Shown here one piece after another: positions 1 to 64,000 of a stretch of 64,000 bases of DNA. The position numbers and the translations under genes were made by a program. Below the pieces are notes generated by a model. That model had not been told where the DNA came from and did not search any database. It was given only the letters and a program-made list of their open reading frames with translations. The DNA lies in IMG/VR virus record IMGVR_UViG_3300010885_010784, positions 1 to 64,000 of that record. The stretch is one strand, 5' to 3'. This stretch comes from a virus. Each line of letters begins with the position of its first letter. The first letter of the stretch is position 1.

Positions 1-1
1 A

Positions 2-121
2 AAGGCTTCGGTATCTGCCGATGCTCCATACCCTTACCTGTCTGGTTTGTGTTGGAGTTTGCTAAATGAAACTCAGCGTAAAAAGTTGGCTGAAATTGTA
101 AATAAGATGGAGAATAAATAA
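2..121 (+). CDS. 3' end of an unidentified small protein (5' partial)
   Basis: An open frame enters from the left edge and ends at a TAA that shares its last base with the next ATG (TAATG), which indicates translational coupling. The 39 visible residues are polar and Lys-rich at the C-terminus (ETQRKKLAEIVNKMENK). No domain is recognised. The frame is chosen because its stop couples exactly to the next gene. The true start lies outside the window. Confidence 0.6.
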   Translation, partial: KASVSADAPYPYLSGLCWSLLNETQRKKLAEIVNKMENK

Positions 122-216
122 TGGAAGACTGGAAACTCGCATTAGCGGAAATTCAAAAGTCAATGAGAGAAGACTTTATCTCTCAAATCAAAACTAATGA
201 AAAGGAAAATAACTAA
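121..216 (+). CDS. 31-residue peptide of unknown function
   Basis: A short ATG-started frame lies between two TAATG junctions, coupled at both ends. It encodes a charged peptide that starts MEDWKLALAEIQKSM and is probably one amphipathic helix. Evidence for reality is positional only: no gap to either neighbour and the same coupling style as the rest of this arm. Function is unknown. Confidence 0.55.
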   Translation: MEDWKLALAEIQKSMREDFISQIKTNEKENN

Positions 217-422
217 TGGTAAAAGTTGCTCTTGTAATCTCAACTCTAATTCTAGGTATCTTTGGTTTTGTAATCGCTGACGCTTATTCTTACACTGCTC
301 TAATCAACGACCAAGAAAACTACAATGTTTTATCTGGTCAATGGTCGTTAGTCGCAACTCAGTTTGTAATTGGTTCAATAATTCTGGCGTTGGTGTTTGT
401 AATTCAATCACGCAAAAAGTAA
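216..422 (+). CDS. Small two-helix membrane protein
   Basis: This 68-residue protein has two clear hydrophobic segments (about residues 3-22 and 46-63) separated by a polar loop, and ends in a basic QSRKK tail, so it probably spans the host membrane twice. It is the last gene of the leftmost operon, coupled by TAATG to the peptide before it, and is followed by a terminator. No family is recognised. A holin-like or host-membrane-modifying role is conceivable but unsupported. Confidence 0.7.
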   Translation: MVKVALVISTLILGIFGFVIADAYSYTALINDQENYNVLSGQWSLVATQFVIGSIILALVFVIQSRKK

Positions 423-438
423 AAGTAAAAGTAAAAAG

Positions 439-465
439 ATTTTGGGTTAGCCCCCAAAATTTTTG
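439..465 (+). terminator. Rho-independent terminator
   Basis: ATTTTGGG pairs with CCCAAAAT around a short TTAGC-type loop and is followed by a T-run. The T-run passes into GCGCCCCGATTT, the tail shared by many terminators in this arm. Confidence 0.75.
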
Positions 466-523
466 CGCCCCGATTTTGTAACAATTCGTAACAATAGGCT
501 AAAAAGGGGTGTTTTGCTACTAA

Positions 524-547
524 AATGTCCTACCCCCCTGCTATACT
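524..547 (+). promoter_or_regulatory. Left-arm family promoter (variant, TATACT)
   Basis: AATGTC lies 18 bases upstream of a TATACT -10 box, the fixed geometry of this promoter family. The GTGGT part of the motif is replaced by a pyrimidine-rich stretch, so this is a divergent copy. It precedes the zinc-ribbon gene at 575. Confidence 0.6.
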
Positions 548-574
548 GATAGTATCAAAAGAAATGAGAAATAA

Positions 575-703
575 ATGAGAATGAACCTAACCCCTCGTGA
601 AAAGCAAATCCACAAGTGCGAACTCTGTGGCAGAAATGCTGACTTCGTTGCGATAATGAAAATCGCTGGCAACAAGTTTTTGTGTAACCGCTGTGTTCGC
701 TAA
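575..703 (+). CDS. 42-residue zinc-ribbon protein
   Basis: It has two CxxC pairs (CELCG near residues 15-19 and CNRCV at 37-41), so it probably binds one Zn ion and could contact nucleic acid or protein. Two in-frame ATGs (575 and 581) are possible; 575 is kept because either gives nearly the same product. The stop abuts the next promoter, whose AATGTC overlaps it by position. Function is unknown. Confidence 0.7.
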   Translation: MRMNLTPREKQIHKCELCGRNADFVAIMKIAGNKFLCNRCVR

Positions 704-727
704 AATGTCTGCCCCTACTGCTAAAAT
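704..727 (+). promoter_or_regulatory. Left-arm family promoter (variant)
   Basis: AATGTC is followed 18 bases later by TAAAAT. The core GTGGT is degenerate. It starts one base after the stop of the zinc-ribbon gene. Confidence 0.5.
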
Positions 728-743
728 GGAAACACAAAAAGAA

Positions 744-920
744 ATGGAAAATAAAATGGAAAAGACTTTCACCGAAATCCAAAACGAGATTGAAGCGATT
801 GTAAAAGCACAAAACCCTAATCGCCTAGACCTAACCTATGCGATACTTTGGGGGATTGCGGTTGCTCACCTAACCAAAGAGCAAATGGAAAAAATCCTAG
901 AAAACAGAAAGGCTAACTAA
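744..920 (+). CDS. 58-residue helical protein, unknown function
   Basis: The start is placed at ATG 744, downstream of the promoter. An upstream in-frame ATG at 693 would sit before the -10 box and one at 726 inside it, so neither can be used from this promoter. The product (MENKMEKTFTEIQNEIEAIV...) is charged and helical, with an apolar middle (YAILWGIAVAHL). It is coupled by TAATG to the next gene. Confidence 0.6.
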   Translation: MENKMEKTFTEIQNEIEAIVKAQNPNRLDLTYAILWGIAVAHLTKEQMEKILENRKAN

Positions 921-1156
921 TGAGCGACTTTTGGACTATTCGGGAACAGGGTATCGGCAACGGATTTAGCGTTCTAAATCCTGCTGACGGATACCGCAAG
1001 GATAACCGCCTATGGTTTGGCAACTGCTCGGTTTGTAATGAACGAGTAACACACTCTAACCTAGTTGGAATTTGGGAACACACCGAGATTTTGGAACAGG
1101 CTAAAAACTACACCAAGTCAAGGCAGATTGGCTACTGCCCGAAAGTAGGGGGCTAA
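920..1156 (+). CDS. 78-residue protein with a CxxC pair
   Basis: This is coupled to the preceding gene (TAATG). It contains CSVCNE at mid-length and another Cys near the end, so partial zinc-ribbon character is likely. Trp- and Tyr-rich. The TAA stop sits in the loop of the following terminator hairpin, so the ribosome would finish inside the terminator. No family is recognised. Confidence 0.7.
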   Translation: MSDFWTIREQGIGNGFSVLNPADGYRKDNRLWFGNCSVCNERVTHSNLVGIWEHTEILEQAKNYTKSRQIGYCPKVGG

Positions 1157-1171
1157 CGCCCCTGAAATTTT
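1147..1171 (+). terminator. Terminator overlapping the stop codon
   Basis: AGGGG pairs with CCCCT around a loop that holds the stop codon of the upstream gene. It is followed by GAAATTTTC and the conserved GGCGCACCGATTT tail. Confidence 0.65.
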
Positions 1172-1222
1172 CGGCGCACCGATTTATAACAACTTGATAA
1201 CATCATCACAAGTAGCCTTGAT

Positions 1223-1246
1223 AATGTCGGTGGTAGGGCTTATAAT
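1223..1246 (+). promoter_or_regulatory. Left-arm family promoter
   Basis: A full consensus copy: AATGTCGGTGGT, 18-base phase to TATAAT, then AGAACTAT. Here a TTGATA hexamer also lies 17 bases upstream of the -10, so this copy could use both elements. Confidence 0.85.
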
Positions 1247-1270
1247 AGAACTATGAACAAGGGAGACCAA

Positions 1271-1477
1271 ATGAACGAACTAGAAACCGAACTCTATGAC
1301 CTTATGGCACAGGCAGAAGCCGAAGGCTTGAAGGGCAGTAGCACAGACGAAAACGCTGACCCTAGAATGGAACGCATTGGCAACATTCTTACCCTGCTAG
1401 AAGTTTTCCATTGGGAAGACTACAAGCGTATTGTAATTGCTAAGTTCAATGTCCCTGCTGACCACTTTGAAGACTAA
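1271..1477 (+). CDS. 68-residue acidic protein, unknown function
   Basis: The start at 1271 follows a good Shine-Dalgarno (AAGGGAGA). The in-frame ATG at 1253 is exactly six bases after the -10 box, so a leaderless start is also possible. The protein is acidic (MNELETELYDLMAQAEAEG...) with a predicted helical C-terminal half. No domain is recognised. It is followed by a gene with its own strong Shine-Dalgarno. Confidence 0.65.
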   Translation: MNELETELYDLMAQAEAEGLKGSSTDENADPRMERIGNILTLLEVFHWEDYKRIVIAKFNVPADHFED

Positions 1478-1487
1478 GGAGAACCAC

Positions 1488-1631
1488 ATGGAGATTTTTC
1501 TCGCTATCAACCAGACTACTGGCTACATGGAAATGATTTTTGACAATGAGCCTGATGCTCTTGCCTGGACTAATGACCAGACTGCTAAAACTGGCGATGC
1601 CTATTCTATTGAGTGTGAAGACGCTTGCTAG
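1488..1631 (+). CDS. 47-residue small protein
   Basis: ATG 1488 follows AAGGAGAA with good spacing. The product begins MEIFLAINQTTGYMEMIFDN and ends in a Cys-containing ECEDAC. It shares the operon with the gene ending at 1477. Function is unknown. Confidence 0.6.
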   Translation: MEIFLAINQTTGYMEMIFDNEPDALAWTNDQTAKTGDAYSIECEDAC

Positions 1632-1642
1632 AATTTTTGCGC

Positions 1643-1656
1643 CCCGAAATTTCGGG
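1643..1656 (+). other. Perfect 14-bp palindrome in the intergenic cassette
   Basis: CCCGAAATTTCGGG follows TTTTTGCGC after the stop of the preceding gene. Because the T-run precedes the palindrome it is not a classical + strand terminator. It may be a terminator for the other strand or a protein site. Confidence 0.4.
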
Positions 1657-1671
1657 CGTGTCGTGCGGTTC

Positions 1672-1695
1672 AATGTCGGTGGTAGGGGTTATAAT
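1672..1695 (+). promoter_or_regulatory. Left-arm family promoter
   Basis: AATGTCGGTGGT with the 18-base phase to TATAAT. It drives the zinc-ribbon gene at 1720 with a short leader that contains AAGAAAGGA. Confidence 0.8.
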
Positions 1696-1719
1696 GGAAG
1701 TATCAAGAAAGGAAAACGA

Positions 1720-1875
1720 ATGAAAACTATTTGCGTATTTTGTATGAATGTCTATTCTGCTGACGCTTATGCTTGCTACCCTTGTAAAGAATACAAAGGT
1801 ATAATGCCACTAAACAAAGAAACACTAATCTATCTAGGCGAAGACCTAGACGAGTGGGCTGACTACCTAGACTAA
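1720..1875 (+). CDS. 51-residue zinc-ribbon protein
   Basis: ATG 1720 follows AAAGGAAAA. The protein has CVFC near residue 5 and CYPC near 19 (with a further Cys), a typical short zinc ribbon, and an acidic tail. It is monocistronic: its stop overlaps the next promoter. Function is unknown. Confidence 0.65.
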   Translation: MKTICVFCMNVYSADAYACYPCKEYKGIMPLNKETLIYLGEDLDEWADYLD

Positions 1876-1898
1876 ATGTCGGTGGTTGCCTGTATAAT
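1875..1898 (+). promoter_or_regulatory. Left-arm family promoter
   Basis: AATGTCGGTGGT with the fixed 18-base phase to TATAAT. It begins on the last base of the preceding stop codon. Confidence 0.8.
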
Positions 1899-1927
1899 AA
1901 TAACCTAACAAGATAAGGAAAAACGAA

Positions 1928-2125
1928 ATGGAAAACAGATACACTTTTAGCGGTTTCACTTTTGGAAACGACAAACTTTTTCAGTTGCTAATAAATGTAA
2001 AAAACTATTCTGCTATTGGAACTAGCACAAGCCTAGAACTAGGTTTGGAACTAACAGAGAGCGAACGCTTGGAACTAATCAAGGTTCTAATCAACGCTAA
2101 CGATAACGAAAGTGAAGGTATCTAA
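1928..2125 (+). CDS. 65-residue protein, unknown function
   Basis: The start follows AAGGAAAAACG. The N-terminal half looks beta-rich (YTFSGFTFGNDKLFQLLI), followed by a helix (LTESERLELIKVLINA). No domain is recognised. It is the first gene of a three-gene unit that ends at the terminator at 2468. Confidence 0.65.
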   Translation: MENRYTFSGFTFGNDKLFQLLINVKNYSAIGTSTSLELGLELTESERLELIKVLINANDNESEGI

Positions 2126-2127
2126 TA

Positions 2128-2328
2128 ATGATGACCCGAAAAGACTATGTTGAAACTGCTCGCATTCTTGCTGGCGTTCGTGAGAGTATTCTCTCGCTAG
2201 GCGTGGAAGGTGAAGACATCTTCGCTAACCTTGTTGCTGACTTTGCTGAAATGTTTGAGAATGATAACGAGAGATTTCAGGCAGAGCGTTTTGATAACGC
2301 TTGCTGGGAAGAAGTAGAGAATGACTAA
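2128..2328 (+). CDS. 66-residue acidic helical protein
   Basis: It lies two bases after the preceding stop. Two adjacent ATGs (2128, 2131) are possible starts. The protein is helical and acidic at the C-terminus (ACWEEVEND). The last eight bases overlap the next, out-of-frame membrane gene. Function is unknown. Confidence 0.65.
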   Translation: MMTRKDYVETARILAGVRESILSLGVEGEDIFANLVADFAEMFENDNERFQAERFDNACWEEVEND

Positions 2329-2464
2329 TGGATTTATTTTTGTCGCTATTGGTTGCGTTCTTGTTATTGGTGCTTGGAGTATTTTTATCGCAATAGCGTT
2401 AGATAAATCTTTGGCAGAAGTCAAAAGACTAAAACAGGAACTAAAAGACCTAATCCCATTTTAG
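2321..2464 (+). CDS. 47-residue single-pass membrane protein
   Basis: ATG 2321 lies inside the end of the preceding gene. An N-terminal hydrophobic helix (about residues 4-26, FIFVAIGCVLVIGAWSIF) is followed by a charged helical tail (DKSLAEVKRLKQELKDL). This is the layout of small phage membrane-anchored coiled-coil proteins. It is immediately followed by a terminator. Function is unknown. Confidence 0.6.
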   Translation: MTNGFIFVAIGCVLVIGAWSIFIAIALDKSLAEVKRLKQELKDLIPF

Positions 2465-2467
2465 AAG

Positions 2468-2493
2468 TGGGGGGCGAAAGCCCTCCATTTTTT
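2468..2493 (+). terminator. Strong rho-independent terminator
   Basis: TGGGGGGC pairs with GCCCTCCA around a GAAA tetraloop and is followed by six T residues and the conserved CGGCGCACC tail. Confidence 0.9.
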
Positions 2494-2554
2494 CGGCGCA
2501 CCCAAATGTAACAGTTTGGTAACAATGGCTAAAAACACTATCTATCCTAACTAA

Positions 2555-2578
2555 AATGTCAGTGGTAGGGCTTATAAT
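2555..2578 (+). promoter_or_regulatory. Left-arm family promoter
   Basis: AATGTCAGTGGT with the 18-base phase to TATAAT, then AGAACTAT. Transcription would begin just before the structured leader at 2591. Confidence 0.85.
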
Positions 2579-2590
2579 AGAACTATCAGC

Positions 2591-2655
2591 AGGAGAGAGA
2601 AAGAGCCTAGCAAATAATCCCGAAAGGGTGAGCCTAGCAAATAAATCTCTCTCCT
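2591..2655 (+). promoter_or_regulatory. Structured 5' leader with tandem direct repeats
   Basis: AGGAGAGAGA (2591-2600) pairs perfectly with TCTCTCTCCT (2646-2655), closing a 65-nt domain. Inside is a CCC-GAAA-GGG hairpin (2619-2628) flanked on both sides by the same 15-nt repeat beginning GAGCCTAGC (2603-2617 and 2630-2644). The result is an almost symmetrical internal loop in the 5' leader of the gene at 2689. The fold also sequesters a Shine-Dalgarno-like AGGAGAG. Confidence 0.65.
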
Positions 2656-2688
2656 AATGAGAAACTTCAAACTAAGAAAGGGCTACCA

Positions 2689-2835
2689 ATGCCATTACCA
2701 AGAAATCCAAAAAACAGATACACCCTATTTGAATACTCAATGAACGGCAACCTAGTTGTGTCTGCCATTCACTACTACGACATTTTTACATTCTTAGCAG
2801 AACACCCTGACGCTAAGGTAAAGGCTACTAAGTAG
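2689..2835 (+). CDS. 48-residue protein behind a structured leader
   Basis: ATG 2689 follows AAGAAAGGG. The product starts MPLPRNPKNRYTLFEY and includes an aromatic stretch (HYYDIFTFLAEH). No family is recognised. It is the only gene in this arm with a roughly 100-nt, clearly folded leader, so it may be post-transcriptionally controlled. The DnaA-box cluster starts right after its stop. Confidence 0.6.
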   Translation: MPLPRNPKNRYTLFEYSMNGNLVVSAIHYYDIFTFLAEHPDAKVKATK

Positions 2836-2868
2836 TTATACACAGAGTTATTCACACCCTGTGGATAA
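2836..2868. other. Cluster of three DnaA boxes
   Basis: TTATACACA (2836-2844), TTATTCACA (2848-2856) and TGTGGATAA (2860-2868, reverse orientation of TTATCCACA) all match the bacterial DnaA-box consensus TTWTNCACA and are packed into 33 bp between two genes. This suggests host DnaA binding, either for replication or for titration. Confidence 0.7.
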
Positions 2869-2920
2869 CTTTTCTGCGCCCCCGAAACCGTTATCATTCC
2901 GTTATCAAATGTTCTTGTAT

Positions 2921-2944
2921 AATGTCAGTGGGTCTTGGTATACT
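2921..2944 (+). promoter_or_regulatory. Left-arm family promoter (TATACT)
   Basis: AATGTCAGTGGG with the fixed phase to TATACT. A CCCCGAAGAAAGG leader follows. Confidence 0.7.
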
Positions 2945-2974
2945 TATTTTTATCAACCCCGAAGAAAGGCTACT

Positions 2975-3127
2975 ATGCTACTATCAGAAGACACCCACGA
3001 GCCAAACGACTATGACAATGACGGCTATGCCCTAGCCTCTGCTGGTTTTGGAACTGACGAGGACTACGGCTACTACCCCGAAGACGACTGGGGAACAGTT
3101 GAGTCCGAACTATTTGGGGACTGCTAA
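2975..3127 (+). CDS. 50-residue very acidic protein
   Basis: ATG 2975 follows GAAAGG. The product is extremely rich in Asp, Glu, Tyr and Gly (DEDYGYYPEDDWGTVE), with a C-terminal Cys. Small acidic phage proteins often mimic DNA or bind host proteins, but there is no specific match here. The stop lies in the loop of the following terminator. Confidence 0.65.
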   Translation: MLLSEDTHEPNDYDNDGYALASAGFGTDEDYGYYPEDDWGTVESELFGDC

Positions 3128-3147
3128 CGCAGCCCCAGATTTTTTGC
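3116..3147 (+). terminator. Terminator with the stop codon in its loop
   Basis: GGGGACTGC pairs with GCAGCCCC (one bulge) around a TAAC loop containing the upstream stop codon. AGATTTTTT and GCGCC follow. Confidence 0.85.
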
Positions 3148-3231
3148 GCCGCCCAGCCCAGGCGAAATCATTTACGAATAGTCTAAACTTTTTCCCCGAT
3201 TTAAGAAGTCTAATTATTTTTTCCCAGATTC

Positions 3232-3255
3232 AATGTCGGTGGTAGGGTGTATAAT
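3232..3255 (+). promoter_or_regulatory. Left-arm family promoter, leaderless type
   Basis: AATGTCGGTGGT with the 18-base phase to TATAAT. The ATG at 3262 lies six bases after the -10, so the start codon is the expected 5' end of the mRNA. Confidence 0.85.
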
Positions 3256-3261
3256 CTAACT

Positions 3262-3432
3262 ATGAAGAAAAGAAAGCCACCACTAAATAAGATTGCTCAG
3301 GCAACTCGCAACGCACACTCAGCGGAGTTATTCCGTTCTCTAATGCTGAACAAGCACTTAGTCATTACCCCTGAAACTCGCAAGGGTAGCCGTCAAGCAA
3401 ACATTCGCAAGGCTATCAAGGAGAGTTACTAA
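3262..3432 (+). CDS. 56-residue basic protein, leaderless
   Basis: MKKRKPPLNKIAQATRNAH... is strongly basic and helical, which suits nucleic-acid binding. The start is set by the promoter: the upstream in-frame ATG at 3247 lies before the -10, and no Shine-Dalgarno-linked start exists downstream. The stop couples by TAATG to a zinc-ribbon gene. Confidence 0.65.
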   Translation: MKKRKPPLNKIAQATRNAHSAELFRSLMLNKHLVITPETRKGSRQANIRKAIKESY

Positions 3433-3569
3433 TGAACAAACCAACATCAACGTGTTGCAATGCAGAATACTTATGGCTAACCTGTGACGAATGCGATGAA
3501 TCTGTGAACGATGGTGAAGGACACGACTTCGCCACCTGTTCTGAATGCGGTCAAGACGTAGACGACTAA
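3432..3569 (+). CDS. 45-residue zinc-ribbon protein
   Basis: It has three Cys groups: CC near residue 8, CDEC at 18-21 and CSEC at 36-39, with an acidic tail. The two CxxC knuckles are spaced as in a rubredoxin-like zinc ribbon. Coupled by TAATG to the basic protein before it, so the two may act together. The stop overlaps the next promoter. Confidence 0.65.
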   Translation: MNKPTSTCCNAEYLWLTCDECDESVNDGEGHDFATCSECGQDVDD

Positions 3570-3593
3570 AATGTCTGTGGCTCACGCTATAAT
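3570..3593 (+). promoter_or_regulatory. Left-arm family promoter
   Basis: AATGTCTGTGGC with the 18-base phase to TATAAT. AAGAAAGAGAAG follows before ATG 3619. Confidence 0.75.
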
Positions 3594-3618
3594 GTAACTA
3601 CCCTAAAGAAAGAGAAGA

Positions 3619-4104
3619 ATGAACACTATCAACAAGCAAACCGTTTCTGTAACTACCGACTGCCTATGCGGTGAAGGCGATACCGATTACCTTACCGAAT
3701 ACTGCTCTGGCGAATGCTATGAATGGCAGAAGGAAGATGTCTTCGCACTACTAGGCGAATGGCAACTGCTAAACAATGTAGATGAAGACGACACTATCCG
3801 TATCAACGCTAGTAGTGTTGGTTGGCAAGGCAGGAGCGGATACAAGGACACCGACATTCTTGAACTTCACGGAGCGTTATCTCTAAATGGCGACTTCAAG
3901 ATTGACTGGTATCTGGAAGGCAACGAACTAACCGCTAGGCGTTGGAGCCACGATGAACCTGTTGGCACTGGTATCTTCACCTTTGACATTCTAAAAGGTT
4001 GCGACAAGTGTGGAGACCTTATCCAAAAAGACATACACGCTGAAGAGTTGGGTATGTGTATTGAATGCTCTAACGCTTACTTCAATCACGAAGACGAAGA
4101 GTAA
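3619..4104 (+). CDS. 161-residue protein with terminal Cys clusters
   Basis: The N-terminus carries CLC and CSGEC. The C-terminus carries CDKCG and CIEC about 23 residues apart, consistent with a zinc ribbon. The middle (residues about 50-120) is beta-rich (LELHGALSLNGDFKIDWYLEGNE-type strands). No family is recognised. It is monocistronic, between its own promoter and a strong terminator. Confidence 0.75.
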   Translation: MNTINKQTVSVTTDCLCGEGDTDYLTEYCSGECYEWQKEDVFALLGEWQLLNNVDEDDTIRINASSVGWQGRSGYKDTDILELHGALSLNGDFKIDWYLEGNELTARRWSHDEPVGTGIFTFDILKGCDKCGDLIQKDIHAEELGMCIECSNAYFNHEDEE

Positions 4105-4111
4105 CAAGATA

Positions 4112-4141
4112 GTCTGTCTGGCTTAGTGCCAGCAGATTTTT
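4112..4141 (+). terminator. Rho-independent terminator
   Basis: TCTG(T)CTGGC pairs with GCCAGCAGA around TTAGT, followed by TTTTTGCGC. Confidence 0.85.
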
Positions 4142-4165
4142 GCGCAGATTTTTGCTGCCACTATA

Positions 4166-4189
4166 AATGTCAGTGGCTACCTGTATAAT
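4166..4189 (+). promoter_or_regulatory. Left-arm family promoter
   Basis: AATGTCAGTGGC with the 18-base phase to TATAAT, 24 bases before the gene at 4213. Confidence 0.8.
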
Positions 4190-4212
4190 AGACCTATAAA
4201 GAAAGAAGACTA

Positions 4213-4932
4213 ATGCCCCTAATCCGTTCAAAAGATAGAAAAGTTGCTAACGCTGTAAATAAGGCTGGCAACCAAGCAAGTATGGCTAATGCGTTTGGTT
4301 TGCCTAGCGGTAAAGCATTCTCCTGCCCTGGAGCAACAAGTGTGTGTGAGACTATTTGTTATGCTGGCAGACTAGAAAAGGTGTTCAAGGGTATTCGTGA
4401 TGTAATCACTAGCAACTATGAGCAACTACTAGCAACTGATAAGGCTGGTATGATTGCCCTACTTGACGAGATGATTACTGATTTTGTTGCTGAATGCGAA
4501 AAGCGTAATGCCGAAAAGTTATTCCGTATCCACTGGGACGGAGATTTCTTTAGTGAAGATTATACTTATGCGTGGCGTGAAGTAATCCTAATGAACCCTG
4601 ATGTTCAGTTTTGGGCTTATACCAGAAGTGATTTTGCTGTGCCTATTCTTATTGACTTGCCTAATCTAGGTTTTTATTTCTCTGCCGATAGTGCTAACAA
4701 AACTTTAGCGTGGCAGTTGAAGAAGCAGTATGGTATCAAGTTAGCGTATCTTGCTAAAGATTTTGCTACTGGTAAAAGTGATTTCAATGAGCAACAGGAT
4801 AAGTCTGCCGTTCCTTGCCCTGAAAATAACAAGAAGGTAAAAATGATTTCTACCGCTGGCTCTGCCTGTGTTGTTTGCTCTCAATGTATTTTTGCTCGCA
4901 ATGACATTCTATTCTCTGCGAGTAAAAAGTGA
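4213..4932 (+). CDS. Gp88-like phage protein with a CPGAT..C..C motif
   Basis: This 239-residue protein has an N-terminal SCPGATSVCETICYAG motif (about residues 35-50, C-x6-C-x3-C) and a C-terminal CVVCSQC cluster. The IHWDGDFF and FWAYTRSD segments are well conserved in the actinophage 'gene product 88' family as I remember it. The Cys layout suggests a metal or Fe-S site, but no enzymatic role has been established. The start follows AAAGAAAGAAG. A tiny membrane peptide gene follows. Confidence 0.75.
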   Translation: MPLIRSKDRKVANAVNKAGNQASMANAFGLPSGKAFSCPGATSVCETICYAGRLEKVFKGIRDVITSNYEQLLATDKAGMIALLDEMITDFVAECEKRNAEKLFRIHWDGDFFSEDYTYAWREVILMNPDVQFWAYTRSDFAVPILIDLPNLGFYFSADSANKTLAWQLKKQYGIKLAYLAKDFATGKSDFNEQQDKSAVPCPENNKKVKMISTAGSACVVCSQCIFARNDILFSASKK

Positions 4933-4941
4933 GAGGATACT

Positions 4942-5010
4942 ATGGAAAACTGTTTGTTCGTAACTGGAGTAATCGTAATCGGAATACTCATCGTCTTTCT
5001 CATCCAATAG
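4942..5010 (+). CDS. 22-residue membrane micropeptide
   Basis: ATG 4942 follows GAGAGGA at good spacing. Almost the whole peptide after MENC is one hydrophobic helix (FVTGVIVIGILIVFLIQ). The clean ribosome site and position directly after the Gp88-like gene support it. It is too short to assign a function. Confidence 0.5.
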   Translation: MENCLFVTGVIVIGILIVFLIQ

Positions 5011-5046
5011 GGTGAGAAATTCTGCGCAAAAAATCCAGGCAGGTAT

Positions 5047-5070
5047 AATGTCGGTGGTAGGGGTTATAAT
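5047..5070 (+). promoter_or_regulatory. Left-arm family promoter
   Basis: AATGTCGGTGGT with the 18-base phase to TATAAT. An AAGAAGGAAA Shine-Dalgarno follows. Confidence 0.85.
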
Positions 5071-5101
5071 AGAGTTACGAAAGAAAGAAGGAAACCCCCG
5101 A

Positions 5102-5197
5102 ATGTTTGATAATGTAATCAACGAAGAAGCAATAGCAAAACTAACAGACGAACAGGCAGAAGCCTTACTCGCCATTCTAGAGAAAGCAGGATACTAA
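5102..5197 (+). CDS. 31-residue acidic helical peptide
   Basis: The start at 5102 lies downstream of the promoter and behind AAGAAGGAAA. The longer frame reading from 5012 would begin upstream of the promoter. The peptide (MFDNVINEEAIAKLTDEQ...) is one predicted helix. It is coupled by TAATG to the next gene. Confidence 0.55.
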   Translation: MFDNVINEEAIAKLTDEQAEALLAILEKAGY

Positions 5198-5325
5198 TGG
5201 AAACCCTAGACATCTTAGTTGATGAAATGCGTAAGGCAGAGCAAGTAGTAAAAGACGAATACTCTTCTGGCTACTTTGACGGATTAGCAATGGCAGTATC
5301 TATTTTGGAAGGACTAACTGACTAA
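5197..5325 (+). CDS. 42-residue acidic helical protein
   Basis: Coupled by TAATG at both ends. The sequence METLDILVDEMRKAEQVVKD... resembles small actinophage proteins with an 'EYSSGYFDGLAMAVSIL' type tail, where a short linker joins two helices. Function is unknown. Confidence 0.6.
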   Translation: METLDILVDEMRKAEQVVKDEYSSGYFDGLAMAVSILEGLTD

Positions 5326-5618
5326 TGATTGAATACGAAAACACTATTAAGGAAGACCTTATGTATTTCGCTGGCGATGGCAGTTACGGAGATGCTAGTG
5401 ATTTGGTGATTGTCAATGTTCAAGAACTAGACGGACACTTTGGAGATTTCCTTGATGAAGTGAATGAATGGCAACGACCAGACTTTATGCGTTGGTACAT
5501 AGATAATCAAGGTCACGACCAATACCCACACACCTATACTGCTTGCCAAGTTTGTGAACATTGGAACGAGGGCATGACCGAAGACGAGATTATAGAAATG
5601 CTAGACGCTGACGAGTAA
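5325..5618 (+). CDS. 97-residue acidic protein, unknown function
   Basis: It completes a three-gene TAATG-coupled unit. It is acidic and aromatic with one CQVC pair and His residues in the C-terminal half (HTYTACQVCEHW), possibly a metal site. No family is recognised. The next promoter overlaps its stop. Confidence 0.65.
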   Translation: MIEYENTIKEDLMYFAGDGSYGDASDLVIVNVQELDGHFGDFLDEVNEWQRPDFMRWYIDNQGHDQYPHTYTACQVCEHWNEGMTEDEIIEMLDADE

Positions 5619-5642
5619 AATGTCGGTGGTTGGTTGTATAAT
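5619..5642 (+). promoter_or_regulatory. Left-arm family promoter
   Basis: AATGTCGGTGGT with the 18-base phase to TATAAT, then AGAACTAC. Confidence 0.85.
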
Positions 5643-5668
5643 AGAACTACTAAGAAAGAGAGAGATAA

Positions 5669-6220
5669 ATGGGAACTAGACACCTTATTACTGCCTTTGA
5701 CGAACAAGGCGAACTAAAGATTGCTCAATACGGACAATGGGACGGCTACCCTTCGGGGCAGGGCGTTACTGTATTGGCTTGGTTGCGAATGACTACCAGA
5801 ATAAACTATGACGGTAAACTACTTAGCCCTGTTCTAAATGGAATGAAGAGAACTAAGTTTGGAACTGATGAAGAGATTGAAAATCTTTACAGCAAGTATC
5901 CACAGATGAACTATGTTGGAACAGAAGACGAAGAGTATTTTAGTCTTCACTACCCTAACCTAACCAGAGATACAGGAGCAGACATTCTTGGAGTGGTTGC
6001 TTATTCTGTTGGTGATGTGTTGCTGGTAGACAACAGCGACTTTGCCAATGACGAACTGATGTGTGAAGGTATCTATTCTGTAAACTACCAGAGCGAATAC
6101 TTCACTAGCATTTGGAGTGGAGTAACTGTTACATTCCCACTTAGAGAGTTGCCAACAAACGAAGAGTATGTTGAAGCGTTCAGGGTTGCTCTTGAAGAGA
6201 AACGGAAGGCTAGGGCTTAG
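5669..6220 (+). CDS. Conserved phage protein with the GQWDGYPSGQG motif
   Basis: The N-terminus MGTRHLITAF...AQYGQWDGYPSGQG is a hallmark of a widespread phage and plasmid family of unknown function (from memory). The protein is 183 residues, with a beta-rich N-terminal half and a C-terminal helix. The start follows AGAAAGAGAGAG. Its TAG stop lies in the loop of the terminator that follows. Confidence 0.8.
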   Translation: MGTRHLITAFDEQGELKIAQYGQWDGYPSGQGVTVLAWLRMTTRINYDGKLLSPVLNGMKRTKFGTDEEIENLYSKYPQMNYVGTEDEEYFSLHYPNLTRDTGADILGVVAYSVGDVLLVDNSDFANDELMCEGIYSVNYQSEYFTSIWSGVTVTFPLRELPTNEEYVEAFRVALEEKRKARA

Positions 6221-6233
6221 GCTCTAGTTTTTT
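6210..6233 (+). terminator. Terminator with the stop codon in its loop
   Basis: CTAGGGC pairs with GCTCTAG around TTAG, which holds the stop codon. Six T residues and GCGC follow. Confidence 0.8.
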
Positions 6234-6256
6234 GCGCAAAAATCCAGGCTAAGATA

Positions 6257-6280
6257 AATGTCAGTGGTCCCCTGTATAAT
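6257..6280 (+). promoter_or_regulatory. Left-arm family promoter, leaderless type
   Basis: AATGTCAGTGGT with the 18-base phase to TATAAT. AGAACT separates the -10 from ATG 6287. Confidence 0.85.
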
Positions 6281-6286
6281 AGAACT

Positions 6287-6412
6287 ATGAAAGATGAACA
6301 AGCAGAAGAAATCCTAGAAGCATTACAAGACTACTACGCAAATCCCCAAGACTACAGCATTACGGACTTGGAAGAAATTTTCCAAGATAGAGACCCATTC
6401 GAGTTTCTATAA
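6287..6412 (+). CDS. 41-residue acidic protein, leaderless
   Basis: The ATG is six bases downstream of the -10 box with no Shine-Dalgarno possible, so the mRNA probably starts at the initiation codon. The product is acidic and helical (MKDEQAEEILEALQDYY...DLEEIFQDRDPFEFL). The stop codon overlaps the AATGTC of the next promoter. Function is unknown. Confidence 0.6.
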   Translation: MKDEQAEEILEALQDYYANPQDYSITDLEEIFQDRDPFEFL

Positions 6413-6434
6413 TGTCGGTGGTATCCCTTATAAT
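6411..6434 (+). promoter_or_regulatory. Left-arm family promoter
   Basis: AATGTCGGTGGT with the 18-base phase to TATAAT, overlapping the preceding stop codon by two bases. Confidence 0.85.
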
Positions 6435-6461
6435 AGAACTACACAAACAAGAAAGAAGAAA

Positions 6462-6944
6462 ATGGAAAACGAAAACCAGACCCCAGAAATCCTAGAAATC
6501 ACAGGCGACCTAGTAGCAGTATCAAGCGAACACCCTGTATTGCTACACTACAAAAAGCAGATTGAAGACTTACAGGCACAGGTAGAGCGAACCAATACTC
6601 TCGTTGCCGATAAAGACGCTACTATCTACCGCTTGCGTGATAAGTATCGCACAGCAGAATACAAGTTAGAAGAAGTCCTAAAAGGCTTGCTTGATGATGA
6701 AGAGATTGAGTTAGAACACGCTAAGACCATTGCGGAAATCTTTGACGGCATTACACTAACTAAGCAGATTACCATTCAATACGACATTACTGCTACCGCC
6801 ACTTTGGAAGTGCCTTATGGTGCTGACGCTGATGATGTTGCGAGTTCTTGTTATGTTGAGCGTGTTGAGTTCTACACCGACTTTGAAGATGCCGAAGTCT
6901 TGGAGAGCGAACACGACACTAATGATTGGCGTGATGTGTCTTAG
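6462..6944 (+). CDS. 160-residue coiled-coil protein, unknown function
   Basis: Residues about 30-65 form a predicted coiled coil (YKKQIEDLQAQVERTNTL...). The C-terminal half is an acidic beta/alpha region (IQYDITATATLEVPYGADADDV) that resembles the 'sensory' domain seen in several small phage proteins here. The start follows AAGAAAGAAGA. It is monocistronic, followed by a structured, gene-free stretch. Confidence 0.7.
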   Translation: MENENQTPEILEITGDLVAVSSEHPVLLHYKKQIEDLQAQVERTNTLVADKDATIYRLRDKYRTAEYKLEEVLKGLLDDEEIELEHAKTIAEIFDGITLTKQITIQYDITATATLEVPYGADADDVASSCYVERVEFYTDFEDAEVLESEHDTNDWRDVS

Positions 6945-7180
6945 AGTTCCCTTTCTTTCTCTAAGACTAACCTGAGCAAGTTATAAAACTGCTCACCTTT
7001 ACAAGCCAGTAGCGATTGTCTGCAGATGTGTCGGCTCTGGTTCTCTGTGTGGAGATTCACACGGCGTTGGTAGTGAGGGCGATAGTTGCGAGACTACGCT
7101 GAAACACGAAAAACTACCGCTTCAAATTTCTGCGCCCCGAAATGTTACAGTTGTGTTACGAAATGGCATTTGCTATTTAC
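6945..7180 (+). other. Gene-free structured 3' region, possible ncRNA
   Basis: No convincing ORF is present. The stretch holds the CCTGAG/CTGCTCAC hairpin (6971-6997), a GTGTG-GAGATT-CACAC hairpin near 7050, and paired segments TAGT...ACTA further on. It ends in a TGCGCCCCGAAATG tail. It may be a 3' UTR-derived RNA. The fold is judged by eye only. Confidence 0.35.
6971..6997 (+). repeat. CCTGAG...CTGCTCAC 3'-UTR element, copy 1
   Basis: TGAGC and AGTT pair with AACT and GCTCA in the same hairpin. It lies 26 bases after the stop of the upstream gene. Three further copies (7552, 8141, 9411) occupy the same post-stop position. Confidence 0.6.
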
Positions 7181-7204
7181 AATGTCCGTGGCTACCTGTA
7201 TAAT
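7181..7204 (+). promoter_or_regulatory. Left-arm family promoter with TTTACA
   Basis: TTTACA sits 17 bases from TATAAT and overlaps AATGTCCGTGGC. No start codon follows within 150 bases, so this promoter would make a long leader that reads into the next promoter and the gene at 7375. Confidence 0.75.
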
Positions 7205-7282
7205 AGATACATACAGCAAGACAGCAATAAGAAGCAAGACAAAAATCATTTACGAAGTGGAAAAAAATTTCCCAGAAAATGC

Positions 7283-7311
7283 TTGACTTATGAGTTGTCT
7301 TCCTGTATAAT
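7283..7311 (+). promoter_or_regulatory. Canonical sigma-70 promoter
   Basis: TTGACT, a 17-base spacer and TATAAT. The spacer retains only a remnant of the family motif. It is the second of two tandem promoters for the gene at 7375. Confidence 0.8.
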
Positions 7312-7374
7312 AGAAGTATCAACAAAAGTTGGTATAAAACAGCAACACAACCCTTCGGGAGAAAAGAGATACAA

Positions 7375-7536
7375 ATGCCAGAAATCAAGGTAGGCGACCG
7401 CTACGAGACCAAGACTAACAAGTTTGTTGGTGTCGTTCAGGAAATCGCACAGAACAAGAACGGCTCATTCCGTGTTCGTTTGGACATTGACGGAAAAGCA
7501 CACTGGACTTCGGCTCAGGGAACTGTCCTAGCCTAA
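7375..7536 (+). CDS. 53-residue small beta-rich protein
   Basis: ATG 7375 follows GGGAGAAAAGAG. The sequence (MPEIKVGDRYETKTNKFVGVVQEI...GSFRVRLDIDGKAHWTS) looks like a small SH3- or KOW-like beta barrel. It is served by two tandem promoters, which suggests high or staged expression. The function is not recognised. Confidence 0.65.
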   Translation: MPEIKVGDRYETKTNKFVGVVQEIAQNKNGSFRVRLDIDGKAHWTSAQGTVLA

Positions 7537-7551
7537 ATCTTATAAGGCAGA

Positions 7552-7584
7552 CCTGAGTATGTCTGGCAAAATAACTGCTCACCC
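7552..7584 (+). repeat. CCTGAG...CTGCTCAC 3'-UTR element, copy 2
   Basis: TGAG and CTCA arms are conserved with a longer loop. It begins 15 bases after the stop of the gene at 7375. Confidence 0.5.
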
Positions 7585-7593
7585 CAAAAACTA

Positions 7594-7617
7594 AATGTCG
7601 GTGGTCTCCGCTATAAT
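7594..7617 (+). promoter_or_regulatory. Left-arm family promoter
   Basis: AATGTCGGTGGT with the 18-base phase to TATAAT. It drives the gene at 7665 with a leader of about 45 bases. Confidence 0.8.
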
Positions 7618-7664
7618 AGACCTTGTAAGAAACAAAACCCTACTAACAAAGAAAAGAGATAACT

Positions 7665-8117
7665 ATGGCAAGAGCCATTTCAGTAAAAATCCCAACAGGC
7701 AAAGTCATTGAGATGATTGAGCAGAAGATTACTCAAATCAACGAAGACATTGCTACCTACCCTGCTCGCAAGGCACAATACAAGGCAGACCTAGAAGCCT
7801 ACACCCAATCGGTTGTTCGTCTTCTAACTGACCTGCTAAACACTCGGGGAACTGAGTTGCTTTCTAACGAAGACAGCAACGAGAACATTCGTGTTAGCAC
7901 CAACTACAACAACTCTGTGGAAATCACAATCGGTAGAGAACTAACTGCCGAGTTGGTAAAGCCAAAAGAGCCAGAGAACCCAGAGCCAAACGGCTACTAT
8001 GGTCGTGTCTATGGTTCTAAAAAGGCAGAGTTGGAAAAGACACTCAAACTACTTCGTATGAGTGAGCAGGAAACAATCACTTCGTCTGCTTACAACAGCG
8101 TTTTGGAACTGCTGTAA
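7665..8117 (+). CDS. 150-residue helical protein, unknown function
   Basis: An N-terminal coiled-coil-like half (residues 1-60; KVIEMIEQKITQINEDIATYPARKAQYKAD-type spacing) is followed by a beta segment and a C-terminal helix. It resembles small actinophage structural-accessory proteins, but no family is assigned. The start follows AAAGAAAAGAGATAACT. The CCTGAG element and a strong terminator follow. Confidence 0.7.
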   Translation: MARAISVKIPTGKVIEMIEQKITQINEDIATYPARKAQYKADLEAYTQSVVRLLTDLLNTRGTELLSNEDSNENIRVSTNYNNSVEITIGRELTAELVKPKEPENPEPNGYYGRVYGSKKAELEKTLKLLRMSEQETITSSAYNSVLELL

Positions 8118-8140
8118 AACCATAGGCTTACGCCTAAACA

Positions 8141-8166
8141 CCTGAGCAAGTGTCTAAACTGCTTCC
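8141..8166 (+). repeat. CCTGAG...CTGCTTCC 3'-UTR element, copy 3
   Basis: The same element 24 bases after a stop codon, preceded by a small TAGGC/GCCTA hairpin. The 3' arm is slightly changed (GCTTCC). Confidence 0.5.
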
Positions 8167-8207
8167 TGAATTGGGGTAGCGACTAGACAGGTAAAATAAT
8201 TTCGCTA

Positions 8208-8238
8208 ATCTTCCTGTCTTCGGGCAGGGAGATTTTTT
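8208..8238 (+). terminator. Very strong terminator with a TTCG tetraloop
   Basis: An 11-bp stem (ATCTTCCTGTC with GGCAGGGAGAT, two G-T pairs) is closed by TTCG and followed by six T residues and GCGC. Confidence 0.95.
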
Positions 8239-8306
8239 GCGCAAAAATCCTGCGCCCCGATTTATAACAGTTTAGTTACGAACCCTATTTATTTTTGCCT
8301 AGACTA

Positions 8307-8335
8307 TTTACAATGTCGGTGGGTAGGTGTATAAT
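8307..8335 (+). promoter_or_regulatory. Left-arm family promoter with TTTACA
   Basis: TTTACA, 17 bases and TATAAT, with AATGTCGGTGGG filling the spacer. Confidence 0.85.
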
Positions 8336-8375
8336 AGGACTATCAACAAAAAACTACTAATGAAAGGTGTGTCTT

Positions 8376-9395
8376 ATGGCTCACGAACTAGAAATAAATA
8401 ACGAAACAGGCGAAGCGTCTTTTGCTTCTCTACGCCAACCTGCTTGGCACAAACTCGGCACTGTGTTTGAAGAAGAAGTAAATACCGCAGAAATGCTAAA
8501 ACTGGCAAAACTAGACGGCTGGAATGTTCGTCTTGAAGATGTCGCAATCCCTACTGGTTTTGAGAGCGACAAGTCTTACTCGTTCGTATCTCGCACCAAT
8601 CCATTCAACGCAGACCAGACAGACATTCTTGGTGTCGTTGGTGAGCGTTATGTTCCATTACAGAATGAAGACTTGTTCTCGTTTGGTGATAACCTGCTAG
8701 ACGGCGGTGGTCGCTGGGAGACTGCTGGCTCTATCAAGGGTGGTCGTCAAGTGTTCGGCTCTATCGCATTGCGAGACGGCATTACACTAGACCCTAATGG
8801 TCGTGCCGATAAGATTGATAACTATCTTCTAATCAACACTTCTCACGACGGCTCTATCGCTATTCAGGCAAGTATCACGCCTGTTCGTGTTGTGTGTGCT
8901 AACACTCTCAACCTTGCTCTATCTTCATTCAAGGGTAAGTCTGCTTCTAAGCAGTCATTCAAAATCCGCCACACTTCAACTGCCGAAGGTAAAATCGCAG
9001 TTGCTCGTGAAGCGTTAGGTTTGGCTTCTAAGTATCTTGATGAGTTTTCTGTTATGGCTAACGCTATGATTGAAAAGGAAATCACTAAGGCTGACTTTGA
9101 TAAGATTGTCGCTCTTGCTTACCCTGCCCCTGAAAAAGACAGCAAGGGTTCATTCAAGAAACACGACAGCAAAGTTGATTTGCTAAACGCCATTTATGTC
9201 GGTCAATACAACGACACCATTTCGGGAACTGCTTGGGGAGCATACAACGCTCTAACCGAACGCCTAGACTGGTATCGCTCGGCTCGTGGTGGTTCAAACG
9301 AGAGCATTTACGCAAGTGCTTCTGGCTTTGACCCTGTGATGAACGCAGAGAAGAACCGCCTAATGAAGATTGTTCAATCAGTCGTAATGGCTTAG
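8376..9395 (+). CDS. DUF932 (phage/plasmid-like TIGR03299) protein
   Basis: This 339-residue protein matches DUF932 by its landmark segments: N-terminal PAWHKLG, VGERYVPLQNEDLF near residue 80, and TPVRVVCANTLNLAL near 165. DUF932 proteins are widespread in phages and plasmids, often near replication or anti-restriction genes, but have no proven activity. The ATG at 8376 (AAAGGTG upstream) is preferred over a GTG at 8367. It is monocistronic, with a CCTGAG element and tRNA-Glu just downstream. Confidence 0.85.
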   Translation: MAHELEINNETGEASFASLRQPAWHKLGTVFEEEVNTAEMLKLAKLDGWNVRLEDVAIPTGFESDKSYSFVSRTNPFNADQTDILGVVGERYVPLQNEDLFSFGDNLLDGGGRWETAGSIKGGRQVFGSIALRDGITLDPNGRADKIDNYLLINTSHDGSIAIQASITPVRVVCANTLNLALSSFKGKSASKQSFKIRHTSTAEGKIAVAREALGLASKYLDEFSVMANAMIEKEITKADFDKIVALAYPAPEKDSKGSFKKHDSKVDLLNAIYVGQYNDTISGTAWGAYNALTERLDWYRSARGGSNESIYASASGFDPVMNAEKNRLMKIVQSVVMA

Positions 9396-9410
9396 TCCAT
9401 TCCAAATAAT

Positions 9411-9436
9411 CCTGAGTAAGATTTCAAACTGCTCAC
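9411..9436 (+). repeat. CCTGAG...CTGCTCAC 3'-UTR element, copy 4
   Basis: TGAGTA and TGCTCA arms flank a short loop 16 bases after a stop codon and end two bases before the tRNA-Glu gene. It could act as an RNA-processing signal there. Confidence 0.55.
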
Positions 9437-9438
9437 TT

Positions 9439-9513
9439 GCTCCCATAGTTTAGTGGTTAGAACGCCAGGTTTTCATCCTGGTGGCGAGAGTTCGATTCTC
9501 TCTGGGAGTGCCA
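9439..9513 (+). tRNA. tRNA-Glu (anticodon TTC)
   Basis: A full cloverleaf is visible. The acceptor GCTCCCA pairs with TGGGAGT (one G-T pair). The anticodon arm CCAGG/CCTGG encloses TTTTCAT (anticodon TTC). The T arm GAGAG/CTCTC encloses TTCGATT. CCA is encoded at 9511-9513. Confidence 0.95.
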
Positions 9514-9605
9514 AATTTTTGCGCAAATTTTCGCCATCATTAATAGCCATGCTAACTATAATAATCTAATTACGAACACCAAAATCTTTTCCCCGAAATT
9601 GCCTA

Positions 9606-9634
9606 TTTACAATGTCGTAGGTATCCTGTATAAT
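9606..9634 (+). promoter_or_regulatory. Left-arm family promoter with TTTACA
   Basis: TTTACA, 17 bases and TATAAT, with AATGTCGTAGGT in the spacer. An AGAGAAAGAG Shine-Dalgarno follows. Confidence 0.8.
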
Positions 9635-9664
9635 AGATACTATAACCCAAGAGAAAGAGATACA

Positions 9665-10096
9665 ATGACAGACTATCCTGACCGCTATTCACTACGCACC
9701 AAAGGCACTATCGTTCACTTGATAGATGTTGAGAAGGCTACTGCTCTAATCAAACAGCGTTTCAACAATCAAGACGCAGACATTACCGCCGAAAGAATGG
9801 CAATCGTAAATGGCAAGAATGGTCTTGCTACTGTTCTTGACGAAGGCGTTGGCTGGTTCGCAGACAAGGACGGCAAGTTGCCTATTAACTATTGGGGCAA
9901 GAATGGAAACAACGGCTACCTAGACATCACCGTTGAAGAGTTGTATCCACTAATCAGTGATGAAACTATTGACCTTGCTGACCATGTTCGTATCTTTGGC
10001 GACCGCCTAGAAACAAACCTATCCACTTGGCAATACTACGCCAAAGGCTATCCACAGGACAAGATGTCGGTGGTTCCTGCTACAATGGTATCCTAA
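9665..10096 (+). CDS. 143-residue protein, unknown function
   Basis: The start MTDYPDRYSL at 9665 follows AGAGAAAGAG. The longer frame from 9599 would begin upstream of the promoter. The protein mixes short strands and helices, with no recognised motif. An internal promoter copy lies in its last 35 bases and drives the next gene. Confidence 0.65.
   Translation: MTDYPDRYSLRTKGTIVHLIDVEKATALIKQRFNNQDADITAERMAIVNGKNGLATVLDEGVGWFADKDGKLPINYWGKNGNNGYLDITVEELYPLISDETIDLADHVRIFGDRLETNLSTWQYYAKGYPQDKMSVVPATMVS
10063..10086 (+). promoter_or_regulatory. Left-arm family promoter inside a coding end (TACAAT)
   Basis: ATGTCGGTGGT with the 18-base phase to TACAAT, lying within the last codons of the upstream gene. 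Confidence 0.65.
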
Positions 10097-10114
10097 CAGA
10101 AAGAGACAAACCCT

Positions 10115-10342
10115 ATGAAAAAATACTATGTAAAAGTCCAAGTCAATTATGACGGAGACATTGAAGCAAACTCACCAGAAGAAGCCGAAGAACTTGCTTG
10201 GCATTCTTATTATGGCGACAACGCTACTCTAATCTACGACAGCGTTGAGAGCATTGATGTAGAAGAGTATGACCACTGCGAAGAGTGCGACAATCCAGAA
10301 GACGAATGCGAATGCGAAGAAGAAGAGAGTGAAGACGAATGA
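10115..10342 (+). CDS. 75-residue acidic protein with CxxC pairs
   Basis: The N-terminal half (YYVKVQVNYDGDIEANSPEEAEELAW) is a small ferredoxin-like repeat unit also seen in the gene at 11573, so the two look paralogous. The C-terminus is Glu/Asp/Cys-rich (CEECDNPEDECECEEE), which suggests metal binding. It overlaps the next gene by four bases (ATGA). Confidence 0.7.
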   Translation: MKKYYVKVQVNYDGDIEANSPEEAEELAWHSYYGDNATLIYDSVESIDVEEYDHCEECDNPEDECECEEEESEDE

Positions 10343-10494
10343 CCCAACTTGAAAGCCTAAAAGCAGAACGCAAAGCCATTGAAAACGATTTCAAGAAGTT
10401 TGATGGCAGACTAAATGATTGGACGCACGACCTTTTGTTGAGCCGTATGGAAATGCTAGATAGTATGATTAGCATTGAAGAATACAATGCCTAA
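10339..10494 (+). CDS. 51-residue helical protein
   Basis: ATGA overlap with the preceding gene. A charged helical protein (MTQLESLKAERKAIENDFKKF...) that looks like a short helical hairpin. Unknown function, but its context (operon of five small genes) is clear. Confidence 0.6.
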   Translation: MTQLESLKAERKAIENDFKKFDGRLNDWTHDLLLSRMEMLDSMISIEEYNA

Positions 10495-10505
10495 AAAGGA
10501 GAAAT

Positions 10506-10571
10506 GTGAACACACTTTCATTTGTGATTATTGCATCAATTGTGGTGCTTATTATATTTCTTATGCAGTAA
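10506..10571 (+). CDS. 21-residue membrane micropeptide (GTG start)
   Basis: A GTG start follows AAAAGGAG. The peptide is a single hydrophobic helix (NTLSFVIIASIVVLIIFLMQ). The ATG at 10504 is out of frame and stops at once. The strong ribosome site is the main support. Confidence 0.45.
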   Translation: MNTLSFVIIASIVVLIIFLMQ

Positions 10572-10581
10572 AGGAGCAGCA

Positions 10582-10821
10582 ATGACTAGAACATTTAGAG
10601 CACAGATTACATGGGACTTTGAGTTTGAGGAAGATGGCTACACCGAGAGTGAGCGTGAGTATCTTGAAGAACAACTTGACGAAGGAGAGACCCTTGAACC
10701 ACGCACGGAAGAGCAAATGATAAACTATGCTCATAGTGAACTACTGGATGCATTGTATAACAGTATAAAGTACAATGACCTTTATCAAATGATAGATGTA
10801 GTGGAAGTAAATGAAAAGTAA
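10582..10821 (+). CDS. 79-residue acidic protein
   Basis: ATG 10582 follows AAAGGAGCAGCA. It begins MTRTFRAQITWDFEFEEDGY, a beta strand, then an acidic helical region (YTESEREYLEEQLDEGETLE). This resembles short phage proteins of the 10115/11573 type. It overlaps the next gene by 11 bases. Function is unknown. Confidence 0.65.
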   Translation: MTRTFRAQITWDFEFEEDGYTESEREYLEEQLDEGETLEPRTEEQMINYAHSELLDALYNSIKYNDLYQMIDVVEVNEK

Positions 10822-10948
10822 TAAAGAAACTATCTTGGAACTCATTGATTCATTCATGGAGATTCCAGATGTGGACAGCCTTCCTACAACGACTATTCTA
10901 AATTTGTTGAGGCTAAGAATTGTTGACCCTTACTTCTTTCAGGAGTAG
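10811..10948 (+). CDS. 45-residue helical protein
   Basis: It starts inside the end of the preceding gene. MKSNKETILELIDSFMEIPDVDSL... is predicted helical. Last gene of this operon. The next 130 bases hold only a TGCGCC tail, a TTACGAA element and the next promoter. Confidence 0.55.
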   Translation: MKSNKETILELIDSFMEIPDVDSLPTTTILNLLRLRIVDPYFFQE

Positions 10949-11046
10949 GGCTTCAATTTCTGCGCCGCAAAACATTATGTCAAGTAACCATGCTAAACAT
11001 CAGAACCCGATTACGAAGAGGTAAAAATTTCCCCAGGTTTTGGGTA

Positions 11047-11075
11047 TTTACAATGTCAGTGGTATCGGTTATAAT
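11047..11075 (+). promoter_or_regulatory. Left-arm family promoter with TTTACA, leaderless type
   Basis: TTTACA, 17 bases and TATAAT, with AATGTCAGTGGT in the spacer. AGGTAC separates the -10 from ATG 11082. Confidence 0.85.
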
Positions 11076-11081
11076 AGGTAC

Positions 11082-11312
11082 ATGACAATAAAATATGTAG
11101 AAAAATCAACAAGAGTATCTGATGTATCGTACTGGGATGAATTGTATCATTCTGATGTGGCTACCGTTTACGAAGCCTCTAACTACCGTGACTACTACCG
11201 AGTAAAGACTAGTAAGACTACTAAGTATTTCAAAGGTGAGAGTGCTTGGTCTGCCGTGCAACGCTATGTTGTAGACGCAGGTGACTTTGGTGGCTGGGGT
11301 ATCTTCCGATGA
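11082..11312 (+). CDS. 76-residue aromatic-rich protein, leaderless
   Basis: The ATG lies six bases after TATAAT with no room for a Shine-Dalgarno. The protein is Tyr/Trp/Lys-rich (YHSDVATVYEASNYRDYYRVKTSKTTKYF). No family is recognised. Its last four bases overlap the next ATG (ATGA). Confidence 0.65.
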   Translation: MTIKYVEKSTRVSDVSYWDELYHSDVATVYEASNYRDYYRVKTSKTTKYFKGESAWSAVQRYVVDAGDFGGWGIFR

Positions 11313-11527
11313 ACATCAATCCTAAAGCAATTAGTGATACAACTATCCCTATCCACGACTTAGTACATGGTGAGTTGAAGAGCCTTATACTTGCAGCAGA
11401 AGAGCAAGTGGAAGCGTCGGATGAAGACCTTGCTAACTATTGGAATGGAAGGTTAGACGCATATGCTGAATTATATAAACTAATATATGATTTGATATTT
11501 ATGCGAGAAGACCTTGACAAACAGTAA
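11309..11527 (+). CDS. 72-residue helical protein
   Basis: ATGA coupled. It is helical and acidic (HDLVHGELKSLILAAEEQVEASDEDL...). This resembles small phage proteins with a 'YWNGRLDAYAELYKLI' helix. Its last codons encode the -35 box of the next promoter. Confidence 0.65.
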   Translation: MNINPKAISDTTIPIHDLVHGELKSLILAAEEQVEASDEDLANYWNGRLDAYAELYKLIYDLIFMREDLDKQ

Positions 11528-11542
11528 CCCATACTGTATAAT
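11514..11542 (+). promoter_or_regulatory. Canonical sigma-70 promoter
   Basis: TTGACA, a 17-base spacer and TATAAT, lacking the TGTCGGTGG motif. One of few consensus -35 promoters in this arm. Confidence 0.85.
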
Positions 11543-11572
11543 TGATATATAACCCTTAGAGAAAGAGAATCA

Positions 11573-11779
11573 ATGGCAACATTTGATGTAACCCTATCCT
11601 TTCACTTTGATACCGAGTATCAGGTAGAAGCAGATAGTTATGAAGAAGCAGAAGAAAAAGCAATGGCAATGGGTCAAGAGTGGAAACCTTATTCATCTGA
11701 ATTAGGATATACTCACGACTGGTATTCAGTAGACATTGAAAACTGTTTTACTAACGATGAGTTGGATGAAGATGAGTGA
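11573..11779 (+). CDS. 68-residue acidic protein, paralogue of the 10115 gene
   Basis: MATFDVTLSFHFDTEYQVEADSYEEAEEKA matches the strand-linker-helix pattern of the 10115 product (V.A.S.EEAEE.A). Small ferredoxin-like folds of this type are common in phages without known function. The start follows AGAGAAAGAGAATCA. It overlaps the next gene by eight bases. Confidence 0.7.
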   Translation: MATFDVTLSFHFDTEYQVEADSYEEAEEKAMAMGQEWKPYSSELGYTHDWYSVDIENCFTNDELDEDE

Positions 11780-11945
11780 GTGCGACTGCGAGAAGGTTGT
11801 TTGTCCTAAACATCATGGAGCATTTGATTGCACACCCTTCTGTGACATTTGTGAAGGTAACACAGAATACTGCACTACCCACGATGAATGGGAAGCAGAA
11901 CAAGCAAAGACTTATCTAGCACAGTATGGAGAAACATATGAGTGA
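11772..11945 (+). CDS. 57-residue Cys-rich zinc-finger-like protein
   Basis: Cys/His pairs (CDCEKVVCPKHH, CTPFCDIC, YCTTHDEW) could bind one or two Zn ions. The start overlaps the upstream stop (ATGAGTGA). The end overlaps the next gene. Probably a nucleic-acid or protein adaptor, by analogy only. Confidence 0.65.
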   Translation: MSECDCEKVVCPKHHGAFDCTPFCDICEGNTEYCTTHDEWEAEQAKTYLAQYGETYE

Positions 11946-12177
11946 TTTCGTTACTGAAAAAGAATTCGATGATGCCATAGACCTTCTATATTCATTCGTT
12001 GATAAGTTTGTTAATGATGATTCAGAAGACTTCTCTATGCAACTAACAGAACTAACTAATCTAGCATACATGCAGGGATGGCATAAAGCCATTGACATGG
12101 TATTAGATGTCAGTGGTAACATGTATAATGGATTCGATAGCCCAACCCTACAAGAACTGGAGCAACGCATTGTCTAG
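11938..12177 (+). CDS. 79-residue helical protein
   Basis: ATG 11938 follows GGAGAAA. An in-frame ATG at 11926 has no ribosome site. The acidic helical protein ends in YNGFDSPTLQELEQRIV. A family promoter copy lies within its 3' end. Function is unknown. Confidence 0.65.
   Translation: MSDFVTEKEFDDAIDLLYSFVDKFVNDDSEDFSMQLTELTNLAYMQGWHKAIDMVLDVSGNMYNGFDSPTLQELEQRIV
12106..12129 (+). promoter_or_regulatory. Left-arm family promoter inside a coding region
   Basis: GATGTCAGTGGT with the 18-base phase to TATAAT, in the last 70 bases of the upstream gene and ahead of the gene at 12179. Confidence 0.65.
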
Positions 12178-12178
12178 T

Positions 12179-12523
12179 ATGACTAACGAACAGTGGGAGA
12201 AAACCTATCTCCCTATTACAAATCCTATTACAGATGAAGGCATTTCATTTGAGACCTACGGTGAAGAAGTTGAGTACGTCGCTTCACATGACGAGCATAA
12301 CGTATGGACAGAACTAGACGGAGACAATGGTGTATACATTGTCAATGGGTTCCACTATGTGAATCGTATCCAGTACTACGTTACAGAAGTACCGTGGACC
12401 GAAGACGTTGAGATTGTAGTCTGTGAGTACATCGACTGCGATTGCTACGACGGTGAAGTGGACCCTAAGAACAACTGCGACGAATGCGGTGGCACTGGAA
12501 CTAAGACTGTGTGGGGTGACTAA
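12179..12523 (+). CDS. 114-residue protein with a DnaJ-like Cys motif
   Basis: The C-terminal CDCYDGEVDPKNNCDECGGTGT resembles one CxxCxGxG knuckle of the DnaJ zinc domain, preceded by an acidic beta-rich region. The start at 12179 is chosen because an in-frame ATG at 12128 overlaps the -10 box. It is coupled by TAATG to the next gene. Function is unknown. Confidence 0.65.
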   Translation: MTNEQWEKTYLPITNPITDEGISFETYGEEVEYVASHDEHNVWTELDGDNGVYIVNGFHYVNRIQYYVTEVPWTEDVEIVVCEYIDCDCYDGEVDPKNNCDECGGTGTKTVWGD

Positions 12524-12903
12524 TGGTAAGAGAATGGAATGAGAACATGCAAAAAGACTGGGACCTTAACATCTTCTTTAGAGAAGAGTGGGATGAAGAG
12601 AACGGCACTACATGGGATAACGTTATAACTATCAATCCTATTGTATATACATGGGACGGCGACCGCTCTGACAACTGGTACACTGACATCTTGTACACTA
12701 CCACGTTTGCAGAGGCACGGTATCTGAGGAGCCAGTATCCAGAGAACGAGTACGGTATGGACTGGACAGATAGCCTACAGGGCTTCCTAGAGATTGCTCC
12801 GCCTAGGTTGAAGTCATTGCTTGGGACCCTGCCTGGTGCGGATGAGACTGATGAGATTAATAGACTTGGTGGGTTGAGAGCACTCCCTACCAATGACGGA
12901 TAG
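12523..12903 (+). CDS. 126-residue Trp-rich acidic protein
   Basis: TAATG coupled. It has many Trp and Asp residues (DWDLNIFFREEWDEENGTTWDNV). Codons look more GC-rich towards the 3' end than in neighbouring genes. A long GTGGGGAA/TTCCCCAC hairpin follows within 60 bases and may terminate transcription. No family is recognised. Confidence 0.65.
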   Translation: MVREWNENMQKDWDLNIFFREEWDEENGTTWDNVITINPIVYTWDGDRSDNWYTDILYTTTFAEARYLRSQYPENEYGMDWTDSLQGFLEIAPPRLKSLLGTLPGADETDEINRLGGLRALPTNDG

Positions 12904-12926
12904 GTTAGGGGTTTCCGAGTCCGTCA

Positions 12927-12966
12927 CCGTGGGGAAGGTAGGTAGATTGCTACTTGCTTTCCCCAC
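12927..12966 (+). terminator. Possible terminator hairpin
   Basis: GTGGGGAA pairs with TTCCCCAC, with a TAG/CTA inner pair and a long loop. The following T-run is short (TTTT), so termination would be weak. Confidence 0.45.
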
Positions 12967-12976
12967 AACATTTTGG

Positions 12977-12982
12977 TATAAT
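12977..12982 (+). promoter_or_regulatory. -10 box (TATAAT) for the 13006 operon
   Basis: TATAAT followed by AGAACATA, close to the family's AGAACTAT. The TGTC motif is not recognisable upstream. Confidence 0.5.
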
Positions 12983-13005
12983 AGAACATAAGAGAATAGA
13001 GAAAA

Positions 13006-13206
13006 GTGAAGAAGAGTAATGAAGAAAAATTTGCCACAGTTGTAAGTAATCTAATTAGTGATTTGAGATTTGACTTAGACTTAGCAGGAAAGTATTTGGC
13101 TTGGTATTTACCGAATGTCGCATTCAGGCGATTTATGGAGATAGCAGAAACAGCCAAAGAAGAACGAGAAGGAAAGAAACATGAGCGAGACAACATTAGA
13201 GAGTAA
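13006..13206 (+). CDS. 66-residue basic helical protein (GTG start)
   Basis: A GTG start behind AGAGAAAA. The nearby ATG at 13019 is out of frame. The protein starts KKSNEEKFATVV and ends in a charged tail (KEEREGKKHERD). It overlaps the next gene by 26 bases. Function is unknown. Confidence 0.55.
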   Translation: MKKSNEEKFATVVSNLISDLRFDLDLAGKYLAWYLPNVAFRRFMEIAETAKEEREGKKHERDNIRE

Positions 13207-13447
13207 GGCAGACATTCTGTCAGAACTATGGTTAGGCTATAAGAACGACGACAACTTTGAAGATTTCTTTGCCTACAATGACCTAGGGCTACCACTAGCC
13301 TATGCTGTAGCAAATGGCATAGTGAAGGGAACAGAGGTGTCTACTAAGTTTATCAATGAAACCTTTATGTTGCTCCTAGCCAGCCTAGAAGTAGAAGACG
13401 AAGGGTTCAGCACACTTGACGACATATTCATTTCAGCACCACGTTAA
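13181..13447 (+). CDS. 88-residue acidic protein
   Basis: ATG follows GAAAGAAAC. The product (MSETTLESKADILSELWLGYK...) is a mostly helical protein seen in phages beside small regulators, from general layout only. Its stop overlaps the next promoter. Confidence 0.65.
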   Translation: MSETTLESKADILSELWLGYKNDDNFEDFFAYNDLGLPLAYAVANGIVKGTEVSTKFINETFMLLLASLEVEDEGFSTLDDIFISAPR

Positions 13448-13470
13448 ATGTCGGTGGTAGGGAGTATAAT
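13447..13470 (+). promoter_or_regulatory. Left-arm family promoter, leaderless type
   Basis: AATGTCGGTGGT with the 18-base phase to TATAAT. AGAACT separates the -10 from ATG 13477. Confidence 0.85.
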
Positions 13471-13476
13471 AGAACT

Positions 13477-13638
13477 ATGGACAAAATAACATACGAAGTA
13501 TCACGCTCACTAATCGAACACAACTACGACATTGTTCTCACAGACGAGCAATGGCAGGAAGTCAGCGACACCCTGTATAACGCATTAGATAGTTATACTT
13601 GGCTTGACTTGCCTAGCATAATCAAAGACCTTGATTAG
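13477..13638 (+). CDS. 53-residue acidic protein, leaderless
   Basis: The ATG is six bases after TATAAT. MDKITYEVSRSLIEHNYDIVLTDEQ... is helical and acidic. It is the last + strand gene before the AT-rich region and ends at a strong terminator, closing the left arm. Function is unknown. Confidence 0.65.
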   Translation: MDKITYEVSRSLIEHNYDIVLTDEQWQEVSDTLYNALDSYTWLDLPSIIKDLD

Positions 13639-13646
13639 ATAAAGAG

Positions 13647-13682
13647 ATATGCCTCTGCCTGGTGCAGGGGTGTATTTTTTTT
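13647..13682 (+). terminator. Strong terminator closing the left arm
   Basis: CCTCTGC pairs with GCAGGGG around CTGGT, extended by weaker pairs to about 12 bp. Eight T residues and GCGC follow. Confidence 0.9.
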
Positions 13683-13935
13683 GCGCAGAAAATTTATAAC
13701 AATCCCATAACGCCTATTGACAAATTTGAAAAAATGTGATAGACAAATCCCAAATAGGATATTTAACTATGTAACTATATTACGAAGGGGCATATTTTTT
13801 CCTGGAACTTTTATGTTTATTTTATTTAACATATCCAGACATTACGAACCAAAAAATTTTTTTCCCGAAAGTTTGTTTATATATATAAAGATAGATAGAC
13901 ATTACGAAGGACCTAAATTTTTCCTGGAATATTTA

Positions 13936-13959
13936 AATGTCAGAGGTATGTGGTATATG
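13936..13959 (+). promoter_or_regulatory. Degenerate left-arm family promoter
   Basis: AATGTCAGAGGT with the 18-base phase to TATATG, inside the AT-rich region. No gene follows. It could give an origin transcript. Confidence 0.35.
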
Positions 13960-14343
13960 TATTACTAGGGGTATTACGAACACTTCTTTATATACCCCGA
14001 AGGGCTGGCGGTAGCCAGGGTATTACGAAGCCTATGATTATTTCCCCTAGTAGTATATATAACACATGTCTTGATATGGGATTACGAACGTGTATATATT
14101 TTCCATATTTTTATATATATTTATTGATAATTATTCTCATTAACATATATAAATGTTTATTTTATTTAATAAAACATTACATTTTTATAACGAATTTGTG
14201 GCTATGGGAATATCACAATTTTATAACGATATGGGTATTTGGGGAAATGATTACGAAGCCTATTAGTGATTTGCTCCATTACACACTATCTTATTTAAAA
14301 TCCTTATCCTTAATGAAAACCATTATCATCAGTAAGATTAATC

Positions 14344-14374
14344 TGTGGATAAACCTGTGGATAACTGTGTAAAA
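14344..14374. other. DnaA-box cluster in the candidate origin
   Basis: TGTGGATAA at 14344-14352 and 14356-14364 (reverse TTATCCACA), plus TGTGTAAAA at 14366-14374 (reverse TTTTACACA), all fit TTWTNCACA and share one orientation. Confidence 0.7.
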
Positions 14375-14581
14375 ATCCAGGGTATCAGAAGGAAATGGCT
14401 ATCCCAAATAGGTGTTTTGGGGTGTTAGCCTTTATCCCCCATATGCGTTTCTCTCTAATCAGAGATATGCTGTAAGGCTTAGGAGAGGATATAAGGTCAT
14501 ATCTCTTGAAGTGTATTTGCATTAGGTGTATTCTTTCTACTAGGGATTACGAAGCATCTTTTGTATGCCCCGAAAATTTTG

Positions 14582-14788
14582 TTAATAAACTGAGTTTGTT
14601 ATTAGAGCAACGAGTTCGTGATAGGTAGACTCTGATATGTAGTTCATTGTGCCATAGTCATGTAGCAGTGCTATGATACGTTCACGTTCTTTATCTATAT
14701 TAATGTTTACGAACTCATCAATAGCCCTCACATCTTCTTTAGTGAATGTGCTATCAAGTACAAGCATCTTGTTCTCTATTTTAATCAT
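14582..14788 (-). CDS. 68-residue ERERI-family small protein
   Basis: It contains the INIDKERERIIALLHDYG helix shared, as ERER[IL]xxIL, with three other small genes nearby (14785, 15565, 16519), which marks a local paralogous family. It overlaps the upstream stop (ATGA) and is the last gene of the PduO operon before the AT-rich region. Function is unknown. Confidence 0.65.
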   Translation of the reverse strand: MIKIENKMLVLDSTFTKEDVRAIDEFVNINIDKERERIIALLHDYGTMNYISESTYHELVALITNSVY

Positions 14789-14991
14789 CTATACCCCCTG
14801 AGAAGTTCTAGGATATCCATCATAAATACATATCTTGTGTGTGATGCTTCATCATCCCAAGAGACATCCTTTTCCAACTCTAAACCTTTGTTAGAAAGAA
14901 TATTGAGAATACGCTCACGCTCTTCCTTGACACCAGTTCTATAAGCATTGTCAATTGCACTTAGAATGTTTAGTCCTTCATCATGTATCAT
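14785..14991 (-). CDS. 68-residue ERERI-family small protein
   Basis: It has a GVKEERERILNILSNKG motif. The start overlaps the end of the adenosyltransferase gene (ATGA), so it is coupled to it. The C-terminal half (TRYVFMMDILELLRGY) is helical. No function is known. Paralogue of the 14582, 15565 and 16519 products. Confidence 0.65.
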   Translation of the reverse strand: MIHDEGLNILSAIDNAYRTGVKEERERILNILSNKGLELEKDVSWDDEASHTRYVFMMDILELLRGYR

Positions 14992-15581
14992 TCTGCATTA
15001 CCTATATCTCTGAAACGCTTTGGTGGATGTTGTTCATCTCCACCTGGAGTCCATAGCACGTCATTCTCATTGTAGAATCTAGCCATTACGAAGAACAAGT
15101 CTGATAGCCTATTTAGGTATTGTGCTACTAGAGGATTTACTTCTCGTCCAGTTACATTCCATACCCTGCGTTCTGCTCTTCGAACAATTGTTCTAGCAAC
15201 ATGGAACAAGGCAGAAGTCTGGTTGCCTCCAGGCATTACGAACGACCTTAAAGGTTCCAGAGTTGAGTTGTATAAGTCTATATCTTTCTCAAGACGACTA
15301 ACCATATACTCAGTGATTCTGAGTCTACCATCATTAGGAGCATATGGAGTACATAGGTCTGCACCTACATCAAATAGTTCATTTTGAATTCTATCAAGAA
15401 TGTTCTTTCCATTATCCCCAAATGTGCCGAAAGCCATAATCATTCCAATAGCAGCGTTTGCTTCATCTACTGTAGAATATGCTTCAATTAGTGGGTCAGT
15501 CTTAGATACCCTGGAATTATCTCCCAAAGCAGTTGTTCCATTATCACCAGTCTTGGTGTATATTTTACTTAAGATTACCAT
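14988..15581 (-). CDS. pduO: PduO-type cob(I)alamin adenosyltransferase
   Basis: This 197-residue protein would transfer adenosine from ATP to cob(I)alamin to make coenzyme B12 (adenosylcobalamin). The PduO/MMAB family signature is clear: KIYTKTGDNGTTALGDNSRV at the N-terminus (P-loop-like ATP site), IQNELFDVGADL, FVMPGGNQTSALFHVARTIVRRAER, and a final helix. Length matches the family. The start behind AAAGGCAAGT overlaps the end of the 15565 gene. It has no cobalamin riboswitch that I can see. An adenosylcobalamin-dependent ribonucleotide reductase would be the natural client but is not in this window. Confidence 0.93.
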   Translation of the reverse strand: MVILSKIYTKTGDNGTTALGDNSRVSKTDPLIEAYSTVDEANAAIGMIMAFGTFGDNGKNILDRIQNELFDVGADLCTPYAPNDGRLRITEYMVSRLEKDIDLYNSTLEPLRSFVMPGGNQTSALFHVARTIVRRAERRVWNVTGREVNPLVAQYLNRLSDLFFVMARFYNENDVLWTPGGDEQHPPKRFRDIGNAE

Positions 15582-15744
15582 ACTTGCCTTTCAATAGCGA
15601 TATTGCACCTCTAAGGTTGACACCACTCTTATCGTGTAACATTTCTTCTAGGATGTGAATGATACGCTCTCTCTCACGCTGTTCACCAACCTGTATCCAA
15701 TGTCTCTTTACGACATTAAATTTTGCTCGTTCTATGAATCCCAT
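15565..15744 (-). CDS. 59-residue ERERI-family small protein
   Basis: A short frame starting MGFIERAKFNVVKRHW. It carries VGEQRERERIIHILEEM, the same motif as the 14582, 14785 and 16519 products. It overlaps both the upstream gene and the PduO start. Function is unknown. Confidence 0.6.
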   Translation of the reverse strand: MGFIERAKFNVVKRHWIQVGEQRERERIIHILEEMLHDKSGVNLRGAISLLKGKYGNLK

Positions 15745-15971
15745 CCTACTACCTCTTTCTCTGGCTCATGGTTTTTAATTGCTTCAATAATTTCTTTACG
15801 AGTGTATGGGTCTTCTTTCAACCAATCCACATCGTGTATATATCTATTAACTTTATCAATGATTTGTTTGTGTTGCTCGTCCATACCTGCTTCGAAGCCA
15901 TGCTCCCAACCAAGGTCATAACCTTGCTGTACTAGACGCAAACGCCATTTAAATATCTTAGGCAACTGCAT
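15732..15971 (-). CDS. 79-residue protein, distant ERERI-like
   Basis: The start MQLPKIFKWRL follows GAGGAGAATT. FEAGMDEQHKQIIDKVNRYI occupies the place of the ERERI helix. It overlaps its neighbours at both ends, part of the same operon from the 16494 promoter. Function is unknown. Confidence 0.6.
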   Translation of the reverse strand: MQLPKIFKWRLRLVQQGYDLGWEHGFEAGMDEQHKQIIDKVNRYIHDVDWLKEDPYTRKEIIEAIKNHEPEKEVVGWDS

Positions 15972-16461
15972 AATTCTCCTCGTGTGCAACCCAGTAATAC
16001 TTGCATGGTTCTTTACGATTAGGGCAACAAGGCTGGTTATCTCCATCGCTCAATGCACTATAGAACTCAAAGTAATAAATTGGGTCTTTCTTGTATAGGT
16101 TTGCTTTGTGTGTAGCATTAACCTTAGCCATCTTAACAGAATCATTAAACCACTCAGGGTCATTAAGACCCCAATACTTACCCTCGGACTTATACAAAGC
16201 CTTAAGGTTCTCTAGGTTCTTGTCTGTCTTAATACCACGCTCGTCTGCTTCGCCTACCATAGACATAATGTAATTCCATAGCACTGCTTCACTACCACGC
16301 CACATCTTCACGGCTGGATGGTTACGCCACCCTGCTCGTGGGTCTGGGTTGCCTAGGACTTTTAGAATCTGGTAGCCTTCTAGGATTTGCTTGTTAAGAC
16401 GCTTGTTGTCTAGTGCTTGTGCAGACATAGTAAAGTCTTTATATGGTAAAAAGGTTTGCAT
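15958..16461 (-). CDS. T4 endonuclease V-like (pyrimidine-dimer glycosylase family) protein
   Basis: MQTFLPYKDFTMSAQALDNKRLNKQ...GWRNHPAVKMWRG is the N-terminal signature of a bacterial and phage family usually annotated as pyrimidine-dimer DNA glycosylase (Pyr_excise-like). Such enzymes cut the glycosidic bond at UV dimers. C-terminal Cys residues (QPCCPNRKEPC) are an extra not seen in T4 DenV. Start at 16461 behind GAGAGAA; an upstream TTG at 16494 is ignored. Its own promoter lies at 16494-16522. Catalytic identity is not certain. Confidence 0.7.
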   Translation of the reverse strand: MQTFLPYKDFTMSAQALDNKRLNKQILEGYQILKVLGNPDPRAGWRNHPAVKMWRGSEAVLWNYIMSMVGEADERGIKTDKNLENLKALYKSEGKYWGLNDPEWFNDSVKMAKVNATHKANLYKKDPIYYFEFYSALSDGDNQPCCPNRKEPCKYYWVAHEENYAVA

Positions 16462-16493
16462 ACGTTCTCTCTCGTTTAATGGACCTATAGTCA

Positions 16494-16522
16494 ATTATAC
16501 AGTAAATTCGCTTGCTTGTCAA
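16494..16522 (-). promoter_or_regulatory. Canonical sigma-70 promoter (minus strand)
   Basis: TTGACA, 17 bases and TATAAT read on the minus strand, ahead of the glycosylase-like gene. Confidence 0.9.
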
Positions 16523-16716
16523 GCGTTGAACTCTATATTTACCGCCGAACTTTCAACCAATTCACGCAGAACTTTATACTGTATAAATCCGAGGTTGCTT
16601 CGCTTCTGCTCCGCTTCCAGGATTGCGAACAATCTCTCTCGTTCGTTCATAATACCAATAAGGTATGAGGTAAGGTCAGTGACCCCCTGTGCATCTAAAT
16701 CTTTTAATTTTCCCAT
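16519..16716 (-). CDS. 65-residue ERERI-family protein, leaderless
   Basis: ATG 16716 lies six bases after a TATACT -10 box, so the mRNA is probably leaderless. It carries GIMNERERLFAILEAEQ. The longer frame from 16734 would start within the promoter. It overlaps the -35 box of the next promoter at its 3' end. Function is unknown. Confidence 0.65.
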   Translation of the reverse strand: MGKLKDLDAQGVTDLTSYLIGIMNERERLFAILEAEQKRSNLGFIQYKVLRELVESSAVNIEFNA

Positions 16717-16722
16717 GTATCT

Positions 16723-16751
16723 AGTATAAGGCACACAAAGGTCTTTGTCAA
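16723..16751 (-). promoter_or_regulatory. Minus-strand promoter of a divergent pair
   Basis: TTGACA, 17 bases and TATACT on the minus strand. Its -35 region overlaps the spacer of the plus-strand promoter at 16756. Confidence 0.85.
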
Positions 16752-16755
16752 GTGC

Positions 16756-16761
16756 TATAAT
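16756..16761 (+). promoter_or_regulatory. -10 box of the divergent plus-strand promoter
   Basis: TATAAT with AGAAAT before ATG 16768 (leaderless type). A TGTC-like segment lies upstream, but there is no consensus -35. Confidence 0.65.
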
Positions 16762-16767
16762 AGAAAT

Positions 16768-16962
16768 ATGACAGACAAATATCGCTACATTATTTACCCT
16801 GAACGCACCTACGTTGTGGATGTCGATGGGGATTCCGTTGAAGTCCAGGGACAGGACATTGTTAATATTATTCCTGATATGCTTCGCAAGAAGTACATTG
16901 AGGCTTACTTTGGATACGAGAGTATCTCATTTGACAATACACAGGAAGGTTTGGTAGAATAG
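16768..16962 (+). CDS. 64-residue protein, leaderless
   Basis: The ATG is six bases after TATAAT. It begins MTDKYRYIIYPERTYVVDVDGD and looks beta-rich then helical. First gene of a six-gene + strand block embedded in the minus-strand arm. Function is unknown. Confidence 0.65.
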   Translation: MTDKYRYIIYPERTYVVDVDGDSVEVQGQDIVNIIPDMLRKKYIEAYFGYESISFDNTQEGLVE

Positions 16963-16963
16963 T

Positions 16964-17077
16964 ATGGCTGCAAAAAAGGCATCAACACGCAACAGCAATC
17001 GTCAGAACGGTAAGGCTTCTAAGAAGTCACCGAAGATTTTTGACCCTGCAAAGCGTAGATTAGTAAAGGTTAGTTAA
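16964..17077 (+). CDS. 37-residue highly basic peptide
   Basis: It starts one base after the preceding stop and is coupled by TAAATG-type spacing to the next gene. Lys/Arg-rich (MAAKKASTRNSNRQNGKASKK...). Possibly nucleic-acid-binding. Unknown family. Confidence 0.55.
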   Translation: MAAKKASTRNSNRQNGKASKKSPKIFDPAKRRLVKVS

Positions 17078-17254
17078 ATGGATAGAAAGACTCGTAGAAA
17101 CAACGAGCGTGTTATTAGTACAATCAAAAAGAAGGCTGTTAAGGATACCGAGACTTGGATTCTTAGCCTATCGTCACCACCCACAAAATCTGAAGTCCTT
17201 GCATTCCAGGCTGGATATGTTTATGGCATGAACCGTGGGACAAGCAATGCATGA
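17078..17254 (+). CDS. 58-residue basic protein
   Basis: ATG directly follows the previous stop. The sequence begins MDRKTRRNNERVISTIKKK and ends FQAGYVYGMNRGTSNA, a pattern that recurs in small actinophage proteins. Overlaps the next start by eight bases. Function is unknown. Confidence 0.6.
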   Translation: MDRKTRRNNERVISTIKKKAVKDTETWILSLSSPPTKSEVLAFQAGYVYGMNRGTSNA

Positions 17255-17405
17255 GTTTAAAAATCCTTATTACGAAGGACCAGATTGTGTTTGTTGCAAT
17301 CACCTTAAAGAGGATGTAGTAAAGAGCATTGTTGCAATGCTGAGAGAACAAGACTCAGTTTGTTCAGACTGGGTTATAGCACTTATAGAAAAGGATTACG
17401 AATAG
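17247..17405 (+). CDS. 52-residue Cys-containing protein
   Basis: Starts within the previous gene (ATGCATGA). CVCCNHL at residues 14-20 and one later Cys suggest metal binding. Followed one base later by a membrane peptide gene. Function is unknown. Confidence 0.55.
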   Translation: MHEFKNPYYEGPDCVCCNHLKEDVVKSIVAMLREQDSVCSDWVIALIEKDYE

Positions 17406-17406
17406 T

Positions 17407-17538
17407 ATGTGGGAAATTATTAATATAGCAATGGTAGTTGTTGGAATAGCATTGCTAATGCTTGTATCATGGGCAGTAGACAAAGACAAGAAGAGCAAGT
17501 CGGAAGACTGGTTCACCCTAGACGACGACGACTTTTAA
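17407..17538 (+). CDS. 43-residue membrane protein with an acidic tail
   Basis: A hydrophobic helix (residues 4-23, IINIAMVVVGIALLMLVSW) is followed by a charged tail ending DDDDF. The topology is probably N-out or N-in single pass. Coupled by TAATG to the next gene. Function is unknown. Confidence 0.6.
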   Translation: MWEIINIAMVVVGIALLMLVSWAVDKDKKSKSEDWFTLDDDDF

Positions 17539-17690
17539 TGCATAAGTGTGGCTGGTGTATAACTGGGCATCACGAATCCTGTAAGCCTTCAGTTAGTTAT
17601 TATGAGAAAACTTGGGTGTGTGAATGTCCTTGTCGTACTCAGGCTCATTCTGAGGATACTGTTCAAGACAGTCATAGCAAAAGTGAGTAG
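17538..17690 (+). CDS. 50-residue zinc-knuckle protein
   Basis: CGWC-x4-HH-x2-C near the N-terminus and CECPC near residue 30 form a plausible Zn site. It is TAATG-coupled, which fixes the start against the longer frame from 17469. Its 3' 98 bases overlap the end of the oppositely oriented gene at 17593. Confidence 0.6.
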   Translation: MHKCGWCITGHHESCKPSVSYYEKTWVCECPCRTQAHSEDTVQDSHSKSE

Positions 17691-17820
17691 GCTTGAAATC
17701 AAATGGTTTAGGAATACCACCTAAAACAATTTCATCATTCTTAGCCTTTTCAATCATTTCCATAGTTGGAAATCCATAAACGACATCTACCATTGGGTAG
17801 GAACAAAGTGGACAATTCAT
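17593..17820 (-). CDS. Conserved zinc-ribbon protein (CPLC...YGFPT...LGG)
   Basis: MNCPLCSYPMVDVVYGFPTMEMIEKA...IVLGGIPKPF...HFCYDC matches a small bacterial zinc-ribbon family with the landmarks CPxC, YGxPT and LGG (from memory; no assigned role). The ATG lies six bases after TATAAT, so it is leaderless. It overlaps the + strand gene at 17538 in antisense. Confidence 0.7.
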   Translation of the reverse strand: MNCPLCSYPMVDVVYGFPTMEMIEKAKNDEIVLGGIPKPFDFKPTHFCYDCLEQYPQNEPEYDKDIHTPKFSHNN

Positions 17821-17825
17821 ACTAC

Positions 17826-17854
17826 TATTATACACTACATGCTTTACAATGTCC
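17826..17854 (-). promoter_or_regulatory. Minus-strand promoter of a divergent pair
   Basis: TGGACA, 17 bases and TATAAT on the minus strand. It is interleaved with the plus-strand promoter at 17843-17871. Confidence 0.7.
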
Positions 17855-17871
17855 ATGGTCTCTGGTATAAT
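17843..17871 (+). promoter_or_regulatory. Left-arm family promoter, leaderless type
   Basis: TTTACA, 17 bases and TATAAT with AATGTCCATGGT in the spacer. AGGTAT then ATG 17878. This is the easternmost copy of the family. Confidence 0.8.
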
Positions 17872-17877
17872 AGGTAT

Positions 17878-18264
17878 ATGATTATTACAGACATTGACGA
17901 TACCGTTTTAGAACACATGAGTTCTACCCCGATTAAAAAGACCATTGATTATATTAATTCACTTAATACTAAGGTGATTGTAATTAGTGGAAGAAGCCGA
18001 AGCATGAGAGCAGAGACAGAGAAGGCTCTCAAAGAGGCTGGACTAAAGTATAGTAGTCTTCTTCTTAATCCTTATGACTATAGACTTACCAATAAGTGGA
18101 AGGCTGAGTGTGCTGAGAAACTTAGTGACGCTACCCTCGCTATCGACGACAATGCAGGAGCCAGGTCTGCCTACACAAAGGCTGGTATTAAGGCTATTCA
18201 TCCTAACGAAGTTCCAGACATGGAAAAGTTCTGGTCTGTCTTTGAATCTAACAGCGGATACTAA
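17878..18264 (+). CDS. HAD-superfamily phosphatase-like protein
   Basis: The N-terminal MIITDIDDTVLEH gives HAD motif I (Asp5, Asp7, Thr9). VIVISGRSRS supplies motif II (Ser), and LAIDDNAGAR the motif IV Asp pair. At 128 residues it is a minimal, capless HAD fold, as in phage polynucleotide-phosphatase or deoxynucleotidase domains. The substrate is unknown. Leaderless start six bases after TATAAT. Confidence 0.8.
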   Translation: MIITDIDDTVLEHMSSTPIKKTIDYINSLNTKVIVISGRSRSMRAETEKALKEAGLKYSSLLLNPYDYRLTNKWKAECAEKLSDATLAIDDNAGARSAYTKAGIKAIHPNEVPDMEKFWSVFESNSGY

Positions 18265-18272
18265 ATAGTACT

Positions 18273-18278
18273 TATAAT
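18273..18278 (+). promoter_or_regulatory. -10 box before 18284
   Basis: TATAAT five bases before an ATG, the leaderless geometry. No -35 is recognised. Confidence 0.45.
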
Positions 18279-18283
18279 TAAGT

Positions 18284-18496
18284 ATGGAAGACATTCAGGA
18301 TATTGAAACCAGAGTAGACCAACTCTACAGCAAGATTGATGATATCAATGCTGAGTTGTATTCTCTTGGTGGCGAGGAAGAAAGATTCGAAATATTCGAA
18401 AGACTTCGTGAATTGATTTCACAAAAAGAACAAGAAAATGATTTGATTGCTGCAGCCGTGCTTGGCTGGGCTTATGAAGAATTAGCCAACGTTTAG
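18284..18496 (+). CDS. 70-residue coiled-coil protein
   Basis: Heptad-like charged helix (IETRVDQLYSKIDDINAELYSLGG) followed by a second helix. The stop overlaps the stop of the convergent glycosyltransferase gene by three bases. Start is probably leaderless. Function is unknown. Confidence 0.65.
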   Translation: MEDIQDIETRVDQLYSKIDDINAELYSLGGEEERFEIFERLRELISQKEQENDLIAAAVLGWAYEELANV

Positions 18497-19176
18497 TCGT
18501 GGTTAGTTTTTTGTTTTACTAAAGCCAACATTCTTTCTGGAGTTTTTGCAGAATAGTATAGCCAGTAAAGTTCTATGTTCTTCATTTGATTATGATTAAA
18601 GCCAGGGTCGTGTATCTGTGTTTGATGTCCAAGACAATAGATGGTTCCATCATGTCTAATAAACTTACTACCCTTAATGATTGTGTGTGCTAATTCAAAT
18701 GCTGAATCTTCTGCTCCCCATTGCTTAAACTTTTCATCCATACCGCCAACACTCCACCAGGTTTCTGGTGTGCATACCCAGACTCCACCGTTGGCTTCTG
18801 TAAACAACGTATGCTTTAGAATGTTCATATTACTACCAGAATAAATTGACTCACTCATTTGCATATCAAAATATTTACAAAGTCTATAAGGATTATGAAT
18901 CATTCCATCTGTTTGGCATTGCTCTATGGCTTCTAGTAAAGGCTTAATTTCTGGTAGTGTATCTGCGTCATTAAGTATAATAACGTCACAGTGAGCCTCC
19001 TGTGCCCTCTTTACACCATCATTACGACTGGCAGCAGCGTTCCAGAATTCCCCTGGTCTATCTGTATAAAATATTTCAACGTCTGGTAAGTTGGTTTGAT
19101 ACCATTGAAGAACCATTTCTAATGGTCTTATTCTGCTTGGAGTTTGTCTCCATGGAATTATCAATCCTATTTTCAT
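18493..19176 (-). CDS. GT-A fold glycosyltransferase (GT2/GT7-like)
   Basis: A 227-residue protein with IIPWRQTPSR at the N-terminus, the VIILNDADTLP metal/UDP-sugar DxD-like motif near residue 85, and GGMDEKFKQWGAEDSAF, the C-terminal galactosyltransferase motif. Likely transfers a sugar to a phage or host glycan. Start at 19176, because the longer frame reads back through the tRNA-like gene. Paralogue of the product at 19262 (about the same length and motif order). Confidence 0.85.
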   Translation of the reverse strand: MKIGLIIPWRQTPSRIRPLEMVLQWYQTNLPDVEIFYTDRPGEFWNAAASRNDGVKRAQEAHCDVIILNDADTLPEIKPLLEAIEQCQTDGMIHNPYRLCKYFDMQMSESIYSGSNMNILKHTLFTEANGGVWVCTPETWWSVGGMDEKFKQWGAEDSAFELAHTIIKGSKFIRHDGTIYCLGHQTQIHDPGFNHNQMKNIELYWLYYSAKTPERMLALVKQKTNHD

Positions 19177-19179
19177 ATG

Positions 19180-19256
19180 TCCCCCTGACAGGATTCGAAC
19201 CTGCATTCACATCCGTTATGCACATATTGGGTAGAAACCAACGCCACTACAGAGGG
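19180..19256 (-). tRNA. Degenerate tRNA-like gene (CAT-type anticodon)
   Basis: The acceptor CCCTCTG pairs with CAGGGGG. The T arm GCAGG/CCTGT encloses TTCGAAT and the D arm GTGG/CTAC encloses CGTTGGTTT. The anticodon region is poor: ATATG/CGGAT holds one mismatch and the loop TGCATAA has G instead of U33, and two extra bases precede the stem. No CCA is encoded. It may be a decaying tRNA-Met/Ile. Confidence 0.5.
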
Positions 19257-19261
19257 TTGCA

Positions 19262-19942
19262 TTAACTTCTCACTAACTTAAGTATATCATCTGAATTGGT
19301 GATAGTTAAATAGTATTTATATAAATTAAAATTGTTCATAAGGTCTTTGTCTGGATTTTGCAACACCTGACTTCTTTCGTGGTCAAAGGCGTGTATTACC
19401 CCTGTATGTTTTACTAATGGTATATTGTGCACTAGAGTGTGAACGTATTCAAAGGCTGTGTCTTCATACCCCCACTTTACGAACTTCTGGTCCATGCCAC
19501 CGAGCATCCACCAAGAAGATGGCTTGAAGACCCAGATACCAGCGTTAGAATCACGCTCAACTCTAAATGCACAGTTCATCAAGGAGCCAGACTCAAAGTA
19601 TTGGTTGGTGCTTTGTAATGGATAGAAACGATACTCTGTGTATGGATTGTGAATAAAATTATCAGACATTGCGGACTCAATTGTTTTACGAAGAGTCTCT
19701 GTTCCTTCTGGGATTGTATCTGCATCATTCATAATAATGACATCTGCACCATTACCCTCTGCGAGTTTTACCCCCAGATTTCTAGTATGTGATGGTAGCC
19801 ACTCAACTTCTGAATAAGTTAGCGACACCACGGTTGCTTCTGGTAAATTTTTTTCGTACCAGGCTTTAACCGTTTCATAAGCCCTGAGCCTACTGTCTTG
19901 ATGTTTCCAAGGTATGACTACATAAATCTTTGGTTTATCCAT
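19262..19942 (-). CDS. GT-A fold glycosyltransferase (GT2/GT7-like)
   Basis: This 226-residue protein is paralogous to the 18493 product: YVVIPWKHQDSRLRAYE start, VIIMNDADTIP, SSWWMLGGMDQKFVKWGYEDTAF. The DAD triad would bind the metal-nucleotide sugar. Start at 19942 behind GGAGG, overlapping the end of the methyltransferase gene by 25 bases, so the pair is coupled. Together with the FkbM methyltransferase it suggests a glycan-modification cassette. Confidence 0.85.
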   Translation of the reverse strand: MDKPKIYVVIPWKHQDSRLRAYETVKAWYEKNLPEATVVSLTYSEVEWLPSHTRNLGVKLAEGNGADVIIMNDADTIPEGTETLRKTIESAMSDNFIHNPYTEYRFYPLQSTNQYFESGSLMNCAFRVERDSNAGIWVFKPSSWWMLGGMDQKFVKWGYEDTAFEYVHTLVHNIPLVKHTGVIHAFDHERSQVLQNPDKDLMNNFNLYKYYLTITNSDDILKLVRS

Positions 19943-20571
19943 ACTTGGTCCTCCACTAAAGGTCCCCACTCATAAGAGCGATGTACGCAGATAAAGTTAT
20001 TCTTATTCATATAAGTAGCAATGTCCATGTGGTTCTTATGCCCAGGGTGTCTATCAAATGTTTCTGTTTCAATGTGCAACATCTTAGCACTATAAAGAGC
20101 ATCCCCCATGCCCATTAAAACTTCCCAACTAAATCCCTCAACGTCAATCTTAATTATATCAATTGTGATTCCTGACTTATCTTCTTTTTCTAGAAAGGAA
20201 TCAAAGCGTGTCATTGGAGTCATAATCTTATTATATTCAACATTTTGAAACTTCTGAACAGTCTCCATTGAAGAACATCCAGCCTCGTCAATGTTTGATG
20301 ATACTACTTGTGTAAATGATACTTGACCATTGAAGTCACCGACGGCAGACTCAACTACGTTAAAGTTAGGATAGCGTTTCCTTGTTTCTTTTACTGCTAG
20401 TGGGTTGGCATCAAAGGCGTAGATTTCTTTACCGTTTAATTTTTCACGAAAGTATTCTGCATCGTCACCATCTCTAGTTCCAATATCAAAAATAGTATTG
20501 GCAGTGTCGCCAAAATATTTTCTATATGCATCTACGGCTGGCTCTAGCCATTTATTCTGCAATATCTTCAT
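19918..20571 (-). CDS. FkbM-family SAM methyltransferase
   Basis: The SAM-binding motif is FDIGTRDGDDAEYF (residues about 28-41), followed by IYAFDANPLA and the FkbM landmarks ITIDIIKIDVEGFSWEVLMG. FkbM enzymes methylate hydroxyls on sugars or macrolides, so it may O-methylate the glycan made by the neighbouring transferases. 217 residues. Overlaps GroES upstream and GT downstream. Confidence 0.85.
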   Translation of the reverse strand: MKILQNKWLEPAVDAYRKYFGDTANTIFDIGTRDGDDAEYFREKLNGKEIYAFDANPLAVKETRKRYPNFNVVESAVGDFNGQVSFTQVVSSNIDEAGCSSMETVQKFQNVEYNKIMTPMTRFDSFLEKEDKSGITIDIIKIDVEGFSWEVLMGMGDALYSAKMLHIETETFDRHPGHKNHMDIATYMNKNNFICVHRSYEWGPLVEDQVWINQRFM

Positions 20572-20866
20572 CCTCCAGGATTGCTAGTACGCTTGCACTA
20601 AACAATGACATGTAGTCTTCGCCATCGTGCTTAAATTTTACAGTGTTGTTTGGATTAAACATAATCTTGTCTCCAACCTTTACGTCCATTGGTACACGAA
20701 CGCCACTCTTTAGTTGTCTGCCTTCTCCTACAGCAAATGCAACTCCAATATTCTTTGGTTGCTCAAACTCGTTCTGAATAATAAACAGACCACTAGAAGA
20801 TTGCTCTGGCTCTGTACTCTTCTTTTCTATCTTAATAATGATGATGTCTTCTGGTGCTTTAATCAT
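20552..20866 (-). CDS. groES: GroES-like co-chaperonin
   Basis: This 104-residue protein has the Cpn10 order: MIKAPEDIIIIKI first strand, a mobile loop (about residues 16-34) ending SSGLFI in place of the GIVL tripeptide, GVAFAVGEGR, VKVGDKIMF, and a final strand YMSLFSASVLAIL. It would cap the host GroEL to help fold a phage protein (compare T4 gp31). Start at 20866 behind GGGAGAAG. Coupled by TAATG to the upstream gene. Confidence 0.88.
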   Translation of the reverse strand: MIKAPEDIIIIKIEKKSTEPEQSSSGLFIIQNEFEQPKNIGVAFAVGEGRQLKSGVRVPMDVKVGDKIMFNPNNTVKFKHDGEDYMSLFSASVLAILEDEDIAE

Positions 20867-21153
20867 TACTTCTCCCAAGTCTCGTCAATCACTAGCAATG
20901 CAATTAGTGCATAGTTTGCCATGTCAATGAATGAATCACGAAGGCTCTCGTGCTCTGGGTCAACGCCCGAATCAACCAAGTGATTGATACGAGCCAACTT
21001 GTCGTGCATACGAACACGCAAACCATTTAGAGGACCGCCTGGACTGCCAGAGATATTCTTTGGTCCGTAGTCCTTGTGCTTGCTTACCAGAAGCGTCTCC
21101 GCTTCCTTAAAAACCTTTGATACTGATTGTGTAAATTCTTTACTTAGTTCCAT
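20866..21153 (-). CDS. DUF1599 / Nmad1-like protein
   Basis: SKHKDYGPKNISGSPGGPLNGL and RMHDKLARI...ESLRDSFIDMANYALIAL are the landmarks of the DUF1599 (nucleotide-modification-associated domain 1) family, found near phage base-modification or nucleotide genes. 95 residues, the family length. Reaction unknown. TAATG-coupled to a membrane peptide. Confidence 0.8.
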   Translation of the reverse strand: MELSKEFTQSVSKVFKEAETLLVSKHKDYGPKNISGSPGGPLNGLRVRMHDKLARINHLVDSGVDPEHESLRDSFIDMANYALIALLVIDETWEK

Positions 21154-21323
21154 TAGTACTCCTTGTGTTCTACTCCGTGCTTGCTGTCCACATACTTGTG
21201 AATCTTGCGAAGCGTTCTAGCCTTTGTGAATCCGTATACGATTACTGCGAATACAGCATTCCAAAAGAATTCTGCAATGATGTGGTCAAGTCCAAAGACT
21301 ACATCAAATAGTTCGTGTTCCAT
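21153..21323 (-). CDS. 56-residue membrane-associated protein
   Basis: A frame MEHELFDVVFGLDHIIAEFFWNAVFAVIVYGF... with one hydrophobic stretch (residues about 14-33) and a basic C-terminal half. TAATG junctions at both ends. Found by reading the gap; unknown function. Confidence 0.6.
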   Translation of the reverse strand: MEHELFDVVFGLDHIIAEFFWNAVFAVIVYGFTKARTLRKIHKYVDSKHGVEHKEY

Positions 21324-21466
21324 TAGTGCTCCTCACAATGCATGATTGCATCGTTCTCTGTTTGATAGTTGTCCCAACAATTAGTTGGGGTTAGTGTTAT
21401 TGTAAATACAATTATACCAATAAGACCTAGTATTGTCAATATGGTTAGTTTAGAATTCTTCGTCAT
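21323..21466 (-). CDS. 47-residue single-pass membrane protein
   Basis: It has an N-terminal helix (LTILTILGLIGIIVFTITL) and a polar tail with two Cys (NCWDNYQ...MHCEEH), suited to a disulfide outside the membrane. It overlaps the end of the metallopeptidase-like gene by 17 bases and couples by TAATG to the next gene. Confidence 0.6.
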   Translation of the reverse strand: MTKNSKLTILTILGLIGIIVFTITLTPTNCWDNYQTENDAIMHCEEH

Positions 21467-21788
21467 TTATAAGCCATTCTAATATGTGTGGGTTGTCTTT
21501 TAACACCCCTAAAAGATTGTTTTCATAAAGACCAATAAAGTAATGTTCCCAGGAATCAAAATCGTCTTTCTTCCTAGGCTTTGGCAGTAGGTCATTGTTA
21601 AAACGAATAGCGTGAAGAATCTCGTGTAGAAGAGTTACCTGCTTTTTGCTTGTTGCAATGTCTGAGTCAAGCACAATAATATTTCCATTATCCAGTGTGT
21701 ATCCATAACTGCCATCATTCAGCATACCGTCAGTTTGTTTTGAACGTTCTTCGACAACGTAGTTTTGTGCACCAATTTTGATAATCAT
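21450..21788 (-). CDS. HExxH metallopeptidase-like protein
   Basis: TLLHEILHAIRF carries the HExxH zinc-protease motif near residue 72. Upstream is a beta region (YGYTLDNGNIIVLDSDI) as in ImmA/IrrE-like phage proteins. 112 residues. Start at 21788 behind TAGGAG. An active protease or a repressor-cleaving factor are both possible. Confidence 0.7.
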   Translation of the reverse strand: MIIKIGAQNYVVEERSKQTDGMLNDGSYGYTLDNGNIIVLDSDIATSKKQVTLLHEILHAIRFNNDLLPKPRKKDDFDSWEHYFIGLYENNLLGVLKDNPHILEWLINDEEF

Positions 21789-21868
21789 TATGCTCCTATA
21801 ATTGTTTTGACTAATAAGATAACTGTGTTTAAGAACAGTATAAAGACTGTCCATTTAGGTAGGTACAT
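21788..21868 (-). CDS. 26-residue membrane micropeptide
   Basis: MYLPKWTVFILFLNTVILLVK... is one hydrophobic helix. ATG follows AAAGGAAACT, and the stop couples by TAATG to the metallopeptidase gene. First gene after the promoter at 21892. Confidence 0.5.
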   Translation of the reverse strand: MYLPKWTVFILFLNTVILLVKTIIGA

Positions 21869-21891
21869 AGTTTCCTTTGTTTGATATCTCT

Positions 21892-21920
21892 ATTTTACAG
21901 CAAAAGGCTGTGTTTGTCAA
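21892..21920 (-). promoter_or_regulatory. Canonical sigma-70 promoter (minus strand)
   Basis: TTGACA, 17 bases and TAAAAT, ahead of the micropeptide operon. Confidence 0.85.
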
Positions 21921-21923
21921 GAC

Positions 21924-23165
21924 CTATTTGCCTCTAAGTGTGCCTAGTTTGTGTCCAACTAGTGTGTCTGTTGGCTTACCGTCACGGTATACCCTAATGA
22001 CTGCAGCAGGAGCATCTGGTGTTCCTGTTACTGTAAAGTCTGAGTTAGGTACGTTGTACTTACCATCTCTAATAATTCTAACAATCTTACCTGTTGCTGT
22101 ACCGCCAGAAGAATTCCAGGAGACCATGCTACCAACACCCACAGCCTTAGACAGTTGTCCTTGGTCTGAATAATCTTTACCAAAATCAGCAAACAATGCT
22201 TTGTCTGCTTCTCTAGTTGCAATGCCACGACTCCAAGAGAATCCAGCGTCACCGCCCCAAGCGTCCCACATAATTCTACCGTTGCTTGGGTTGCTTGTAT
22301 TGTTAAAGTCCTTACCCTTTTTGTCTACCTCGTGGCGTGAGAAGAATGAGTACATACGCTTTACAACGCTTAGTGACATTGAGCGACCTGCCACAATGTC
22401 TCTTGCTCTACCCCAGCCAACCGCAGTTCCTGCACCTGTAGCCTTGCCTTCTTCTTTCCAGCGGATAGCACGAGCAGCAGCAGACTTCATACCAGCAGTT
22501 GGACTGTAGCCTTCTGCCTTTTCTACGCCCTCGTACTCCATCTCGTCTTCGTCTTCCATGTGATGGTCTTCCAAAGACTCAAGTTTCTCTGCGTCCTGAT
22601 ACATCATGCCGATGCTGTATGCAGTTGGTTCCCAGACACCATCTTCTTCTTCGTAAACTCTAACAGCCATTGCTGGATTCTCTGGTGGCATTGACTGAAT
22701 GGCATACTCTGTTCCAGGAACACCGTAGACACCACCCTCAGTCATAATGTGCTCTACCATTCCGTGGACCATTCCCTCTGTGGTCATGCCCATTACATAA
22801 TCGCCTTCAACAATTTTGTCTGCCTTATACATGGCACTGATTGATGTTCCCCCAGATGATACAGCACCAGAAGAGTCTCCACCATTGCCACCCTGCAACT
22901 TAGGCTTACGAAGTTTAACTTTCTTTCCCCCACGCATAGAGGTTGGAGTCTTCACACCAACGTTTGGGTATTTTGGATTTGCCGTTGACGATGGATTAAC
23001 ACTGTTAGGACCATCAGCCTTGTCTGCTTCTGCGGCATAAAGAGCCTGAACCTGTGCGGTCGCTTCTGCTTCCGTCTTGTGGCAGCCCATGACTTCGCCG
23101 CCTTCTTTTACTACTGGATACCCTGAGCATCCGTTTGAACCTAGTGAACCTACTGCGTATGGCAT
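21924..23165 (-). CDS. Phage protein with a C-terminal HVA1-TUDOR-like domain
   Basis: 413 residues. The N-terminus (MPYAVGSLGSNGCSGYPVVKEGG..MGCHKTEAEATAQ) resembles the self-contained 'C-x-GYPV..H.T..A..Q' motif of phage head/portal-associated proteins. The middle contains RMYSFFSRHEVDKKGKDF and GRIMWDAWGGDAGFSW, a common phage module. The C-terminus (VGSMVSWNSSGGTATGKI..) fits the DUF2945/hypervirulence TUDOR domain. It couples by TAATG to Dps. The overall role is uncertain. Confidence 0.7.
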   Translation of the reverse strand: MPYAVGSLGSNGCSGYPVVKEGGEVMGCHKTEAEATAQVQALYAAEADKADGPNSVNPSSTANPKYPNVGVKTPTSMRGGKKVKLRKPKLQGGNGGDSSGAVSSGGTSISAMYKADKIVEGDYVMGMTTEGMVHGMVEHIMTEGGVYGVPGTEYAIQSMPPENPAMAVRVYEEEDGVWEPTAYSIGMMYQDAEKLESLEDHHMEDEDEMEYEGVEKAEGYSPTAGMKSAAARAIRWKEEGKATGAGTAVGWGRARDIVAGRSMSLSVVKRMYSFFSRHEVDKKGKDFNNTSNPSNGRIMWDAWGGDAGFSWSRGIATREADKALFADFGKDYSDQGQLSKAVGVGSMVSWNSSGGTATGKIVRIIRDGKYNVPNSDFTVTGTPDAPAAVIRVYRDGKPTDTLVGHKLGTLRGK

Positions 23166-23629
23166 TAGTCTTCCATCTCCACTTCTGTTTCTGGCTCTTC
23201 CATGCTTGCACGGAGTTGCCAGCAAAACTTTTGTGATGCAGTCTGGCGGTCAGCAAAGAAGTTTGCTAGTCCATACTGCTTGGCTTCATTAGCCAGGTCG
23301 CTTGCTACGACCAAGGCTTCAATGTGTAATTCAATTGACTCGTAGAGGTCAGCAACCATTGGCTCTGGCTCTCCAACAATGATTGGCTCTGATACAGTTG
23401 ACATGTCAAAGAAGTCTGTTAGTCTGTATGGGGCATAAGCCTTGAGCATACGAAGCCACTCTGCGTATTCGTCTGTAGCCTCGTCATAGTCTTCATAAAT
23501 CTCTCTAAAGAATTCGTGAAACTGTTTGAAATCATCGGACTCCACGTTCCAGTGGTAGCCATGTGCTTTAAATTTAAGGGCAATGTTATCTGCTAGTAGC
23601 AGTCTCAATGCGGATAGTAGTTGTTCCAT
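23165..23629 (-). CDS. dps: Dps-like ferritin
   Basis: The ferroxidase residues His26, His38, Asp53 and Glu57 have exactly the spacing of Dps proteins (12, 15, 4), in GYHWNVESDDFKQFHEFFREIYEDYDEATDEYAE-type context. Dps binds DNA or stores iron and detoxifies peroxide. 154 residues, slightly acidic C-terminus (EEPETEVEMED). Leaderless start: ATG is six bases after TATAAT. Confidence 0.85.
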   Translation of the reverse strand: MEQLLSALRLLLADNIALKFKAHGYHWNVESDDFKQFHEFFREIYEDYDEATDEYAEWLRMLKAYAPYRLTDFFDMSTVSEPIIVGEPEPMVADLYESIELHIEALVVASDLANEAKQYGLANFFADRQTASQKFCWQLRASMEEPETEVEMED

Positions 23630-23635
23630 TGTTTT

Positions 23636-23641
23636 ATTATA
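23636..23641 (-). promoter_or_regulatory. -10 box of the dps promoter
   Basis: TATAAT on the minus strand, six bases before the ATG at 23629. The -35 is not clear. Confidence 0.6.
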
Positions 23642-23691
23642 CCATATCTATTGGTGATGGGCAGTTTGAAATCATACCCAGGATTGCTAGA

Positions 23692-23955
23692 CTACTTCTT
23701 TGTGGTAGTCTTTTTGACTGGAGCCTTCTTAGGCGTAGCCTTTGATAGTGCTTCCTGAACTTCCTCAACCTTTGGAGTAATTCCAAAAGCCTTGTCGTTA
23801 GGATTGATGTAGCGAATTGCTACAGGCAGTACAGCAGCGACCAGAGACCATCCAAGGTCTAGTGGGTCAGTTACTCCTGCTAGGTAAAGGGCTGAAGCAG
23901 CAGATAGGACTGAGCGTCCGTATGATGCTAGGATTGCCTTTAGTTGTGCGTTCAT
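23692..23955 (-). CDS. Holin-like membrane protein with a Lys-rich tail
   Basis: 87 residues with two hydrophobic segments (LSAASALYLAGVT and LGWSLVAAVLPVAIRYI) and a basic tail (KKAPVKKTTTKK). SYGRSVLSAASALYLAG..DPLDLGWS recurs in actinophage lysis-region proteins. It could be a holin. SD is GGAGAAAA. Confidence 0.65.
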   Translation of the reverse strand: MNAQLKAILASYGRSVLSAASALYLAGVTDPLDLGWSLVAAVLPVAIRYINPNDKAFGITPKVEEVQEALSKATPKKAPVKKTTTKK

Positions 23956-23974
23956 TTTTTCTCCTTGTTAATGC

Positions 23975-24415
23975 CTAGTTATTAGGCGTTTGGTTTTCCT
24001 TTGGCAATACTTCTTTTAGTTTGTCGTATGCCTCGGAAATTTTCTTTAGTGCATTTGTGTGAGCGTTCTCGCCAAGGACTTGTCCAAAGGAATTAGCCCA
24101 CTCAATTGGTGGTGTTACAGCATTGTCAAATTCAGACAGGGCTGTTTGCACCTCTTCGATGTACTGGAATGCCCAGTCACGAGAGTCTGACACAAACTTC
24201 AGGAATCCGTCAGTCTGTTCCAGTTTAGCGTTTTCGATATCCTGATATAGTTCTTCCACCTTTTTTTGCAAAAGCATTCTGTCTGCCATCTCTTGCATGT
24301 ATAGTTCAGACAATGCTTTAAACAATGTCTTTGTTCTAAAGAATCTATAAACAAGATAAATAATGATTGTTGTTAGTAGCCCAACAACTATAGCGTCAAT
24401 CCAAGATGGAATCAT
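23975..24415 (-). CDS. Membrane-anchored coiled-coil protein
   Basis: Helix 6-25 (IDAIVVGLLTTIIIYLVYRF) is a transmembrane anchor; the rest is a charged coiled coil. A spanin- or o-spanin-like accessory role is possible given the neighbouring holin-like gene. 146 residues. Not otherwise recognised. Confidence 0.65.
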   Translation of the reverse strand: MIPSWIDAIVVGLLTTIIIYLVYRFFRTKTLFKALSELYMQEMADRMLLQKKVEELYQDIENAKLEQTDGFLKFVSDSRDWAFQYIEEVQTALSEFDNAVTPPIEWANSFGQVLGENAHTNALKKISEAYDKLKEVLPKENQTPNN

Positions 24416-24420
24416 TTACA

Positions 24421-24654
24421 TCAGTCCTTCAACGCTTCACGAACAATGTAAACAATAGCACCTTGTTCTTCCAATACTTTCTTTACATCTTTAATGTATT
24501 GAATAGCATCTTCTACTTGGTGGTCAAGAAGACTTTCGATGTCTTCTGGGTCAATCTGAACAGTCAGAAAGTCATTAGCATCTAGGATAGTTACACCAAA
24601 GTTTTCTGGTGGTGTAAGTGCCTTGAATGCCGTTGCCATTTCAACAGTATACAT
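24421..24654 (-). CDS. 77-residue protein, unknown function
   Basis: Begins MYTVEMATAFKALTPPENFGVTILDANDFLTVQID and ends in a helical segment (IQYIKDVKKVLEEQGAIVYIVREALK). Lies one base after the whiB stop. No family. Confidence 0.65.
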   Translation of the reverse strand: MYTVEMATAFKALTPPENFGVTILDANDFLTVQIDPEDIESLLDHQVEDAIQYIKDVKKVLEEQGAIVYIVREALKD

Positions 24655-24655
24655 T

Positions 24656-24946
24656 TTATTCCTTATCTATTGTTAGGTCAGACCAGGTTTTAGCCCAGGC
24701 TTCTTTTGTTTTGTGTCTATTAAATTCTCTAGATATCTTTCCGTTATCTAGATACACTCCGCCCCATACCCCCACCTGTTTGGTTGATACACCAACTGCA
24801 AAACATTGACGCATCACAGGGCAGGTGGAGCAGAATTCGTCCACGTCGCTTCTTAGTTCGACATCTTCTTCGTACTTGTCAAAGAAAAGATTGGTGTCCC
24901 AGCCGTCACACTTGGCAGAATCTCTCCAGTTTTTATCATCGGACAT
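24656..24946 (-). CDS. WhiB-like Fe-S transcription factor
   Basis: Cys13, Cys39, Cys42 and Cys48 (C..CxxC..C) bind a [4Fe-4S] cluster and GVWGG (about 63-67) is the WhiB beta-turn that contacts sigma factor. This family is restricted to Actinobacteria and their phages; phage copies can inhibit host WhiB2 or reprogram sigma. 96 residues. Overlaps the upstream gene by 11 bases. Confidence 0.92.
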   Translation of the reverse strand: MSDDKNWRDSAKCDGWDTNLFFDKYEEDVELRSDVDEFCSTCPVMRQCFAVGVSTKQVGVWGGVYLDNGKISREFNRHKTKEAWAKTWSDLTIDKE

Positions 24947-25157
24947 TCTTCTTCACCAATTTAGTTGGGATGTCCCAACCGCTTTCGGTAATATCAAAAC
25001 GATTGACTGTGTGCCACTCGTGCTTGATAAACTGGGCGTTAGGCTGCATCCATGCTGTTGGCGACTTCTTCGCCTCTAGCACAGTCCAACCGTCCCACGA
25101 CAAAGACTCATTGTTATCTACAATGGTCTCCATTTCTTCTAGTGATTTAATTAACAT
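24936..25157 (-). CDS. 73-residue protein upstream of whiB
   Basis: Start MLIKSLEEMETIV follows GAGAGGTG. Trp-rich core (SWDGWTVLEAKKSPTAWMQPNAQF), of a kind also seen in phage proteins near WhiB. Couples by overlap to whiB. Function unknown. Confidence 0.65.
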   Translation of the reverse strand: MLIKSLEEMETIVDNNESLSWDGWTVLEAKKSPTAWMQPNAQFIKHEWHTVNRFDITESGWDIPTKLVKKNVR

Positions 25158-25170
25158 AATCACCTCTCTC

Positions 25171-25521
25171 TTAGTAGCGATAAACGCCAACTTCGATGCT
25201 CTTCGCTTCCGCTATGGAAACAAGGTCTGACAAAGATTCTTTAGGCTTGCTAAAGAATAAAAAATAATTAATAGAATTAATATTGTCACGAATCCATGAA
25301 GGCGGAACCTTGACTAACTTAATCTTGACACCATGTGCCTTAAGGCTACGCTCGGATATGTTTGCAAACTCTAACGCAAATTGGTTAATGTTAACAGGAC
25401 CAGCAGACATGATAGTGAACTCCTTATCATCTTCTGGTCTGTCACGCAAAGCGTTTCCGATACCACGCAGAAATACTGCGTAGTCAGTGAAACCTTTAGT
25501 TCCCTGAATCCCTACTATCAT
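25171..25521 (-). CDS. Rossmann/SLOG-like small protein
   Basis: MIVGIQGTKGFTDYAVFLRGIG and later TIMSAGPVNINQFAL look like the first strand and Gly loop of a nucleotide-binding SLOG-type fold; VPPSWIRDN follows. 116 residues. Weak assignment. Overlaps the upstream gene by 26 bases. Confidence 0.55.
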   Translation of the reverse strand: MIVGIQGTKGFTDYAVFLRGIGNALRDRPEDDKEFTIMSAGPVNINQFALEFANISERSLKAHGVKIKLVKVPPSWIRDNINSINYFLFFSKPKESLSDLVSIAEAKSIEVGVYRY

Positions 25522-25909
25522 TTGATAGTCCTTCCGTTAATCGTTCGACAACAAATATCATCTTGTCTAATTCTACCTTATCAATGGTAGTCATGTCAAC
25601 TGTTTTTTTATTTTCCTGGTCAACTCTACCGTTCTCAAATTTAGAAGTGTAAACTCTATTATCTTCAATCCAATATGCATCATCACCAATAAAAAATATA
25701 CGAGTATACTGAGACTGGTTGTGCTTTGCTGATTGAGACACTGTTGGCTTACGCTCTGGCATTGGCATAAAATCTGCTGTCAGTTCATATTGACGACTCT
25801 GACTAAAGTTTGTCTTAGCAGACTTAATGTTATTTTTAGGATGATTAACTAGTTTTGCAACAATATACATTGTTATTAAGGTTACTATTGAACCTGCAAA
25901 ATATTCCAT
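25496..25909 (-). CDS. 137-residue membrane-anchored protein
   Basis: N-terminal hydrophobic helix (residues 4-20, FAGSIVTLITMYIVAKLV), then a polar, Ser/Gln-rich domain. Start behind AGGTGATTAA. Its -10 (25926-25931) is strong. Function unknown. Confidence 0.65.
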   Translation of the reverse strand: MEYFAGSIVTLITMYIVAKLVNHPKNNIKSAKTNFSQSRQYELTADFMPMPERKPTVSQSAKHNQSQYTRIFFIGDDAYWIEDNRVYTSKFENGRVDQENKKTVDMTTIDKVELDKMIFVVERLTEGLSNDSRDSGN

Positions 25910-25925
25910 TTAATCACCTACAACT

Positions 25926-25954
25926 ATTATACTAGATTGTTGCATCAAAAGCAA
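25926..25954 (-). promoter_or_regulatory. Sigma-70 promoter (minus strand)
   Basis: TTGCTT, 17 bases and TATAAT, ahead of the 25496 gene. Confidence 0.65.
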
Positions 25955-26852
25955 GCCAGTTTTGCTTTGCTTTGTCCCAGGTAAAGTTGTCATGGATATC
26001 CTGTACCTGCCGTGTATAGTCGTATCCATGTTCTTTAATCATTTTAATAGCCTTGGTTAGTTCTTCAGCGTATCTTTCTGGCGTTAGTTCGTCAGACGGA
26101 ATCATTTTTCCATGCCCCATAGAAGTTTCTGGCAATGCCCCCAAGTCTGTGTGGACTGTGTAGCATCCAGCAGACAGTGCTTCCATCTGAGTAAGACAAG
26201 AAGTTTCTGGATAGATAGATGGGTAGGCGTGTATGTGTGCATCTGCAAAAAACTTGTAGACGATTTTGCGTGGAGTTTTTCCATAGAAGTTTACTCGTGG
26301 GTCATTGACAGCATCTAAAGGATATGAGTGTGGCAAATCTGGATAAAAATCATTAAAGATATTAAGTTCAAAGTCTTCTTCAATTAGTGGAACTGCTTTT
26401 AGCAAAATCTCCATACCACGGTGAGAGGTAGAGGCATGAATAAGTTTAACCTTATTAATATTATTAAACTTGCCTGGTGTTGGTGTGACTGGCTCAATTG
26501 CATTTGGGATTACATAAATTTGATTTAGGTTCATGTTTAACTCTTTTGAAAGAACTCCCTTTTCATATTCAGAGACTGCGATGATACGCTCAGTTGCTTT
26601 ACGAACCAAGTGATTGTTTAGTACTCGTGTAACAGTACCTACAAATTGACTGACATTGTTATGAAGCCAAAAGATATATCTTGTACCATCAGCACCTATG
26701 GTTTGTAAGTCTGGTAGGTGTCCAGGAATAATTACGTTAGTATACTTTTGAATGTTAGTCATGTGTGGCAGAATATTTTTCATAAATCCTCTAGCCATTG
26801 TTTCTGTACCACCAAAGTGGTCTTCACTATACTTAAAAATTGGATGTGCCAT
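25932..26852 (-). CDS. Glycosyltransferase family 4 (GT-B fold)
   Basis: 306 residues with HFGGTETMARGF (N-terminal Gly loop), IIAVSEYEKGVL, VKLIHASTSHRGMEILL and HAYPSIYPETSCLTQMEALSAGCYTV, the EX7E-type GT4 motif. It would add a nucleotide-sugar moiety to a lipid- or protein-linked glycan. TAATG-coupled to DUF7455-like gene. Third glycosyltransferase of the window. Confidence 0.87.
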   Translation of the reverse strand: MAHPIFKYSEDHFGGTETMARGFMKNILPHMTNIQKYTNVIIPGHLPDLQTIGADGTRYIFWLHNNVSQFVGTVTRVLNNHLVRKATERIIAVSEYEKGVLSKELNMNLNQIYVIPNAIEPVTPTPGKFNNINKVKLIHASTSHRGMEILLKAVPLIEEDFELNIFNDFYPDLPHSYPLDAVNDPRVNFYGKTPRKIVYKFFADAHIHAYPSIYPETSCLTQMEALSAGCYTVHTDLGALPETSMGHGKMIPSDELTPERYAEELTKAIKMIKEHGYDYTRQVQDIHDNFTWDKAKQNWLAFDATI

Positions 26853-27082
26853 TAGTCCTCGCCCTGAAGTCTATTCTCAATAAGTTTGTCTCGTTCATCA
26901 ATTGTCTCAAAAGCAAATGATTCTAGTTTGTCTTGGTGTCGATTGTAGTGGTGTCCACAGAAATCAAGGGAGCCTGAAACTCCTGTTACACGCACATATG
27001 CTTGTGCTCCACAATAGTCGCACCTATCCATTGCAGTTAGTTGCCACTCTTTTACTGGTGCATCTATAAGTTGTTCTGTCAT
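26852..27082 (-). CDS. DUF7455-like zinc-ribbon protein
   Basis: CDYCGAQAYVRV..GSLDFCGHHYNRHQDKLE has the C-x2-C ... C-x2-H pattern of a short zinc-ribbon family widespread in Actinobacteria. 76 residues. TAATG-coupled on both sides. A nucleic-acid-binding role is plausible but not shown. Confidence 0.75.
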   Translation of the reverse strand: MTEQLIDAPVKEWQLTAMDRCDYCGAQAYVRVTGVSGSLDFCGHHYNRHQDKLESFAFETIDERDKLIENRLQGED

Positions 27083-27258
27083 TACTTATCCGTTCTGTAG
27101 AATCCACTACCCCTGAAAGTTACTGCTCCTACTGAGTATACCTTAGTTAGAGCAATTTTGCAAGTCTCGCATTCATATCCAGGGTCAGTGTCATTAACAC
27201 CCCTAGTGACTACTAGTCTTACGTCACATTCTGGACATTTATATTCATATGATGGCAT
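27082..27258 (-). CDS. FmdB-like zinc-ribbon protein
   Basis: 58 residues with MPSYEYKCPECD, YECETCK and the typical end VTFRGSGFYRTDK. FmdB family members are putative regulators. Start behind AAGGGGATAAA. It follows the terminator after the endolysin gene, so it may rely on read-through or its own promoter. Confidence 0.85.
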   Translation of the reverse strand: MPSYEYKCPECDVRLVVTRGVNDTDPGYECETCKIALTKVYSVGAVTFRGSGFYRTDK

Positions 27259-27271
27259 TTTATCCCCTTAT

Positions 27272-27315
27272 AAAAATGTGCGTGGTAACCACACAATATG
27301 ATTACCACGACACAT
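27272..27315 (-). terminator. Terminator after the endolysin gene (minus strand)
   Basis: On the minus strand ATGTGTCGTGGTAA pairs with TTACCACGCACAT (one bulge) and is followed by TTTTTAT. It begins seven bases after the M23 stop. Confidence 0.85.
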
Positions 27316-27321
27316 AATTAG

Positions 27322-28047
27322 TTATTCTGCTTTTGGAGCAACCTTTGATGCAACAACAACTGGCTTTGTTACAGCAAGCGTTGGAGCAGTCTTTGGATTT
27401 GTTACTGGTTTTGGTGCTACAGCCTTTGGTGCAGCAGGTGTCTTTACAACCTTTGCTTCTGTTGGATTAGCAACAGTTGGAACGTCAGGTAGTGAGTGAG
27501 TTGGTGCAACAGTTACTGGAGCACTTTCTGGAGTAGCCTTGTGAGCCTCAGCCTCAGCCTTTTCAAAAGCAATAACTGCCTTGATAAAAGCCATAGGGTC
27601 GTAGTAACCCTTACCTGTGTCAAAGCCAGCAAGTGGCTGACCCTTAATGTGACCTGCCCAGATTTCCCAGTGTAGGTGCTTACCAGTTGCAAAACCAGTT
27701 TCACCCATCTTGCCAACAATTGTGCCAGCCTCAATCTTCTGACCAACCTTAACCTTAATTGAACCCTTAACCATGTGGAAGTAGGTCCATGTGACCTTCT
27801 TGCCCATTACAGTTGACTGAACAATAATTGAGTGACCACCAGATGTTGGTGAGTCGTTTGGCTTAACTGCAATTACCTTGCCGTCTGCCCATGCTTCTAG
27901 ATAGGTGGTTTCTCCACCCTGCCAGATGTCAACACCGTTGTGGTGCTTCTTTACTTTCTTAATTGGGTGCATTCTCCAACCGAATGGGGAAGTTACCTTC
28001 CAGGACTTGCCTGGGATTCCATCTACTGGATATTGTGATTTTGCCAT
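27322..28047 (-). CDS. M23 metallopeptidase endolysin
   Basis: 241 residues. The N-terminal LytM/M23 domain (residues about 10-150) has HHNGVDIW (HxxxD zinc ligands) and GKHLHWEIW (HxH), so it should cut peptide cross-links in the cell wall. A long Pro/Ala/Lys/Thr-rich linker (from about 165 to the end) replaces a recognisable cell-wall-binding domain. No signal peptide, so export needs a holin. Terminator just downstream. Confidence 0.92.
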   Translation of the reverse strand: MAKSQYPVDGIPGKSWKVTSPFGWRMHPIKKVKKHHNGVDIWQGGETTYLEAWADGKVIAVKPNDSPTSGGHSIIVQSTVMGKKVTWTYFHMVKGSIKVKVGQKIEAGTIVGKMGETGFATGKHLHWEIWAGHIKGQPLAGFDTGKGYYDPMAFIKAVIAFEKAEAEAHKATPESAPVTVAPTHSLPDVPTVANPTEAKVVKTPAAPKAVAPKPVTNPKTAPTLAVTKPVVVASKVAPKAE

Positions 28048-28088
28048 ATAGCATCATCTCCTTCTATATTTGATTATATCATAATCAG

Positions 28089-28160
28089 AGCCACCTAACG
28101 GATTCGAACCGTTGACCTCCATATTACAAGTATGGCACTCTACCGCTGAGTTAAGGTGGC
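28089..28160 (-). tRNA. tRNA-Thr (anticodon TGT)
   Basis: Acceptor GCCACCT/AGGTGGC is fully paired; the anticodon loop CTTGTAA gives TGT. T arm ACGG/CCGT with TTCGAAT is present. CCA is not encoded. Confidence 0.93.
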
Positions 28161-28164
28161 GAAG

Positions 28165-28238
28165 CGATTCCGATGGGACTTGAACCCACGACCTCTACCG
28201 TGACAGGGTAGCGTTCTAACCAACTGAACTACGAAATC
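28165..28238 (-). tRNA. tRNA-Asp (anticodon GTC)
   Basis: Acceptor GATTTCG pairs with CGGAATC (one G-T). Anticodon arm CTACC/GGTAG encloses CTGTCAC with GTC. Discriminator G as expected for Asp. Confidence 0.93.
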
Positions 28239-28339
28239 AAATGTTCCTTAAACAACCCAGATAGGAACAACATCTGTAACAGTCTTTACTAGTATACCGT
28301 TAAAGCCATCTATGCTTTCACATACCGCTTGGTCTTGTG

Positions 28340-28411
28340 CTGGTCACCCAGGACTCGAACCTGGAACATTTCGGTTAACAGCCGAACACTCTGCCATTGA
28401 GTTAGTGACCA
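28340..28411 (-). tRNA. tRNA-Asn (anticodon GTT)
   Basis: Acceptor TGGTCAC pairs with GTGACCA. TTCGG/CCGAA encloses CTGTTAA (GTT). T arm CCAGG/CCTGG is complete. Discriminator G. Confidence 0.93.
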
Positions 28412-28426
28412 ATGCTTTCTTCATCA

Positions 28427-28455
28427 AGTATACCTGACGGAGAAAGACTTGTCAA
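28427..28455 (-). promoter_or_regulatory. Promoter of the tRNA cluster (minus strand)
   Basis: TTGACA, 17 bases and TATACT, about 16 bases upstream of tRNA-Asn. It should serve Asn, Asp and Thr in that order. Confidence 0.85.
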
Positions 28456-28459
28456 GCAA

Positions 28460-28651
28460 TTAGATTAGGAACTTTGTGACTGGAGCACATGGGTCTCCGC
28501 CTTCTTCCCATTCCTTTTCTTCTTCTTCTGTCATGTATGGGTCGCCATCATGTGTGTAGCAGAATGGTTCTGTAATCCAGCCTTTATCAATGCCGAACTG
28601 CATCCACTCCCAGACTTCTGTTTTGTCTGCAATGTTTTTCTTCTTGAACAT
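28460..28651 (-). CDS. Conserved phage protein (WMQFGIDKGWI motif)
   Basis: 63 residues; WEWMQFGIDKGWITEPFCYTHDG...EEGGDPC is a pattern shared with small proteins of actinophages and cyanophages, function unknown. It has its own promoter, whose -10 is centred in a 10-bp inverted repeat (28659-28700). Confidence 0.75.
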   Translation of the reverse strand: MFKKKNIADKTEVWEWMQFGIDKGWITEPFCYTHDGDPYMTEEEEKEWEEGGDPCAPVTKFLI

Positions 28652-28658
28652 ATAAAAA

Positions 28659-28700
28659 CCCTCTCTAGGTCATGTATCAATTATACAGTACTAGAGAGGG
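28659..28700. promoter_or_regulatory. Inverted repeat over a core promoter (operator-like)
   Basis: CCCTCTCTAG (28659-28668) and CTAGAGAGGG (28691-28700) form a perfect 10-bp inverted repeat with a 22-bp centre. The -10 TATAAT of the promoter at 28680-28708 lies exactly in the middle, so a dimeric repressor could bind. Confidence 0.7.
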
Positions 28701-28708
28701 CTTGTCAA
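28680..28708 (-). promoter_or_regulatory. Consensus sigma-70 promoter (minus strand)
   Basis: TTGACA, a 17-base spacer and TATAAT on the minus strand, 29 bases before the 28651 start. Confidence 0.95.
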
Positions 28709-28716
28709 GTATGTTT

Positions 28717-28953
28717 CTACTTCTCTGAAGGGATGTTGTCCACAAATGCACGGTCAATTTCGTCTTCTGTTAGTTCTCCATCGTTTAGGTAACCACGAGC
28801 CAAGTCTTCTACAACATTGGCAACGCCCATGATACCAGCAAGGAGTGCTGCCTGTAGGACATCAATACCAATTGCTGCACCAGCACCAACGGTTGCTAGG
28901 GCTGAGACCAAAAACAATGAGAGCATACGCTTTGCAATCTTTAAGTAATTCAT
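28717..28953 (-). CDS. Holin-type membrane protein
   Basis: 78 residues, two hydrophobic helices (MLSLFLVSALATVGAGAAIGI and LQAALLAGIMGVANVV) with a charged tail. The pattern recurs next to actinophage lysins and fits a class II holin that lets the M23 endolysin reach the wall. TAATG-coupled upstream. Confidence 0.75.
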   Translation of the reverse strand: MNYLKIAKRMLSLFLVSALATVGAGAAIGIDVLQAALLAGIMGVANVVEDLARGYLNDGELTEDEIDRAFVDNIPSEK

Positions 28954-29132
28954 TAATCTTCCTCCTTATCTTTTGGATTTCTGAGTGGGTAGGTAATCAT
29001 CCATAGAACTGATGTTCCCATGATTGCCCAACCTACTACTTCTTTTGCTGAACCCTCAAGTACCAGCCATGCAACAAACATACCAAGAAGTGTCCATGCC
29101 TGACCCAAAAGGTCATTTAAAAATTTCTTCAT
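28953..29132 (-). CDS. 59-residue two-helix membrane protein
   Basis: Found by reading the gap: MKKFLNDLLGQAWTLLGMFVAW... and VVGWAIMGTSVLWMITY form two hydrophobic segments. Overlaps the start of the holin and the stop of the PA14 gene (TAATG at both ends). A holin partner or antiholin is plausible. Confidence 0.65.
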   Translation of the reverse strand: MKKFLNDLLGQAWTLLGMFVAWLVLEGSAKEVVGWAIMGTSVLWMITYPLRNPKDKEED

Positions 29133-31081
29133 TAATCTTTCCTCCTTGTGCCTGATGTTCCACCTGAGCCACCTGCTGATGCAGATGCTGCTGCTGATGG
29201 TGCTGCTGCAGTAAGTGCTGCTCCTGTTGCTGCGTTGACTGCTGCTCCAACAGCAACAACTGCTGTCACAACAATCTTTTTAGATTCTTCTCTTACCTTT
29301 GGAGACATGTCAGAACCTACGTTACCCATAAAGTTAATTGCGTCTGCAAGGGCTACAACGGTTGCTCCAAGTACTGGCACTGCTGCTAATTCTTCGTTTA
29401 CTTCAATGTCGTCTGCTTGGGCTGCAACGAATAGGGCATCAAGAGCCTCTTCGTATTCTGGGGAGCCTTGCTCTGAATTTTCCAGGATTTCATTTGCTAC
29501 AGATATAAGTTCTGTTACTTGCTCTTCTGAAAGGGATTGTGGGTCTACCGTCGCAACATTTACTGGTAACTCAGGTTCACTGGGTTCGGGGGACACTGGC
29601 GGCTCTGGTTCTGGTAGCGGTTCTGGGATAATTTCTGTTGGCTTTTCAATAGGTTTCGGGGTCTCTTCAGGCGTAGGTGTTGGCTCGGTAAAAGGTGGAA
29701 TGGCTTGTAGTTCTTGTTGACGGACAATCAATTCCTCCTGTTTATTTGTTACATCCAGGGATGCTACTTCAATTATACTTGCCTTTTCTGTCTGCGTAAC
29801 TACCGATGTATTATAGTCTCTCTTAGCATCTGTCTGGTTACTTGTTGCTACCGATAAGTTTTGTTCTGCTGTAGAGACCTCAGCATTTGCCTGTATAATT
29901 GCTGGCAATAGTTCTGGGTTTTTAATCAATGGTGCTTCGGCATCCTCGTCTGGGACTAGCACAATAATTTCTTCTTCTCTAAATCTAAGTTCATCTCTAA
30001 ATAAAGTAATCTCGTCATAGACAATAACCTCGTCGTACACAATCTCTTCTGTGTAATAAGTTACTTCCTGATACTTTACAACTGGCTGATAAATTGTTTC
30101 TGTTACTGTTCGTTCTCCAAACCAAGTTGCAGGAACTATTGTCATGCTACCGCCAGCAACCTGTGACCAAAGTTGAACCCATGCTCCGCCACCATTCTCA
30201 TAGTAATACAAAGTAGTTGGGTATAGGATACCTGCTCTAATCCACATAGGCTGAGAGGTTGTTCCTCCACCACCCTTATCTCTCCAGTCATTAATAAGAG
30301 ACATACCAGCAATAGTTAGTTTGACACCATCATCTCCTGGTGCATAGAAACTATACCAGTTGTCTTCTGGAACCATGATGTTTCCCTCAAACTTAACAAG
30401 AACATCTTCAGCCTTTCCAGAGTTTAGAACTAGACCACTAAACCATTGGAAGTCAATGTTGGGTACGTTCATGCTGGCAAGTGGTGTTTCTGATTCGGTT
30501 GGTATTGGTGGGGCATTGTTGTATCCTTGTCTATTGTAGGATGTTGCTGTAAGTCCACCTGGAACTACCGTTGTAACTTCAACTGGTTCATAATCTAAAT
30601 AAGGCTGCATCTCTGTGTGCGGAACTAAAATTGTTCTTGGAACTAATTCTGTTCTTGGAACTAACTGGGTGTATGGGACCTGAACTGTATATGGTACTTG
30701 AATAGTTTCTACCTGTTCTTTAGTAGGTCTCACCCAGTCAGCATCTGGAATTAGTTTTGTGTTGTATTCTGTCTGAGCCAATTCTAGGCTTGCTTGTGCT
30801 TTGGTTAAAAGTAATTCTTTACTCTGAACATCTATAATTTTATTATCTAGAATTGTTTTGTTTGACTCTACCGTGGCATCTATGATAGCCTTGTTATTTA
30901 CGGCTGTCTGGTATGCTTCTTGAGCAACCACCAGAGCACTCTGGGCAGCACTAATCTTAGCCTCTGCTTCTGCAATAATCGCATTGTATTCATCCCTGGT
31001 TTGTGCAAGGGCTGGCGATGTAAAAAGTAAGCAAGAAAAGGCTAGGAATATGGCTAATATGAATCTAGGGGTTTTATTAAT
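29132..31081 (-). CDS. Secreted PA14-domain protein, probable ATT start
   Basis: No ATG gives a signal peptide. Reading upstream in frame to an ATT at 31081 yields NKTPRFILAIFLAFSCLLFTSPALA|Q, a textbook Sec signal with an ALA cleavage site, behind GAGGAG and a leader hairpin. An in-frame TAA lies just before the ATT. The mature part has a coiled-coil N-terminus, VPYT/VPRT repeats (VPYTVQVPYT then VPRTELVPRT), a PA14 domain (DNWYSFYAPGDDGVKLTIAG...YYYENGGGAW) and a Pro/Glu then Ala/Gly-rich C-terminus. 649 residues. It probably coats the host surface or binds glycans. Confidence 0.75.
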   Translation of the reverse strand: MNKTPRFILAIFLAFSCLLFTSPALAQTRDEYNAIIAEAEAKISAAQSALVVAQEAYQTAVNNKAIIDATVESNKTILDNKIIDVQSKELLLTKAQASLELAQTEYNTKLIPDADWVRPTKEQVETIQVPYTVQVPYTQLVPRTELVPRTILVPHTEMQPYLDYEPVEVTTVVPGGLTATSYNRQGYNNAPPIPTESETPLASMNVPNIDFQWFSGLVLNSGKAEDVLVKFEGNIMVPEDNWYSFYAPGDDGVKLTIAGMSLINDWRDKGGGGTTSQPMWIRAGILYPTTLYYYENGGGAWVQLWSQVAGGSMTIVPATWFGERTVTETIYQPVVKYQEVTYYTEEIVYDEVIVYDEITLFRDELRFREEEIIVLVPDEDAEAPLIKNPELLPAIIQANAEVSTAEQNLSVATSNQTDAKRDYNTSVVTQTEKASIIEVASLDVTNKQEELIVRQQELQAIPPFTEPTPTPEETPKPIEKPTEIIPEPLPEPEPPVSPEPSEPELPVNVATVDPQSLSEEQVTELISVANEILENSEQGSPEYEEALDALFVAAQADDIEVNEELAAVPVLGATVVALADAINFMGNVGSDMSPKVREESKKIVVTAVVAVGAAVNAATGAALTAAAPSAAASASAGGSGGTSGTRRKD

Positions 31082-31094
31082 TTATGTTCTCCTC

Positions 31095-31110
31095 GTTGGA
31101 AGTATCCAAC
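31095..31110 (-). promoter_or_regulatory. 5'-leader hairpin upstream of the ATT start
   Basis: GTTGGA-TACT-TCCAAC forms a 6-bp hairpin right after the likely transcription start, between the -10 (31117-31122) and GAGGAG. Confidence 0.55.
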
Positions 31111-31116
31111 AAGAAC

Positions 31117-31122
31117 ATTATA
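31117..31122 (-). promoter_or_regulatory. -10 box (TATAAT) of the PA14 gene
   Basis: TATAAT on the minus strand, about 35 bases before the ATT start. It lies in the terL 3' flank. -35 not recognised. Confidence 0.55.
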
Positions 31123-31125
31123 CCA

Positions 31126-32916
31126 TTATATTACGTTAATGTTAAACTGTTTAAAGTACGATTCCAGGTCTTTATCTGCTGGTTTGTTACGCTGAATAAT
31201 GCTACGCTTATCAAAGTCGTGCATTTCTTCTGTTGGCTTTCTGTCACGGAACGTGTGAATCTCTACCATCTGGTTTAGGTCTCTAGGTGTGTGAGAGATA
31301 GCACCAAAGATAGCACCGCATACAGCGTCTGCAAGGTCCTTGGAGGACTTTCTAGGGTGGTCTACACGATTACCCTTCATAATCTTCAACTCAGTTAGTT
31401 CTTCAAACAGCAAGTCAATGGCTGGCAAGGCTAGTCGCTCTTCATAAACAAGCATAGCCATATCCTCATAGTGCTTCTTAGCAACAGAAACAGTCTCAGT
31501 CTTTATACCAACAGACTTCAGTTCATTCTGGATATCAAACGACTGCCAGCGGTCAAAGGAAACCATTCCAATATCAAAGCCTAGTCTGCGTAGGTTCTGA
31601 ATCCACTGCTTTACTTCTGAAAGATTAACAGGACCTTCAATCTTTGGCTCCCAGTATACGACTGCATCTACTACTACGATAGGCATTACTTGTGCGTAGT
31701 CCTTAACTACCTGGACATTTACCCACTTCTCAACGTGAGCAATGGCAACAGCACACTTGTCGTGTCGCTGTGCAAGGTCAGCATGAACAAAGTATTTTTT
31801 GTCTGGGTCAGGCTTAAATGAATCCATAAAACTTTTGTTAGTGTCAATAGGATTTACGATTGTCATACAAGCACGAATCTTTTCTTGCTGCTTGAAGAAT
31901 GCATCGGACATGTAGGTTGGCACACACGCAAAACGTTGCATGGCATCACCGAGGTCTGTGTAGAATGCTAACTTAAAATCGTCAATCTTACGAGTAGGAT
32001 TTACAACCCAGGTTGGTCTCTTGATAGCAAACATTCCTGGAAACTTGTAGGATAGAATATTGTCTTCATCCCACTCAATCTCAAGGGTGTTTCCTTCTGC
32101 GTCTTCTGGCAAGTCTTCATTCATAATAAACTTGTGATGCTTTGTGATAACTTCCTTTTCAGCAATCACGGCATCGTATCTCTGCGAGATAAAGTCTCCT
32201 GGGTAACGAGGGAAAGATAGCAGTGCTACTTTGCCTAAATCTGGAAAGCGAGAGTCTACGGAAGCACGGAAGGCTTTGTAGATATTGTCAGCAGTCTTGC
32301 CTTGGTCATTACCTGTGTTTACTTCTTGTGCGAAACCAGAAATCTCGTCCAGTACCGCTAGGATAAGGTTAAGACCTTCGTGAGACTCACGCTCAGAGTG
32401 ACCAGAGTAAACGGTAATGGCTTGGTCAAACTCAATGCTGTCTGCTTTGGCGTAGAACTTTCCAGCGAACCAAGGTGAGCGTTCAATCTTATTCTTGAAG
32501 CCCTTGAAGAAAACGTTCTTAGCCTGTTGTGCGTTAATAGCAATGTTAATAATATCAATAGCGTCACCAGTAGGCTTACCAAAATAACGAGCAGGGTCTT
32601 TAAGACAAAGTAACTTATAAACGATATAGCAACAGGCAACTGTAGAAACAAAGTCCTTACCAGAACCCTTGCCTAGTTGTAGGATAACTTCATTCTTAGT
32701 ATACTTCTTGTAGTATCTGCGACCTTCTGTCTCCCCCAGGATTTCAATAACTTCTTCTAGTTTGTAGATTTGGCTCATAGCCTCTACAATGTCGTACTGA
32801 ATTTGTGATAGTGGTGGTTGCTGAAGATAATCTTCACCTTCCACAAATGTTTTAACGTCTACTGGATTTTCAGCAAAGACATTACTTTTCAGTACTTCAA
32901 AAAACTCATTGAACAT
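31126..32916 (-). CDS. terL: Terminase large subunit
   Basis: 596 residues. The ATPase has Walker A GKGSGKD (residues about 82-88) and Walker B LILAVLDE; the RNase H-like nuclease has FVHADLAQRHDKCAVAIAH and later VSFDRWQS and KDLADAVCGA with acidic residues. It packages DNA into heads. ATG 32916 is chosen over a TTG two codons upstream. Overlaps terS by 11 bases. Confidence 0.95.
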   Translation of the reverse strand: MFNEFFEVLKSNVFAENPVDVKTFVEGEDYLQQPPLSQIQYDIVEAMSQIYKLEEVIEILGETEGRRYYKKYTKNEVILQLGKGSGKDFVSTVACCYIVYKLLCLKDPARYFGKPTGDAIDIINIAINAQQAKNVFFKGFKNKIERSPWFAGKFYAKADSIEFDQAITVYSGHSERESHEGLNLILAVLDEISGFAQEVNTGNDQGKTADNIYKAFRASVDSRFPDLGKVALLSFPRYPGDFISQRYDAVIAEKEVITKHHKFIMNEDLPEDAEGNTLEIEWDEDNILSYKFPGMFAIKRPTWVVNPTRKIDDFKLAFYTDLGDAMQRFACVPTYMSDAFFKQQEKIRACMTIVNPIDTNKSFMDSFKPDPDKKYFVHADLAQRHDKCAVAIAHVEKWVNVQVVKDYAQVMPIVVVDAVVYWEPKIEGPVNLSEVKQWIQNLRRLGFDIGMVSFDRWQSFDIQNELKSVGIKTETVSVAKKHYEDMAMLVYEERLALPAIDLLFEELTELKIMKGNRVDHPRKSSKDLADAVCGAIFGAISHTPRDLNQMVEIHTFRDRKPTEEMHDFDKRSIIQRNKPADKDLESYFKQFNINVI

Positions 32917-33439
32917 TGACAATAGTTATTACTTCCTGCTCCCTAGATACCTGAGAAAGCCTACGCATAATCTCGTCTCGTACCTGCGGATACTCGCTTG
33001 CAATATCTCTAAGAATACCAACAAGGATATCCTGCTTACGTTCAATCTCTAGCATTTCTTCTGCAAGTTCTTTGTTCTCAAGTAGACCAGCCTTTTGTAG
33101 CATGTCTATACGAGTCTTCTCTAGGTCCATCACAAGTTTAATACCTGCAGTCTTAGCACCCAGATTTGCAATTGTAGTTGCATCATCAATGACTTCGTAT
33201 GCCTTGGCAATAAGTCTGCTGTAGTGTGTGTCTGCTCCGACCAAGGCTTCTTTAGCCCTAGCACGGATAGCAGCATTATCGGAAGCCATTACACGCCATT
33301 GGTTGATGTGTGCTACAACCTTTTGACGTGGCAGTGCAAGTTCTTTAGAGATTTGGGTAGGCTCTTCGCCCTGGAGATACTTCTCCACAACCTTGTTCAT
33401 CTCGTCAAGATGCTCTACTGTTAATTCTTCAATCGACAA
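32906..33439 (-). CDS. terS: Terminase small subunit-like protein
   Basis: 177 residues. An N-terminal HTH is visible (EPTQISKELALPRQKVVAHINQW), followed by a long coiled-coil region (residues 60-130) for oligomerisation, typical of TerS. Located directly upstream of terL. The TTG at 33439 is a tentative start; the ATG at 33400 (MNKVVEKY) is the alternative. Confidence 0.75.
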   Translation of the reverse strand: MSIEELTVEHLDEMNKVVEKYLQGEEPTQISKELALPRQKVVAHINQWRVMASDNAAIRARAKEALVGADTHYSRLIAKAYEVIDDATTIANLGAKTAGIKLVMDLEKTRIDMLQKAGLLENKELAEEMLEIERKQDILVGILRDIASEYPQVRDEIMRRLSQVSREQEVITIVNVQ

Positions 33440-33716
33440 TCTTTTTACGCCTTCCCCTGCGAGCAGGGATTCTCTTTACTCTCTCAATTGCAAATGAGCA
33501 GTACTGTCCTGACGTTGCTTTTTGCACTTCAAAACAGTCTATCCATGTTGCACCAGTCTCAGTGTTAGTAACAACACTATCGAACTTAAACTTACGTCCA
33601 TGCTCGTCCTGTATCTTAATTATATCACCCTTGGCGATTGTGAATGTGCCAACCTGTAGTTCGTATACACGAGAGAACTTTGTTGGTGCTGGCTTAGTTT
33701 TCCTGCGACTAATCAT
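33429..33716 (-). CDS. Conserved small basic protein upstream of terminase
   Basis: 95 residues, YELQVGTFTIAKGDIIKI...QYCSFAIERVKRIPARRGRRKK, with a basic tail. Similar proteins precede terminases in actinophages. An SH3-like fold is possible. Overlaps terS by 11 bases. Confidence 0.7.
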   Translation of the reverse strand: MISRRKTKPAPTKFSRVYELQVGTFTIAKGDIIKIQDEHGRKFKFDSVVTNTETGATWIDCFEVQKATSGQYCSFAIERVKRIPARRGRRKKIVD

Positions 33717-34192
33717 CAGTTAGGCAATTCCAGTTTCTCGTCTACCGAAAATACTAGGGCTAACTGTTCTCCAGGTTTTACAGTCAGGTCTAGGATGCCT
33801 ACCTCAGCAAATTTCCAATCTTCTTTTGGTGTACGAACAAGCAATGCCCAGTAAGCAAACTCTGCTGGCATATCTGTACACTTCTCAACATAACCCTTGT
33901 GCTTGTCAGACTTGATTGGGTCAATAGCGTTTGGGAGTGCATTTACACGACAGATGATTTGAAGACCATACTTGTCTGTTCCATAGATGGCATAGCCAGC
34001 AAGGTTGAAGGCTGTCATTGCGTTAATCTCGTTACCCACAGCAACACACTGAGAAATCTTTTCATTCTTGAGTGACTGAAAGTCCACAATTACAGTTACG
34101 CAATTGTCTGAGGATACTACGTTTAGCGGTTGAGAGCAACCAGTGGTTGCTAGTGTAAGCCCCAATGCCAGGGCTAGTGCTGTCTTCTTCAT
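33716..34192 (-). CDS. Lipoprotein with a DUF4430-like domain
   Basis: 158 residues with a signal peptide and lipobox (LALGLTLATTGC, Cys19). The mature part (VTVIVDFQSLKNEKISQC...AGYAIYGTDKYGLQIICRVN...WALLV...VKPGEQLALVFS) follows the DUF4430/transcobalamin C-terminal pattern. It would sit outside the host membrane; candidate superinfection-exclusion or cobalamin-related role. Overlaps an HTH gene (ATGA). Confidence 0.75.
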   Translation of the reverse strand: MKKTALALALGLTLATTGCSQPLNVVSSDNCVTVIVDFQSLKNEKISQCVAVGNEINAMTAFNLAGYAIYGTDKYGLQIICRVNALPNAIDPIKSDKHKGYVEKCTDMPAEFAYWALLVRTPKEDWKFAEVGILDLTVKPGEQLALVFSVDEKLELPN

Positions 34193-34344
34193 CGTTTTGA
34201 TTTCCTTAATCCGAACTTGGCTAAGTATACATAGATAGTTTCTACGCTAGTGCCACATTCTTTTGCAATATCTTGAGGCGTTTTCTTATCTAAGTGGTAA
34301 CGCTTCTTTAACCACGCTTCACTAGTATACAACTTATTTGCCAT
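34189..34344 (-). CDS. 51-residue HTH protein
   Basis: KLYTSEAWLKKRYHLDKKTPQDIAKECGTSVETIYVYLAKFGL is a homeodomain-like HTH, the turn at CGTS. Start at 34344 after the RuvC-like stop; the longer frame is an artefact of RuvC codons. A local regulator or a TerS-type partner. Confidence 0.65.
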   Translation of the reverse strand: MANKLYTSEAWLKKRYHLDKKTPQDIAKECGTSVETIYVYLAKFGLRKSKR

Positions 34345-34348
34345 GATG

Positions 34349-34924
34349 TCAATACCCAAAAGCCTTGTCCCAATTAGACAAAGCCCAGTGACCAATTGCA
34401 CACGCATCTGCAACATCATCATCGTCTAGTTGTTTATCATAATTAATATTGATAAAGTTAATTGTTCTCTGCTTGCGAACCTTACGTTCTTCACCCTTAA
34501 ACCAGGAGACAGACTTGCCTGGATTCTTCTTTTGAATCTCATGCTTTTCTTCTTTAGTTAGTTTTTTATTACCAATAAAGTTCTGCCATGTCATAGGTGA
34601 GACTGAACCAATCTTCTTTACCCCAGCCATAGAAGCAGCCCCAAGAAGTGCTCCCTGGACCATAGCCAGTTGTGCAGCAGTCTTAGGGCTGTTCATAAAT
34701 ACTGTGTGTTCAATTATGACTGCTTCAAAGTTAAAATTATCAAAGAAGGACTTTGTTTTTCTAGCGGCATCCATAACCTTATCGTATGTTGCCAGACCCT
34801 CAAAATTAATCTTGCCACAAGCAATAATCTTTTTATCTTCAAAGATTGCAAACGCAAGACTGTTGGTACTAGCATCAATGGCACAGAACTGTTTTGGTTT
34901 CTTAATCAAATTCAATTTTACCAT
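34349..34924 (-). CDS. RuvC-like Holliday-junction resolvase
   Basis: 191 residues, RNase H fold: AIDASTNSLAFAIF (first Asp), VIIEHTVF (Glu) and DDDVADACAIGHWAL (two Asp). Resolves branched DNA before packaging. Overlaps the zinc-finger gene upstream by 23 bases. Confidence 0.82.
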   Translation of the reverse strand: MVKLNLIKKPKQFCAIDASTNSLAFAIFEDKKIIACGKINFEGLATYDKVMDAARKTKSFFDNFNFEAVIIEHTVFMNSPKTAAQLAMVQGALLGAASMAGVKKIGSVSPMTWQNFIGNKKLTKEEKHEIQKKNPGKSVSWFKGEERKVRKQRTINFININYDKQLDDDDVADACAIGHWALSNWDKAFGY

Positions 34925-35201
34925 TGGCTATTCCCTTAATCTGTTTTAGTATTTGTAGAACATCATCTGGATTTGATTCGCATGATAAGCAGGTCTGGCT
35001 ATCATTATAGGCTGAGATTTGTTTACCGCATGACTTGCATGGTCTAATCTTACCTTGACGCTTTTTTACTTTGTCACGATTATACTTCTCAAGAATCTTC
35101 TCTTTAGTTGCTTCTTCCCTACACAGGGCAGAGCAGTATATCTGATAAGATAACTTAGTATCGAATTGGTTATCGCAGTAACTACAGTGTTTGCTTTTCA
35201 T
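34902..35201 (-). CDS. 99-residue zinc-finger protein
   Basis: MKSKHCSYCDNQFDTKLSYQIYCSALCREEATKEK is a CxxC..C..C knuckle near the N-terminus; RPCKSCGKQ...CLSC is a second. Basic linker. Likely DNA or RNA binding in the recombination block. Confidence 0.7.
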   Translation of the reverse strand: MKSKHCSYCDNQFDTKLSYQIYCSALCREEATKEKILEKYNRDKVKKRQGKIRPCKSCGKQISAYNDSQTCLSCESNPDDVLQILKQIKGIANGKIEFD

Positions 35202-35991
35202 CTAGTGGCTCCAAAGATTTAATTTTAATCTCTCCAGAACCAGCAGAGGCACATGCAGCCTGAATAGGGCATGTCTTGCAAATCTTTGAGTTTGAACGAT
35301 AATTTTTCTCTGGCAGGGTTTTATCTTCCCAAGCCTTTCGAACATTTCTCATCCACTCAAAAGCGTTCTCTACCCACTCGTACATGTACTGATTTAATTC
35401 TACAGGAAAAATCAACAGTTCGTGATTGTTCTTGTTCTCATAAATCAGGATTGCCTTATTCTTGTTTAGAATCTTCATGTAAATAAGCAACTGGACCATG
35501 TGTCCCAGTTTTGGTTTCCCTGCTGCTTTACGATATTCGAAACCTTCGTTAGGCATTGTTTTGATTTCACCGAGAAGTTCTGAGCCTTCCCAGTTAAGAA
35601 TAACGTCACCATATCCAAAGATTGGTGGGCTATCATATGTTACTTTAAATTCAGAATCTACAAGCAGACCAGGGACGCTGCCCATTGCTGTTTGAATTCT
35701 TTCGTGAGCCTTTGTACCAGCGGTCATGTTTGCACCACCATAGGCATCGGCGTTGTCTGTAAAGTTTGCACCCTCAAAGGCTAGATACCAATAGCGAGGA
35801 CACTCTCCGTGAGAGAATGCAATCGTGCTTGGTGCGAATGTCTTCTTGGTCTGAAACTTGTCTACACGATTGATAGTATAACCAGAGTTAATCTTTTCAA
35901 TCAGTGCTTCTTTGTCAATGAATGATGGCTTCGAATTTGGATTCGATTCAATCTTCTTGAGCATTACTTGTTGCAATAAACTTTTTGCCAT
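35182..35991 (-). CDS. Cas4/RecB-like PD-(D/E)xK nuclease
   Basis: 269 residues. GYGDVILNW...ELLGEIKT gives the D...ExK active site. GECPRYW and CKTCPIQAACA supply four Cys for a 4Fe-4S cluster, as in Cas4/AddB. Probably a 5'-3' exonuclease that makes ends for the RecA-like protein. Overlaps the zinc-finger gene by 20 bases. Confidence 0.85.
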   Translation of the reverse strand: MAKSLLQQVMLKKIESNPNSKPSFIDKEALIEKINSGYTINRVDKFQTKKTFAPSTIAFSHGECPRYWYLAFEGANFTDNADAYGGANMTAGTKAHERIQTAMGSVPGLLVDSEFKVTYDSPPIFGYGDVILNWEGSELLGEIKTMPNEGFEYRKAAGKPKLGHMVQLLIYMKILNKNKAILIYENKNNHELLIFPVELNQYMYEWVENAFEWMRNVRKAWEDKTLPEKNYRSNSKICKTCPIQAACASAGSGEIKIKSLEPLDEKQTL

Positions 35992-35998
35992 AACGACA

Positions 35999-36304
35999 CT
36001 AGCGAGTAATATATTTAAGAGCCGAAACTAAGTTGTTGATTGACTCAGCAGCGGTGTAATAAATATTCTTCTTCGCTCTATCTCCTTTATCTACATTGGT
36101 TAGCCATGTGGCTTTGAAGGACATCTTTGCTGCAATTGCTTGCAAACGTACAATCTCCACTTGAGCAACATTTAGCGGAATGTCTGGCTTAAGAATTACC
36201 TTAGCAATAAAAGTAAGAGCAGTAGTCAGTTCCTCGTCATTCATGTAGTCAGCAATCTCTGTGAGACCGTTGACCATATCAATTGTGTTAGTTGTTTGTT
36301 CCAT
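35999..36304 (-). CDS. 101-residue conserved helical protein
   Basis: MEQTTNTIDMVNGLTEIADYMNDEELTTALTFIA... is a common actinophage gene beside Cas4-like nucleases in layout, all-helical. The promoter 26 bases upstream is canonical. Function unknown. Confidence 0.7.
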   Translation of the reverse strand: MEQTTNTIDMVNGLTEIADYMNDEELTTALTFIAKVILKPDIPLNVAQVEIVRLQAIAAKMSFKATWLTNVDKGDRAKKNIYYTAAESINNLVSALKYITR

Positions 36305-36329
36305 TTTGTTTCCTTAATGTTGTAGTTCT

Positions 36330-36359
36330 ATTATACACTATCAGGTGGCAGTTGGTCAA
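36330..36359 (-). promoter_or_regulatory. Sigma-70 promoter (minus strand)
   Basis: TTGACC, 18 bases and TATAAT followed by AGAACTAC. Its -35 lies in the 3' end of the 36331 gene. Confidence 0.8.
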
Positions 36360-36630
36360 GTATCATCTCTAACAGGCTGAACTCAATAACAGCGAGGCGA
36401 GTCTTAATTCCTGAATCGCCCAGTACGACAACAATGATAGGGTCATTGTTATTACGGATAGCGTCAGTAGTAGCCTTAGCCCAAACCTCTTTGTTAAGTG
36501 TAAAGGACTTGCCAACTTCCTTGAAATCGGCTGTGAAGTTCCTCCAAGTAGCATCCCCCTTGTGGGTATTCCTCCCAGAGTTCTTGTGTTGCTTGGCATC
36601 AATACGTTTAGACTCACTACGCTCACTCAT
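36331..36630 (-). CDS. 99-residue nuclease-like conserved protein
   Basis: A basic N-terminus (RNTHKGDATWRNFTADFKEVGKSFTL) and VWAKATTDAIRNNNDPIIVVVLG follow a pattern found in small actinophage proteins that are often annotated as resolvase or DUF. Strand spacing suggests a restriction-endonuclease-like fold, but key residues are not clear. Confidence 0.55.
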   Translation of the reverse strand: MSERSESKRIDAKQHKNSGRNTHKGDATWRNFTADFKEVGKSFTLNKEVWAKATTDAIRNNNDPIIVVVLGDSGIKTRLAVIEFSLLEMILDQLPPDSV

Positions 36631-36793
36631 AATCCTTCCTAGATTTCTTTGTACTCAAGTTTACCACACTGACGTGTTTTTCGGGACACATCCATGTAAT
36701 TTCTTTTGTCTCAGGATATACCCTAACAGTCTTTACCTCTACCTTACAGGTGTGACAAGGAAAACTACCAGGATAAATAGTGTACTTAGCCAT
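36623..36793 (-). CDS. Conserved phage zinc-ribbon (MAKYTIYP..FPCHTC)
   Basis: 56 residues, MAKYTIYPGSFPCHTCKVEVKTVRVYPETKEITWMCPEKH, a well-known phage pattern (FPCHTC...C). One Zn site. Overlaps RecA and the next gene by eight bases each. Confidence 0.75.
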   Translation of the reverse strand: MAKYTIYPGSFPCHTCKVEVKTVRVYPETKEITWMCPEKHVSVVNLSTKKSRKDYE

Positions 36794-37799
36794 TGTTATT
36801 TACCATAGCCTTAATGCTGTCCTGTAGGTCTAGGTCTTCTCGTACTCTTGCTACGAACTTATCTCTACCCTGCAACTTAGTGCCGTCAGGAAGGATGTAC
36901 CAGGCTCCTGTACGCTCTACAATGCCCATCATCTCTGCAGTATCAACCAAGTCTCCAATGCTGTCAATGCCCACCAGAGGACCTCTGAAGTAGAAGTCGT
37001 ATTCACCAGACTGGAAGCCAGGAGAGGTCTTAGAGAACTGGAGTTCCCAGCGAACCTTACGACCAATCTTTTCTTCAATCAGTTTATCGCCAATCGCAAT
37101 CTTACCCTTGATGGCTTGATTGTCTGACTCAGAACTAAATAGTTTAATTACTGTTGATGAATAGAACTTGGTAGCCTGTCCACCTGTTGGCTGTTGGCTA
37201 GTGTACATAGCAGAGATGTTGTTACGGCTCTGACTAATCAGAACAAACAGCGTTGGCTTTACTTTGTTATTAGCATAGTTAAGCATCTTCCATGCGTTAC
37301 TGAAGTCACGAGACTCTGCACCAATCTGCTTAGTGTTTTCTAGTTGCTTGAGTTCGTCAGTATCCTTCTCAAAATAAATAGCAGGTAGTAGAGATGTGAT
37401 TGAGTCAACCACAATAATATCTACACCAGCATTCATTAGATTAGTTCCTACATCCACCATCTCGTTAATTGTACGAGCCTGTGAGACGATTAGGTTGTTC
37501 GTATCTACCCCAAGTTTCTTAGCCCAGTCTTCCGAGTAGGACATCTCAGCATCAATCCAAGCACATAATTTACCCTCTTCTTGTGCTTGAGCAATCATCT
37601 GTAGGCAAAGTGAAGACTTTGCAGACGACTTGCTTCCCCAGATTAATACCTGACGACCCATTGGGAGACCACCCAGCAAAGCACGGTTAAGACCGAAACT
37701 AGGAGTAGCCTGATAGGTTGTTTCAAAACCAGCACCATTAGACAGACGCTTACGAATGCGTGGGTCTAGTTGTGCCATTGCTTCTTCAAATGTGGTCAT
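36786..37799 (-). CDS. recA: RecA/UvsX-like recombinase with an altered P-loop
   Basis: 337 residues. P-loop GSKSSAKSS (55-63) has Ala where RecA has the second Gly (GxxxxGKT). Walker B is DIIVVDSITSLLP. LFVLISQSRNNISA fits the motif that binds the phosphates, and the C-terminus is short. It lacks the classical bacterial RecA N-terminus and resembles phage recombinases. Overlaps the glutaredoxin gene by four bases. Confidence 0.88.
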   Translation of the reverse strand: MTTFEEAMAQLDPRIRKRLSNGAGFETTYQATPSFGLNRALLGGLPMGRQVLIWGSKSSAKSSLCLQMIAQAQEEGKLCAWIDAEMSYSEDWAKKLGVDTNNLIVSQARTINEMVDVGTNLMNAGVDIIVVDSITSLLPAIYFEKDTDELKQLENTKQIGAESRDFSNAWKMLNYANNKVKPTLFVLISQSRNNISAMYTSQQPTGGQATKFYSSTVIKLFSSESDNQAIKGKIAIGDKLIEEKIGRKVRWELQFSKTSPGFQSGEYDFYFRGPLVGIDSIGDLVDTAEMMGIVERTGAWYILPDGTKLQGRDKFVARVREDLDLQDSIKAMVNNNG

Positions 37800-38023
37800 T
37801 TGATTGCTCCTAACTTGTCTGGCTTAAATCCAGACCAGGTTTCTGTGTCTGTTACTACGATTGGTGCAGCCTTGAATCCCTGATTAACAAACTCAACCAA
37901 CTTCTCATAGTTGTCGTCTGACTGTAGATTTTCTACGGTGTACTCAATGCCTTCTTTATCCAAAAACTTTTTGGTCTGCTCACATTGAACGCAGTTTGGA
38001 TTTGTATATACAATTACTGACAT
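37796..38023 (-). CDS. nrdH: NrdH-type glutaredoxin
   Basis: 75 residues, CVQC active site (residues 11-14), and the end ETWSGFKPDKL is diagnostic of NrdH. It reduces ribonucleotide reductase. Overlaps RecA and the MazG-like gene (TAATG). Confidence 0.9.
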   Translation of the reverse strand: MSVIVYTNPNCVQCEQTKKFLDKEGIEYTVENLQSDDNYEKLVEFVNQGFKAAPIVVTDTETWSGFKPDKLGAIK

Positions 38024-38358
38024 TAGAAACGTACTCCGTGCTTCTCTGGACGAGTCTTGTTGAATCCAGTCTTGTTTTCAAATGCGTAGTCCAGGGAGAC
38101 AGTTGTGTAACCGTGCTCTACCAAACCAGCATAAAGGTCAAGTGTGCGAATAAGAATGTCTGAGAACTCTGCAGCAATCTCGTCTTCGCCCTTGTCTTTG
38201 CGGATTGCTTCCATAACCTCAGTAACTTCTGACACAATCATCATTAGTTGTTTAGTTACGAATATGTCTACCTGTTCTTCGGTAGCCTCGTCAATCACTT
38301 TCCAGAAACCTTTTTTGACTGCGGTTTCATGCAGTTGCATTGCTAGTTCATCAAACAT
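38023..38358 (-). CDS. MazG-like nucleotide pyrophosphohydrolase
   Basis: 111 residues. MFDELAMQLHETAVKKGFWK...LMMIVSEVTEVMEAIRKDKGEDEIAAEFSDILIRTLDLYA carries the Ex2-3E and ExxD metal motif of all-alpha NTP-PPases. It would clear non-canonical or ppGpp-type nucleotides. The start (38358) overlaps the dnaE stop by eight bases. Confidence 0.85.
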   Translation of the reverse strand: MFDELAMQLHETAVKKGFWKVIDEATEEQVDIFVTKQLMMIVSEVTEVMEAIRKDKGEDEIAAEFSDILIRTLDLYAGLVEHGYTTVSLDYAFENKTGFNKTRPEKHGVRF

Positions 38359-41300
38359 TAAATACGTCCTCCATAATAGTTGTTCCATCTTTAGTTTTAC
38401 CCAAAGAGAATTTGTATACGTTACCTTCGTCAATCTTCATGTAAGCCTTTGGATAGGCAGTAGGGAACACGGTAACGCTGTGCAGTTCCCTTGAAGAATC
38501 TGCCAAGACCAAAGAAGCCATCTTCTTGCCAGCCTTAGTAACTCTTGACTTGAATGACACAACATATAGTTCATCATCCTTGTAGGGTAGTTGACGGAAG
38601 TTAAGAATCTTAATCAGTCCGCTAGTGTTACCCTTGATTTCGTCAACAGGGATTGCTGTGACGATACGATTGTCGCTTGCTAGAATGATGTAGGTGCGAC
38701 CTGCTTCGACAGTTGATTGCTCTTCGTCAAAGATACCAGTGCTACCAGTCTTATCCAAAATCTCTACACGACTCCAACCTTTGCCACGCTTGATACCCTT
38801 GACCATTCCCATAAGAACGTAAGCACCCTTTTCCTCGTACTCTTCAACATCATTGATGAATGCGTGGTAGTGCGATGGCACAGACATATTGAACTCTGGC
38901 AAGTTTAGATACTCGTATAGGTTCTCTTTGACTTCTTCATCATTGCGTGGATTATCTTCGAAGGTTGCAGCACCAATAACTTTTAGTGCTTGCAAGGCAC
39001 GAGAGTTTACTCCGTTGCCCTTGCCAAACGTGAACTCCTCAAGTTCTTTGTAAGACTTGAATGGACGAGCAGACATATACTTCTCTGCAATATTATCGCT
39101 AATAAACTTAATAGACGATAGACCAAAGCGAATACCCTTGCCCTCAATCTTGAAGTCAATGTCTGAATCGTTGATGTGTGGCAACTTGACCTGAATACCC
39201 ATACGCTTTGCTTCAATCAGGTACTCTGTGCGAGCATCCTTGTCGCTCTCGTTCTTTAGCAGAGCGAACATGAATTCGATTGGGTAGTAGTACTTCAACC
39301 AAGCAGTCCAGTAAGAAACAGTTGAGTAGGCTACAGCGTGAGACTTGTTGAACGAGTATCCAGCGTGAGCCTCAAAGTCTGTCCACAAATCTTTAGCAAG
39401 GTTAGGTGACATAAAGCGAGAAGCACCATTAACGAATTGTTCTTGGAACTGGTCGAACTCTTTAGCATCTTTCTTCTTACCAATAATCTTACGAACCTTA
39501 TCGGCTTCTGCCATTGTCATACCGCCAAGTTCTGTACAGGCTTGCATAACCTGTTCCTGATACAGAATACATCCGTAGGTGTCAAGTGTGAATGGCTTCA
39601 TCAACTGGTGGTGATAAGAGATGTTCTGCTTACCGTGCTTACGAGCGATGTAGTCCTTACCAATGGTGTTCATAGCACCTGGACGAACCAGAGCGTTAGA
39701 AGCAGCAAGTTCGTTAAAGTTCTTGACACCCATCTTGACTAGCAGGTTGGTGTATGGTGTGGCTTCACATTGGAACACGCCCTTAGTGTAGCCGTCAGAC
39801 AGCATACGATAGACGTTAGCATCTTCCATGTTTAATGAGTGCAGGTCAATGTCTGTACCAGAACGTTCCTTGATAATCTTGATAGTGTCCTGAACAACAG
39901 ATAGGGTCTTTAGACCCAGAGCATCAATCTTGATTAGACCAATACGCTCTGCCTCTTCCATGTCTACTGCTACTACTGGAATGCGTTCCTTGCTACCTGG
40001 AGCAGTGCGAGTCTCTAGCGGAGCGAACTTGAAGATAGGCTCCTTGGAAGTTACAACACCAGCAGCGTGAATACCAGTACCACGAATACGACCACGAAGT
40101 TGCTCACCGTAGTACTCAATCTCTGGATACTTCTCACGGAACTCCGCAGTTGATTTAGAGTTTAGATAGTCGTCCCAGTCGTCAACAAGTTTAAGAACCT
40201 TGTTTACATCGGCTAGTGGAATATTTAGTACACGAGCAATGTCACGAACGACACCCTTACCCTTGAACTCAAGGAACGTAGCAATCGAAGCAACGTGGCG
40301 ATACTGTCTAACTAGATAGTCTTTAACATCTTCTCTGCGTGAGTCCTGGATATCTGTATCGATATCTGGGAAGTCATTACGTTCTGGGTTGATGAATCGG
40401 AAAAACAGAAGACCGTGTTGAATTGGGTCAATGTCTGTGATGCCTAGCGTGTAGCAGAGCAGCGAGCCAGCAGATGAACCACGTCCTGGACCAACCATTA
40501 CGTCTTCTTTCTTAGCCCAGTTAATCATGTTACGCACAACTAGGAAGTAGGGACCGAACTTCTTGTCTTTGATGATAGTAAGTTCTTCATCTAGACGGTC
40601 TAGGTATTCCTGCTTGTCAGCAAGACCACGTTCGACAAGACCAGCCATAGCCAGTTCTTTTAGTTCTGTATCTGGGTCTTGATACTGCACAGGCAGTAGG
40701 TCAAGGTGGTCTGGCAAGTCGTAGTCTTCAATCTGTTCAGCAATGTCGATGCTGTTCTGGTACATATCCTCACGGTCAATGCCCTGCTTGAGCATGGCGT
40801 TACGCATTTCTTCATCGGACAGTAGGTGAATCTCAAAGTCCTTAAAAGACATCTGACGGTCTGCACCATAAAGATAGTCTAATTTATCTAGCAAGTTGTC
40901 GTACTCTTGAGTGCCAGCAAAGTTTGCATCGCCAACAACCTTGTTAGAGTATGAGTTTAGGATTAGTTTAAGTTCCTGAATCTCACGCTGTGAAGAGTCT
41001 GCGTGGTGGCAGTCTGGAGTGATAACAGGCTTAACACCAAACTCGTCAGCAAGTTCAAGTAGTAACTTGTTTACTTCTGCTGGGTTGTGTGGCATTACTT
41101 CAATGTAGTAGTCGTCACCAAATGTCTTCTTAGCCCACTGAATATGCTCCTTGGCTACTGCTAGATTATCTGCTTCGATAGCCTTACAGAGATATCCTGA
41201 CAAACATCCTGAAGTAATTACTAGACCATCTTTGTACTTCTCAAGAATGTCCCAGTCCATGCGTGGCTTCTTGTAGAAACCTTCAGTCCAGGCAAGTTCA

Positions 41301-41629
41301 TTCAACTTGTTAAGGTTCTCAAGACCCTGTGCATTCTTAGCAAGAATGATAAGGTGATTGTAGTTTAGATTAAGTAAGTCTTCCTTATCCTTTTCTTCGT
41401 GGTCAAAGCGGTCTTTACAGATGTAACCTTCAACTCCAAGGATTGGTTTAATACCTGCTGCTTTGGCAGCACGATACATCTCACGGTGTCCTGATAGTGA
41501 ACCGTGGTCTGTGATTGAAATAGAAGTCATACCCACAGATACAGCACGGTCAACGTACTCCTGTGGTGTGGCAATGCCATCAAATAGACTGTAGTGTGTG
41601 TGAACGTGTAGTGGAGCGTAACTGCTCAT
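38351..41629 (-). CDS. dnaE: DNA polymerase III alpha subunit (DnaE-type)
   Basis: 1092 residues. N-terminal PHP domain (HVHTHYSLFDG, residues 8-18), palm PDIDTDIQDSRR (catalytic Asp) near 400, fingers, helix-hairpin-helix region and a C-terminal OB-fold with a beta-clamp-type end. It is a complete C-family polymerase. Main promoter TTGACA-17-TATACT (41662-41690). Confidence 0.96.
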   Translation of the reverse strand: MSSYAPLHVHTHYSLFDGIATPQEYVDRAVSVGMTSISITDHGSLSGHREMYRAAKAAGIKPILGVEGYICKDRFDHEEKDKEDLLNLNYNHLIILAKNAQGLENLNKLNELAWTEGFYKKPRMDWDILEKYKDGLVITSGCLSGYLCKAIEADNLAVAKEHIQWAKKTFGDDYYIEVMPHNPAEVNKLLLELADEFGVKPVITPDCHHADSSQREIQELKLILNSYSNKVVGDANFAGTQEYDNLLDKLDYLYGADRQMSFKDFEIHLLSDEEMRNAMLKQGIDREDMYQNSIDIAEQIEDYDLPDHLDLLPVQYQDPDTELKELAMAGLVERGLADKQEYLDRLDEELTIIKDKKFGPYFLVVRNMINWAKKEDVMVGPGRGSSAGSLLCYTLGITDIDPIQHGLLFFRFINPERNDFPDIDTDIQDSRREDVKDYLVRQYRHVASIATFLEFKGKGVVRDIARVLNIPLADVNKVLKLVDDWDDYLNSKSTAEFREKYPEIEYYGEQLRGRIRGTGIHAAGVVTSKEPIFKFAPLETRTAPGSKERIPVVAVDMEEAERIGLIKIDALGLKTLSVVQDTIKIIKERSGTDIDLHSLNMEDANVYRMLSDGYTKGVFQCEATPYTNLLVKMGVKNFNELAASNALVRPGAMNTIGKDYIARKHGKQNISYHHQLMKPFTLDTYGCILYQEQVMQACTELGGMTMAEADKVRKIIGKKKDAKEFDQFQEQFVNGASRFMSPNLAKDLWTDFEAHAGYSFNKSHAVAYSTVSYWTAWLKYYYPIEFMFALLKNESDKDARTEYLIEAKRMGIQVKLPHINDSDIDFKIEGKGIRFGLSSIKFISDNIAEKYMSARPFKSYKELEEFTFGKGNGVNSRALQALKVIGAATFEDNPRNDEEVKENLYEYLNLPEFNMSVPSHYHAFINDVEEYEEKGAYVLMGMVKGIKRGKGWSRVEILDKTGSTGIFDEEQSTVEAGRTYIILASDNRIVTAIPVDEIKGNTSGLIKILNFRQLPYKDDELYVVSFKSRVTKAGKKMASLVLADSSRELHSVTVFPTAYPKAYMKIDEGNVYKFSLGKTKDGTTIMEDVFNV

Positions 41630-41661
41630 TATTTACCTTTGTTAGTAGTTATTGTGTTATA

Positions 41662-41690
41662 AGTATAATGCATCTGGGTGTTCTTGTCAA
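41662..41690 (-). promoter_or_regulatory. Sigma-70 promoter of dnaE (minus strand)
   Basis: TTGACA, 17 bases and TATACT, 33 bases before the dnaE ATG. Confidence 0.9.
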
Positions 41691-41699
41691 GTGACGAAA

Positions 41700-41732
41700 G
41701 TGGGGGCAAGGATTTTACTCACCTACCCCCAC
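41700..41732 (-). terminator. Terminator after the SSB gene (minus strand)
   Basis: GTGGGGG pairs with CCCCCAC around a 19-base loop, followed by TTTCG; a moderate terminator. Confidence 0.65.
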
Positions 41733-41744
41733 AGTCAATGGATA

Positions 41745-42398
41745 CTACCAGTCAGTGTTGCTGGAAGTTACTGAAGTGTTTTCAAATCCGAAGTAGAAGT
41801 TTTCTTGGTCTTCGTACTTAACTTCACGGACAACCTTCTCAAGGTCGAATGTTTCCAGTTCGCCCCACTTGTGTGGTTCTGAGTCTGGCTTGGTTGGAAG
41901 CAAGGTGTAGTTGGTTTCAGTTCCCTGACCATTACGCTTAATCTTCCACTCAAGGTTTGAGATTGAGCCAGTTTCGATTGCGTATTCACGCAAGTTGCCG
42001 AATGCTGACTGCTTTGAGATACCCTGTGACCATACAGCCACATATGGTGTCTCGGTTCCATCGTCGATGATTACGTTACCGTACCAACGAAGACGTGAAC
42101 GCCAACCACCCTTTGGCTCCTTACGAGCCATCTCACAACCGTAGCAACGACCTTCTGAATCGATGGTACATGCTGCCTTACGCTTGTAGTCCTTTGGGTT
42201 GGTGTGTTCTGCGATAACCACGGAAAGTCCACGGTCCTCGCTGAAGTTTGCTGAGTCGCTGTCTAGTTCTTCAACGAAGCGAATCTTTGCAGACTGTCCG
42301 TCAGCCAACTTGACCCAACGAACTTTCTGACCTGTGTTTTCATATTTTGGCTTATCCATTAGTGCACCGATATCTTTTAGCCCTTTAATTACGCTCAT
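41745..42398 (-). CDS. ssb: Single-stranded DNA-binding protein (gp32-like)
   Basis: 217 residues with a zinc-like CTIDSEGRCYGCEMA at mid-length, RWVKLADGQSAKIRFVEEL strands of an OB fold, and a polar Ser/Asp-rich C-terminus. Size and Cys motif fit the phage gp32-type SSB. Coats ssDNA in the fork. Promoter 42434-42463. Confidence 0.8.
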   Translation of the reverse strand: MSVIKGLKDIGALMDKPKYENTGQKVRWVKLADGQSAKIRFVEELDSDSANFSEDRGLSVVIAEHTNPKDYKRKAACTIDSEGRCYGCEMARKEPKGGWRSRLRWYGNVIIDDGTETPYVAVWSQGISKQSAFGNLREYAIETGSISNLEWKIKRNGQGTETNYTLLPTKPDSEPHKWGELETFDLEKVVREVKYEDQENFYFGFENTSVTSSNTDW

Positions 42399-42431
42399 AG
42401 TTTTTTCTCCTTATGTTTGTTTAGCGGATTA

Positions 42432-43376
42432 CTAGTTTAGCATACTGGATATGGTTTTGTCAAACGATTCGTCAATATTTTTTATTGCATCGTCAGACAT
42501 GTCGCCAATGTCCTTGTATTGCTTATCTATTTTAATTACAGTAACACGAGAGCCTAGTCGCTCTATGATTTTGTCTTTCATGTTACCGCCAGCCTCATCA
42601 TTATCAGCAATAACAATAACGTTATTGAAGTACTTCTGAAGCAAGTCTGTTTGTATTCTGGACACGTTTGCACCCAAGGTTGCTACCGCAGGGAAGCCAC
42701 ACTGGTCTAAACGGATAGCATCAAATGATGATTCAACTACATAGACTTTACCAGCAGTCTTTACTCTGTGTAGATTGAATAGGACTTTGCTCTTTGGCAG
42801 TCCTGGAGTATTTTTAAAGTCTTTACCTTCGACAGACCGTCCCACAAACCCCACAGAAACGCCGTCAGGCGAGTGTACAGGGATTGTAACCATGTCTTGC
42901 TTCTCTGAGTACCCCAAATTAAATTTGTTGACTGAAGCCTCGTTTATGAGCCTTCCTGAGTAGTATCTCATGGCTCTTGGTGATTCTAGTGCCTGAGCAT
43001 TTAGTCGCTTGATTAGCAATTCGTCGTATGGAATATAGTCTGGCTTGTTTACTAATGACTGATTAATTTGATAAGATAGGTCAGTCTCTGTTTCCTTGGA
43101 CTTGATGTAGCGTACCGCTTCGAAGTAGGTACGACCAGATGTTTTCATAATTAGTGATGGAAGGTCTGAAACGTGCTGGCATGAGAAGCAGAAGAAGAAG
43201 CCACTACGCTTATCTACTTCACCAGCAGGTGAACGATAGTTGTTGTGGAATGGGCAGAAGATGATGTAGTCAGAATCTACTTCTGATTCGATGTTGATTC
43301 CAGACCCATTGATAACTCTTTTAATTTGCTCTTGTGAGTAGGAACTAGTAGCGTTCCGTCTATTCCCATTATGCAT
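42432..43376 (-). CDS. DNA primase (DnaG-like, zinc plus Toprim)
   Basis: 314 residues. CPFHNN and CFSCQ make the zinc-binding domain. VYVVESSFDAIRL and VIVIADNDEAGGN are the Toprim E and DxD motifs. It makes RNA primers. The start is 100 bases inside the upstream gene; no alternative ATG gives the zinc domain. Confidence 0.9.
   Translation of the reverse strand: MHNGNRRNATSSYSQEQIKRVINGSGINIESEVDSDYIIFCPFHNNYRSPAGEVDKRSGFFFCFSCQHVSDLPSLIMKTSGRTYFEAVRYIKSKETETDLSYQINQSLVNKPDYIPYDELLIKRLNAQALESPRAMRYYSGRLINEASVNKFNLGYSEKQDMVTIPVHSPDGVSVGFVGRSVEGKDFKNTPGLPKSKVLFNLHRVKTAGKVYVVESSFDAIRLDQCGFPAVATLGANVSRIQTDLLQKYFNNVIVIADNDEAGGNMKDKIIERLGSRVTVIKIDKQYKDIGDMSDDAIKNIDESFDKTISSMLN
42434..42463 (-). 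promoter_or_regulatory. Promoter of the SSB gene inside the primase end
   Basis: TTGACA, 18 bases and TAAACT on the minus strand. Confidence 0.65.
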
Positions 43377-43621
43377 TCTGATTTTCTCTTTCCTAAATAT
43401 GTTGCGTATAGCGTTAGTGTAAATTCAAAGTATTCTTTTGTACTGTTATATTGTATCGTAAACTGTGGGTCTATGTCAAGTCTTGGCACATACCCCAACT
43501 CACGCATTTGTAGTGTTTGTAGTCTTTCTATCTCAAGCCTAATTCTACCGATGGCAGCATCATCTTTAATGATGCCTTCAGCAGTAAAAGTTTTAATAGA
43601 CTTGTGATGTAAATGTTCCAC
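43277..43621 (-). CDS. 114-residue protein upstream of primase, leaderless GTG
   Basis: GTG at 43621 lies five bases after TATAAT, fitting a leaderless start. The protein has LGYVPRLDIDPQFTIQYNSTKEYF and many basic residues; family common in actinophages before primase. Overlaps the primase by 100 bases in another frame. Function unknown. Confidence 0.65.
   Translation of the reverse strand: MEHLHHKSIKTFTAEGIIKDDAAIGRIRLEIERLQTLQMRELGYVPRLDIDPQFTIQYNSTKEYFEFTLTLYATYLGKRKSECIMGIDGTLLVPTHKSKLKELSMGLESTSNQK
43450..43479 (-). promoter_or_regulatory. Internal promoter for primase
   Basis: TTGACA, 18 bases and TACAAT on the minus strand inside the 43277 gene, 74 bases before the primase ATG. Confidence 0.65.
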
Positions 43622-43626
43622 ATACT

Positions 43627-43632
43627 ATTATA
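43627..43632 (-). promoter_or_regulatory. -10 box before the leaderless GTG gene
   Basis: TATAAT on the minus strand, five bases before GTG 43621. Confidence 0.6.
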
Positions 43633-43633
43633 A

Positions 43634-44854
43634 CTAGTTTTCTTCGAAATCCTTGTACTTGTACCAGCCCTTGTCAAAGTCTACCTGCACCAAGAACTCG
43701 CCCATAAATCCGTTACGGTTCTTACGGAAGACACACTCAAGGATATCTGAGTTGGTTGCACGACCAAGTGCTAGAACCCAGTCAGCGTCGTAGGCAATCT
43801 GGCGTGACCAAGCAGTTTGACCTAGTGTAGGCACAGTGTCTAGTTTATTTACATCGTCTGGCGTAGCAGATGAAATAGCAATGATTGGAATTGATTCCGA
43901 GATAGCCATCAACTTTAGTTCACGAGAAAGGTTCTTCATACGAACAGTCTCGTTGTCAGACTTCTGGTTAGGTGACATCAACTGTAGGTAGTCAACGATA
44001 ACCAGGTCTGGCTTGTATTGGTCCATTTTACCACGAATAACTGATGGTGTAACTTCCCCACCAGAATCGTTAGAGATGATGTGGAACTCTGGCTTGCCAG
44101 CAAGTTCCTTCTTGTGCCAACGCTTCAGGTCTTCAATCTCTACCTGACCGTTGCTCAACTTGCGGTGCGACCACAGACCCTCGCCCATGATTGCAAATAC
44201 ACGGTTACGAACCTCTGTCTCTGACATTTCAAGTGAGATGATTAGTGGCGACTTACCAGCCTTCCATGCCTGTACCGCCATGTAAAGAGCAAACCAAGAC
44301 TTACCAATACCTGGGTAGGCTAGGAACACACCCAACTGACCTGGAGTAATACCAGCAGGTAGGTAGTTGTCAAAGCCTGGCAGACCAGTCTTGATACCGA
44401 TTGAGCCTAGTTCATTCTGACGAGCAAGGTTTTCAAAGTAAGCAACAGCAGAATCAATATCAGTAGCATCAATGTCCTTAATAACTGCTGTGTTCTTCTT
44501 TAGTTCTGAAGTCTTTTGGATAAGGTCTTCTAGTGCCTTGGTTCCCTGACCTGCCTGTACTTCTGCAGCAGTAGAACGCAACACGTCCTTGAGACTGTCG
44601 TTCAGGAACTCAGCCTGTAGTTCTTCCAAATGGTACTTCGTAGCACCCACGCCCTCTTCTGGAGAGAAGTCACGGAACTTGTCTACCACTAGAGAGACAG
44701 GTGGGACAGTTCCATTAGTTTCGGAATAGTTACGAATGAACGTCCAAATATCCGTGTGTGTACGAAGAATGTTTTCCACGTTTGCTTGTAGCAGGACGTG
44801 TACCTGCTTGTCTGCCAATACTGCAGATATTAGTTTAGATTCTGTATTAGTCAT
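43634..44854 (-). CDS. dnaB: Replicative DNA helicase (DnaB/gp41-like)
   Basis: 406 residues. The RecA-type ATPase has Walker A AYPGIGKSW (residues about 180-190), LIISLEMSE, LVIVDYLQLMS (Walker B) and the C-terminal DADWVLALGR. N-terminal helical domain is short. Unwinds DNA at the fork; partner of the primase next door. Confidence 0.93.
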   Translation of the reverse strand: MTNTESKLISAVLADKQVHVLLQANVENILRTHTDIWTFIRNYSETNGTVPPVSLVVDKFRDFSPEEGVGATKYHLEELQAEFLNDSLKDVLRSTAAEVQAGQGTKALEDLIQKTSELKKNTAVIKDIDATDIDSAVAYFENLARQNELGSIGIKTGLPGFDNYLPAGITPGQLGVFLAYPGIGKSWFALYMAVQAWKAGKSPLIISLEMSETEVRNRVFAIMGEGLWSHRKLSNGQVEIEDLKRWHKKELAGKPEFHIISNDSGGEVTPSVIRGKMDQYKPDLVIVDYLQLMSPNQKSDNETVRMKNLSRELKLMAISESIPIIAISSATPDDVNKLDTVPTLGQTAWSRQIAYDADWVLALGRATNSDILECVFRKNRNGFMGEFLVQVDFDKGWYKYKDFEEN

Positions 44855-45155
44855 TTAACCACTCCTTAGCCTTCTGACGGCGTTCGGCTCTCTCCTTAAT
44901 GTCTTGGTGGAATTGCTTTCTAGCCTCAATAATCTTGTCAGCGTAGTTGGCAAAGTATTTCCATGTTGGTGATTGTGCTGTTTCAAAGTAGTACTCCAGC
45001 AGGTCATAGCATTCTGGAATACCGTAGGATTCAATAAGAGCATCTGATGCCCACTGCTCTACATTCAAATTTAGTAAAGGCTTTTCTTCATACCTTACAG
45101 TGTGTAACTTACTGTAGCGACTGAGCAAAGCCATGCGGTCTTTGCGTTCAGCCAT
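44847..45155 (-). CDS. 102-residue basic helical protein, possible helicase loader
   Basis: A helical, charged protein (YGIPECYDLLEYYFETAQSPTWKYFANYADKIIEARK) directly upstream of dnaB and overlapping it by eight bases. Position suggests a helicase loader, but sequence does not prove it. Confidence 0.6.
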   Translation of the reverse strand: MAERKDRMALLSRYSKLHTVRYEEKPLLNLNVEQWASDALIESYGIPECYDLLEYYFETAQSPTWKYFANYADKIIEARKQFHQDIKERAERRQKAKEWLND

Positions 45156-45364
45156 TACTTGCTCTCAGTCTCTTCTACAGACTCACGAACTTTCTCAGCA
45201 AGTCTTTCTTCTACAAACTTGTATACACGCTCAAAGGCTTCGCTGGCTGTCTCTCCCTCACGCTTGTTATCTGCGATAGAGATATCAATGCGTAGTGATT
45301 GGAAGTTGCCAAGATTAAGGGTATAGCCCAAACCCACTGTTACTTTAGTGCTGTCGTTTTCCAT
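45155..45364 (-). CDS. 69-residue protein, unknown
   Basis: MENDSTKVTVGLGYTLNLGNFQSLRIDISIADNKREGETASEAFERVYKFVEERL: beta N-terminus then charged helix, as in small phage replication accessory proteins. TAATG-coupled to the next gene. Start behind AGGAGAGAC. Confidence 0.65.
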   Translation of the reverse strand: MENDSTKVTVGLGYTLNLGNFQSLRIDISIADNKREGETASEAFERVYKFVEERLAEKVRESVEETESK

Positions 45365-45379
45365 GTCTCTCCTAATGGA

Positions 45380-45910
45380 TTAAATTGATTCGGACCAAAT
45401 AGGGATGTAACGTCCGTCTTCTGTCCTTGTATATGTAAGTATACCATCTCCCATGCGTCTTGTCAACTCCTGTTTTGAAGGAGTTACATCATTGGTGATT
45501 AGACCATCATTACGAGGTCTACCGTGGTGGTATGATGCTAGTATATCACGAAGTTCACGAACTTGCGACTCTGAATAATAACTTCTTACTTGCCATGCCC
45601 TGGCTCCTCCAGGCTGTGCCCCCATTGGTTCTGGGATAACGCCTTTCTTTACTAGTTCTGGCATGTATTTCTTGTGTCTATTTACTAGGGCTGCTGTCTG
45701 ACCAACAGTATAGGCACGTTCCCTATTCTTTTTAAAATCACTAATAAGACAACTTTCAATCTGGTCTTTAATAATATTATAAACAGACATAATACCATTA
45801 GACTTATTTAGGTGATGTGTTCTTACTAAGTATCCGTTTAGAAACCAAACTTTTTTATTTCCTGGAATAATTGGAGAAGAGTTGTACTCTTCCATTGTTT
45901 GGGCAGCCAT
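45380..45910 (-). CDS. MerR-like winged-HTH DNA-binding protein
   Basis: 176 residues. Residues about 65-125 (YTVGQTAALVNRHKKYMPELVKKGVIPEP..ARAWQVRSYYSESQVRELRDIL) have the MerR-type helix-turn-helix and wing pattern. N- and C-terminal segments are unique. It is TAATG-coupled behind a tail gene (GGAGCATA SD) and precedes the replication genes; a regulator is likely. Confidence 0.75.
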   Translation of the reverse strand: MAAQTMEEYNSSPIIPGNKKVWFLNGYLVRTHHLNKSNGIMSVYNIIKDQIESCLISDFKKNRERAYTVGQTAALVNRHKKYMPELVKKGVIPEPMGAQPGGARAWQVRSYYSESQVRELRDILASYHHGRPRNDGLITNDVTPSKQELTRRMGDGILTYTRTEDGRYIPIWSESI

Positions 45911-46338
45911 TATGCTCCAATAGCAATAATGTTTAAGTCTAGTGTTGTCTTTCCGTTAGAGTCAAAATCAATTTTGTAATAAAGAGATGTTGTGTCAACT
46001 GCTGTAATAGTTACAGTAGCCTTAACCGTTGTAGTACTTTTGGAAACAAGAGTTGCTGTAACTACTGGAACCTTATTGAAAAATGTTGCAAAGGCTACTG
46101 AACCTGTCTTGGACTCTCCTGCTTTTACATCACTAGCATTTACAGCAGTCACTGTTTGTGCGTCAAAACTTATTGAACTAGTTTTTGTTTTAGCAACTGT
46201 GTTACCTCTATCCTTGATAGTTGAGTTTCCATAGGATGCCAGTTCTGAGTTAATGCTAATTAGCGAATTAACAATGTCATAGAGATACTGGGTATCGATT
46301 GGTTGACCATTGCTTGGTAATGAGGGTACTTTTGCCAT
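45910..46338 (-). CDS. Tail/fibre protein, leaderless
   Basis: 142 residues, Ser/Thr/Val-rich beta protein (FATFFNKVPVVTATLVSKSTTTVKATVTITAVDTTSLYYKIDF), as in a phage tail tip or decoration protein. The ATG is six bases after TATAAT. It follows the fibre-like genes and couples to the MerR-like gene. Confidence 0.7.
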   Translation of the reverse strand: MAKVPSLPSNGQPIDTQYLYDIVNSLISINSELASYGNSTIKDRGNTVAKTKTSSISFDAQTVTAVNASDVKAGESKTGSVAFATFFNKVPVVTATLVSKSTTTVKATVTITAVDTTSLYYKIDFDSNGKTTLDLNIIAIGA

Positions 46339-46344
46339 GAGTTA

Positions 46345-46350
46345 ATTATA
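46345..46350 (-). promoter_or_regulatory. -10 box, leaderless type
   Basis: TATAAT on the minus strand, six bases before ATG 46338. Confidence 0.65.
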
Positions 46351-46357
46351 CCACAAA

Positions 46358-47212
46358 CTATAGTCTTACGTTTGTTACTGTTCCAGCAGTAAAAGTGTTA
46401 GGAGAAGTTACAACCATGTCTGTTCCGCCAGATGTCGAGACCACGGTTACAGCACCTGAGCCAAAACTTCCAGTTCCTAGAGTAGTTGCAAAAACTCTTC
46501 TACCACTAATAACGCTTGATGCTGGTAGATTGGTCAAACCAGTAATTGTTGCTCGGTATGGTCCAGACCCAGTTATTGAGCCGATTGTTCCTGTAGTTGA
46601 AGAAGAATATGTAGAAAGCGTGGGACTAATTGAAACAACTGTAGTCTCTGCCAAATGTCCATAAATGTTTGTCAATTTAGGGTATGATGATAAAAATACT
46701 GCTGCTTGAACAAACTGATATGAACTATCTGGTTTTTTAAATGAAAAATTGTTTGCTGTAGTTGTTCCAGCAAAAATCCAACTTGACCAAGTCGTTGTTG
46801 ATTTCCAAGATAAATACACATCAAACTTTTGAGTAACTGGGTAATCGTCAATTGAATTCCAACTATATGTATAAATACCAGAGTCGTCGGTCAGGGGAGT
46901 TATTGATGATTTAATGTATGTTGTTACATCTAGTGCTGCTGTAAAAGTTGCAATGGTGTATCCATTAGATGGGTGTGGGTCAGCGTTAGCACCATCGTCA
47001 AGAATTGGTCGTCCATAAGGCGGAACATATAATTCATAAAATGAAGATACTTGACCATTGTCATTTAGTGGATATGACAAATTTGCAATGTCGGACCATT
47101 CCGATTTTCTTGTGCCATCTTTAGACCTTATTCTATATCTTAATCTATATTCTCCGCTAGACTGAAGCCCATCAATGTCTTTAACTGCAATTTTTATAAT
47201 TTTATTTGCCAC
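46358..47212 (-). CDS. Fibre-like tail protein with an FN3-like start
   Basis: 284 residues. N-terminal beta-sandwich (YRLRYRIRSKDGTRKSEWSDIA) like a fibronectin type III domain; aromatic middle; C-terminal 80 residues form the ITGSGPYRATITGL...TSGGTDMVVTSP module also found in the 47214 product. Probably a receptor-binding tail fibre. Confidence 0.7.
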   Translation of the reverse strand: MANKIIKIAVKDIDGLQSSGEYRLRYRIRSKDGTRKSEWSDIANLSYPLNDNGQVSSFYELYVPPYGRPILDDGANADPHPSNGYTIATFTAALDVTTYIKSSITPLTDDSGIYTYSWNSIDDYPVTQKFDVYLSWKSTTTWSSWIFAGTTTANNFSFKKPDSSYQFVQAAVFLSSYPKLTNIYGHLAETTVVSISPTLSTYSSSTTGTIGSITGSGPYRATITGLTNLPASSVISGRRVFATTLGTGSFGSGAVTVVSTSGGTDMVVTSPNTFTAGTVTNVRL

Positions 47213-47213
47213 T

Positions 47214-48866
47214 TTAAGAACCTACCGAAAAATCCAGTCTAAAGTTAATTAAGTCATTAGAGTTTGACTGCTTGGCTATGTTTGTTGCTGTTTCATTGTT
47301 TACAATTGTGTAGGCTGTAAGAGCATAAAGTGGATTTTCCGTACCTACATTTTCAAATCTTAGACCATCCAAGACAATTGCATAGTCGTCTGTTGGTGTG
47401 CCAGACGCTTCGATAGCACAATATATTTTTAATGAAGTTACTTTTGACCAGTCAAATCCAGATGTTAGAGTAAAATTAGAAACATTCTTAGTAAGAACGT
47501 TATACCTATTTGGATAAATAACTGTTGTACCAGAGTCAGAAAACATTAGTTGTGCATTATTAATACCGTCCGAACAAGCAAACTCAAGCATTATATATAA
47601 TGCATTTGGCGATGCAGATGGCGTGGTTACAGCATTTATAACTGAATAAGCCAAACGAATTTCGTCAGATGGTGAGGATTTTGAAAGATTTATTCCTGGG
47701 TCTTGCAAAAGCAAGTAGTCTGATGTCGATACAAAAGTTGTTCCAGAAGTGTAGTTTGATAATGCACCTGGAACAATTAAGCCATTATTTAAAATTCTTG
47801 GTTTTTCTTGTCTTAGGTTTACAGCAGAGGTAAGCCAGTATGCGTCACTTGTACTGCAAAATTTAGGAGCAGTTCCAATAGGCAAAGCAGAAATTGCTGC
47901 AGAAGCAGTCACATCGCTAAAAGATGTTGAAGAATTATTGTAGTATTGCCAACCCTCTGTATCTTCAAAAGACAAAAGCATTCTGCTGCTTCCAGAGCCA
48001 CTGAATTGATTAGAGCCTAGTGAGTATAGTCCTAACTCTGAAATATCGTACTTTGATGTGTCGGACATTTCTGCTGTTAAGGATACTTGTTTGGTAAATA
48101 CCGTTGCATTAAATAAATTACTATTATAAGAATACCCAGTATATGCATAAGAAAAAAGACTTGACCCCCAGGAAGGAGCCACACTTTCATCATAAACTTT
48201 TGCAACAAAAGATGTAGAACTAATTGAAGTTATTGTATATAAACCATTTACCTCTACGTTAGCATTTGTACCAGAAAAAGGAATTGATACGTCAGTAATG
48301 GAAACATCATCGCCAACACCAAATTGGTGTCCAGAAGAAATAGTTACAGTAATTTCAAAGTTACCAGAAATTGACAAACTGCTTGGACTTACTGTTTGTT
48401 TTTCTACAACATAAGAGCGTGATGTAATTGGAAATCTTGCTGTTTCAAAACCAAGGCTTGTTTTTGTGGATAGTGATTGTGACGTAAGACTTGAGTATGC
48501 CTTTATGTTAACTAACCCTGAGCCAGCAGTCATGGATGCGGTGCTAGAAATTGTAATCTGCTGGGCACTGTTAATACCAGTTACAGTAACAGTACCCGAA
48601 CCTAAAGTTCCAGCACCTGTTTGGGTTGCAGTAATTGTATCGCCAATCTCTAGGTATGCCCAGTAGCCAGCACTAAGAGTTAGTGTTGCAGTATATGGTC
48701 CAGAGCCAGATACTGCTCCGACAATTCCGCCAGATGTTGCAACAACTATTCCTTGGTTATTCGATGTTGGTCTAGCCCCAGAGCCTACAGCAATGTACGA
48801 AGCATAGGATGATGCCTGTCCAACTAAATATTTAGAAATAATTTCTACGCCGTTATTGGTAATCAT
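47214..48866 (-). CDS. Tail fibre protein
   Basis: 550 residues, beta-rich, Ser/Thr/Gly-rich, with the repeat module near residues 46-122 (VSGSGPYTATLTLSAGYW...). It starts MITNNGVEIISKYLVG, a start shared with many tail-fibre proteins. A TATAAT lies seven bases upstream. Confidence 0.75.
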   Translation of the reverse strand: MITNNGVEIISKYLVGQASSYASYIAVGSGARPTSNNQGIVVATSGGIVGAVSGSGPYTATLTLSAGYWAYLEIGDTITATQTGAGTLGSGTVTVTGINSAQQITISSTASMTAGSGLVNIKAYSSLTSQSLSTKTSLGFETARFPITSRSYVVEKQTVSPSSLSISGNFEITVTISSGHQFGVGDDVSITDVSIPFSGTNANVEVNGLYTITSISSTSFVAKVYDESVAPSWGSSLFSYAYTGYSYNSNLFNATVFTKQVSLTAEMSDTSKYDISELGLYSLGSNQFSGSGSSRMLLSFEDTEGWQYYNNSSTSFSDVTASAAISALPIGTAPKFCSTSDAYWLTSAVNLRQEKPRILNNGLIVPGALSNYTSGTTFVSTSDYLLLQDPGINLSKSSPSDEIRLAYSVINAVTTPSASPNALYIMLEFACSDGINNAQLMFSDSGTTVIYPNRYNVLTKNVSNFTLTSGFDWSKVTSLKIYCAIEASGTPTDDYAIVLDGLRFENVGTENPLYALTAYTIVNNETATNIAKQSNSNDLINFRLDFSVGS

Positions 48867-48869
48867 ATG

Positions 48870-49412
48870 CTATATTATACCACTCTCGTCGGTTGATGAT
48901 GTGATAAACTCTACCTCAACCTCTTCGTCAATAGGGAGGTTGTTTAGTTCAATGTGTATGTTTTCATAAGTATCGTCAAAGTAGACGTTTTTTTCTAAGA
49001 ATGTTTTTGTTAACTCTGGGTCCGCTGGGTTTCCAAAATAATACCCAAGAAATTCTGGGGCAGAACTTATGGTGCTAGGCAAATAACTTTTTAGAGATAT
49101 TTCAAATTGACTAAAAATTGCGTCTGTACTATCTGCCTGTTTTTCGTTGGTCTTCGTGTTAGTGTAGTATAGTATCTCGTTAGCATTTGATATTAGGCTA
49201 TTGCCTTCTTGTAGAATAATTCCCGAACTACCGCCGTTAATAAACTCATTACCGCCAATGCCGTCAAACACTGCACCTGTCATATAGTCTACTGGAACAG
49301 TTCCTGTATCAATAAACAAATTTGATGTTGCAATTTTTATTTGCTCAATTTGTTTACCATTTCTATTGTATCCAGTATATTCTGTAACTACTGGCTTTGC
49401 ACCTTTACCCAT
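48870..49412 (-). CDS. Small tail structural protein
   Basis: 180 residues, acidic, starts MGKGAKPVVTEYTGYNRNGKQ. Lies directly after the large tail gene and before the fibre genes. Beta-rich. No specific family. Confidence 0.65.
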   Translation of the reverse strand: MGKGAKPVVTEYTGYNRNGKQIEQIKIATSNLFIDTGTVPVDYMTGAVFDGIGGNEFINGGSSGIILQEGNSLISNANEILYYTNTKTNEKQADSTDAIFSQFEISLKSYLPSTISSAPEFLGYYFGNPADPELTKTFLEKNVYFDDTYENIHIELNNLPIDEEVEVEFITSSTDESGII

Positions 49413-52400
49413 TACACAACCTCGCTTAAATATAATTTCATTTCTGGACCGTTACCGCTTCTACTATATGTAATATGATACACTACAAATCGTGCAGTTG
49501 AATTTTGAAGAACATTGTCTATGTTGTAATCAATTGTTACAATGTCTCCTAGTTGAATCATTGGATTGGCAAAGATTGTAACACCAACAGATTTTTTAGG
49601 ACGCATTACTTTATTTACCATCCAAGTCATTAGGCTGTTTGCAGTATCTATGTTTTGAATAAAGTTTCCTGTTAGGGTAAAATCTTTTTTGCCATAAGTA
49701 TTTCTACTATTTTGAATATCCATATACTTGTTATTTAAATCAGTATAGTTGGAATAGTTGTCAAGGTCGCTGTTCTTTTGAAAGTATTCGTCTACCGTAA
49801 GGTCGTGGGCTGATTGCTGAGTAAATGTTACGCCCTGAATTCTTAAATAGTTTCCTGTTGATTCGTCTAGGTTTAACGCAAAGTCTGTAGCATTAAAGAT
49901 TAAAAATTCTGCACCATATGGGTTTGACCTAAAGTTAGAGACAACATATCCCTGAGAGTCATTAAATGTTGGAGAAATTTTTGAGTACAATGCAGGGAAT
50001 GCTTTGTCATATCTAATATTAAAGTATGCACACTCACGCATAATAGTTCCAAACTCTTCAAAGTATAGGCTGTATGACGGTGTTTGTGAACTACCAACTC
50101 CTTTAAGGTATGTATCTAATACTGCAGGATTAACTAGATACTTGCGATAGTTTTCATTATCTAGTTTGTCTTCATTAAACACACTCTTTTTTGATACTGG
50201 AGAATTTGGGTTAGGAGACCTATCTCCAATTGCAAACACATGCTCAAACAAACATAAGCCACTACCACGAACAAATAGTGCCATGTTTTTATTAGTAGTA
50301 TTAACTGGAATAGCATCGTCGTCTTGAACAGTTGCTATCAATTTACCGTTAATGTATAAGTAAAATTTTCTGCTATAATACCCATCATATTTGGGTGCAA
50401 GTTCTTCTGTTTCAACCAATAGGTCGTACACTGTTGGTGTCTTTGTACTCATTGATTTAGACATACCTATAAATTGACCATCATCTACAAGAATTGGTGC
50501 ATTGCCACTCCAAAGAACAACTGGCACACCCTGCTTAGTGTTTGCTCCTTTTAAATTTTTGTAAAAATAAACATTTGGAATTCCTTCAATTGTTGTATCT
50601 TTGTCTGTACTATTAACAATAGCATCGCTTGTTAATGCATCAATCTCAAAAAAGTATCCTATGTTTTTATTAGTATCTACATCTAGATTAAAGGCAATTC
50701 CTCCACCTGTACCAGCAATTTCATAGCCATTGTTGGAGAACAATACTTCTCCACCAACAGGAATTTGCTTGGCTTCATTTACTGCTGCGGTAGTTGGCAG
50801 TGGTTTTCCAACAATTCTCATTCGTGTTCCAAAAGAATAAGCACTTGGAAGTTCTGTTCCATAATCTTTATATACATAGGAAACAGCATTAGATGATTGT
50901 GTGACTGAGGCAAACTCTGAAGGTCCTTGAATAGACAAAGCAGAACTTTTAATTGCAGCGTTAGCCTTAGTTTTATCTGCTGTGGTTGTTGTGTCTGACT
51001 CTGTGTATGATGATGTGTCAAAGAAGTCTTTTGATGTTCCAGTTACAGTTGGTTTTTCTGTCATAAATCCAATAGAGTCTAGGCTTGAATCATACTCAAT
51101 CATTCCTAGTGGCTCTACAATGTTGGTTGTTGCATAAACAATTCCGCCCGAGGTCATGTTAGCATTTAAGTTTTTTGTTAAGGTTATTGTTGTGCTGGTA
51201 AGTGATTTAATCTTAGTTCCTTCAACAATAGCACTATTTAGTGCACGGTCGTAATACAGTGGGGCTACTGTTCCGTTAACGGTTATTGTTCCAGAAGCAC
51301 TATTTTTATTTTTTACTGTAAAGGTGTTTGTAGTTTTGCTAAGAACCGTATAAATTCCACGATACGTTGTTGGAACTACTAGTTCAATTCTAACCACCTG
51401 ACCTGGCAGCAAACCATGTGCTGAAGAAGTAAAGGTCATATTACCAGATGCAAAAGTTGGCGTAGCGGTAATTGTTTTTGTGTATGGGGAATATGGATAA
51501 AATATTAGTCCTTCTTTTAACCCTTCTGTATTTGCGGTTATAGTGTCTGTGCCGCTTGTAGCATTAGCATTAAGAGTAATCTCGTATAAAGTTTCTTCAT
51601 ACTGATGATTTCCTTGAAATAGCCATTTAGATTGTTGTTTAAATGTTTTGTGTTTGGCTGTATCCAACCATTCGTTATTTTCATCAAGAACTCCATGATA
51701 AACACGAGTGGTTCCAAACTGACCACGACCATGTTTTGCAACTATACCATCAACTACTGCCCCTGTTGTAGAATTATATTTTGGCTCTGCATAAATTCTA
51801 ACTCTTCCTGTTGGAAAAATCTTCCCATTAAAAGGCAAGTTTGCAAAATATTTTTGATAATCTTTTATGTCTTCAATCCAAACATCTCCAATGCCAGATA
51901 CTGAATGTTCTACTGCATCATATTTAATAATTTCTCCGTTAGCATAGAGATATCCCTTATAGCGAGTAAGCCAATAAATTGATTGACCAAAATCCATAAC
52001 GTTTCTTGTTATTACTCCGCTTACTACTGTTGGCAAAGCACCAGTTAGTTCTGAGTTTAGTGCTAGAGCACTTAGAGAATACGCTGACTGATTGCCAACC
52101 TCATCGTTGGTAGGTCTTAAAGATTCGGTTCCAGAAACTTCCCACAAAAGAACTGGTTTATATTTGTAAGCCTGACCCTTGTTAAGCATACCTGCTTCTT
52201 GTAAGGTAGAGTAAGACTTTTGAATATATCTATTAGTATATGTAATCTTGCCACCATTGTAAACTTGGTCTTCTTCTGCATCAAGGCTGATAATGTTTGA
52301 CAAAATTGCATTTACATTATCATTTTTAAGAATTCCATTTTGAGTAAAGTCTTTTGTTCCATATAGTGTAAGACTTGTTGCTCTTTCTGCTACTGTAGGC

Positions 52401-54307
52401 ATAACATAGTTTCTTGACATAAGGATTAAATTATTGTCTTCGTCAAAAAACATTGAAGTTTGAGTTGACTGGGCTATGTCATTTAGTACTTCTGCTACCG
52501 TGGTATCTGGTGCTACAAAGAAGTATGGAATCTTGTCTTCAGATTCCCCAGCATTTCTGTAAAACTTGTAATTAGAGAAACCAATATTGTCTAGCATAGT
52601 TGCTACAGCATAACTAACAGAAACATTTTTAAGCAATAGCGATGGTGCAGTTATTGATTCAAAGTAAAACAATAGGTCTCTCAGTTTAAGTGTAGCCATT
52701 CTGTCTGTTGTACTAACTTCTGGAAAGCCATCTACATACATTGTTTTGATTGGAACAAAATAGTCTGAGAGTGTTGGATAGGACCTATCGTCAATGATTT
52801 GTTCGTAGAATTTAAATTGCAAGTTCTTAGAAGAAATATTTGAAATTAAACTACCAGTGATAGTTCCACTTGATACGGTAAGGTCATTGTATTCATTAAG
52901 CGATTGGTCATAGTCAAATAGTGTAATTGAGCCTGTAGAAGCAAGCAGTTGACCTACTGGAATACCAGTGTTACCAATATCTGAAGCAATCTTTTCAATT
53001 GAGTATTGCGTTGTTTTATCGGATAAGTCAGCGACTAATCTTGGAGACATCTCAATTAAGTCGAAGGTTGAGCGTGGTTGGGCGATAGTGTCTACAACTA
53101 TACGAATACCTTTAATAAATTGAAACTCTCTGTAGGTTGGCGTGTATAGCGTTGTTGCTGTGCCATAAAATTCTGGGGAAGTTAATTTAGTTACATTAGA
53201 AGTTTTAGTAGTTAGACCTTCTTCATTTAGATACCAGCCATAAGTTGGTACAAAAGAGTTTGTTGTCCAGTTAGTTCCATTCCAAACATACACAGTTCCA
53301 GCGGCAACTCCAGTTGCATCTGGTACAAGGTACGCATCTCCTAATGCACCTGTAACTGGTATGGCATACTGTGATGCATACTCACCTAATAGTCTAAATG
53401 TTACTGGAGCGTTTGTAATTCCATATGCTAGTTCAACATATCCGTCAGAACCAATTACTCTTTTGCCGCTAGTTCGCACTGATGCTGGGGTAAAGGTTTG
53501 TGCAGTTGTCCAAGTCCCAGAAGTATTTAAGTATTGAATTTTCCAGTTTGTAGGAGTCTTTTGATTAACCAAGTCTCCAGTATTGGCTGGGTCTTCGTAG
53601 AATGGGTCATTGAATGATGTGTTATTGGACTTCTTGTATGGTCCATGATTAACATCTCCAACACCAGTTTGCATTTTAATTACAATTCTATTTGCTGGAA
53701 CTGGGGCTGTGTACACTACAAATGGTGCGGTATCATCAATGTAGTAGTCCCCACTGCCTGGGGTAAGCATTGAGATACCTCGTTCTTGACCACCATAAGT
53801 TGCAGTTTCAATTCTGTATGAATTCCAATACTTAAACTTGTCGTCCTTAGATGCTAGATAAAATCTTGGCTGGCTGTGCATATCTGCGTTACCATAGTTT
53901 AAATAATTTAAACCAAAATATCTAATCTTGTTAATGCCAGAACGTGGTCTAAATCTTGAAATAGTATCCGTTAGAGAATATAACATCTTGTCAGTTTTGT
54001 TTACTGTTGCATCAATAGTAGGGTTGCCGTTGCTCAGGTCAATTCCTGTATTTAAGATTACATTAGAATCTGTTGCACCATAATAATACTTTGGTGATGA
54101 TACATCCGTCTCTACTGCCCACGTTGCCTTGATAGTTCCAAAGTTTGCTTCTGTTTGTCCAGATAGCATTGATGGTCGATATCTATAATTACCAAGAGCA
54201 AGAATGTTATCTGAGAAGTTCATATTCCATTCAGCGATAACTAGTGATTGTAAATTTACCGTGGATGATTGCTCTATATAATCTTTAAGATTAGAGTTCT
54301 GATACAT
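49412..54307 (-). CDS. Large tail protein (Tal / tail hub-fibre)
   Basis: 1631 residues. Beta-rich all along with repeated Ser/Thr/Asn stretches; DSNVILNTGIDLSNGNPTIDATV near the N-terminus and DLVNQKTPTNWKIQYLNTSG. Placed after Dit in the standard siphovirus order, so probably the baseplate/tail-associated protein. ATG 54307 overlaps the Dit stop. Confidence 0.78.
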   Translation of the reverse strand: MYQNSNLKDYIEQSSTVNLQSLVIAEWNMNFSDNILALGNYRYRPSMLSGQTEANFGTIKATWAVETDVSSPKYYYGATDSNVILNTGIDLSNGNPTIDATVNKTDKMLYSLTDTISRFRPRSGINKIRYFGLNYLNYGNADMHSQPRFYLASKDDKFKYWNSYRIETATYGGQERGISMLTPGSGDYYIDDTAPFVVYTAPVPANRIVIKMQTGVGDVNHGPYKKSNNTSFNDPFYEDPANTGDLVNQKTPTNWKIQYLNTSGTWTTAQTFTPASVRTSGKRVIGSDGYVELAYGITNAPVTFRLLGEYASQYAIPVTGALGDAYLVPDATGVAAGTVYVWNGTNWTTNSFVPTYGWYLNEEGLTTKTSNVTKLTSPEFYGTATTLYTPTYREFQFIKGIRIVVDTIAQPRSTFDLIEMSPRLVADLSDKTTQYSIEKIASDIGNTGIPVGQLLASTGSITLFDYDQSLNEYNDLTVSSGTITGSLISNISSKNLQFKFYEQIIDDRSYPTLSDYFVPIKTMYVDGFPEVSTTDRMATLKLRDLLFYFESITAPSLLLKNVSVSYAVATMLDNIGFSNYKFYRNAGESEDKIPYFFVAPDTTVAEVLNDIAQSTQTSMFFDEDNNLILMSRNYVMPTVAERATSLTLYGTKDFTQNGILKNDNVNAILSNIISLDAEEDQVYNGGKITYTNRYIQKSYSTLQEAGMLNKGQAYKYKPVLLWEVSGTESLRPTNDEVGNQSAYSLSALALNSELTGALPTVVSGVITRNVMDFGQSIYWLTRYKGYLYANGEIIKYDAVEHSVSGIGDVWIEDIKDYQKYFANLPFNGKIFPTGRVRIYAEPKYNSTTGAVVDGIVAKHGRGQFGTTRVYHGVLDENNEWLDTAKHKTFKQQSKWLFQGNHQYEETLYEITLNANATSGTDTITANTEGLKEGLIFYPYSPYTKTITATPTFASGNMTFTSSAHGLLPGQVVRIELVVPTTYRGIYTVLSKTTNTFTVKNKNSASGTITVNGTVAPLYYDRALNSAIVEGTKIKSLTSTTITLTKNLNANMTSGGIVYATTNIVEPLGMIEYDSSLDSIGFMTEKPTVTGTSKDFFDTSSYTESDTTTTADKTKANAAIKSSALSIQGPSEFASVTQSSNAVSYVYKDYGTELPSAYSFGTRMRIVGKPLPTTAAVNEAKQIPVGGEVLFSNNGYEIAGTGGGIAFNLDVDTNKNIGYFFEIDALTSDAIVNSTDKDTTIEGIPNVYFYKNLKGANTKQGVPVVLWSGNAPILVDDGQFIGMSKSMSTKTPTVYDLLVETEELAPKYDGYYSRKFYLYINGKLIATVQDDDAIPVNTTNKNMALFVRGSGLCLFEHVFAIGDRSPNPNSPVSKKSVFNEDKLDNENYRKYLVNPAVLDTYLKGVGSSQTPSYSLYFEEFGTIMRECAYFNIRYDKAFPALYSKISPTFNDSQGYVVSNFRSNPYGAEFLIFNATDFALNLDESTGNYLRIQGVTFTQQSAHDLTVDEYFQKNSDLDNYSNYTDLNNKYMDIQNSRNTYGKKDFTLTGNFIQNIDTANSLMTWMVNKVMRPKKSVGVTIFANPMIQLGDIVTIDYNIDNVLQNSTARFVVYHITYSRSGNGPEMKLYLSEVV

Positions 54308-54915
54308 TATACCTCTTCCAGCGTAACAGAAATATTCCACAAATCGTGGTTAGCCCCACCACGCTTTACTACTGTGTAATCAAAACTAGAAATAAACATT
54401 TCAATTACCTCGTTGTATTCAGCAAGGTGTGCATATTGACCAGACTCAGCAAAGTTACCCTTTTTATCATACGCTAAAAAGACATAAAACGAGCCTGTGT
54501 GGTTTTGATACCAGTCAAGTAGTTCATTGCCACCAGCACCCCCATCAACTGTATACCTAGTTCCTACTCCTGTTACTGCACCTGTAGTTGTGTTAAACTG
54601 TGGGTCTAGACTAAACGCTCTAGATGGAAGCATGTCCCAAGAAGTACTGATAGTCATTTTATCAGCAACGTGGTATGAACGCATACGACCATTAATCATA
54701 CGCTCTCGTTTTTCAATACGTTCTGGTTTGAATGAAATATCTTTTCTGTTGTGGTCAGATAGAACTATAAAGTCGTCTCCTGCAGTAACAGCATTAACCT
54801 CGTAGCCATCTGGGACTAGAAATCCACCAGAAGTAATTGGAGGTAGGTCTGACCACATCATTGCCTGTGGTCTTCTATATGTCTTCCTACCAGCGAGGTA
54901 TGTACTTGTAGCCAT
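54307..54915 (-). CDS. Distal tail protein-like (Dit)
   Basis: 202 residues; SGGFLVPDGYEVNAVTAGDDFIVLSDHNRKDISF and the HLAEYNEVIEMFISSFDYTVVKRGGANHDLW region fit the gene order TMP-Dit-Tal of actinophage siphoviruses. Overlaps by one base at both ends. Family not formally assigned. Confidence 0.7.
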   Translation of the reverse strand: MATSTYLAGRKTYRRPQAMMWSDLPPITSGGFLVPDGYEVNAVTAGDDFIVLSDHNRKDISFKPERIEKRERMINGRMRSYHVADKMTISTSWDMLPSRAFSLDPQFNTTTGAVTGVGTRYTVDGGAGGNELLDWYQNHTGSFYVFLAYDKKGNFAESGQYAHLAEYNEVIEMFISSFDYTVVKRGGANHDLWNISVTLEEV

Positions 54916-57900
54916 TAAATAGCACTGCTCCTAATTCGTCTTGAGTCAATACGCTTAATCTCTCTTAGCACTGAATCTGCAATATCGCTGGCATCTGAAG
55001 AGTTAGCATTGACTGTAATACTATAATTATACACTGATTCTCCACCTCGTGCTCCATTATTCATGGACTGTAGTTTGCCAGCACCAATTGAATCTACTGC
55101 TGACTTTCTCATAACAAATTCTCCTGGGGTAAGCATAGCAGGAATAGTGTCTGTTCCAAGTGCATACTTGCTCTTTGCAATGTGCATACCATTTTGAGCA
55201 TAAACCATACCACCTTGAGCAAAACGTTTTCCAACGTAAAACTCTGTCATTTCTTGGGTGTAGCCTTTTTGAGCCAAAGCCTGGTCAACCGCAGAGATGT
55301 TTCTTGCAATTCCCTGAACGTTTGCTATAGCAGCAGCAACAGGTGCGTACAACGCATTATAAATTTTAATTGAACCCTTATCGTCAGTTGCCTTACTTCC
55401 TATCCATCTGTCTCCGTCTTTTGACAATTGAGATTTTGCCGAAGACTCAAAAGTTGTTTTTGCAGTTGCTAGTTCTGCGTTTGCTGTTTTCTTTTGTTCA
55501 TTAAAAGTTTTAAGTAGTTCTAGTGCTTGTTGAACTTCCACTGGCTGTTTATTAAAGGCTGTTGTCTTTTTTTCTTCAGCAAGTGCGTCAAAATTTGTAA
55601 CAAGTGCTTCTGCAGCCTTGTACTCTTCTACATATGCATCGTATGCAGCCAAGTCCTTTGGTGCTATTGAACTTCTTTGTTTAAGGGTGTATCCTGTGCC
55701 ACCTCTACCTGCATACGCTTGAGTAAATTTTCCAGAAGAACCTGCCTTAAGTGTGCTAAAAGCATTTTTTGCAGCAATTTTATCTTTTGCTATATTTCCA
55801 GCAGTTAGGCTGGTCAAACTTTTTATTGCTACACCTAATGTTTTTCCTGTTCCTCCGCCGCCGAACTTTCCAATTTTTGCCAATCCAGCAACGGCTTGTC
55901 CAGCCGTGACAGGTGCACCAGTGTCTTTAGTGTCTTTAGTATCCTTGGTGTCCTTAGTATCCTTTACTCCAGTGCCAGAAACACTTGGATTATAAGGCTT
56001 TACAAGAGCAAGAGCCTTGCCATCTTTAAGGATACTAGCCATGTGCTTTGCAGACTTAAGTGCATTTTGCTGAATATTTGCTTGATATTGTTCTTCTTTT
56101 AGTTTGTACCCTGCAATCTTTTCAGCGTTGCTTTCAAGAATTGCTTCTAGTTTTGTACGGTCAGTAAGAACACCGTTAATTCTAACCTCAACACCCTCAA
56201 GTTCAATCTTTCTAGCATTTTCAATACTTGTCTTAGCATCATCTAGTGCTTGCTTCTGGTCGTTTTGTTTAGCCTGAAGTGCAGCCTTAGCAGCAGCAGC
56301 GATGTCACCCTTTGACAAAGCATCTGCAAGTGTCATTGTGTCTTGTTGCTGTTGGTTATTCTTTTCTCGAATCTTTCCAATTTCATCAAGTGCTTTTGCA
56401 CGAGCATTATACTTATCGTTAATCTTTTTTTCTTTAGTAGCAATAACATCAAGACCAGCCTGATACAATTCGTTATCTTTTGCTAGTCTTTCTGCAGGAG
56501 TTGCAAGAACATAGGTAAGACCAATTTCGCTGGCATCCTTAATTTCTTTCAACTTCTTTAGAAGTGCTCCAGCATTAGCCCTTAACTTACCAGTTTTCTT
56601 GTCAATAATTCTATTCTGCTCTTCTTCAGTGCCGTTCATAAAGTCTCTAATGATTTCTGCATCTGCACCCTGGGCTTTCATCAATACTGCGATACCGCCC
56701 ATTTGCTTGACCGCTGCACTTCCATATTTCATAATTGCCTTGTATGATGCATCCCAACCAACGGTAAGTTTTTGCTGCCAGTTGTTTGCTTCACGAAGCA
56801 TTTTTACATATGGGTCAAGGATTGATGGGTCTGGACCTTGCTTTGTTGATGTATCCTGTGCAGAACCTGGACCAGTAGTGTTGTCAACGCCAAACGAGGT
56901 GACAGTTCTATCTGCTTGGTATGCCGCATAATCAGCAAATGTAAGAGTCTTATTGCCCTGCTCGCTTTGCCAGACTTTAAATGCAGCCATCATATCCTTG
57001 TCGCCCTTCATGGCAAGAATTTGTTGAAGTTCCGTCATAAACACTACTTTGTTTGCTTTATTGTATTTATTAAAGGTTGCAAATTTAGACTTTAGTGCTG
57101 CAATACCGTCTTTACTTCCTTCTAAGAATTTGCTGGCTATGCCAATGGTGATGGTTTTTTCTTTCTTAAGGTTTTCAATATTTTCATTAAACTTAATCAT
57201 CTTGTCTTCATTTTGAATTGAGAAGTTTATGATTGCTTCACTTGCCTTACCTTTGAAAACTCCTCTTGTTTTATTTGCAAGTTCTAGAGCATTGTTAGTT
57301 TGCATTAGTTTTGCAGGGTCCATTGTTGAGGCTTCAGTCAAATATTTTTCTTTAAGTTTTGTATCTGTAATATTGGATGAAAGACCTAGTGCACGGTTGG
57401 CTTCTACTGGACTATTTGTAAGTAGATTGGCAAGGTTTGCCATTCCTTCTGCAGAGCCACCAAATACCTGTGCAGCGGTGTTTGCCTGATTAATTCCAAG
57501 TTGTTTAGTTGCTATTGCAGACTTAACAAAGTTTTCTTGTCCTTGCGTTCCAGCAGAATTGTCAATTGCCTCTCTTGCTAGTTTGGCTTGAGTCTCTAAT
57601 CCAGTTCCCTTATACGCTTCCTCAATAGACTTATTTAGTTCATCACTAGTTGCTACTTGAGTATTAAATAGAATTCCCCAACCAGTGCTTTGGTCTTCAA
57701 GAGTTTTCAATAGTTCTTGATTAGTCTTTTTGTTTGACTCTAGCAGTTCACCTTGGTCAATTAGGTACTGATTCTCAAGTTTTGTAGCCTCAGCAATATC
57801 TCCAGCAGCACGAGCACTAGCAATTCTTTTCTCATAAGATAACTGCAATGAGTCAACCATCTGTTGCTCAACCTCTAGAGTATTTTGAATAGATTCAGAA

Positions 57901-60900
57901 AGTGCTGCAGCCTGTTTTGTAATTTGTTCTTGGTACATGACACCTGCAATAACCATTCCAGTAAGAGCACCAGCAATAGTTCCAATAATTGGAACTGCGG
58001 AACCTGCTGCTGCAAGACCTCCAATAATTGTTCCAGTTGATGCAATTGCAAGTCCAGCGTTGGCGGCTAAAGTTGCAAGTCCTAGAACTGCACCACCAGC
58101 GGCTAGTCCTGCACCTGCACCAGCAACGCCACCTACAACCTCACGACCAGCCTGAGTACCATTGTTTGCTTCTGCTCCAGTCTGAGCCATTGCAGCGGCA
58201 TTGCCTCTAACTTGTTCCATAGAAGATTCAATAATTTTCATTCTAACTTCTAGTGGGTCCTTGGCTAGGTTTTCACCATTAGGACCCATAATGTCTGTAA
58301 GGCTTGCAGATACATTAAGACCAAAGTTCATATCTCCAAGTTCTGTACCCAAGTTTGCTGCAATGCTTCTTGCTTGAGCAGGGTTCATTACACCAGTAGC
58401 AATTGCTTCTGACAACTGGTTAGTGATTAGTTTTTGTGCGTTCTCAATTCCGCCACCCTTAGAAATTTCAGTATCAACAGACTTAACGAGTTCTTTACCT
58501 GCGTCTGTCTTCATGTAAGACTCACCGAATGTTGTTTTACCCTGAACAATATTAAAGAACTGACCACCGCTTGTTTCACGGCGTTTGTCCATAGCCTCAG
58601 TACCAGTTACCTTCTTAGAGAACTCTGCAAACTTTGCCATTGCTTCATTGCTAGTGCCCATCTTCTTTTCTAGGTCAGATGATTCCTTGGCTAGTTTATT
58701 AAGGTGTTCATTGATTTGGAATGCTGCAACACCAATAGCAGCAAATCCTGCTACCACCAATCCAGCAGGACCAGGAATAAGAGACATTGCCGTAGTGGCT
58801 GCACCGATTGGACCCATTGCTGCTTGAGCAGCCTCGCCAACCTTTCCTGGAATAGTTGACGCTAGACCAGCGACAGTTGTAAGGGCATACATTGCAGACT
58901 GTACTTTACCAGTTACTTCATTTCTAGTAAACGCACTAGAAACTTTTCCAGCAAACCCCTTGCCCTCAAGTCGTTTGTCAAACTTAGCCTTTTCTTCCTT
59001 TGACATTTGGTCGTAACCAGCATTAACTCTCTTTTGGTTGTCTGCAAGTCTCTTGTTTTCTATTTCTTCTTGTTTTGCTCTTTCTTGTTCTTGTTTAATC
59101 TGTTTGCGAATTTCTTTATCAGTTAACTTAGTTTCTTTAGTAACCTCAACAACACCATCTGCTGCTTTACTAACTTTTTCTGCTGCTGTAGTTTGCAACT
59201 GTGATAGTCTTTGTGCTTCTGCATCTTTCTTTTTACTTAAATCATCCATTACCTTGACTGGAAGTGGGCGACCTTCGTTGTAGGAATCTCCAATATAGCC
59301 ACCACCATCGTAACCAATAATTCCACCATTAGCGTATCCTGGCAAATTACCAGAAATCATTCCTTGGATTAGTCCACGGTGTTTACCTGCTTGTTTAGCA
59401 GGAATTACAGCCTCACCTGGAGAAAGCATAGCAGGAACTACATCGCCAGCACCCTTTGGTCCTGGAACTGAGAATACTCCACCAGCATATCCAGGAATGA
59501 ATCCACCCTTAGCAAGTTTCATCATTAGAACTTCAATAATTTTTGGTATACCGCCAGAAATGCTAGTAATCTTACCCTTTAGTCCTGGAGGAAGTACACC
59601 CTCTGACTGGAATGGATATTCTGCACCAGCCTTTTCTCCAAATGCTTGTTTTTTGTAATCTGGATTGTATGTATTGTGATTCATAATTCCTGGCATATCG
59701 TAGCCAGCAACAAGTTTTAGAATAGTATTAACAGCACGTTCTCTATTTCCAGTGTTAAGTTTTCCTGCTGCTGTCATTCCAATTGCTTGCAGTTCAGACT
59801 GTGATGCAATGGAAGAGAATCTGTTACCAAGTTCAATGATATCGCCAACCTTCTTTGTGGCTAGTTCTTCATTTTGTCTAATGGTAGGTACACGGAACAT
59901 TTGGTTGCCTTTACCAATTGTAGATTTTGCAACCAAACTTGCCAGAGCATCTCCATGCTGAATTTGAGCAAGAGGTGAATTTTGAATAAATGCAACTTGT
60001 GCATCCTTTTCTGCCTGAGTTGGCATAGCAGAGAATCCTTGTGGAAGAACTCCTGCTGTTCCATCGGCAAGTTTGAGTGGATTGTAAGCAGGAATACCAA
60101 GAAGACTAATAGCACCACGAGTAGCATCCATATCATCATAGAACTCTTCGATGTCGTAATACTTCATAAACTTAGAAGTCTTGTCATACTTCATTTGTTC
60201 TGGTTTGCGGTAATCCTTATCTCTTCTTGAAATAAGTTTTACACCGTTCATGTCAATGCCAAGTTTTTTCAAAGTTTCTAGAGTGTGTGGGTCATATGAT
60301 TCTGGACGAGCGGTCATAAGAAGAATCTTGTTGCCACGAGCCTGAGCAGCCTTTAGTCTTTCAATCGCTGCTGGGATGCCCTTCGGGTCTTTAGCAGCCT
60401 CTTTGTACCACTTCTTCTTTTGTCCTTCTGGAAGTTTGTCATTCTCTGCTTTATGCTTTTCCATGAATGATGATAGGTCAAGAAGTGTGTCGTCGATATC
60501 AAATACAGATGCTTTTGGCTTTACCCCTGTTTTGACAAATCCTCCGTCTGCCATTTTTTTAATCATTCCATATTTAATTAATGACTGCATATCTGTAATA
60601 GAAACGTCTGGACCAAATCCAGTCTTTGGACTATCGTATGAAAGGAATTTACTTTGGCTGTCGCTCATAAATCCTGCTTCAAGACTATTTCCACGAAGTT
60701 TTAGTCCTGCTGGTATTGGTGGCATTGCGCCAGAAGCAATCCAAGAATCACGGAGAGCAATCTGTTGTTTACGCAAAGCGTCGCCACCATTCTTAGAACT
60801 TCCTTCAAGATTAAATCTTGCACTTCTTAATTTTGCATTTGCTCCTGTTGGAGAAAATAGCATTCCATCTTTATGGAACTGAAGTTGTCCATTATTAAAT

Positions 60901-63900
60901 TGATTTCTAAGAACATCATTATCTTTAAGTGCTTTTCCTGATGCATCAAACTCTTCTGGAACAACCTGTCTTAGAGTTCCTACAAGTCCTGCCCTTTCTA
61001 GATATTTATTTGCAAGTTCCCCAATTGGACCTTGTGTTTTTGCATATTCTTGAAGTGCTTGGGTTGCACCCTTGGCAAGCGCAGGGTCATTGACACGACC
61101 CATCTGTGCGTTAGCAATGGCACTTAGTCCAATCTTGTCTTCAATAGTTTGTGACGCACCAAGGTATGAGGACGCTGGCGACTTAAGACCTAAAGTCTTT
61201 TTCAGAGTTGCGTTCATCTTACCCTTTAGGGCATTGTAAACAGCCTTAAAGGGACCAACTTCCATACCTGCAGGACCAGTTTTTCCACCAACACGAAGTT
61301 GCTGATTTAATTTATCTGGCAAACTCATTGTTAGATTGCCAAGAATTTTAAAGTTCTTGAAAGCATCTGCACCAGCACCAAATACTCCAAGTTGTGTTTC
61401 TACATCTTTGTAGTTAAGTTCATTCTGTGCATGGCTTTCTTGAAGGACCATCTCCCACTTAGAGCCATCATAGTCGTATATTGCTTTACTGCCCTTTACG
61501 ACACCCACAATTGGGTCATGCTCTGCACCCTTAACTTCATCTTCGCCTTGGTTAAATTTCTTTACCGTTGGAACAACTGCTGAGTGCATTGCTTGGTACT
61601 TTGACCAATCAACATTGCCACCTTTTTGAAGTCTTTCAATCATTTGCTGATATGATGCTGCTTCTTCAGCAGACATTGGACCAAAGTTTGCAACAGTTTC
61701 TTTTAGTCTTGGTAGAACACTAGAAATTTCAGCCTTCATTGCTGCATCATATTCAGCAGGTGTAAGGCTTGCTGCTATGTCCTTTGTTGCTTCTGCAAAG
61801 AATCTCTTAGCACCCCCCTTTACACCAAGTAGGTTAATAATGGCTTGTTCTTCCATAGAGTTAATGGCACTACCAAGAGCACGTTTACCAGATGCCCTGC
61901 CAAATACACCAGCAGTTCCAACATCAGCAAGGATGTCTCCACCGAGATTTCCAACCCCAAGGTCTTTGTCGCCACGAAGAAGTGATGCAACTAACTGCTT
62001 GAAGTATTGTTCTTTTGTAAATGTTTCTGGAATATTTGCAATTCTGTCGTCAAGTGCTGATTCAAGAACAATGAACTTGCGTTGATTTTCTGGGTCTGTT
62101 GGGTCCATCATTACACGGATTTCTTGCTTAGGTGCCACAAGACCGTGTGCGTCACGAGCAATTGTTGTTCCACGGACTTCTGCTAGTGCAGATGTAAGGT
62201 CAATCTGTGGCTTAACAAATACTCTTGTACCATCTGGCTTTTCGTAAATACCACCAACATTAAATGCAGGGAATGAGTGACCAGTAGTTGGAGAAATTTG
62301 TGTACCAAAATCTGTAGGCGGCACATTTCCATAAGGACCAGCCTTAACTTCATCGCTAATATCTTTAAGTTGTAATCCAGTTCTCAAAAGACCATCTGTT
62401 TGCTTTTGTGTAAGTGGTCCATAAACGCTTTGACGCATACCTGCACCAGTAGTACCATTTTCAAATCCAGGAAGGTTTCCAGCAACCATACCAGCAATTA
62501 CAGGTGCATATTTTCTTGCATGTTTTGCAGGAATAACCGCTTCTCCTGGAGATAGAAGAGCAGGAACAATGTCTCCTGCACCAGCAGGACCAGGAACCAT
62601 TGACACACCATTAGCATACTTCTTTGGCGTTATGTTGGGATTGCCTACAGGGACTCCAGGAACACCAGAGAATGCTTGCTGTGCTTGAATAGCATTTCTA
62701 TATGCATTTGTCAGGTCATTCAGTGCACCTGCTTCAGATGTAAATGTTTGACGAAGTTTGGCGTGAGCCTGGTCAAGTGATGCTGCGATTGCTGCACCCT
62801 TTAGTTGCTCGCTTGTCATGTATCCTGTTTGCTCACCAAGGATATCTGATGGTCTTGTGGTCTTGTTTATAAAGCCCTTCATGTTTGTAAAGAGTTTCAT
62901 AATGTTTGCTACACCGTTGGCAATAAGACCAAAGGTCATTAGAAGTAGTGGACCAATACCAGCAACAGCGGTTACAAGAATAGTAATAAAGGATTTTGTG
63001 CCTTCACTTAGGTTATTAAAACCATCAAGGATTTTACTGACGAATTCAATGATTGGGGTTACAGCCTTCAGGAATGCTTCACCAACTGGTGCGAGTTTAG
63101 CCTGAATGTCTTGAATAGATTTTTGGAACTTGTACATTGGAGAGTCTGAAATCTTTTTCATTTCTCGTTCGGATAGTACAGATAGTTCTTCTGCAGTTTG
63201 TGTTGCAAGTCCTGCCACCTGCTGTGCTTGGCTACCCTCTTTAATTACGTTTTGAAACAATGTAGAAATACGAGAAAATTGAAACTTACCAAATAGTTGT
63301 TCGATAGCACGAGCACGGTTTAGTGGGTCAAGAGTGTCAAAAGCCTTTGCCATGTCAATAACAGTTTGCTTTACATTACCCTTGTTTCCTTCTACAATTC
63401 CCTTAACATTAATATTAAAACCAGCAAGGAACTCAGATGCTTTCTTGCTTGGGTTAATCATAGACGCTAGACCAGACTTAAGTGCGTTAGCACCTTCGGA
63501 TGCGTTAATTCCACCTTCCTTCATTGCTGTTAGGAAGAATGTTAGGTCTTCTACGTTACCACCAAGTTGCTTGACAACAGGTGCTGCCTTTGGAATAGCA
63601 ATGGTAAGGTCTTCAATAGATGTTACAGTTTGGTTTTCTACTGCGTTTAGAAAGTCAATCTTTCCAGATAGTTGGTCAGCAGATGTTCCAAATGCATTGG
63701 TTAATGAGATGGTTGTCTCTAGTGCTTGATTCTGGTCTACCTGACCTAGTACTGCCAACTTGTTTGCCTGAGCAATTTGAGAAAGTAAGTCTGCTCCAGT
63801 CTTACCCATAGCAGCAGCCTTGGCAGCCATATCCATAGTATCTGACACAGCAACGCCATATTTAGTAAATTCGTTTGCAAGTTGACGAACAGAGCCAACC

Positions 63901-64000
63901 ATTTTTTCTGTTTCGTCTGCTGTTGTGTTTATGTCTCCATAAACACGCCTGAAGGAAATCGAAGCCTTTTCAATTTCCATATATGCTTTAGCAGCAGCAG
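54915..64000 (-). CDS. Tape-measure protein (5' partial at right edge)
   Basis: More than 3,025 residues visible; the open frame continues past the window (AAAKAY before the first Met at 63980). Contains TP901/PhageMin-type start (VRQLANEFTKYGVAV), long coiled coils, several hydrophobic stretches, three VPGP.GAGD..PA.LSPGEAVIPAK repeats, a kinase-like domain (about 61600-62270), a HAD-phosphatase domain (about 60060-60530), and an alanine/glycine-rich membrane segment (about 57940-58150). At about 0.15 nm per residue the tail would be near 450 nm. Confidence 0.93.
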   Translation of the reverse strand, partial: AAAKAYMEIEKASISFRRVYGDINTTADETEKMVGSVRQLANEFTKYGVAVSDTMDMAAKAAAMGKTGADLLSQIAQANKLAVLGQVDQNQALETTISLTNAFGTSADQLSGKIDFLNAVENQTVTSIEDLTIAIPKAAPVVKQLGGNVEDLTFFLTAMKEGGINASEGANALKSGLASMINPSKKASEFLAGFNINVKGIVEGNKGNVKQTVIDMAKAFDTLDPLNRARAIEQLFGKFQFSRISTLFQNVIKEGSQAQQVAGLATQTAEELSVLSEREMKKISDSPMYKFQKSIQDIQAKLAPVGEAFLKAVTPIIEFVSKILDGFNNLSEGTKSFITILVTAVAGIGPLLLMTFGLIANGVANIMKLFTNMKGFINKTTRPSDILGEQTGYMTSEQLKGAAIAASLDQAHAKLRQTFTSEAGALNDLTNAYRNAIQAQQAFSGVPGVPVGNPNITPKKYANGVSMVPGPAGAGDIVPALLSPGEAVIPAKHARKYAPVIAGMVAGNLPGFENGTTGAGMRQSVYGPLTQKQTDGLLRTGLQLKDISDEVKAGPYGNVPPTDFGTQISPTTGHSFPAFNVGGIYEKPDGTRVFVKPQIDLTSALAEVRGTTIARDAHGLVAPKQEIRVMMDPTDPENQRKFIVLESALDDRIANIPETFTKEQYFKQLVASLLRGDKDLGVGNLGGDILADVGTAGVFGRASGKRALGSAINSMEEQAIINLLGVKGGAKRFFAEATKDIAASLTPAEYDAAMKAEISSVLPRLKETVANFGPMSAEEAASYQQMIERLQKGGNVDWSKYQAMHSAVVPTVKKFNQGEDEVKGAEHDPIVGVVKGSKAIYDYDGSKWEMVLQESHAQNELNYKDVETQLGVFGAGADAFKNFKILGNLTMSLPDKLNQQLRVGGKTGPAGMEVGPFKAVYNALKGKMNATLKKTLGLKSPASSYLGASQTIEDKIGLSAIANAQMGRVNDPALAKGATQALQEYAKTQGPIGELANKYLERAGLVGTLRQVVPEEFDASGKALKDNDVLRNQFNNGQLQFHKDGMLFSPTGANAKLRSARFNLEGSSKNGGDALRKQQIALRDSWIASGAMPPIPAGLKLRGNSLEAGFMSDSQSKFLSYDSPKTGFGPDVSITDMQSLIKYGMIKKMADGGFVKTGVKPKASVFDIDDTLLDLSSFMEKHKAENDKLPEGQKKKWYKEAAKDPKGIPAAIERLKAAQARGNKILLMTARPESYDPHTLETLKKLGIDMNGVKLISRRDKDYRKPEQMKYDKTSKFMKYYDIEEFYDDMDATRGAISLLGIPAYNPLKLADGTAGVLPQGFSAMPTQAEKDAQVAFIQNSPLAQIQHGDALASLVAKSTIGKGNQMFRVPTIRQNEELATKKVGDIIELGNRFSSIASQSELQAIGMTAAGKLNTGNRERAVNTILKLVAGYDMPGIMNHNTYNPDYKKQAFGEKAGAEYPFQSEGVLPPGLKGKITSISGGIPKIIEVLMMKLAKGGFIPGYAGGVFSVPGPKGAGDVVPAMLSPGEAVIPAKQAGKHRGLIQGMISGNLPGYANGGIIGYDGGGYIGDSYNEGRPLPVKVMDDLSKKKDAEAQRLSQLQTTAAEKVSKAADGVVEVTKETKLTDKEIRKQIKQEQERAKQEEIENKRLADNQKRVNAGYDQMSKEEKAKFDKRLEGKGFAGKVSSAFTRNEVTGKVQSAMYALTTVAGLASTIPGKVGEAAQAAMGPIGAATTAMSLIPGPAGLVVAGFAAIGVAAFQINEHLNKLAKESSDLEKKMGTSNEAMAKFAEFSKKVTGTEAMDKRRETSGGQFFNIVQGKTTFGESYMKTDAGKELVKSVDTEISKGGGIENAQKLITNQLSEAIATGVMNPAQARSIAANLGTELGDMNFGLNVSASLTDIMGPNGENLAKDPLEVRMKIIESSMEQVRGNAAAMAQTGAEANNGTQAGREVVGGVAGAGAGLAAGGAVLGLATLAANAGLAIASTGTIIGGLAAAGSAVPIIGTIAGALTGMVIAGVMYQEQITKQAAALSESIQNTLEVEQQMVDSLQLSYEKRIASARAAGDIAEATKLENQYLIDQGELLESNKKTNQELLKTLEDQSTGWGILFNTQVATSDELNKSIEEAYKGTGLETQAKLAREAIDNSAGTQGQENFVKSAIATKQLGINQANTAAQVFGGSAEGMANLANLLTNSPVEANRALGLSSNITDTKLKEKYLTEASTMDPAKLMQTNNALELANKTRGVFKGKASEAIINFSIQNEDKMIKFNENIENLKKEKTITIGIASKFLEGSKDGIAALKSKFATFNKYNKANKVVFMTELQQILAMKGDKDMMAAFKVWQSEQGNKTLTFADYAAYQADRTVTSFGVDNTTGPGSAQDTSTKQGPDPSILDPYVKMLREANNWQQKLTVGWDASYKAIMKYGSAAVKQMGGIAVLMKAQGADAEIIRDFMNGTEEEQNRIIDKKTGKLRANAGALLKKLKEIKDASEIGLTYVLATPAERLAKDNELYQAGLDVIATKEKKINDKYNARAKALDEIGKIREKNNQQQQDTMTLADALSKGDIAAAAKAALQAKQNDQKQALDDAKTSIENARKIELEGVEVRINGVLTDRTKLEAILESNAEKIAGYKLKEEQYQANIQQNALKSAKHMASILKDGKALALVKPYNPSVSGTGVKDTKDTKDTKDTKDTGAPVTAGQAVAGLAKIGKFGGGGTGKTLGVAIKSLTSLTAGNIAKDKIAAKNAFSTLKAGSSGKFTQAYAGRGGTGYTLKQRSSIAPKDLAAYDAYVEEYKAAEALVTNFDALAEEKKTTAFNKQPVEVQQALELLKTFNEQKKTANAELATAKTTFESSAKSQLSKDGDRWIGSKATDDKGSIKIYNALYAPVAAAIANVQGIARNISAVDQALAQKGYTQEMTEFYVGKRFAQGGMVYAQNGMHIAKSKYALGTDTIPAMLTPGEFVMRKSAVDSIGAGKLQSMNNGARGGESVYNYSITVNANSSDASDIADSVLREIKRIDSRRIRSSAI
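60060..60530 (-). other. HAD-phosphatase domain inside the tape measure
   Basis: SVFDIDDTLLDLSSF (motif I), KILLMTARPES (motif II Thr), a central Lys (KLISRRDKDYRK) and YDDMDATRG (motif IV) are present in order and at HAD spacing. All catalytic residues look intact. Confidence 0.75.
61600..62270 (-). other. Kinase-like domain inside the tape measure
   Basis: GGIYEKPDGTRVFVKP (Lys in a strand), an RKFIVLESAL hinge-like segment, QYFKQLVASLLRGDKDLGVGN (D...N loop) and LADVGTAGVF (DxG) follow the order of an atypical protein/lipid kinase fold. Identification is by motif only. Confidence 0.55.

What the first reader, a model, noticed from the sequence alone, without database searches (positions are those of the whole stretch)
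2591..2655. Symmetric RNA leader with tandem 15-nt repeats
A perfect 10-bp closing stem, a CCC-GAAA-GGG hairpin at the centre and identical 15-nt repeats on both sides make a near-symmetrical internal loop in front of a 48-residue gene. None of the other operons has it. It is not a riboswitch I can name; two identical single-stranded arms suggest a dimeric protein or a pairing partner.
Basis: seen in the sequence. Interest (0 to 1): 0.7.

Follow-up and report, generated by a model that had tools for sequence, protein, structure and literature searches.

The report
New phage leader RNA family
The hairpin is one copy of a widespread, previously undescribed RNA element that sits at the start of operons in uncultured actinobacterial phages; it is built from a repeated internal-loop unit kept unchanged while the surrounding stems covary, so it is probably a control site in the early mRNA.

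Summary
The 65-nt hairpin (2591-2655) occurs once in this phage but belongs to a family found in hundreds of IMG/VR phage contigs. It is absent from Rfam and from the annotated phage collection, and no real copy turned up in GTDB genomes. The unit is not a 15-nt repeat but an internal loop, 5'-UGAGC-3'/5'-CAAAUAA-3'. Here two such loops lie back to back around a 4-5 bp helix. The repeats look identical because that helix is the palindrome CUAG. Relatives use CUAC/GUAG, CUUAG/CUAAG and others (183 of 188 fully paired). All three helices covary strongly, while the loops are nearly invariant. The loop also occurs singly, in triplets and nested in one orientation, so a symmetric dimer site is not required. 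Elements sit downstream of a promoter and upstream of same-strand genes (184:6). The following genes are unrelated small ORFs, and one gene family occurs with or without the element, so it marks operon leaders rather than one gene. The best mechanistic guess, untested, is a cis-acting leader that acts on the transcription complex (put/nut-like). Protein-mediated translation or stability control is nearly as likely. The host is inferred to be actinobacterial.

The parts
2557..2578 (+). promoter-like site TGTCAGTGG-N7-TATAAT; TATAAT at 2573-2578, so transcription should start a few bases before the hairpin
   Evidence: exact match to the pattern shared by 22 sites in the window (0.44 expected); transcription start inferred
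2591..2655 (+). the whole element: hairpin with two back-to-back internal-loop modules
   Evidence: fold z -3.3; CM R1 match 69.7 bits, E 7e-19 (the window copy was among the 56 training sequences)
2591..2600 (+). outer stem, 5' strand (pairs with 2646-2655)
   Evidence: outer-stem covariation in family
2601..2606 (+). module 1 (outer), 5' strand: R-U-GAGC of the consensus; here A-A-GAGC
   Evidence: GAGC invariant in 122 distinct relatives
2607..2610 (+). central helix, 5' strand CUAG (pairs with 2634-2637)
   Evidence: 183 of 188 unique relatives pair fully here, many by compensatory changes
2611..2618 (+). module 2 (inner), 3'-type strand CAAAUAA-N
   Evidence: near-invariant in family
2619..2628 (+). 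inner hairpin CCC-GAAA-GGG
   Evidence: inner stem covaries
2629..2633 (+). module 2 (inner), 5'-type strand UGAGC
   Evidence: near-invariant in family
2634..2637 (+). central helix, 3' strand CUAG
2638..2645 (+). module 1 (outer), 3'-type strand CAAAUAA-N
   Evidence: near-invariant in family
2646..2655 (+). outer stem, 3' strand
2675..2682 (+). probable ribosome-binding site AGAAAGGG, outside the hairpin and not sequestered by it
   Evidence: read from sequence
2689..2835 (+). 48-aa ORF of unknown function; homologues follow elements in L171 and L238
   Evidence: no Pfam or PHROG match

Best explanation
It is a member of an undescribed family of cis-acting structured RNA leaders carried by a group of actinobacterial phages. 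Shown: one hairpin that carries 1-3 copies of a near-invariant internal loop (UGAGC/CAAAUAA, bounded by an A.G, G.A, Watson-Crick or G.U pair) between stems that covary freely; promoter-proximal position; same-strand operon downstream; 1-3 copies per phage contig, sometimes on two divergent operons. Inferred: it acts as RNA; the loops are a recognition motif for a protein complex; and because the element goes with the operon start rather than with any one gene and leaves the ribosome-binding site free, it most likely acts on the transcription complex (put/nut-like anti-pausing or antitermination) to ensure expression of early operons.
For: Covariation score 0.574 versus 0.139 shuffled and at most 0.129 with slid partners on 56 sequences; 0.680 versus 0.146 on 122 sequences. 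Central stem fully paired in 183 of 188 unique regex matches, in 11 sequence types. Outer stem of 4 bp or more in 74%, versus 9% when flanks of different elements are mixed. Loop bases invariant or nearly so. 443 module hairpins versus 0-2 for five permuted loops, on loci that were fetched with the motif. Promoter-like signal within 75 nt upstream in 142 of 185, versus 85 of 447 control places. Downstream 1.2 kb coding on the same strand 184:6, upstream 90:99. Downstream genes fall into more than 20 unrelated groups plus singletons. Of 35 homologues of one downstream gene, fetched by protein only, 12 have the element directly upstream, 2 have it one gene further up and 21 lack it there. Divergent placement in about 10 of 43 contigs, as with HK022 putL/putR downstream of PL and PR (PMC9378689).
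Against: No transcript, protein partner or antitermination activity was tested. Put RNA has two stem-loops, this has one. In 95 of 226 cases a second promoter-like site lies between element and gene, so part of the mRNA would lack the element. One element lies between two genes of an apparent operon (L238). G.U pairs are rare (22 of 1534 paired cells), unusual for an RNA family. Only 3 of 9 terminase relatives of 50 kb or more carry it, so it is not essential in the lineage.
Confidence: 0.4

Rival explanations
1. Post-transcriptional operator: a phage or host RNA-binding protein recognises the UGAGC/CAAAUAA loops in the leader and controls translation or decay of the early mRNA.
For: Loop conservation with free stems is typical of a protein site; 1-3 modules per hairpin in variable orientation fits avidity; when no second promoter intervenes the element ends a median 59 nt before the start codon; one element lies between two genes, directly upstream of the second.
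Against: Not tied to one gene family; the ribosome-binding site is not sequestered; most elements have an A/U-rich 5' leader (TAAATA in 202 of 233), so simple 5'-end protection is unlikely.
Confidence: 0.35
2. DNA-level hairpin or cruciform element near a replication origin or control region.
For: G.U pairs are rare; DnaA boxes TTATCCACA are about tenfold enriched in the 500 nt upstream, and three DnaA-like boxes lie 180 nt downstream in the window (2836-2868).
Against: Strict orientation relative to the following genes and a promoter just upstream; several elements on one strand before different operons in one contig; some G.U exchanges do occur.
Confidence: 0.1
3. Ligand-binding riboswitch.
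For: Near-invariant internal loops resemble an aptamer core.
Against: No terminator or RBS-sequestering platform seen between element and gene; downstream genes share no pathway; the module repeats freely and occurs singly.
Confidence: 0.06
4. Separate small RNA made from the upstream promoter, for example a decoy for a host factor.
For: In 95 of 226 cases a second promoter-like site follows the element and could drive the gene on its own.
Against: No intrinsic terminator was seen right after the element; the others run straight into the gene; position is fixed to operon starts.
Confidence: 0.08

Closest known systems
HK022 put RNA (polymerase-utilization leader)
   Same: about 70-nt structured RNA downstream of early phage promoters, one copy on each of two divergent operons, independent of the genes that follow (PMC9378689)
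   Different: put has two stem-loops with a triplex; this is a single hairpin with repeated UGAGC/CAAAUAA internal loops; no sequence relation known; activity untested
Lambda nut sites with N protein
   Same: promoter-proximal RNA sites on divergent early operons (established knowledge)
   Different: no boxA or boxB recognised by eye; no N-like protein identified here
Kink-turn and related protein-binding internal loops
   Same: a recurrent internal loop with an A.G or G.A pair at its edge, embedded in unrelated helices
   Different: no tandem G.A/A.G on both strands: the 3' strand CAAAUAA has no G; not in Rfam
manA and wcaG RNA motifs of cyanophages
   Same: structured leaders in environmental phages (PMC2864571)
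   Different: wcaG RNAs precede exopolysaccharide or light-induced genes; both motifs belong to a published set; no Rfam match here

Membership tests
Any Rfam 15 family | match at or above the curated gathering score | tested here: not met
   only tRNAs in window and 17 loci; permissive searches of three places gave only chance-level matches far below the curated scores
This element family (model R1) | two UGAGC/CAAAUAA loops around a paired centre with outer and inner stems | tested here: met
   window 2595-2651, 69.7 bits; the window copy was in the training set, and its first loop has A for the U of UGAGC
HK022 put RNA | located in the leader of early operons, downstream of the promoter | tested here: met
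   142 of 185 with promoter-like signal within 75 nt; 184:6 same-strand genes downstream; that these operons are early is inferred
HK022 put RNA | two adjacent stem-loops | tested here: not met
   a single hairpin with internal loops; so not filed as put
HK022 put RNA | binds RNA polymerase and suppresses pausing and termination | not testable with these tools
   needs transcription assays
Riboswitch | expression platform (terminator or sequestered RBS) between aptamer and gene | tested here: inconclusive
   none seen on reading the leaders; no systematic alternative-fold search was made
Riboswitch | a coherent set of regulated genes | tested here: not met
   unrelated small downstream genes
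Kink-turn | tandem sheared G.A pairs across the loop after a 3-nt bulge | tested here: not met
   3' strand CAAAUAA has no G in most members

The most novel reading that the evidence does not exclude
A new class of RNA-based transcription modifier (put-like in logic, unrelated in structure) built from a reusable UGAGC/CAAAUAA internal-loop module, through which a widespread group of uncultured actinobacterial phages controls the host polymerase on early operons.
Probability: 0.35. Interest if true: 0.85.

Novelty: new variant of a known kind. Interest (0 to 1): 0.72.

Why it matters
Hundreds of phage contigs share a strongly covarying RNA whose recognition loops have hardly changed, yet it is absent from Rfam, from the annotated phage collection searched and, in its common form, from GTDB genomes. 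It points to a conserved, still unidentified partner in actinobacterial hosts, or one carried by the phages, and gives a precise, mutable motif with which to find it.

Tried and rejected
Rfam at gathering and permissive thresholds: nothing. GTDB scans: none for the exact double repeat; seven contigs for the 4-bp form, nearly all tandem repeats, the rest without complementary centres. Annotated phages by DNA: no real match. Literature search for the sequence: none. Terminase Pfam models on contigs without the window's terminase: no hits, inconclusive because contigs are partial. Single-module model R2 found no further module in the window. The gene-specific regulator idea was weakened. 'Start codon inside each repeat' (RUG of RUGAGC) was considered and rejected: in outer loops that base is often C or U where it can pair with its partner.

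Full report
Observation. The sequence is as described: a 10-bp closing stem 2591-2600/2646-2655, a CCC-GAAA-GGG hairpin at 2619-2628 and two copies of GAGCCTAGCAAATAA at 2603-2617 and 2630-2644. The fold is better than all 200 dinucleotide shuffles (z = -3.3). It is the only copy in the window and in the 70,080-base record.

It is a family. Patterns that fix only the loops (GAGC-n-CAAATAA twice) and leave the stems largely free gave 120 or more, 3 and 90 further stretches. Among 188 unique matches the two central segments pair fully in 183, with 11 sequence types including CUAG/CUAG, CUAC/GUAG, CUUAG/CUAAG, CUAAG/CUUAG, CUAU/AUAG, CUGAG/CUCAG and CUAGG/CCUAG. So the apparent 15-nt direct repeat is two strands of a symmetric arrangement: outer stem, loop, central helix, inverted loop, inner hairpin.

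Covariation. On 56 sequences 87.9% of cells pair versus 59.3% shuffled, with covariation score 0.574 versus 0.139, and slid registers give at most 0.129 (in that set the central stem was required to pair at selection, the other two stems were not). On 122 distinct CM matches the score is 0.680 versus 0.146 (this alignment leans to the model). Loop bases UGAGC and CAAAUAA are invariant or nearly so; the one common exception is G for the first A of the second CAAAUAA (28 of 122). The base before UGAGC and the base after CAAAUAA behave as a pair: A.G, G.A, C-G, U-A, G-U and G-C account for most, with some A.A in the outer loop.

The unit is the internal loop. It also occurs once per hairpin (L081, L155, L243 and others), nested twice in the same orientation (L061, L171, L238), and three times in one hairpin (L037, L047, L067, L080). 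A scan for UGAGC/CAAAUAA flanked by stems finds 443 cases in the fetched loci versus 0-2 for five permuted loops (the loci were fetched with the motif, so this shows structure, not frequency). A model of the single module finds no further copy in the window.

Context. A promoter-like signal lies within 75 nt upstream in 142 of 185 unique elements versus 85 of 447 control places. The 1.2 kb downstream is coding mainly on the same strand in 184 of 190, while upstream genes are split 90:99. The element therefore leads operons. In the window it follows TGTCAGTGG-N7-TATAAT at 2557-2578, with the ribosome-binding site outside the hairpin. Contigs carry 1-3 copies, some on divergent operons 1-2.4 kb apart. 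Downstream genes are small and unrelated. Homologues of the window's 48-aa protein follow elements in L171 and L238, but a protein search for it found only one relative. For the commonest downstream family, 12 of 35 homologues have the element directly upstream and 2 have it one gene further up; the other 21 lack it there. In many relatives a second promoter-like site lies between element and gene (95 of 226), and a CRP-like palindrome (TGTGAN6TCACA, or its core GTGAN6TCAC) forms the inner hairpin or lies just downstream (88 of 188).

Distribution. Not in Rfam or annotated phages. GTDB scans gave no exact double repeat, and for the 4-bp form only tandem repeats and places without complementary centres. 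The window's terminase is related to those of 27 of 43 other contigs searched, nearly all of which carry an element, and to those of Streptomyces phages (54%). WhiB, diagnostic of actinobacteria, is in 25 of 44 contigs including the window's. Only 3 of 9 terminase relatives of 50 kb or more carry the element. Host assignment is inference; phages of the freshwater order Nanopelagicales also carry WhiB (PMC10202952).

Mechanism. Because the element belongs to the operon leader and not to a gene, leaves the ribosome-binding site free and can sit on both divergent operons, I favour action on the transcription complex, as for HK022 put RNA (PMC9378689). Structure differs, so it is not filed as put. 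Control of translation or decay by a bound protein is nearly as likely. A DNA-hairpin role is kept open because G.U pairs are scarce (22 of 1534) and DnaA boxes cluster nearby.

Limits. No expression data, no partner, and relatedness among contigs inflates counts. Many contigs are fragments. 'Early' operon is inferred from small-gene content and position, not from expression.

Noticed in passing
window 1225-13470, + strand: 20 promoter-like sites TGTCNGTGG-N7-TATAAT (up to 2 mismatches) on one strand (22 in the whole window; 0.44 expected), some with a normal -35 17 nt upstream: a shared spacer motif that may bind an activator.
   Followed up: partly
window 2836-2868: Three DnaA-box-like sequences (TTATACACA, TTATTCACA, TGTGGATAA) right after the 48-aa gene, the last two inverted and followed by CTTTT; similar inverted boxes follow the element-led gene in L238. 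Two more boxes at 14344 and 14356.
   Followed up: partly
elements with a 5-bp centre, e.g. L026 10357-10422: The inner hairpin is a CRP/GlxR-like palindrome TGTGAN6TCACA placed upstream of a second promoter; homologous genes without the element keep the palindrome at a similar place.
   Followed up: partly
L244, L272, L286, L126 and others, 3' of the element: A second small hairpin with varying stem (e.g. GTTAGCACAAGGCTAAC) lies between the element and the ribosome-binding site.
   Followed up: no
60 nt upstream of elements in relatives: A/U-rich TAAATA segment in 202 of 233 leaders versus 28 in shuffles; absent in the window copy.
   Followed up: no
window 24755-24928, - strand: WhiB-family gene; also GP88 at 4213-4932, DUF932 at 8367-9395 and a RecA-like gene at 36786-37799.
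   Followed up: no

What the first reader, a model, noticed from the sequence alone, without database searches (positions are those of the whole stretch)
61600..62270. Kinase-like domain in the same tape measure
A Lys strand, D...N loop and DxG are in correct order. A kinase plus phosphatase pair inside one tape measure would be unprecedented to my knowledge, and could modify host targets at entry.
Basis: inference. Interest (0 to 1): 0.75.

Follow-up and report, generated by a model that had tools for sequence, protein, structure and literature searches.

The report
Kinase cassette in phage tape measure
A freshwater phage carries a protein-kinase-like enzyme domain, next to a phosphatase-like domain and a probable ADP-ribosyltransferase, as swappable cargo inside the protein that sets its tail length, which suggests the tail may deliver enzymes into the host along with the DNA.

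Summary
The tape measure protein (TMP; 3233 aa, minus strand 64616-54915, running past the window end) contains a 269-aa domain at 62381-61575. AlphaFold2 models it at pLDDT 90.4 and pTM 0.90, with an N-lobe, helix C and catalytic loop laid out as in HipA/PI3K-type kinases. The top PDB matches are kinases or the LepB effector (LepB, CtkA, HipA, then protein kinases), though TM-scores are only 0.2-0.4.

In 61 relatives (down to about 51% identity) the only invariant lysine of 17 is the predicted catalytic one. The only three invariant aspartates of 17 are in the catalytic loop and DxG. dN/dS is 0.07-0.21.

A profile comparison links the N-lobe to known phage virion proteins (GodonK gp67, Onyinye gp16), themselves weakly related to HipA, PI3/4K and CtkA.

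The kinase is a discrete cassette after a 'VPGPxGAGDxVPAxLSPGEAVIP' linker. 33 of 68 related TMPs have it. One kinase-free TMP (L152) lacks exactly that stretch; others carry different cassettes at the same linker. The HAD phosphatase downstream is real (E 3e-16) but also resembles polynucleotide phosphatases; an ART-like domain follows.

Kinase activity, delivery into the host and targets are inferred, not shown.

The parts
54915..64000 (-). tape measure protein gene (whole gene runs to position 64616 of the 70,080-base parent record; 3233 aa)
   Evidence: open frame; PF10145 PhageMin_Tail E 1.1e-26; phrog_10030 tape measure E 1.8e-81
62469..62627 (-). linker 1, 'VPGPAGAGDIVPALLSPGEAVIPAKHARKY...GNLPGF', TMP aa 664-716; marks the start of the cargo region
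   Evidence: linker profile hits at aa ~660-690 in nearly all related TMPs; 108-nt direct repeat 62511-62618 / 59382-59489, 71%
61575..62381 (-). kinase-like domain, TMP aa 746-1014
   Evidence: AlphaFold2 pLDDT 90.4, pTM 0.90; Foldseek PDB and BFVD matches; 61-sequence conservation; dN/dS 0.07-0.21
62211..62213 (-). K802, predicted beta-3 ATP-binding lysine; the only invariant Lys of 17
   Evidence: aligned with the Lys of the GodonK-type kinases by hhalign
62178..62180 (-). E813, predicted helix-C glutamate, invariant
61947..61976 (-). predicted catalytic loop R-G-D883-K-D885-L-G-V-G-N890; D883, D885 and N890 invariant
   Evidence: follows helix 123-136 in the model
61917..61925 (-). DxG metal-binding motif D898-V-G900, invariant, followed by 'AGVFxRASG'
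   Evidence: compare 'VDxGGSLxYRAQG' in GodonK-type kinases
60717..61454 (-). conserved domain of unknown function after the kinase ('QESHA...NLTMSLPDKLNQ...IED'), TMP aa ~1055-1300
   Evidence: also in L152, which lacks the kinase: L152 aa 722-964 matches TMP aa 1058-1299
60057..60524 (-). HAD phosphatase-like domain, TMP aa 1365-1520; motifs DIDDTLLD, MTARP, DD all present
   Evidence: PF03767 E 3.3e-16; phrog_415 polynucleotide kinase E 1.3e-14; motif conservation in 16 TMPs
59532..60002 (-). ADP-ribosyltransferase-like domain, TMP aa 1539-1695 (R, S-x-S and 'SEGVLPPG' motif pattern, by eye)
   Evidence: recurs in L006/L087 and, elsewhere in its TMP, in L018; no family-model hit, so tentative
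59337..59495 (-). linker 2, 'VPGPKGAGDVVPAMLSPGEAVIPAKQAGKH...GNLPGY', TMP aa 1708-1760; marks the end of the cargo region

Best explanation
The feature is a HipA/PI3K-type kinase domain carried as one cassette in a cargo region of a siphophage tape measure protein, bounded by repeated linkers. The TMP is read as a fixed N-part (about 665 aa), a variable cargo region, and a C-part (about 1500 aa). Most likely mechanism: the TMP, cargo included, fills the tail tube and is ejected ahead of or with the DNA. The kinase then folds or refolds in the bacterial cell, binds ATP through K802 and E813, and transfers phosphate using D885/N890 and D898, modifying a host protein or other host molecule early in infection. 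The HAD and ART-like domains would be further effectors delivered on the same chain. Shown here: the domain, its conservation, its modular presence or absence, and a kinase-like predicted fold. Inferred: catalysis, delivery, target.
For: Fold: pLDDT 90.4, pTM 0.90; top PDB matches are kinases or the LepB effector; BFVD E down to 8.9e-5; TMq up to 0.53 to ART-annotated and portal-fused phage proteins; PI3K/PI4K-annotated HSTV-2 protein. Active-site conservation. Purifying selection. Remote homology: hhalign to the GodonK/Onyinye kinase family, E 4.7e-5, score 39.4 against a maximum of 25.1 in 60 column-permuted controls, aligning the Lys and the helix-C Glu; that family's own weak hits are HipA_C, PI3_PI4_kinase and LepB_N in Pfam and CtkA in PDB sequences. 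Cassette nature: linkers at aa ~664 and ~1016 flank the kinase alone in about ten TMPs; 33 of 68 TMPs have it; kinase-free TMPs carry other cassettes at the same linker; in L152 window aa 3-721 and 1058-1299 align to 4-721 and 722-964, so exactly the kinase stretch is absent. Cargo apparently not part of the ruler: N-part SD 2 aa, cargo 680-1955 aa (CV 0.32), C-part CV 0.08; cultured relatives' TMPs are 2088-2380 aa against about 2189 aa for this TMP without its linker1-linker2 cargo.
Against: PDB Foldseek E-values are 2e-3 at best and whole-model TM-scores are at most 0.41; no Pfam, PHROG or PDB sequence family matches the domain itself. The profile match covers only beta-2/beta-3/helix C (55 columns); the catalytic-loop correspondence is by eye. 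The histidine usual in HipA/PI3K catalytic loops (DxHxxN) is absent, and the half after DxG ('SMEEQAIINLLGVKGGAK') is peculiar to this family. Delivery of the domain and its passage through a tail tube were not tested.
Confidence: 0.62

Rival explanations
1. The domain has a kinase fold but transfers something else (AMPylation, as in SelO) or phosphorylates a lipid or nucleotide rather than a protein.
For: Top matches include PI4-kinases (LepB, PI4KII-beta) as well as protein kinases; the catalytic loop lacks the usual His; the neighbouring HAD also looks like a polynucleotide phosphatase.
Against: K/E/D/N/DxG are all invariant, as in ordinary phosphotransferases; no SelO match was seen.
Confidence: 0.2
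2. The kinase acts in the producing cell or during assembly (for example phosphorylating tail proteins or the TMP itself), not in the newly infected host.
For: It is covalently part of a virion structural protein.
Against: Half of the related TMPs do without it, and its swapping with unrelated cassettes and co-occurrence with ART-like, GNAT-like and HAD domains fits effectors aimed at a host better than an assembly step.
Confidence: 0.12
3. The domain is a catalytically dead scaffold or spacer that merely lengthens the TMP.
For: It lies in the protein that sets tail length.
Against: Catalytic residues are the most conserved of their kind in 61 sequences; cargo length varies threefold while the flanking parts hardly vary.
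Confidence: 0.06
4. The effectors target eukaryotic grazers that eat infected bacteria ('Trojan horse'), as proposed for ART genes of freshwater phages (PMC6802176).
For: The proposal exists for ART-encoding freshwater phages; CtkA and LepB, among the top structural matches, act on eukaryotic cells (own knowledge).
Against: Fusion to the TMP points to delivery along the DNA entry route into bacteria.
Confidence: 0.05

Closest known systems
Phage virion kinase-ART proteins: Gordonia phage GodonK gp67, Mycobacterium phages Onyinye gp16 and prophiFSIL01-1 gp53 ('minor capsid and ADP-ribosyltransferase domain fusion')
   Same: Kinase-like domain in a large virion-region protein, often with an ART domain; shared beta-3 Lys, helix-C Glu, D...N loop and 'DxGxxxx[FY]xRAxG'
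   Different: Those lie beside the portal or head genes or elsewhere, not in the TMP; sequence similarity to our domain is detectable only by profile and only in the N-lobe
HipA / CtkA / LepB / PI4-kinase group of kinases
   Same: Best structural matches; K, E, D..N, DxG layout
   Different: No His in the catalytic loop, different C-lobe, no Pfam match, not stand-alone
Polyvalent proteins of phages and conjugative elements (PMC5512222)
   Same: Injected multidomain proteins with kinase, ART and GNAT domains
   Different: Its main text does not mention tape measure proteins; its kinases are a different group (C-terminal subdomain lost, insert between His and Asp)
Tape measure proteins with enzymatic domains (M23 peptidase in Streptomyces phages Muntaha and Circinus and Rhodococcus phage Trina; TM4 peptidoglycan hydrolase motif)
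   Same: Same TMP family by N-part, about 30% identity; an enzyme domain in the TMP
   Different: Cell-wall enzymes near the C-terminus that help entry; no kinase, HAD or ART found
TMP-related effectors of contractile injection systems (Sle1, Tme; PMC13277306)
   Same: The idea that TMP-like proteins are ejected effectors
   Different: Bacterial CIS, no kinase mentioned, different architecture

Membership tests
HipA/PI3K-type kinase superfamily | beta-3 Lys and helix-C Glu | tested here: met
   K802 and E813 invariant in 61/61, placed on strand 53-58 and helix 62-77 of the model
HipA/PI3K-type kinase superfamily | catalytic loop Asp...Asn and DxG metal site | tested here: met
   D885-x4-N890 and D898-x-G900 invariant in 61/61
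HipA/PI3K-type kinase superfamily | DxHxxN histidine in the catalytic loop | tested here: not met
   Position holds Gly or other residues; also absent in GodonK-type members
HipA/PI3K-type kinase superfamily | kinase fold in the predicted structure | tested here: inconclusive
   Confident model, matches are kinases, but TM at most 0.41 in PDB and 0.53 in BFVD
HipA/PI3K-type kinase superfamily | recognised by a curated family model (HipA_C, PI3_PI4_kinase) | tested here: not met
   None of 61 members
HipA/PI3K-type kinase superfamily | phosphotransfer activity | not testable with these tools
   needs enzymology
GodonK/Onyinye phage virion kinase family | profile-level sequence homology over the domain | tested here: inconclusive
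   hhalign E 4.7e-5, prob 68, 55 columns only
Siphophage tape measure protein | TMP core homology | tested here: met
   PF10145 E 1.1e-26; phrog_10030 E 1.8e-81; 30-34% identity to annotated TMPs
Polyvalent-protein kinases (PMC5512222) | loss of the C-terminal subdomain and insert between catalytic His and Asp | tested here: not met
   Helical C-terminal half present and conserved; no such His
HAD phosphatase (downstream domain) | DxDxT, Thr/Ser motif II, acidic motif IV | tested here: met
   DIDDT, MTARP and DD conserved in 16 TMPs; PF03767 E 3.3e-16
Injected phage effector (T4 Alt-like) | virion protein enters the host cell and modifies host protein | not testable with these tools
   needs virion and infection proteomics

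The most novel reading that the evidence does not exclude
In this family of phages (probably infecting freshwater actinobacteria) the tape measure protein doubles as a modular effector-delivery chain: linker-bounded, exchangeable enzyme cassettes (kinase, HAD phosphatase, ART-like, a second HipA-like kinase, GNAT) are threaded through the tail and released into the host before any phage gene is expressed, without counting towards tail length.
Probability: 0.45. Interest if true: 0.88.

Novelty: new variant of a known kind. Interest (0 to 1): 0.74.

Why it matters
Phage effectors known to enter with the DNA, such as T4 Alt, come from the head. A tail ruler that carries kinases and other modifying enzymes would be a second protein-delivery route, would explain why these TMPs exceed 3000 aa, and would give a large natural set of early-acting enzymes aimed at uncultured bacteria. 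It also raises a testable physical question: how a folded domain passes a siphophage tail tube. The linker repeats offer a search handle for more cargo.

Tried and rejected
Sequence searches of the domain against Pfam, PHROGs, PDB chains and 50,697 named phages found nothing. A scan of 84,980 bacterial/archaeal genomes found no relative. The second kinase-like cassette of L020 ('IGNDDGHTNNILF...NLDLG') was considered as a bridge to HipA, but almost only L020 itself carries it and it gave no Pfam or PDB hit. The first structure model, made with 22 sequences and too long a segment (pLDDT 67.8), was replaced by the 61-sequence model. A loose motif regex was rejected as evidence because shuffles match it more often than the real protein. 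Kinase-HAD co-occurrence (16/89 against 0/35) was not taken as proof of a functional pair because most loci were fetched through the kinase. Literature searches for a kinase in a TMP found none.

Full report
Observation. The window is bases 1-64000 of a 70,080-base virus record. The tape measure gene runs on the minus strand from 64616 to 54915 (3233 aa) and is cut by the window end; the rest was read from the parent record. Its N-terminal part matches PhageMin_Tail (E 1.1e-26) and TMP PHROGs (best E 1.8e-81).

Is it more than chance? A strict regular expression for the motif set matches the real TMP once and 1 of 300 shuffles; a loose one matches shuffles about 3.5 times each. The stronger evidence is conservation. 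Two scans of IMG/VR gave 61 distinct sequences, the others 51-84% identical to the window domain. In them 47 of 269 columns are invariant. Of 17 lysines only K802 is invariant; of 17 aspartates only D883, D885 and D898 are. dN/dS between pairs is 0.07-0.21.

Fold. With 61 sequences AlphaFold2 gives pLDDT 90.4 and pTM 0.90: three strands, helix C, two more strands, a helix and loop, then a helical half. Foldseek against the PDB ranks LepB, CtkA, HipA and many protein kinases. The E-values (2e-3 and weaker) and TM-scores (at most 0.41) are modest, so the fold is 'kinase-like', with an unusual second half. Against viral models the best hits are phage proteins annotated as ADP-ribosyltransferase (Onyinye, E 8.9e-5; an uncultured phage, TMq 0.53), a portal fusion, GodonK gp67 and the HSTV-2 'PI3K/PI4K' protein.

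Bridge by sequence. I fetched the Onyinye, GodonK and HSTV-2 records and 13 relatives of the first two. Their kinase regions read '[WY]YVK', 'E..A.KLY', 'DAWL.NWD....DN', 'VD.GGSL.YRAQG'; ours reads 'VFVK', 'AE.R.T.IAR', 'ASLLRGDKDL...N', 'ADVG.AGVF.RASG'. hhalign aligns beta-2 to helix C with E 4.7e-5, score 39.4 against at most 25.1 in 60 column-permuted controls. The bridging family has weak hits to HipA_C, PI3_PI4_kinase and LepB_N, and CtkA is its best PDB sequence match (E 0.096). These weak results agree with the independent fold matches.

Cassette architecture. A linker ('VPGPxGAGDxVPAxLSPGEAVIPAKxAxKYxxLIxGMIxxNIPG') lies at aa ~664 in nearly all related TMPs. In about ten, a second copy follows directly after the kinase at ~1016. 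Among 68 distinct TMPs fetched by their N-part alone, 33 have the kinase and 35 do not; several of the latter carry other 300-400 aa cassettes between the same linkers. In L152 (1845 aa) the match to the window TMP runs 3-721 to 4-721 and resumes 1058-1299 to 722-964, so exactly the kinase is missing. In 12 close relatives the N-part is 665 +/- 2 aa and the C-part 1501 +/- 116 aa, while the cargo ranges from 680 to 1955 aa (one of the twelve, L015, was cut at its N-terminus and its coordinates were offset to match). TMPs of cultured relatives (Streptomyces phages Muntaha and Circinus, Rhodococcus phage Trina) are 2088-2380 aa with a C-terminal M23 peptidase and no kinase. The window TMP without its linker-to-linker region is about 2189 aa.

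Neighbours in the cargo. The HAD domain is firm (E 3.3e-16) but also matches a polynucleotide-kinase PHROG. An ART-like stretch follows (60002-59532; motif by eye, no model hit). Other TMPs carry a GNAT-like domain (L050, E 0.0019, below the Pfam cut-off) and a second kinase-like cassette (L020). So the 'kinase plus phosphatase pair' is part of a larger, variable set.

Mechanism. Shown: a conserved, selected, modular, kinase-like domain inside a TMP. Inferred from the established role of TMPs (they fill the tail tube and are ejected at entry) and from head-injected ARTs such as T4 Alt: delivery into the bacterium and modification of host molecules. Not shown: catalysis, substrate, or passage of the domain through the tube. 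The host is probably an actinobacterium, because the nearest cultured TMPs belong mainly to Streptomyces and Gordonia phages; the freshwater setting is inferred from the metagenomic relatives and was not checked sample by sample.

Novelty. Enzyme domains in TMPs are known (M23 peptidase here), and kinase, ART and GNAT domains in injected phage proteins are known (PMC5512222). I found no report of a kinase in a TMP, within the limits of the held library. I therefore call it a new variant of a known kind.

Noticed in passing
59532-60002: ADP-ribosyltransferase-like stretch after the HAD domain ('MFRVPTIRQ...RFSSIASQ...SEGVLPPGLKGKI'); it recurs in L006/L087 and, elsewhere in its TMP, in L018.
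   Followed up: partly
L020:11966-12799: A second, canonical-looking HipA/PI3K-type kinase cassette ('KKYYVKNT', 'IGNDDGHTNNILF', 'FVNLDLG') in a TMP that already has the first kinase; nearly unique in IMG/VR.
   Followed up: partly
L050:4361-6484: GNAT-like acetyltransferase and another ART-like cassette in the cargo region of a related TMP.
   Followed up: partly
L097, L133, L157 and L158 TMPs, aa ~690-1060: Unidentified cassettes replacing the kinase between the same linkers, sharing a 'GGF..KDI..I....P...P.L...LR..GL' ending.
   Followed up: no
60717-61454: Conserved domain of unknown function between kinase and HAD; it remains in L152, which lacks the kinase.
   Followed up: no
L176 (Actinomycetia phage DSL-LC01, 52800-62669 of OQ999401): A protein of about 3289 aa of a lake actinophage with a GodonK-type kinase domain and possible ART, not recognisable as a TMP.
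   Followed up: partly
31126-32922 and 29132-30931: Two adjacent ~600-aa ORFs; the first matches terminase large subunit only over parts (E 8e-12), the second matches nothing in PHROGs.
   Followed up: no
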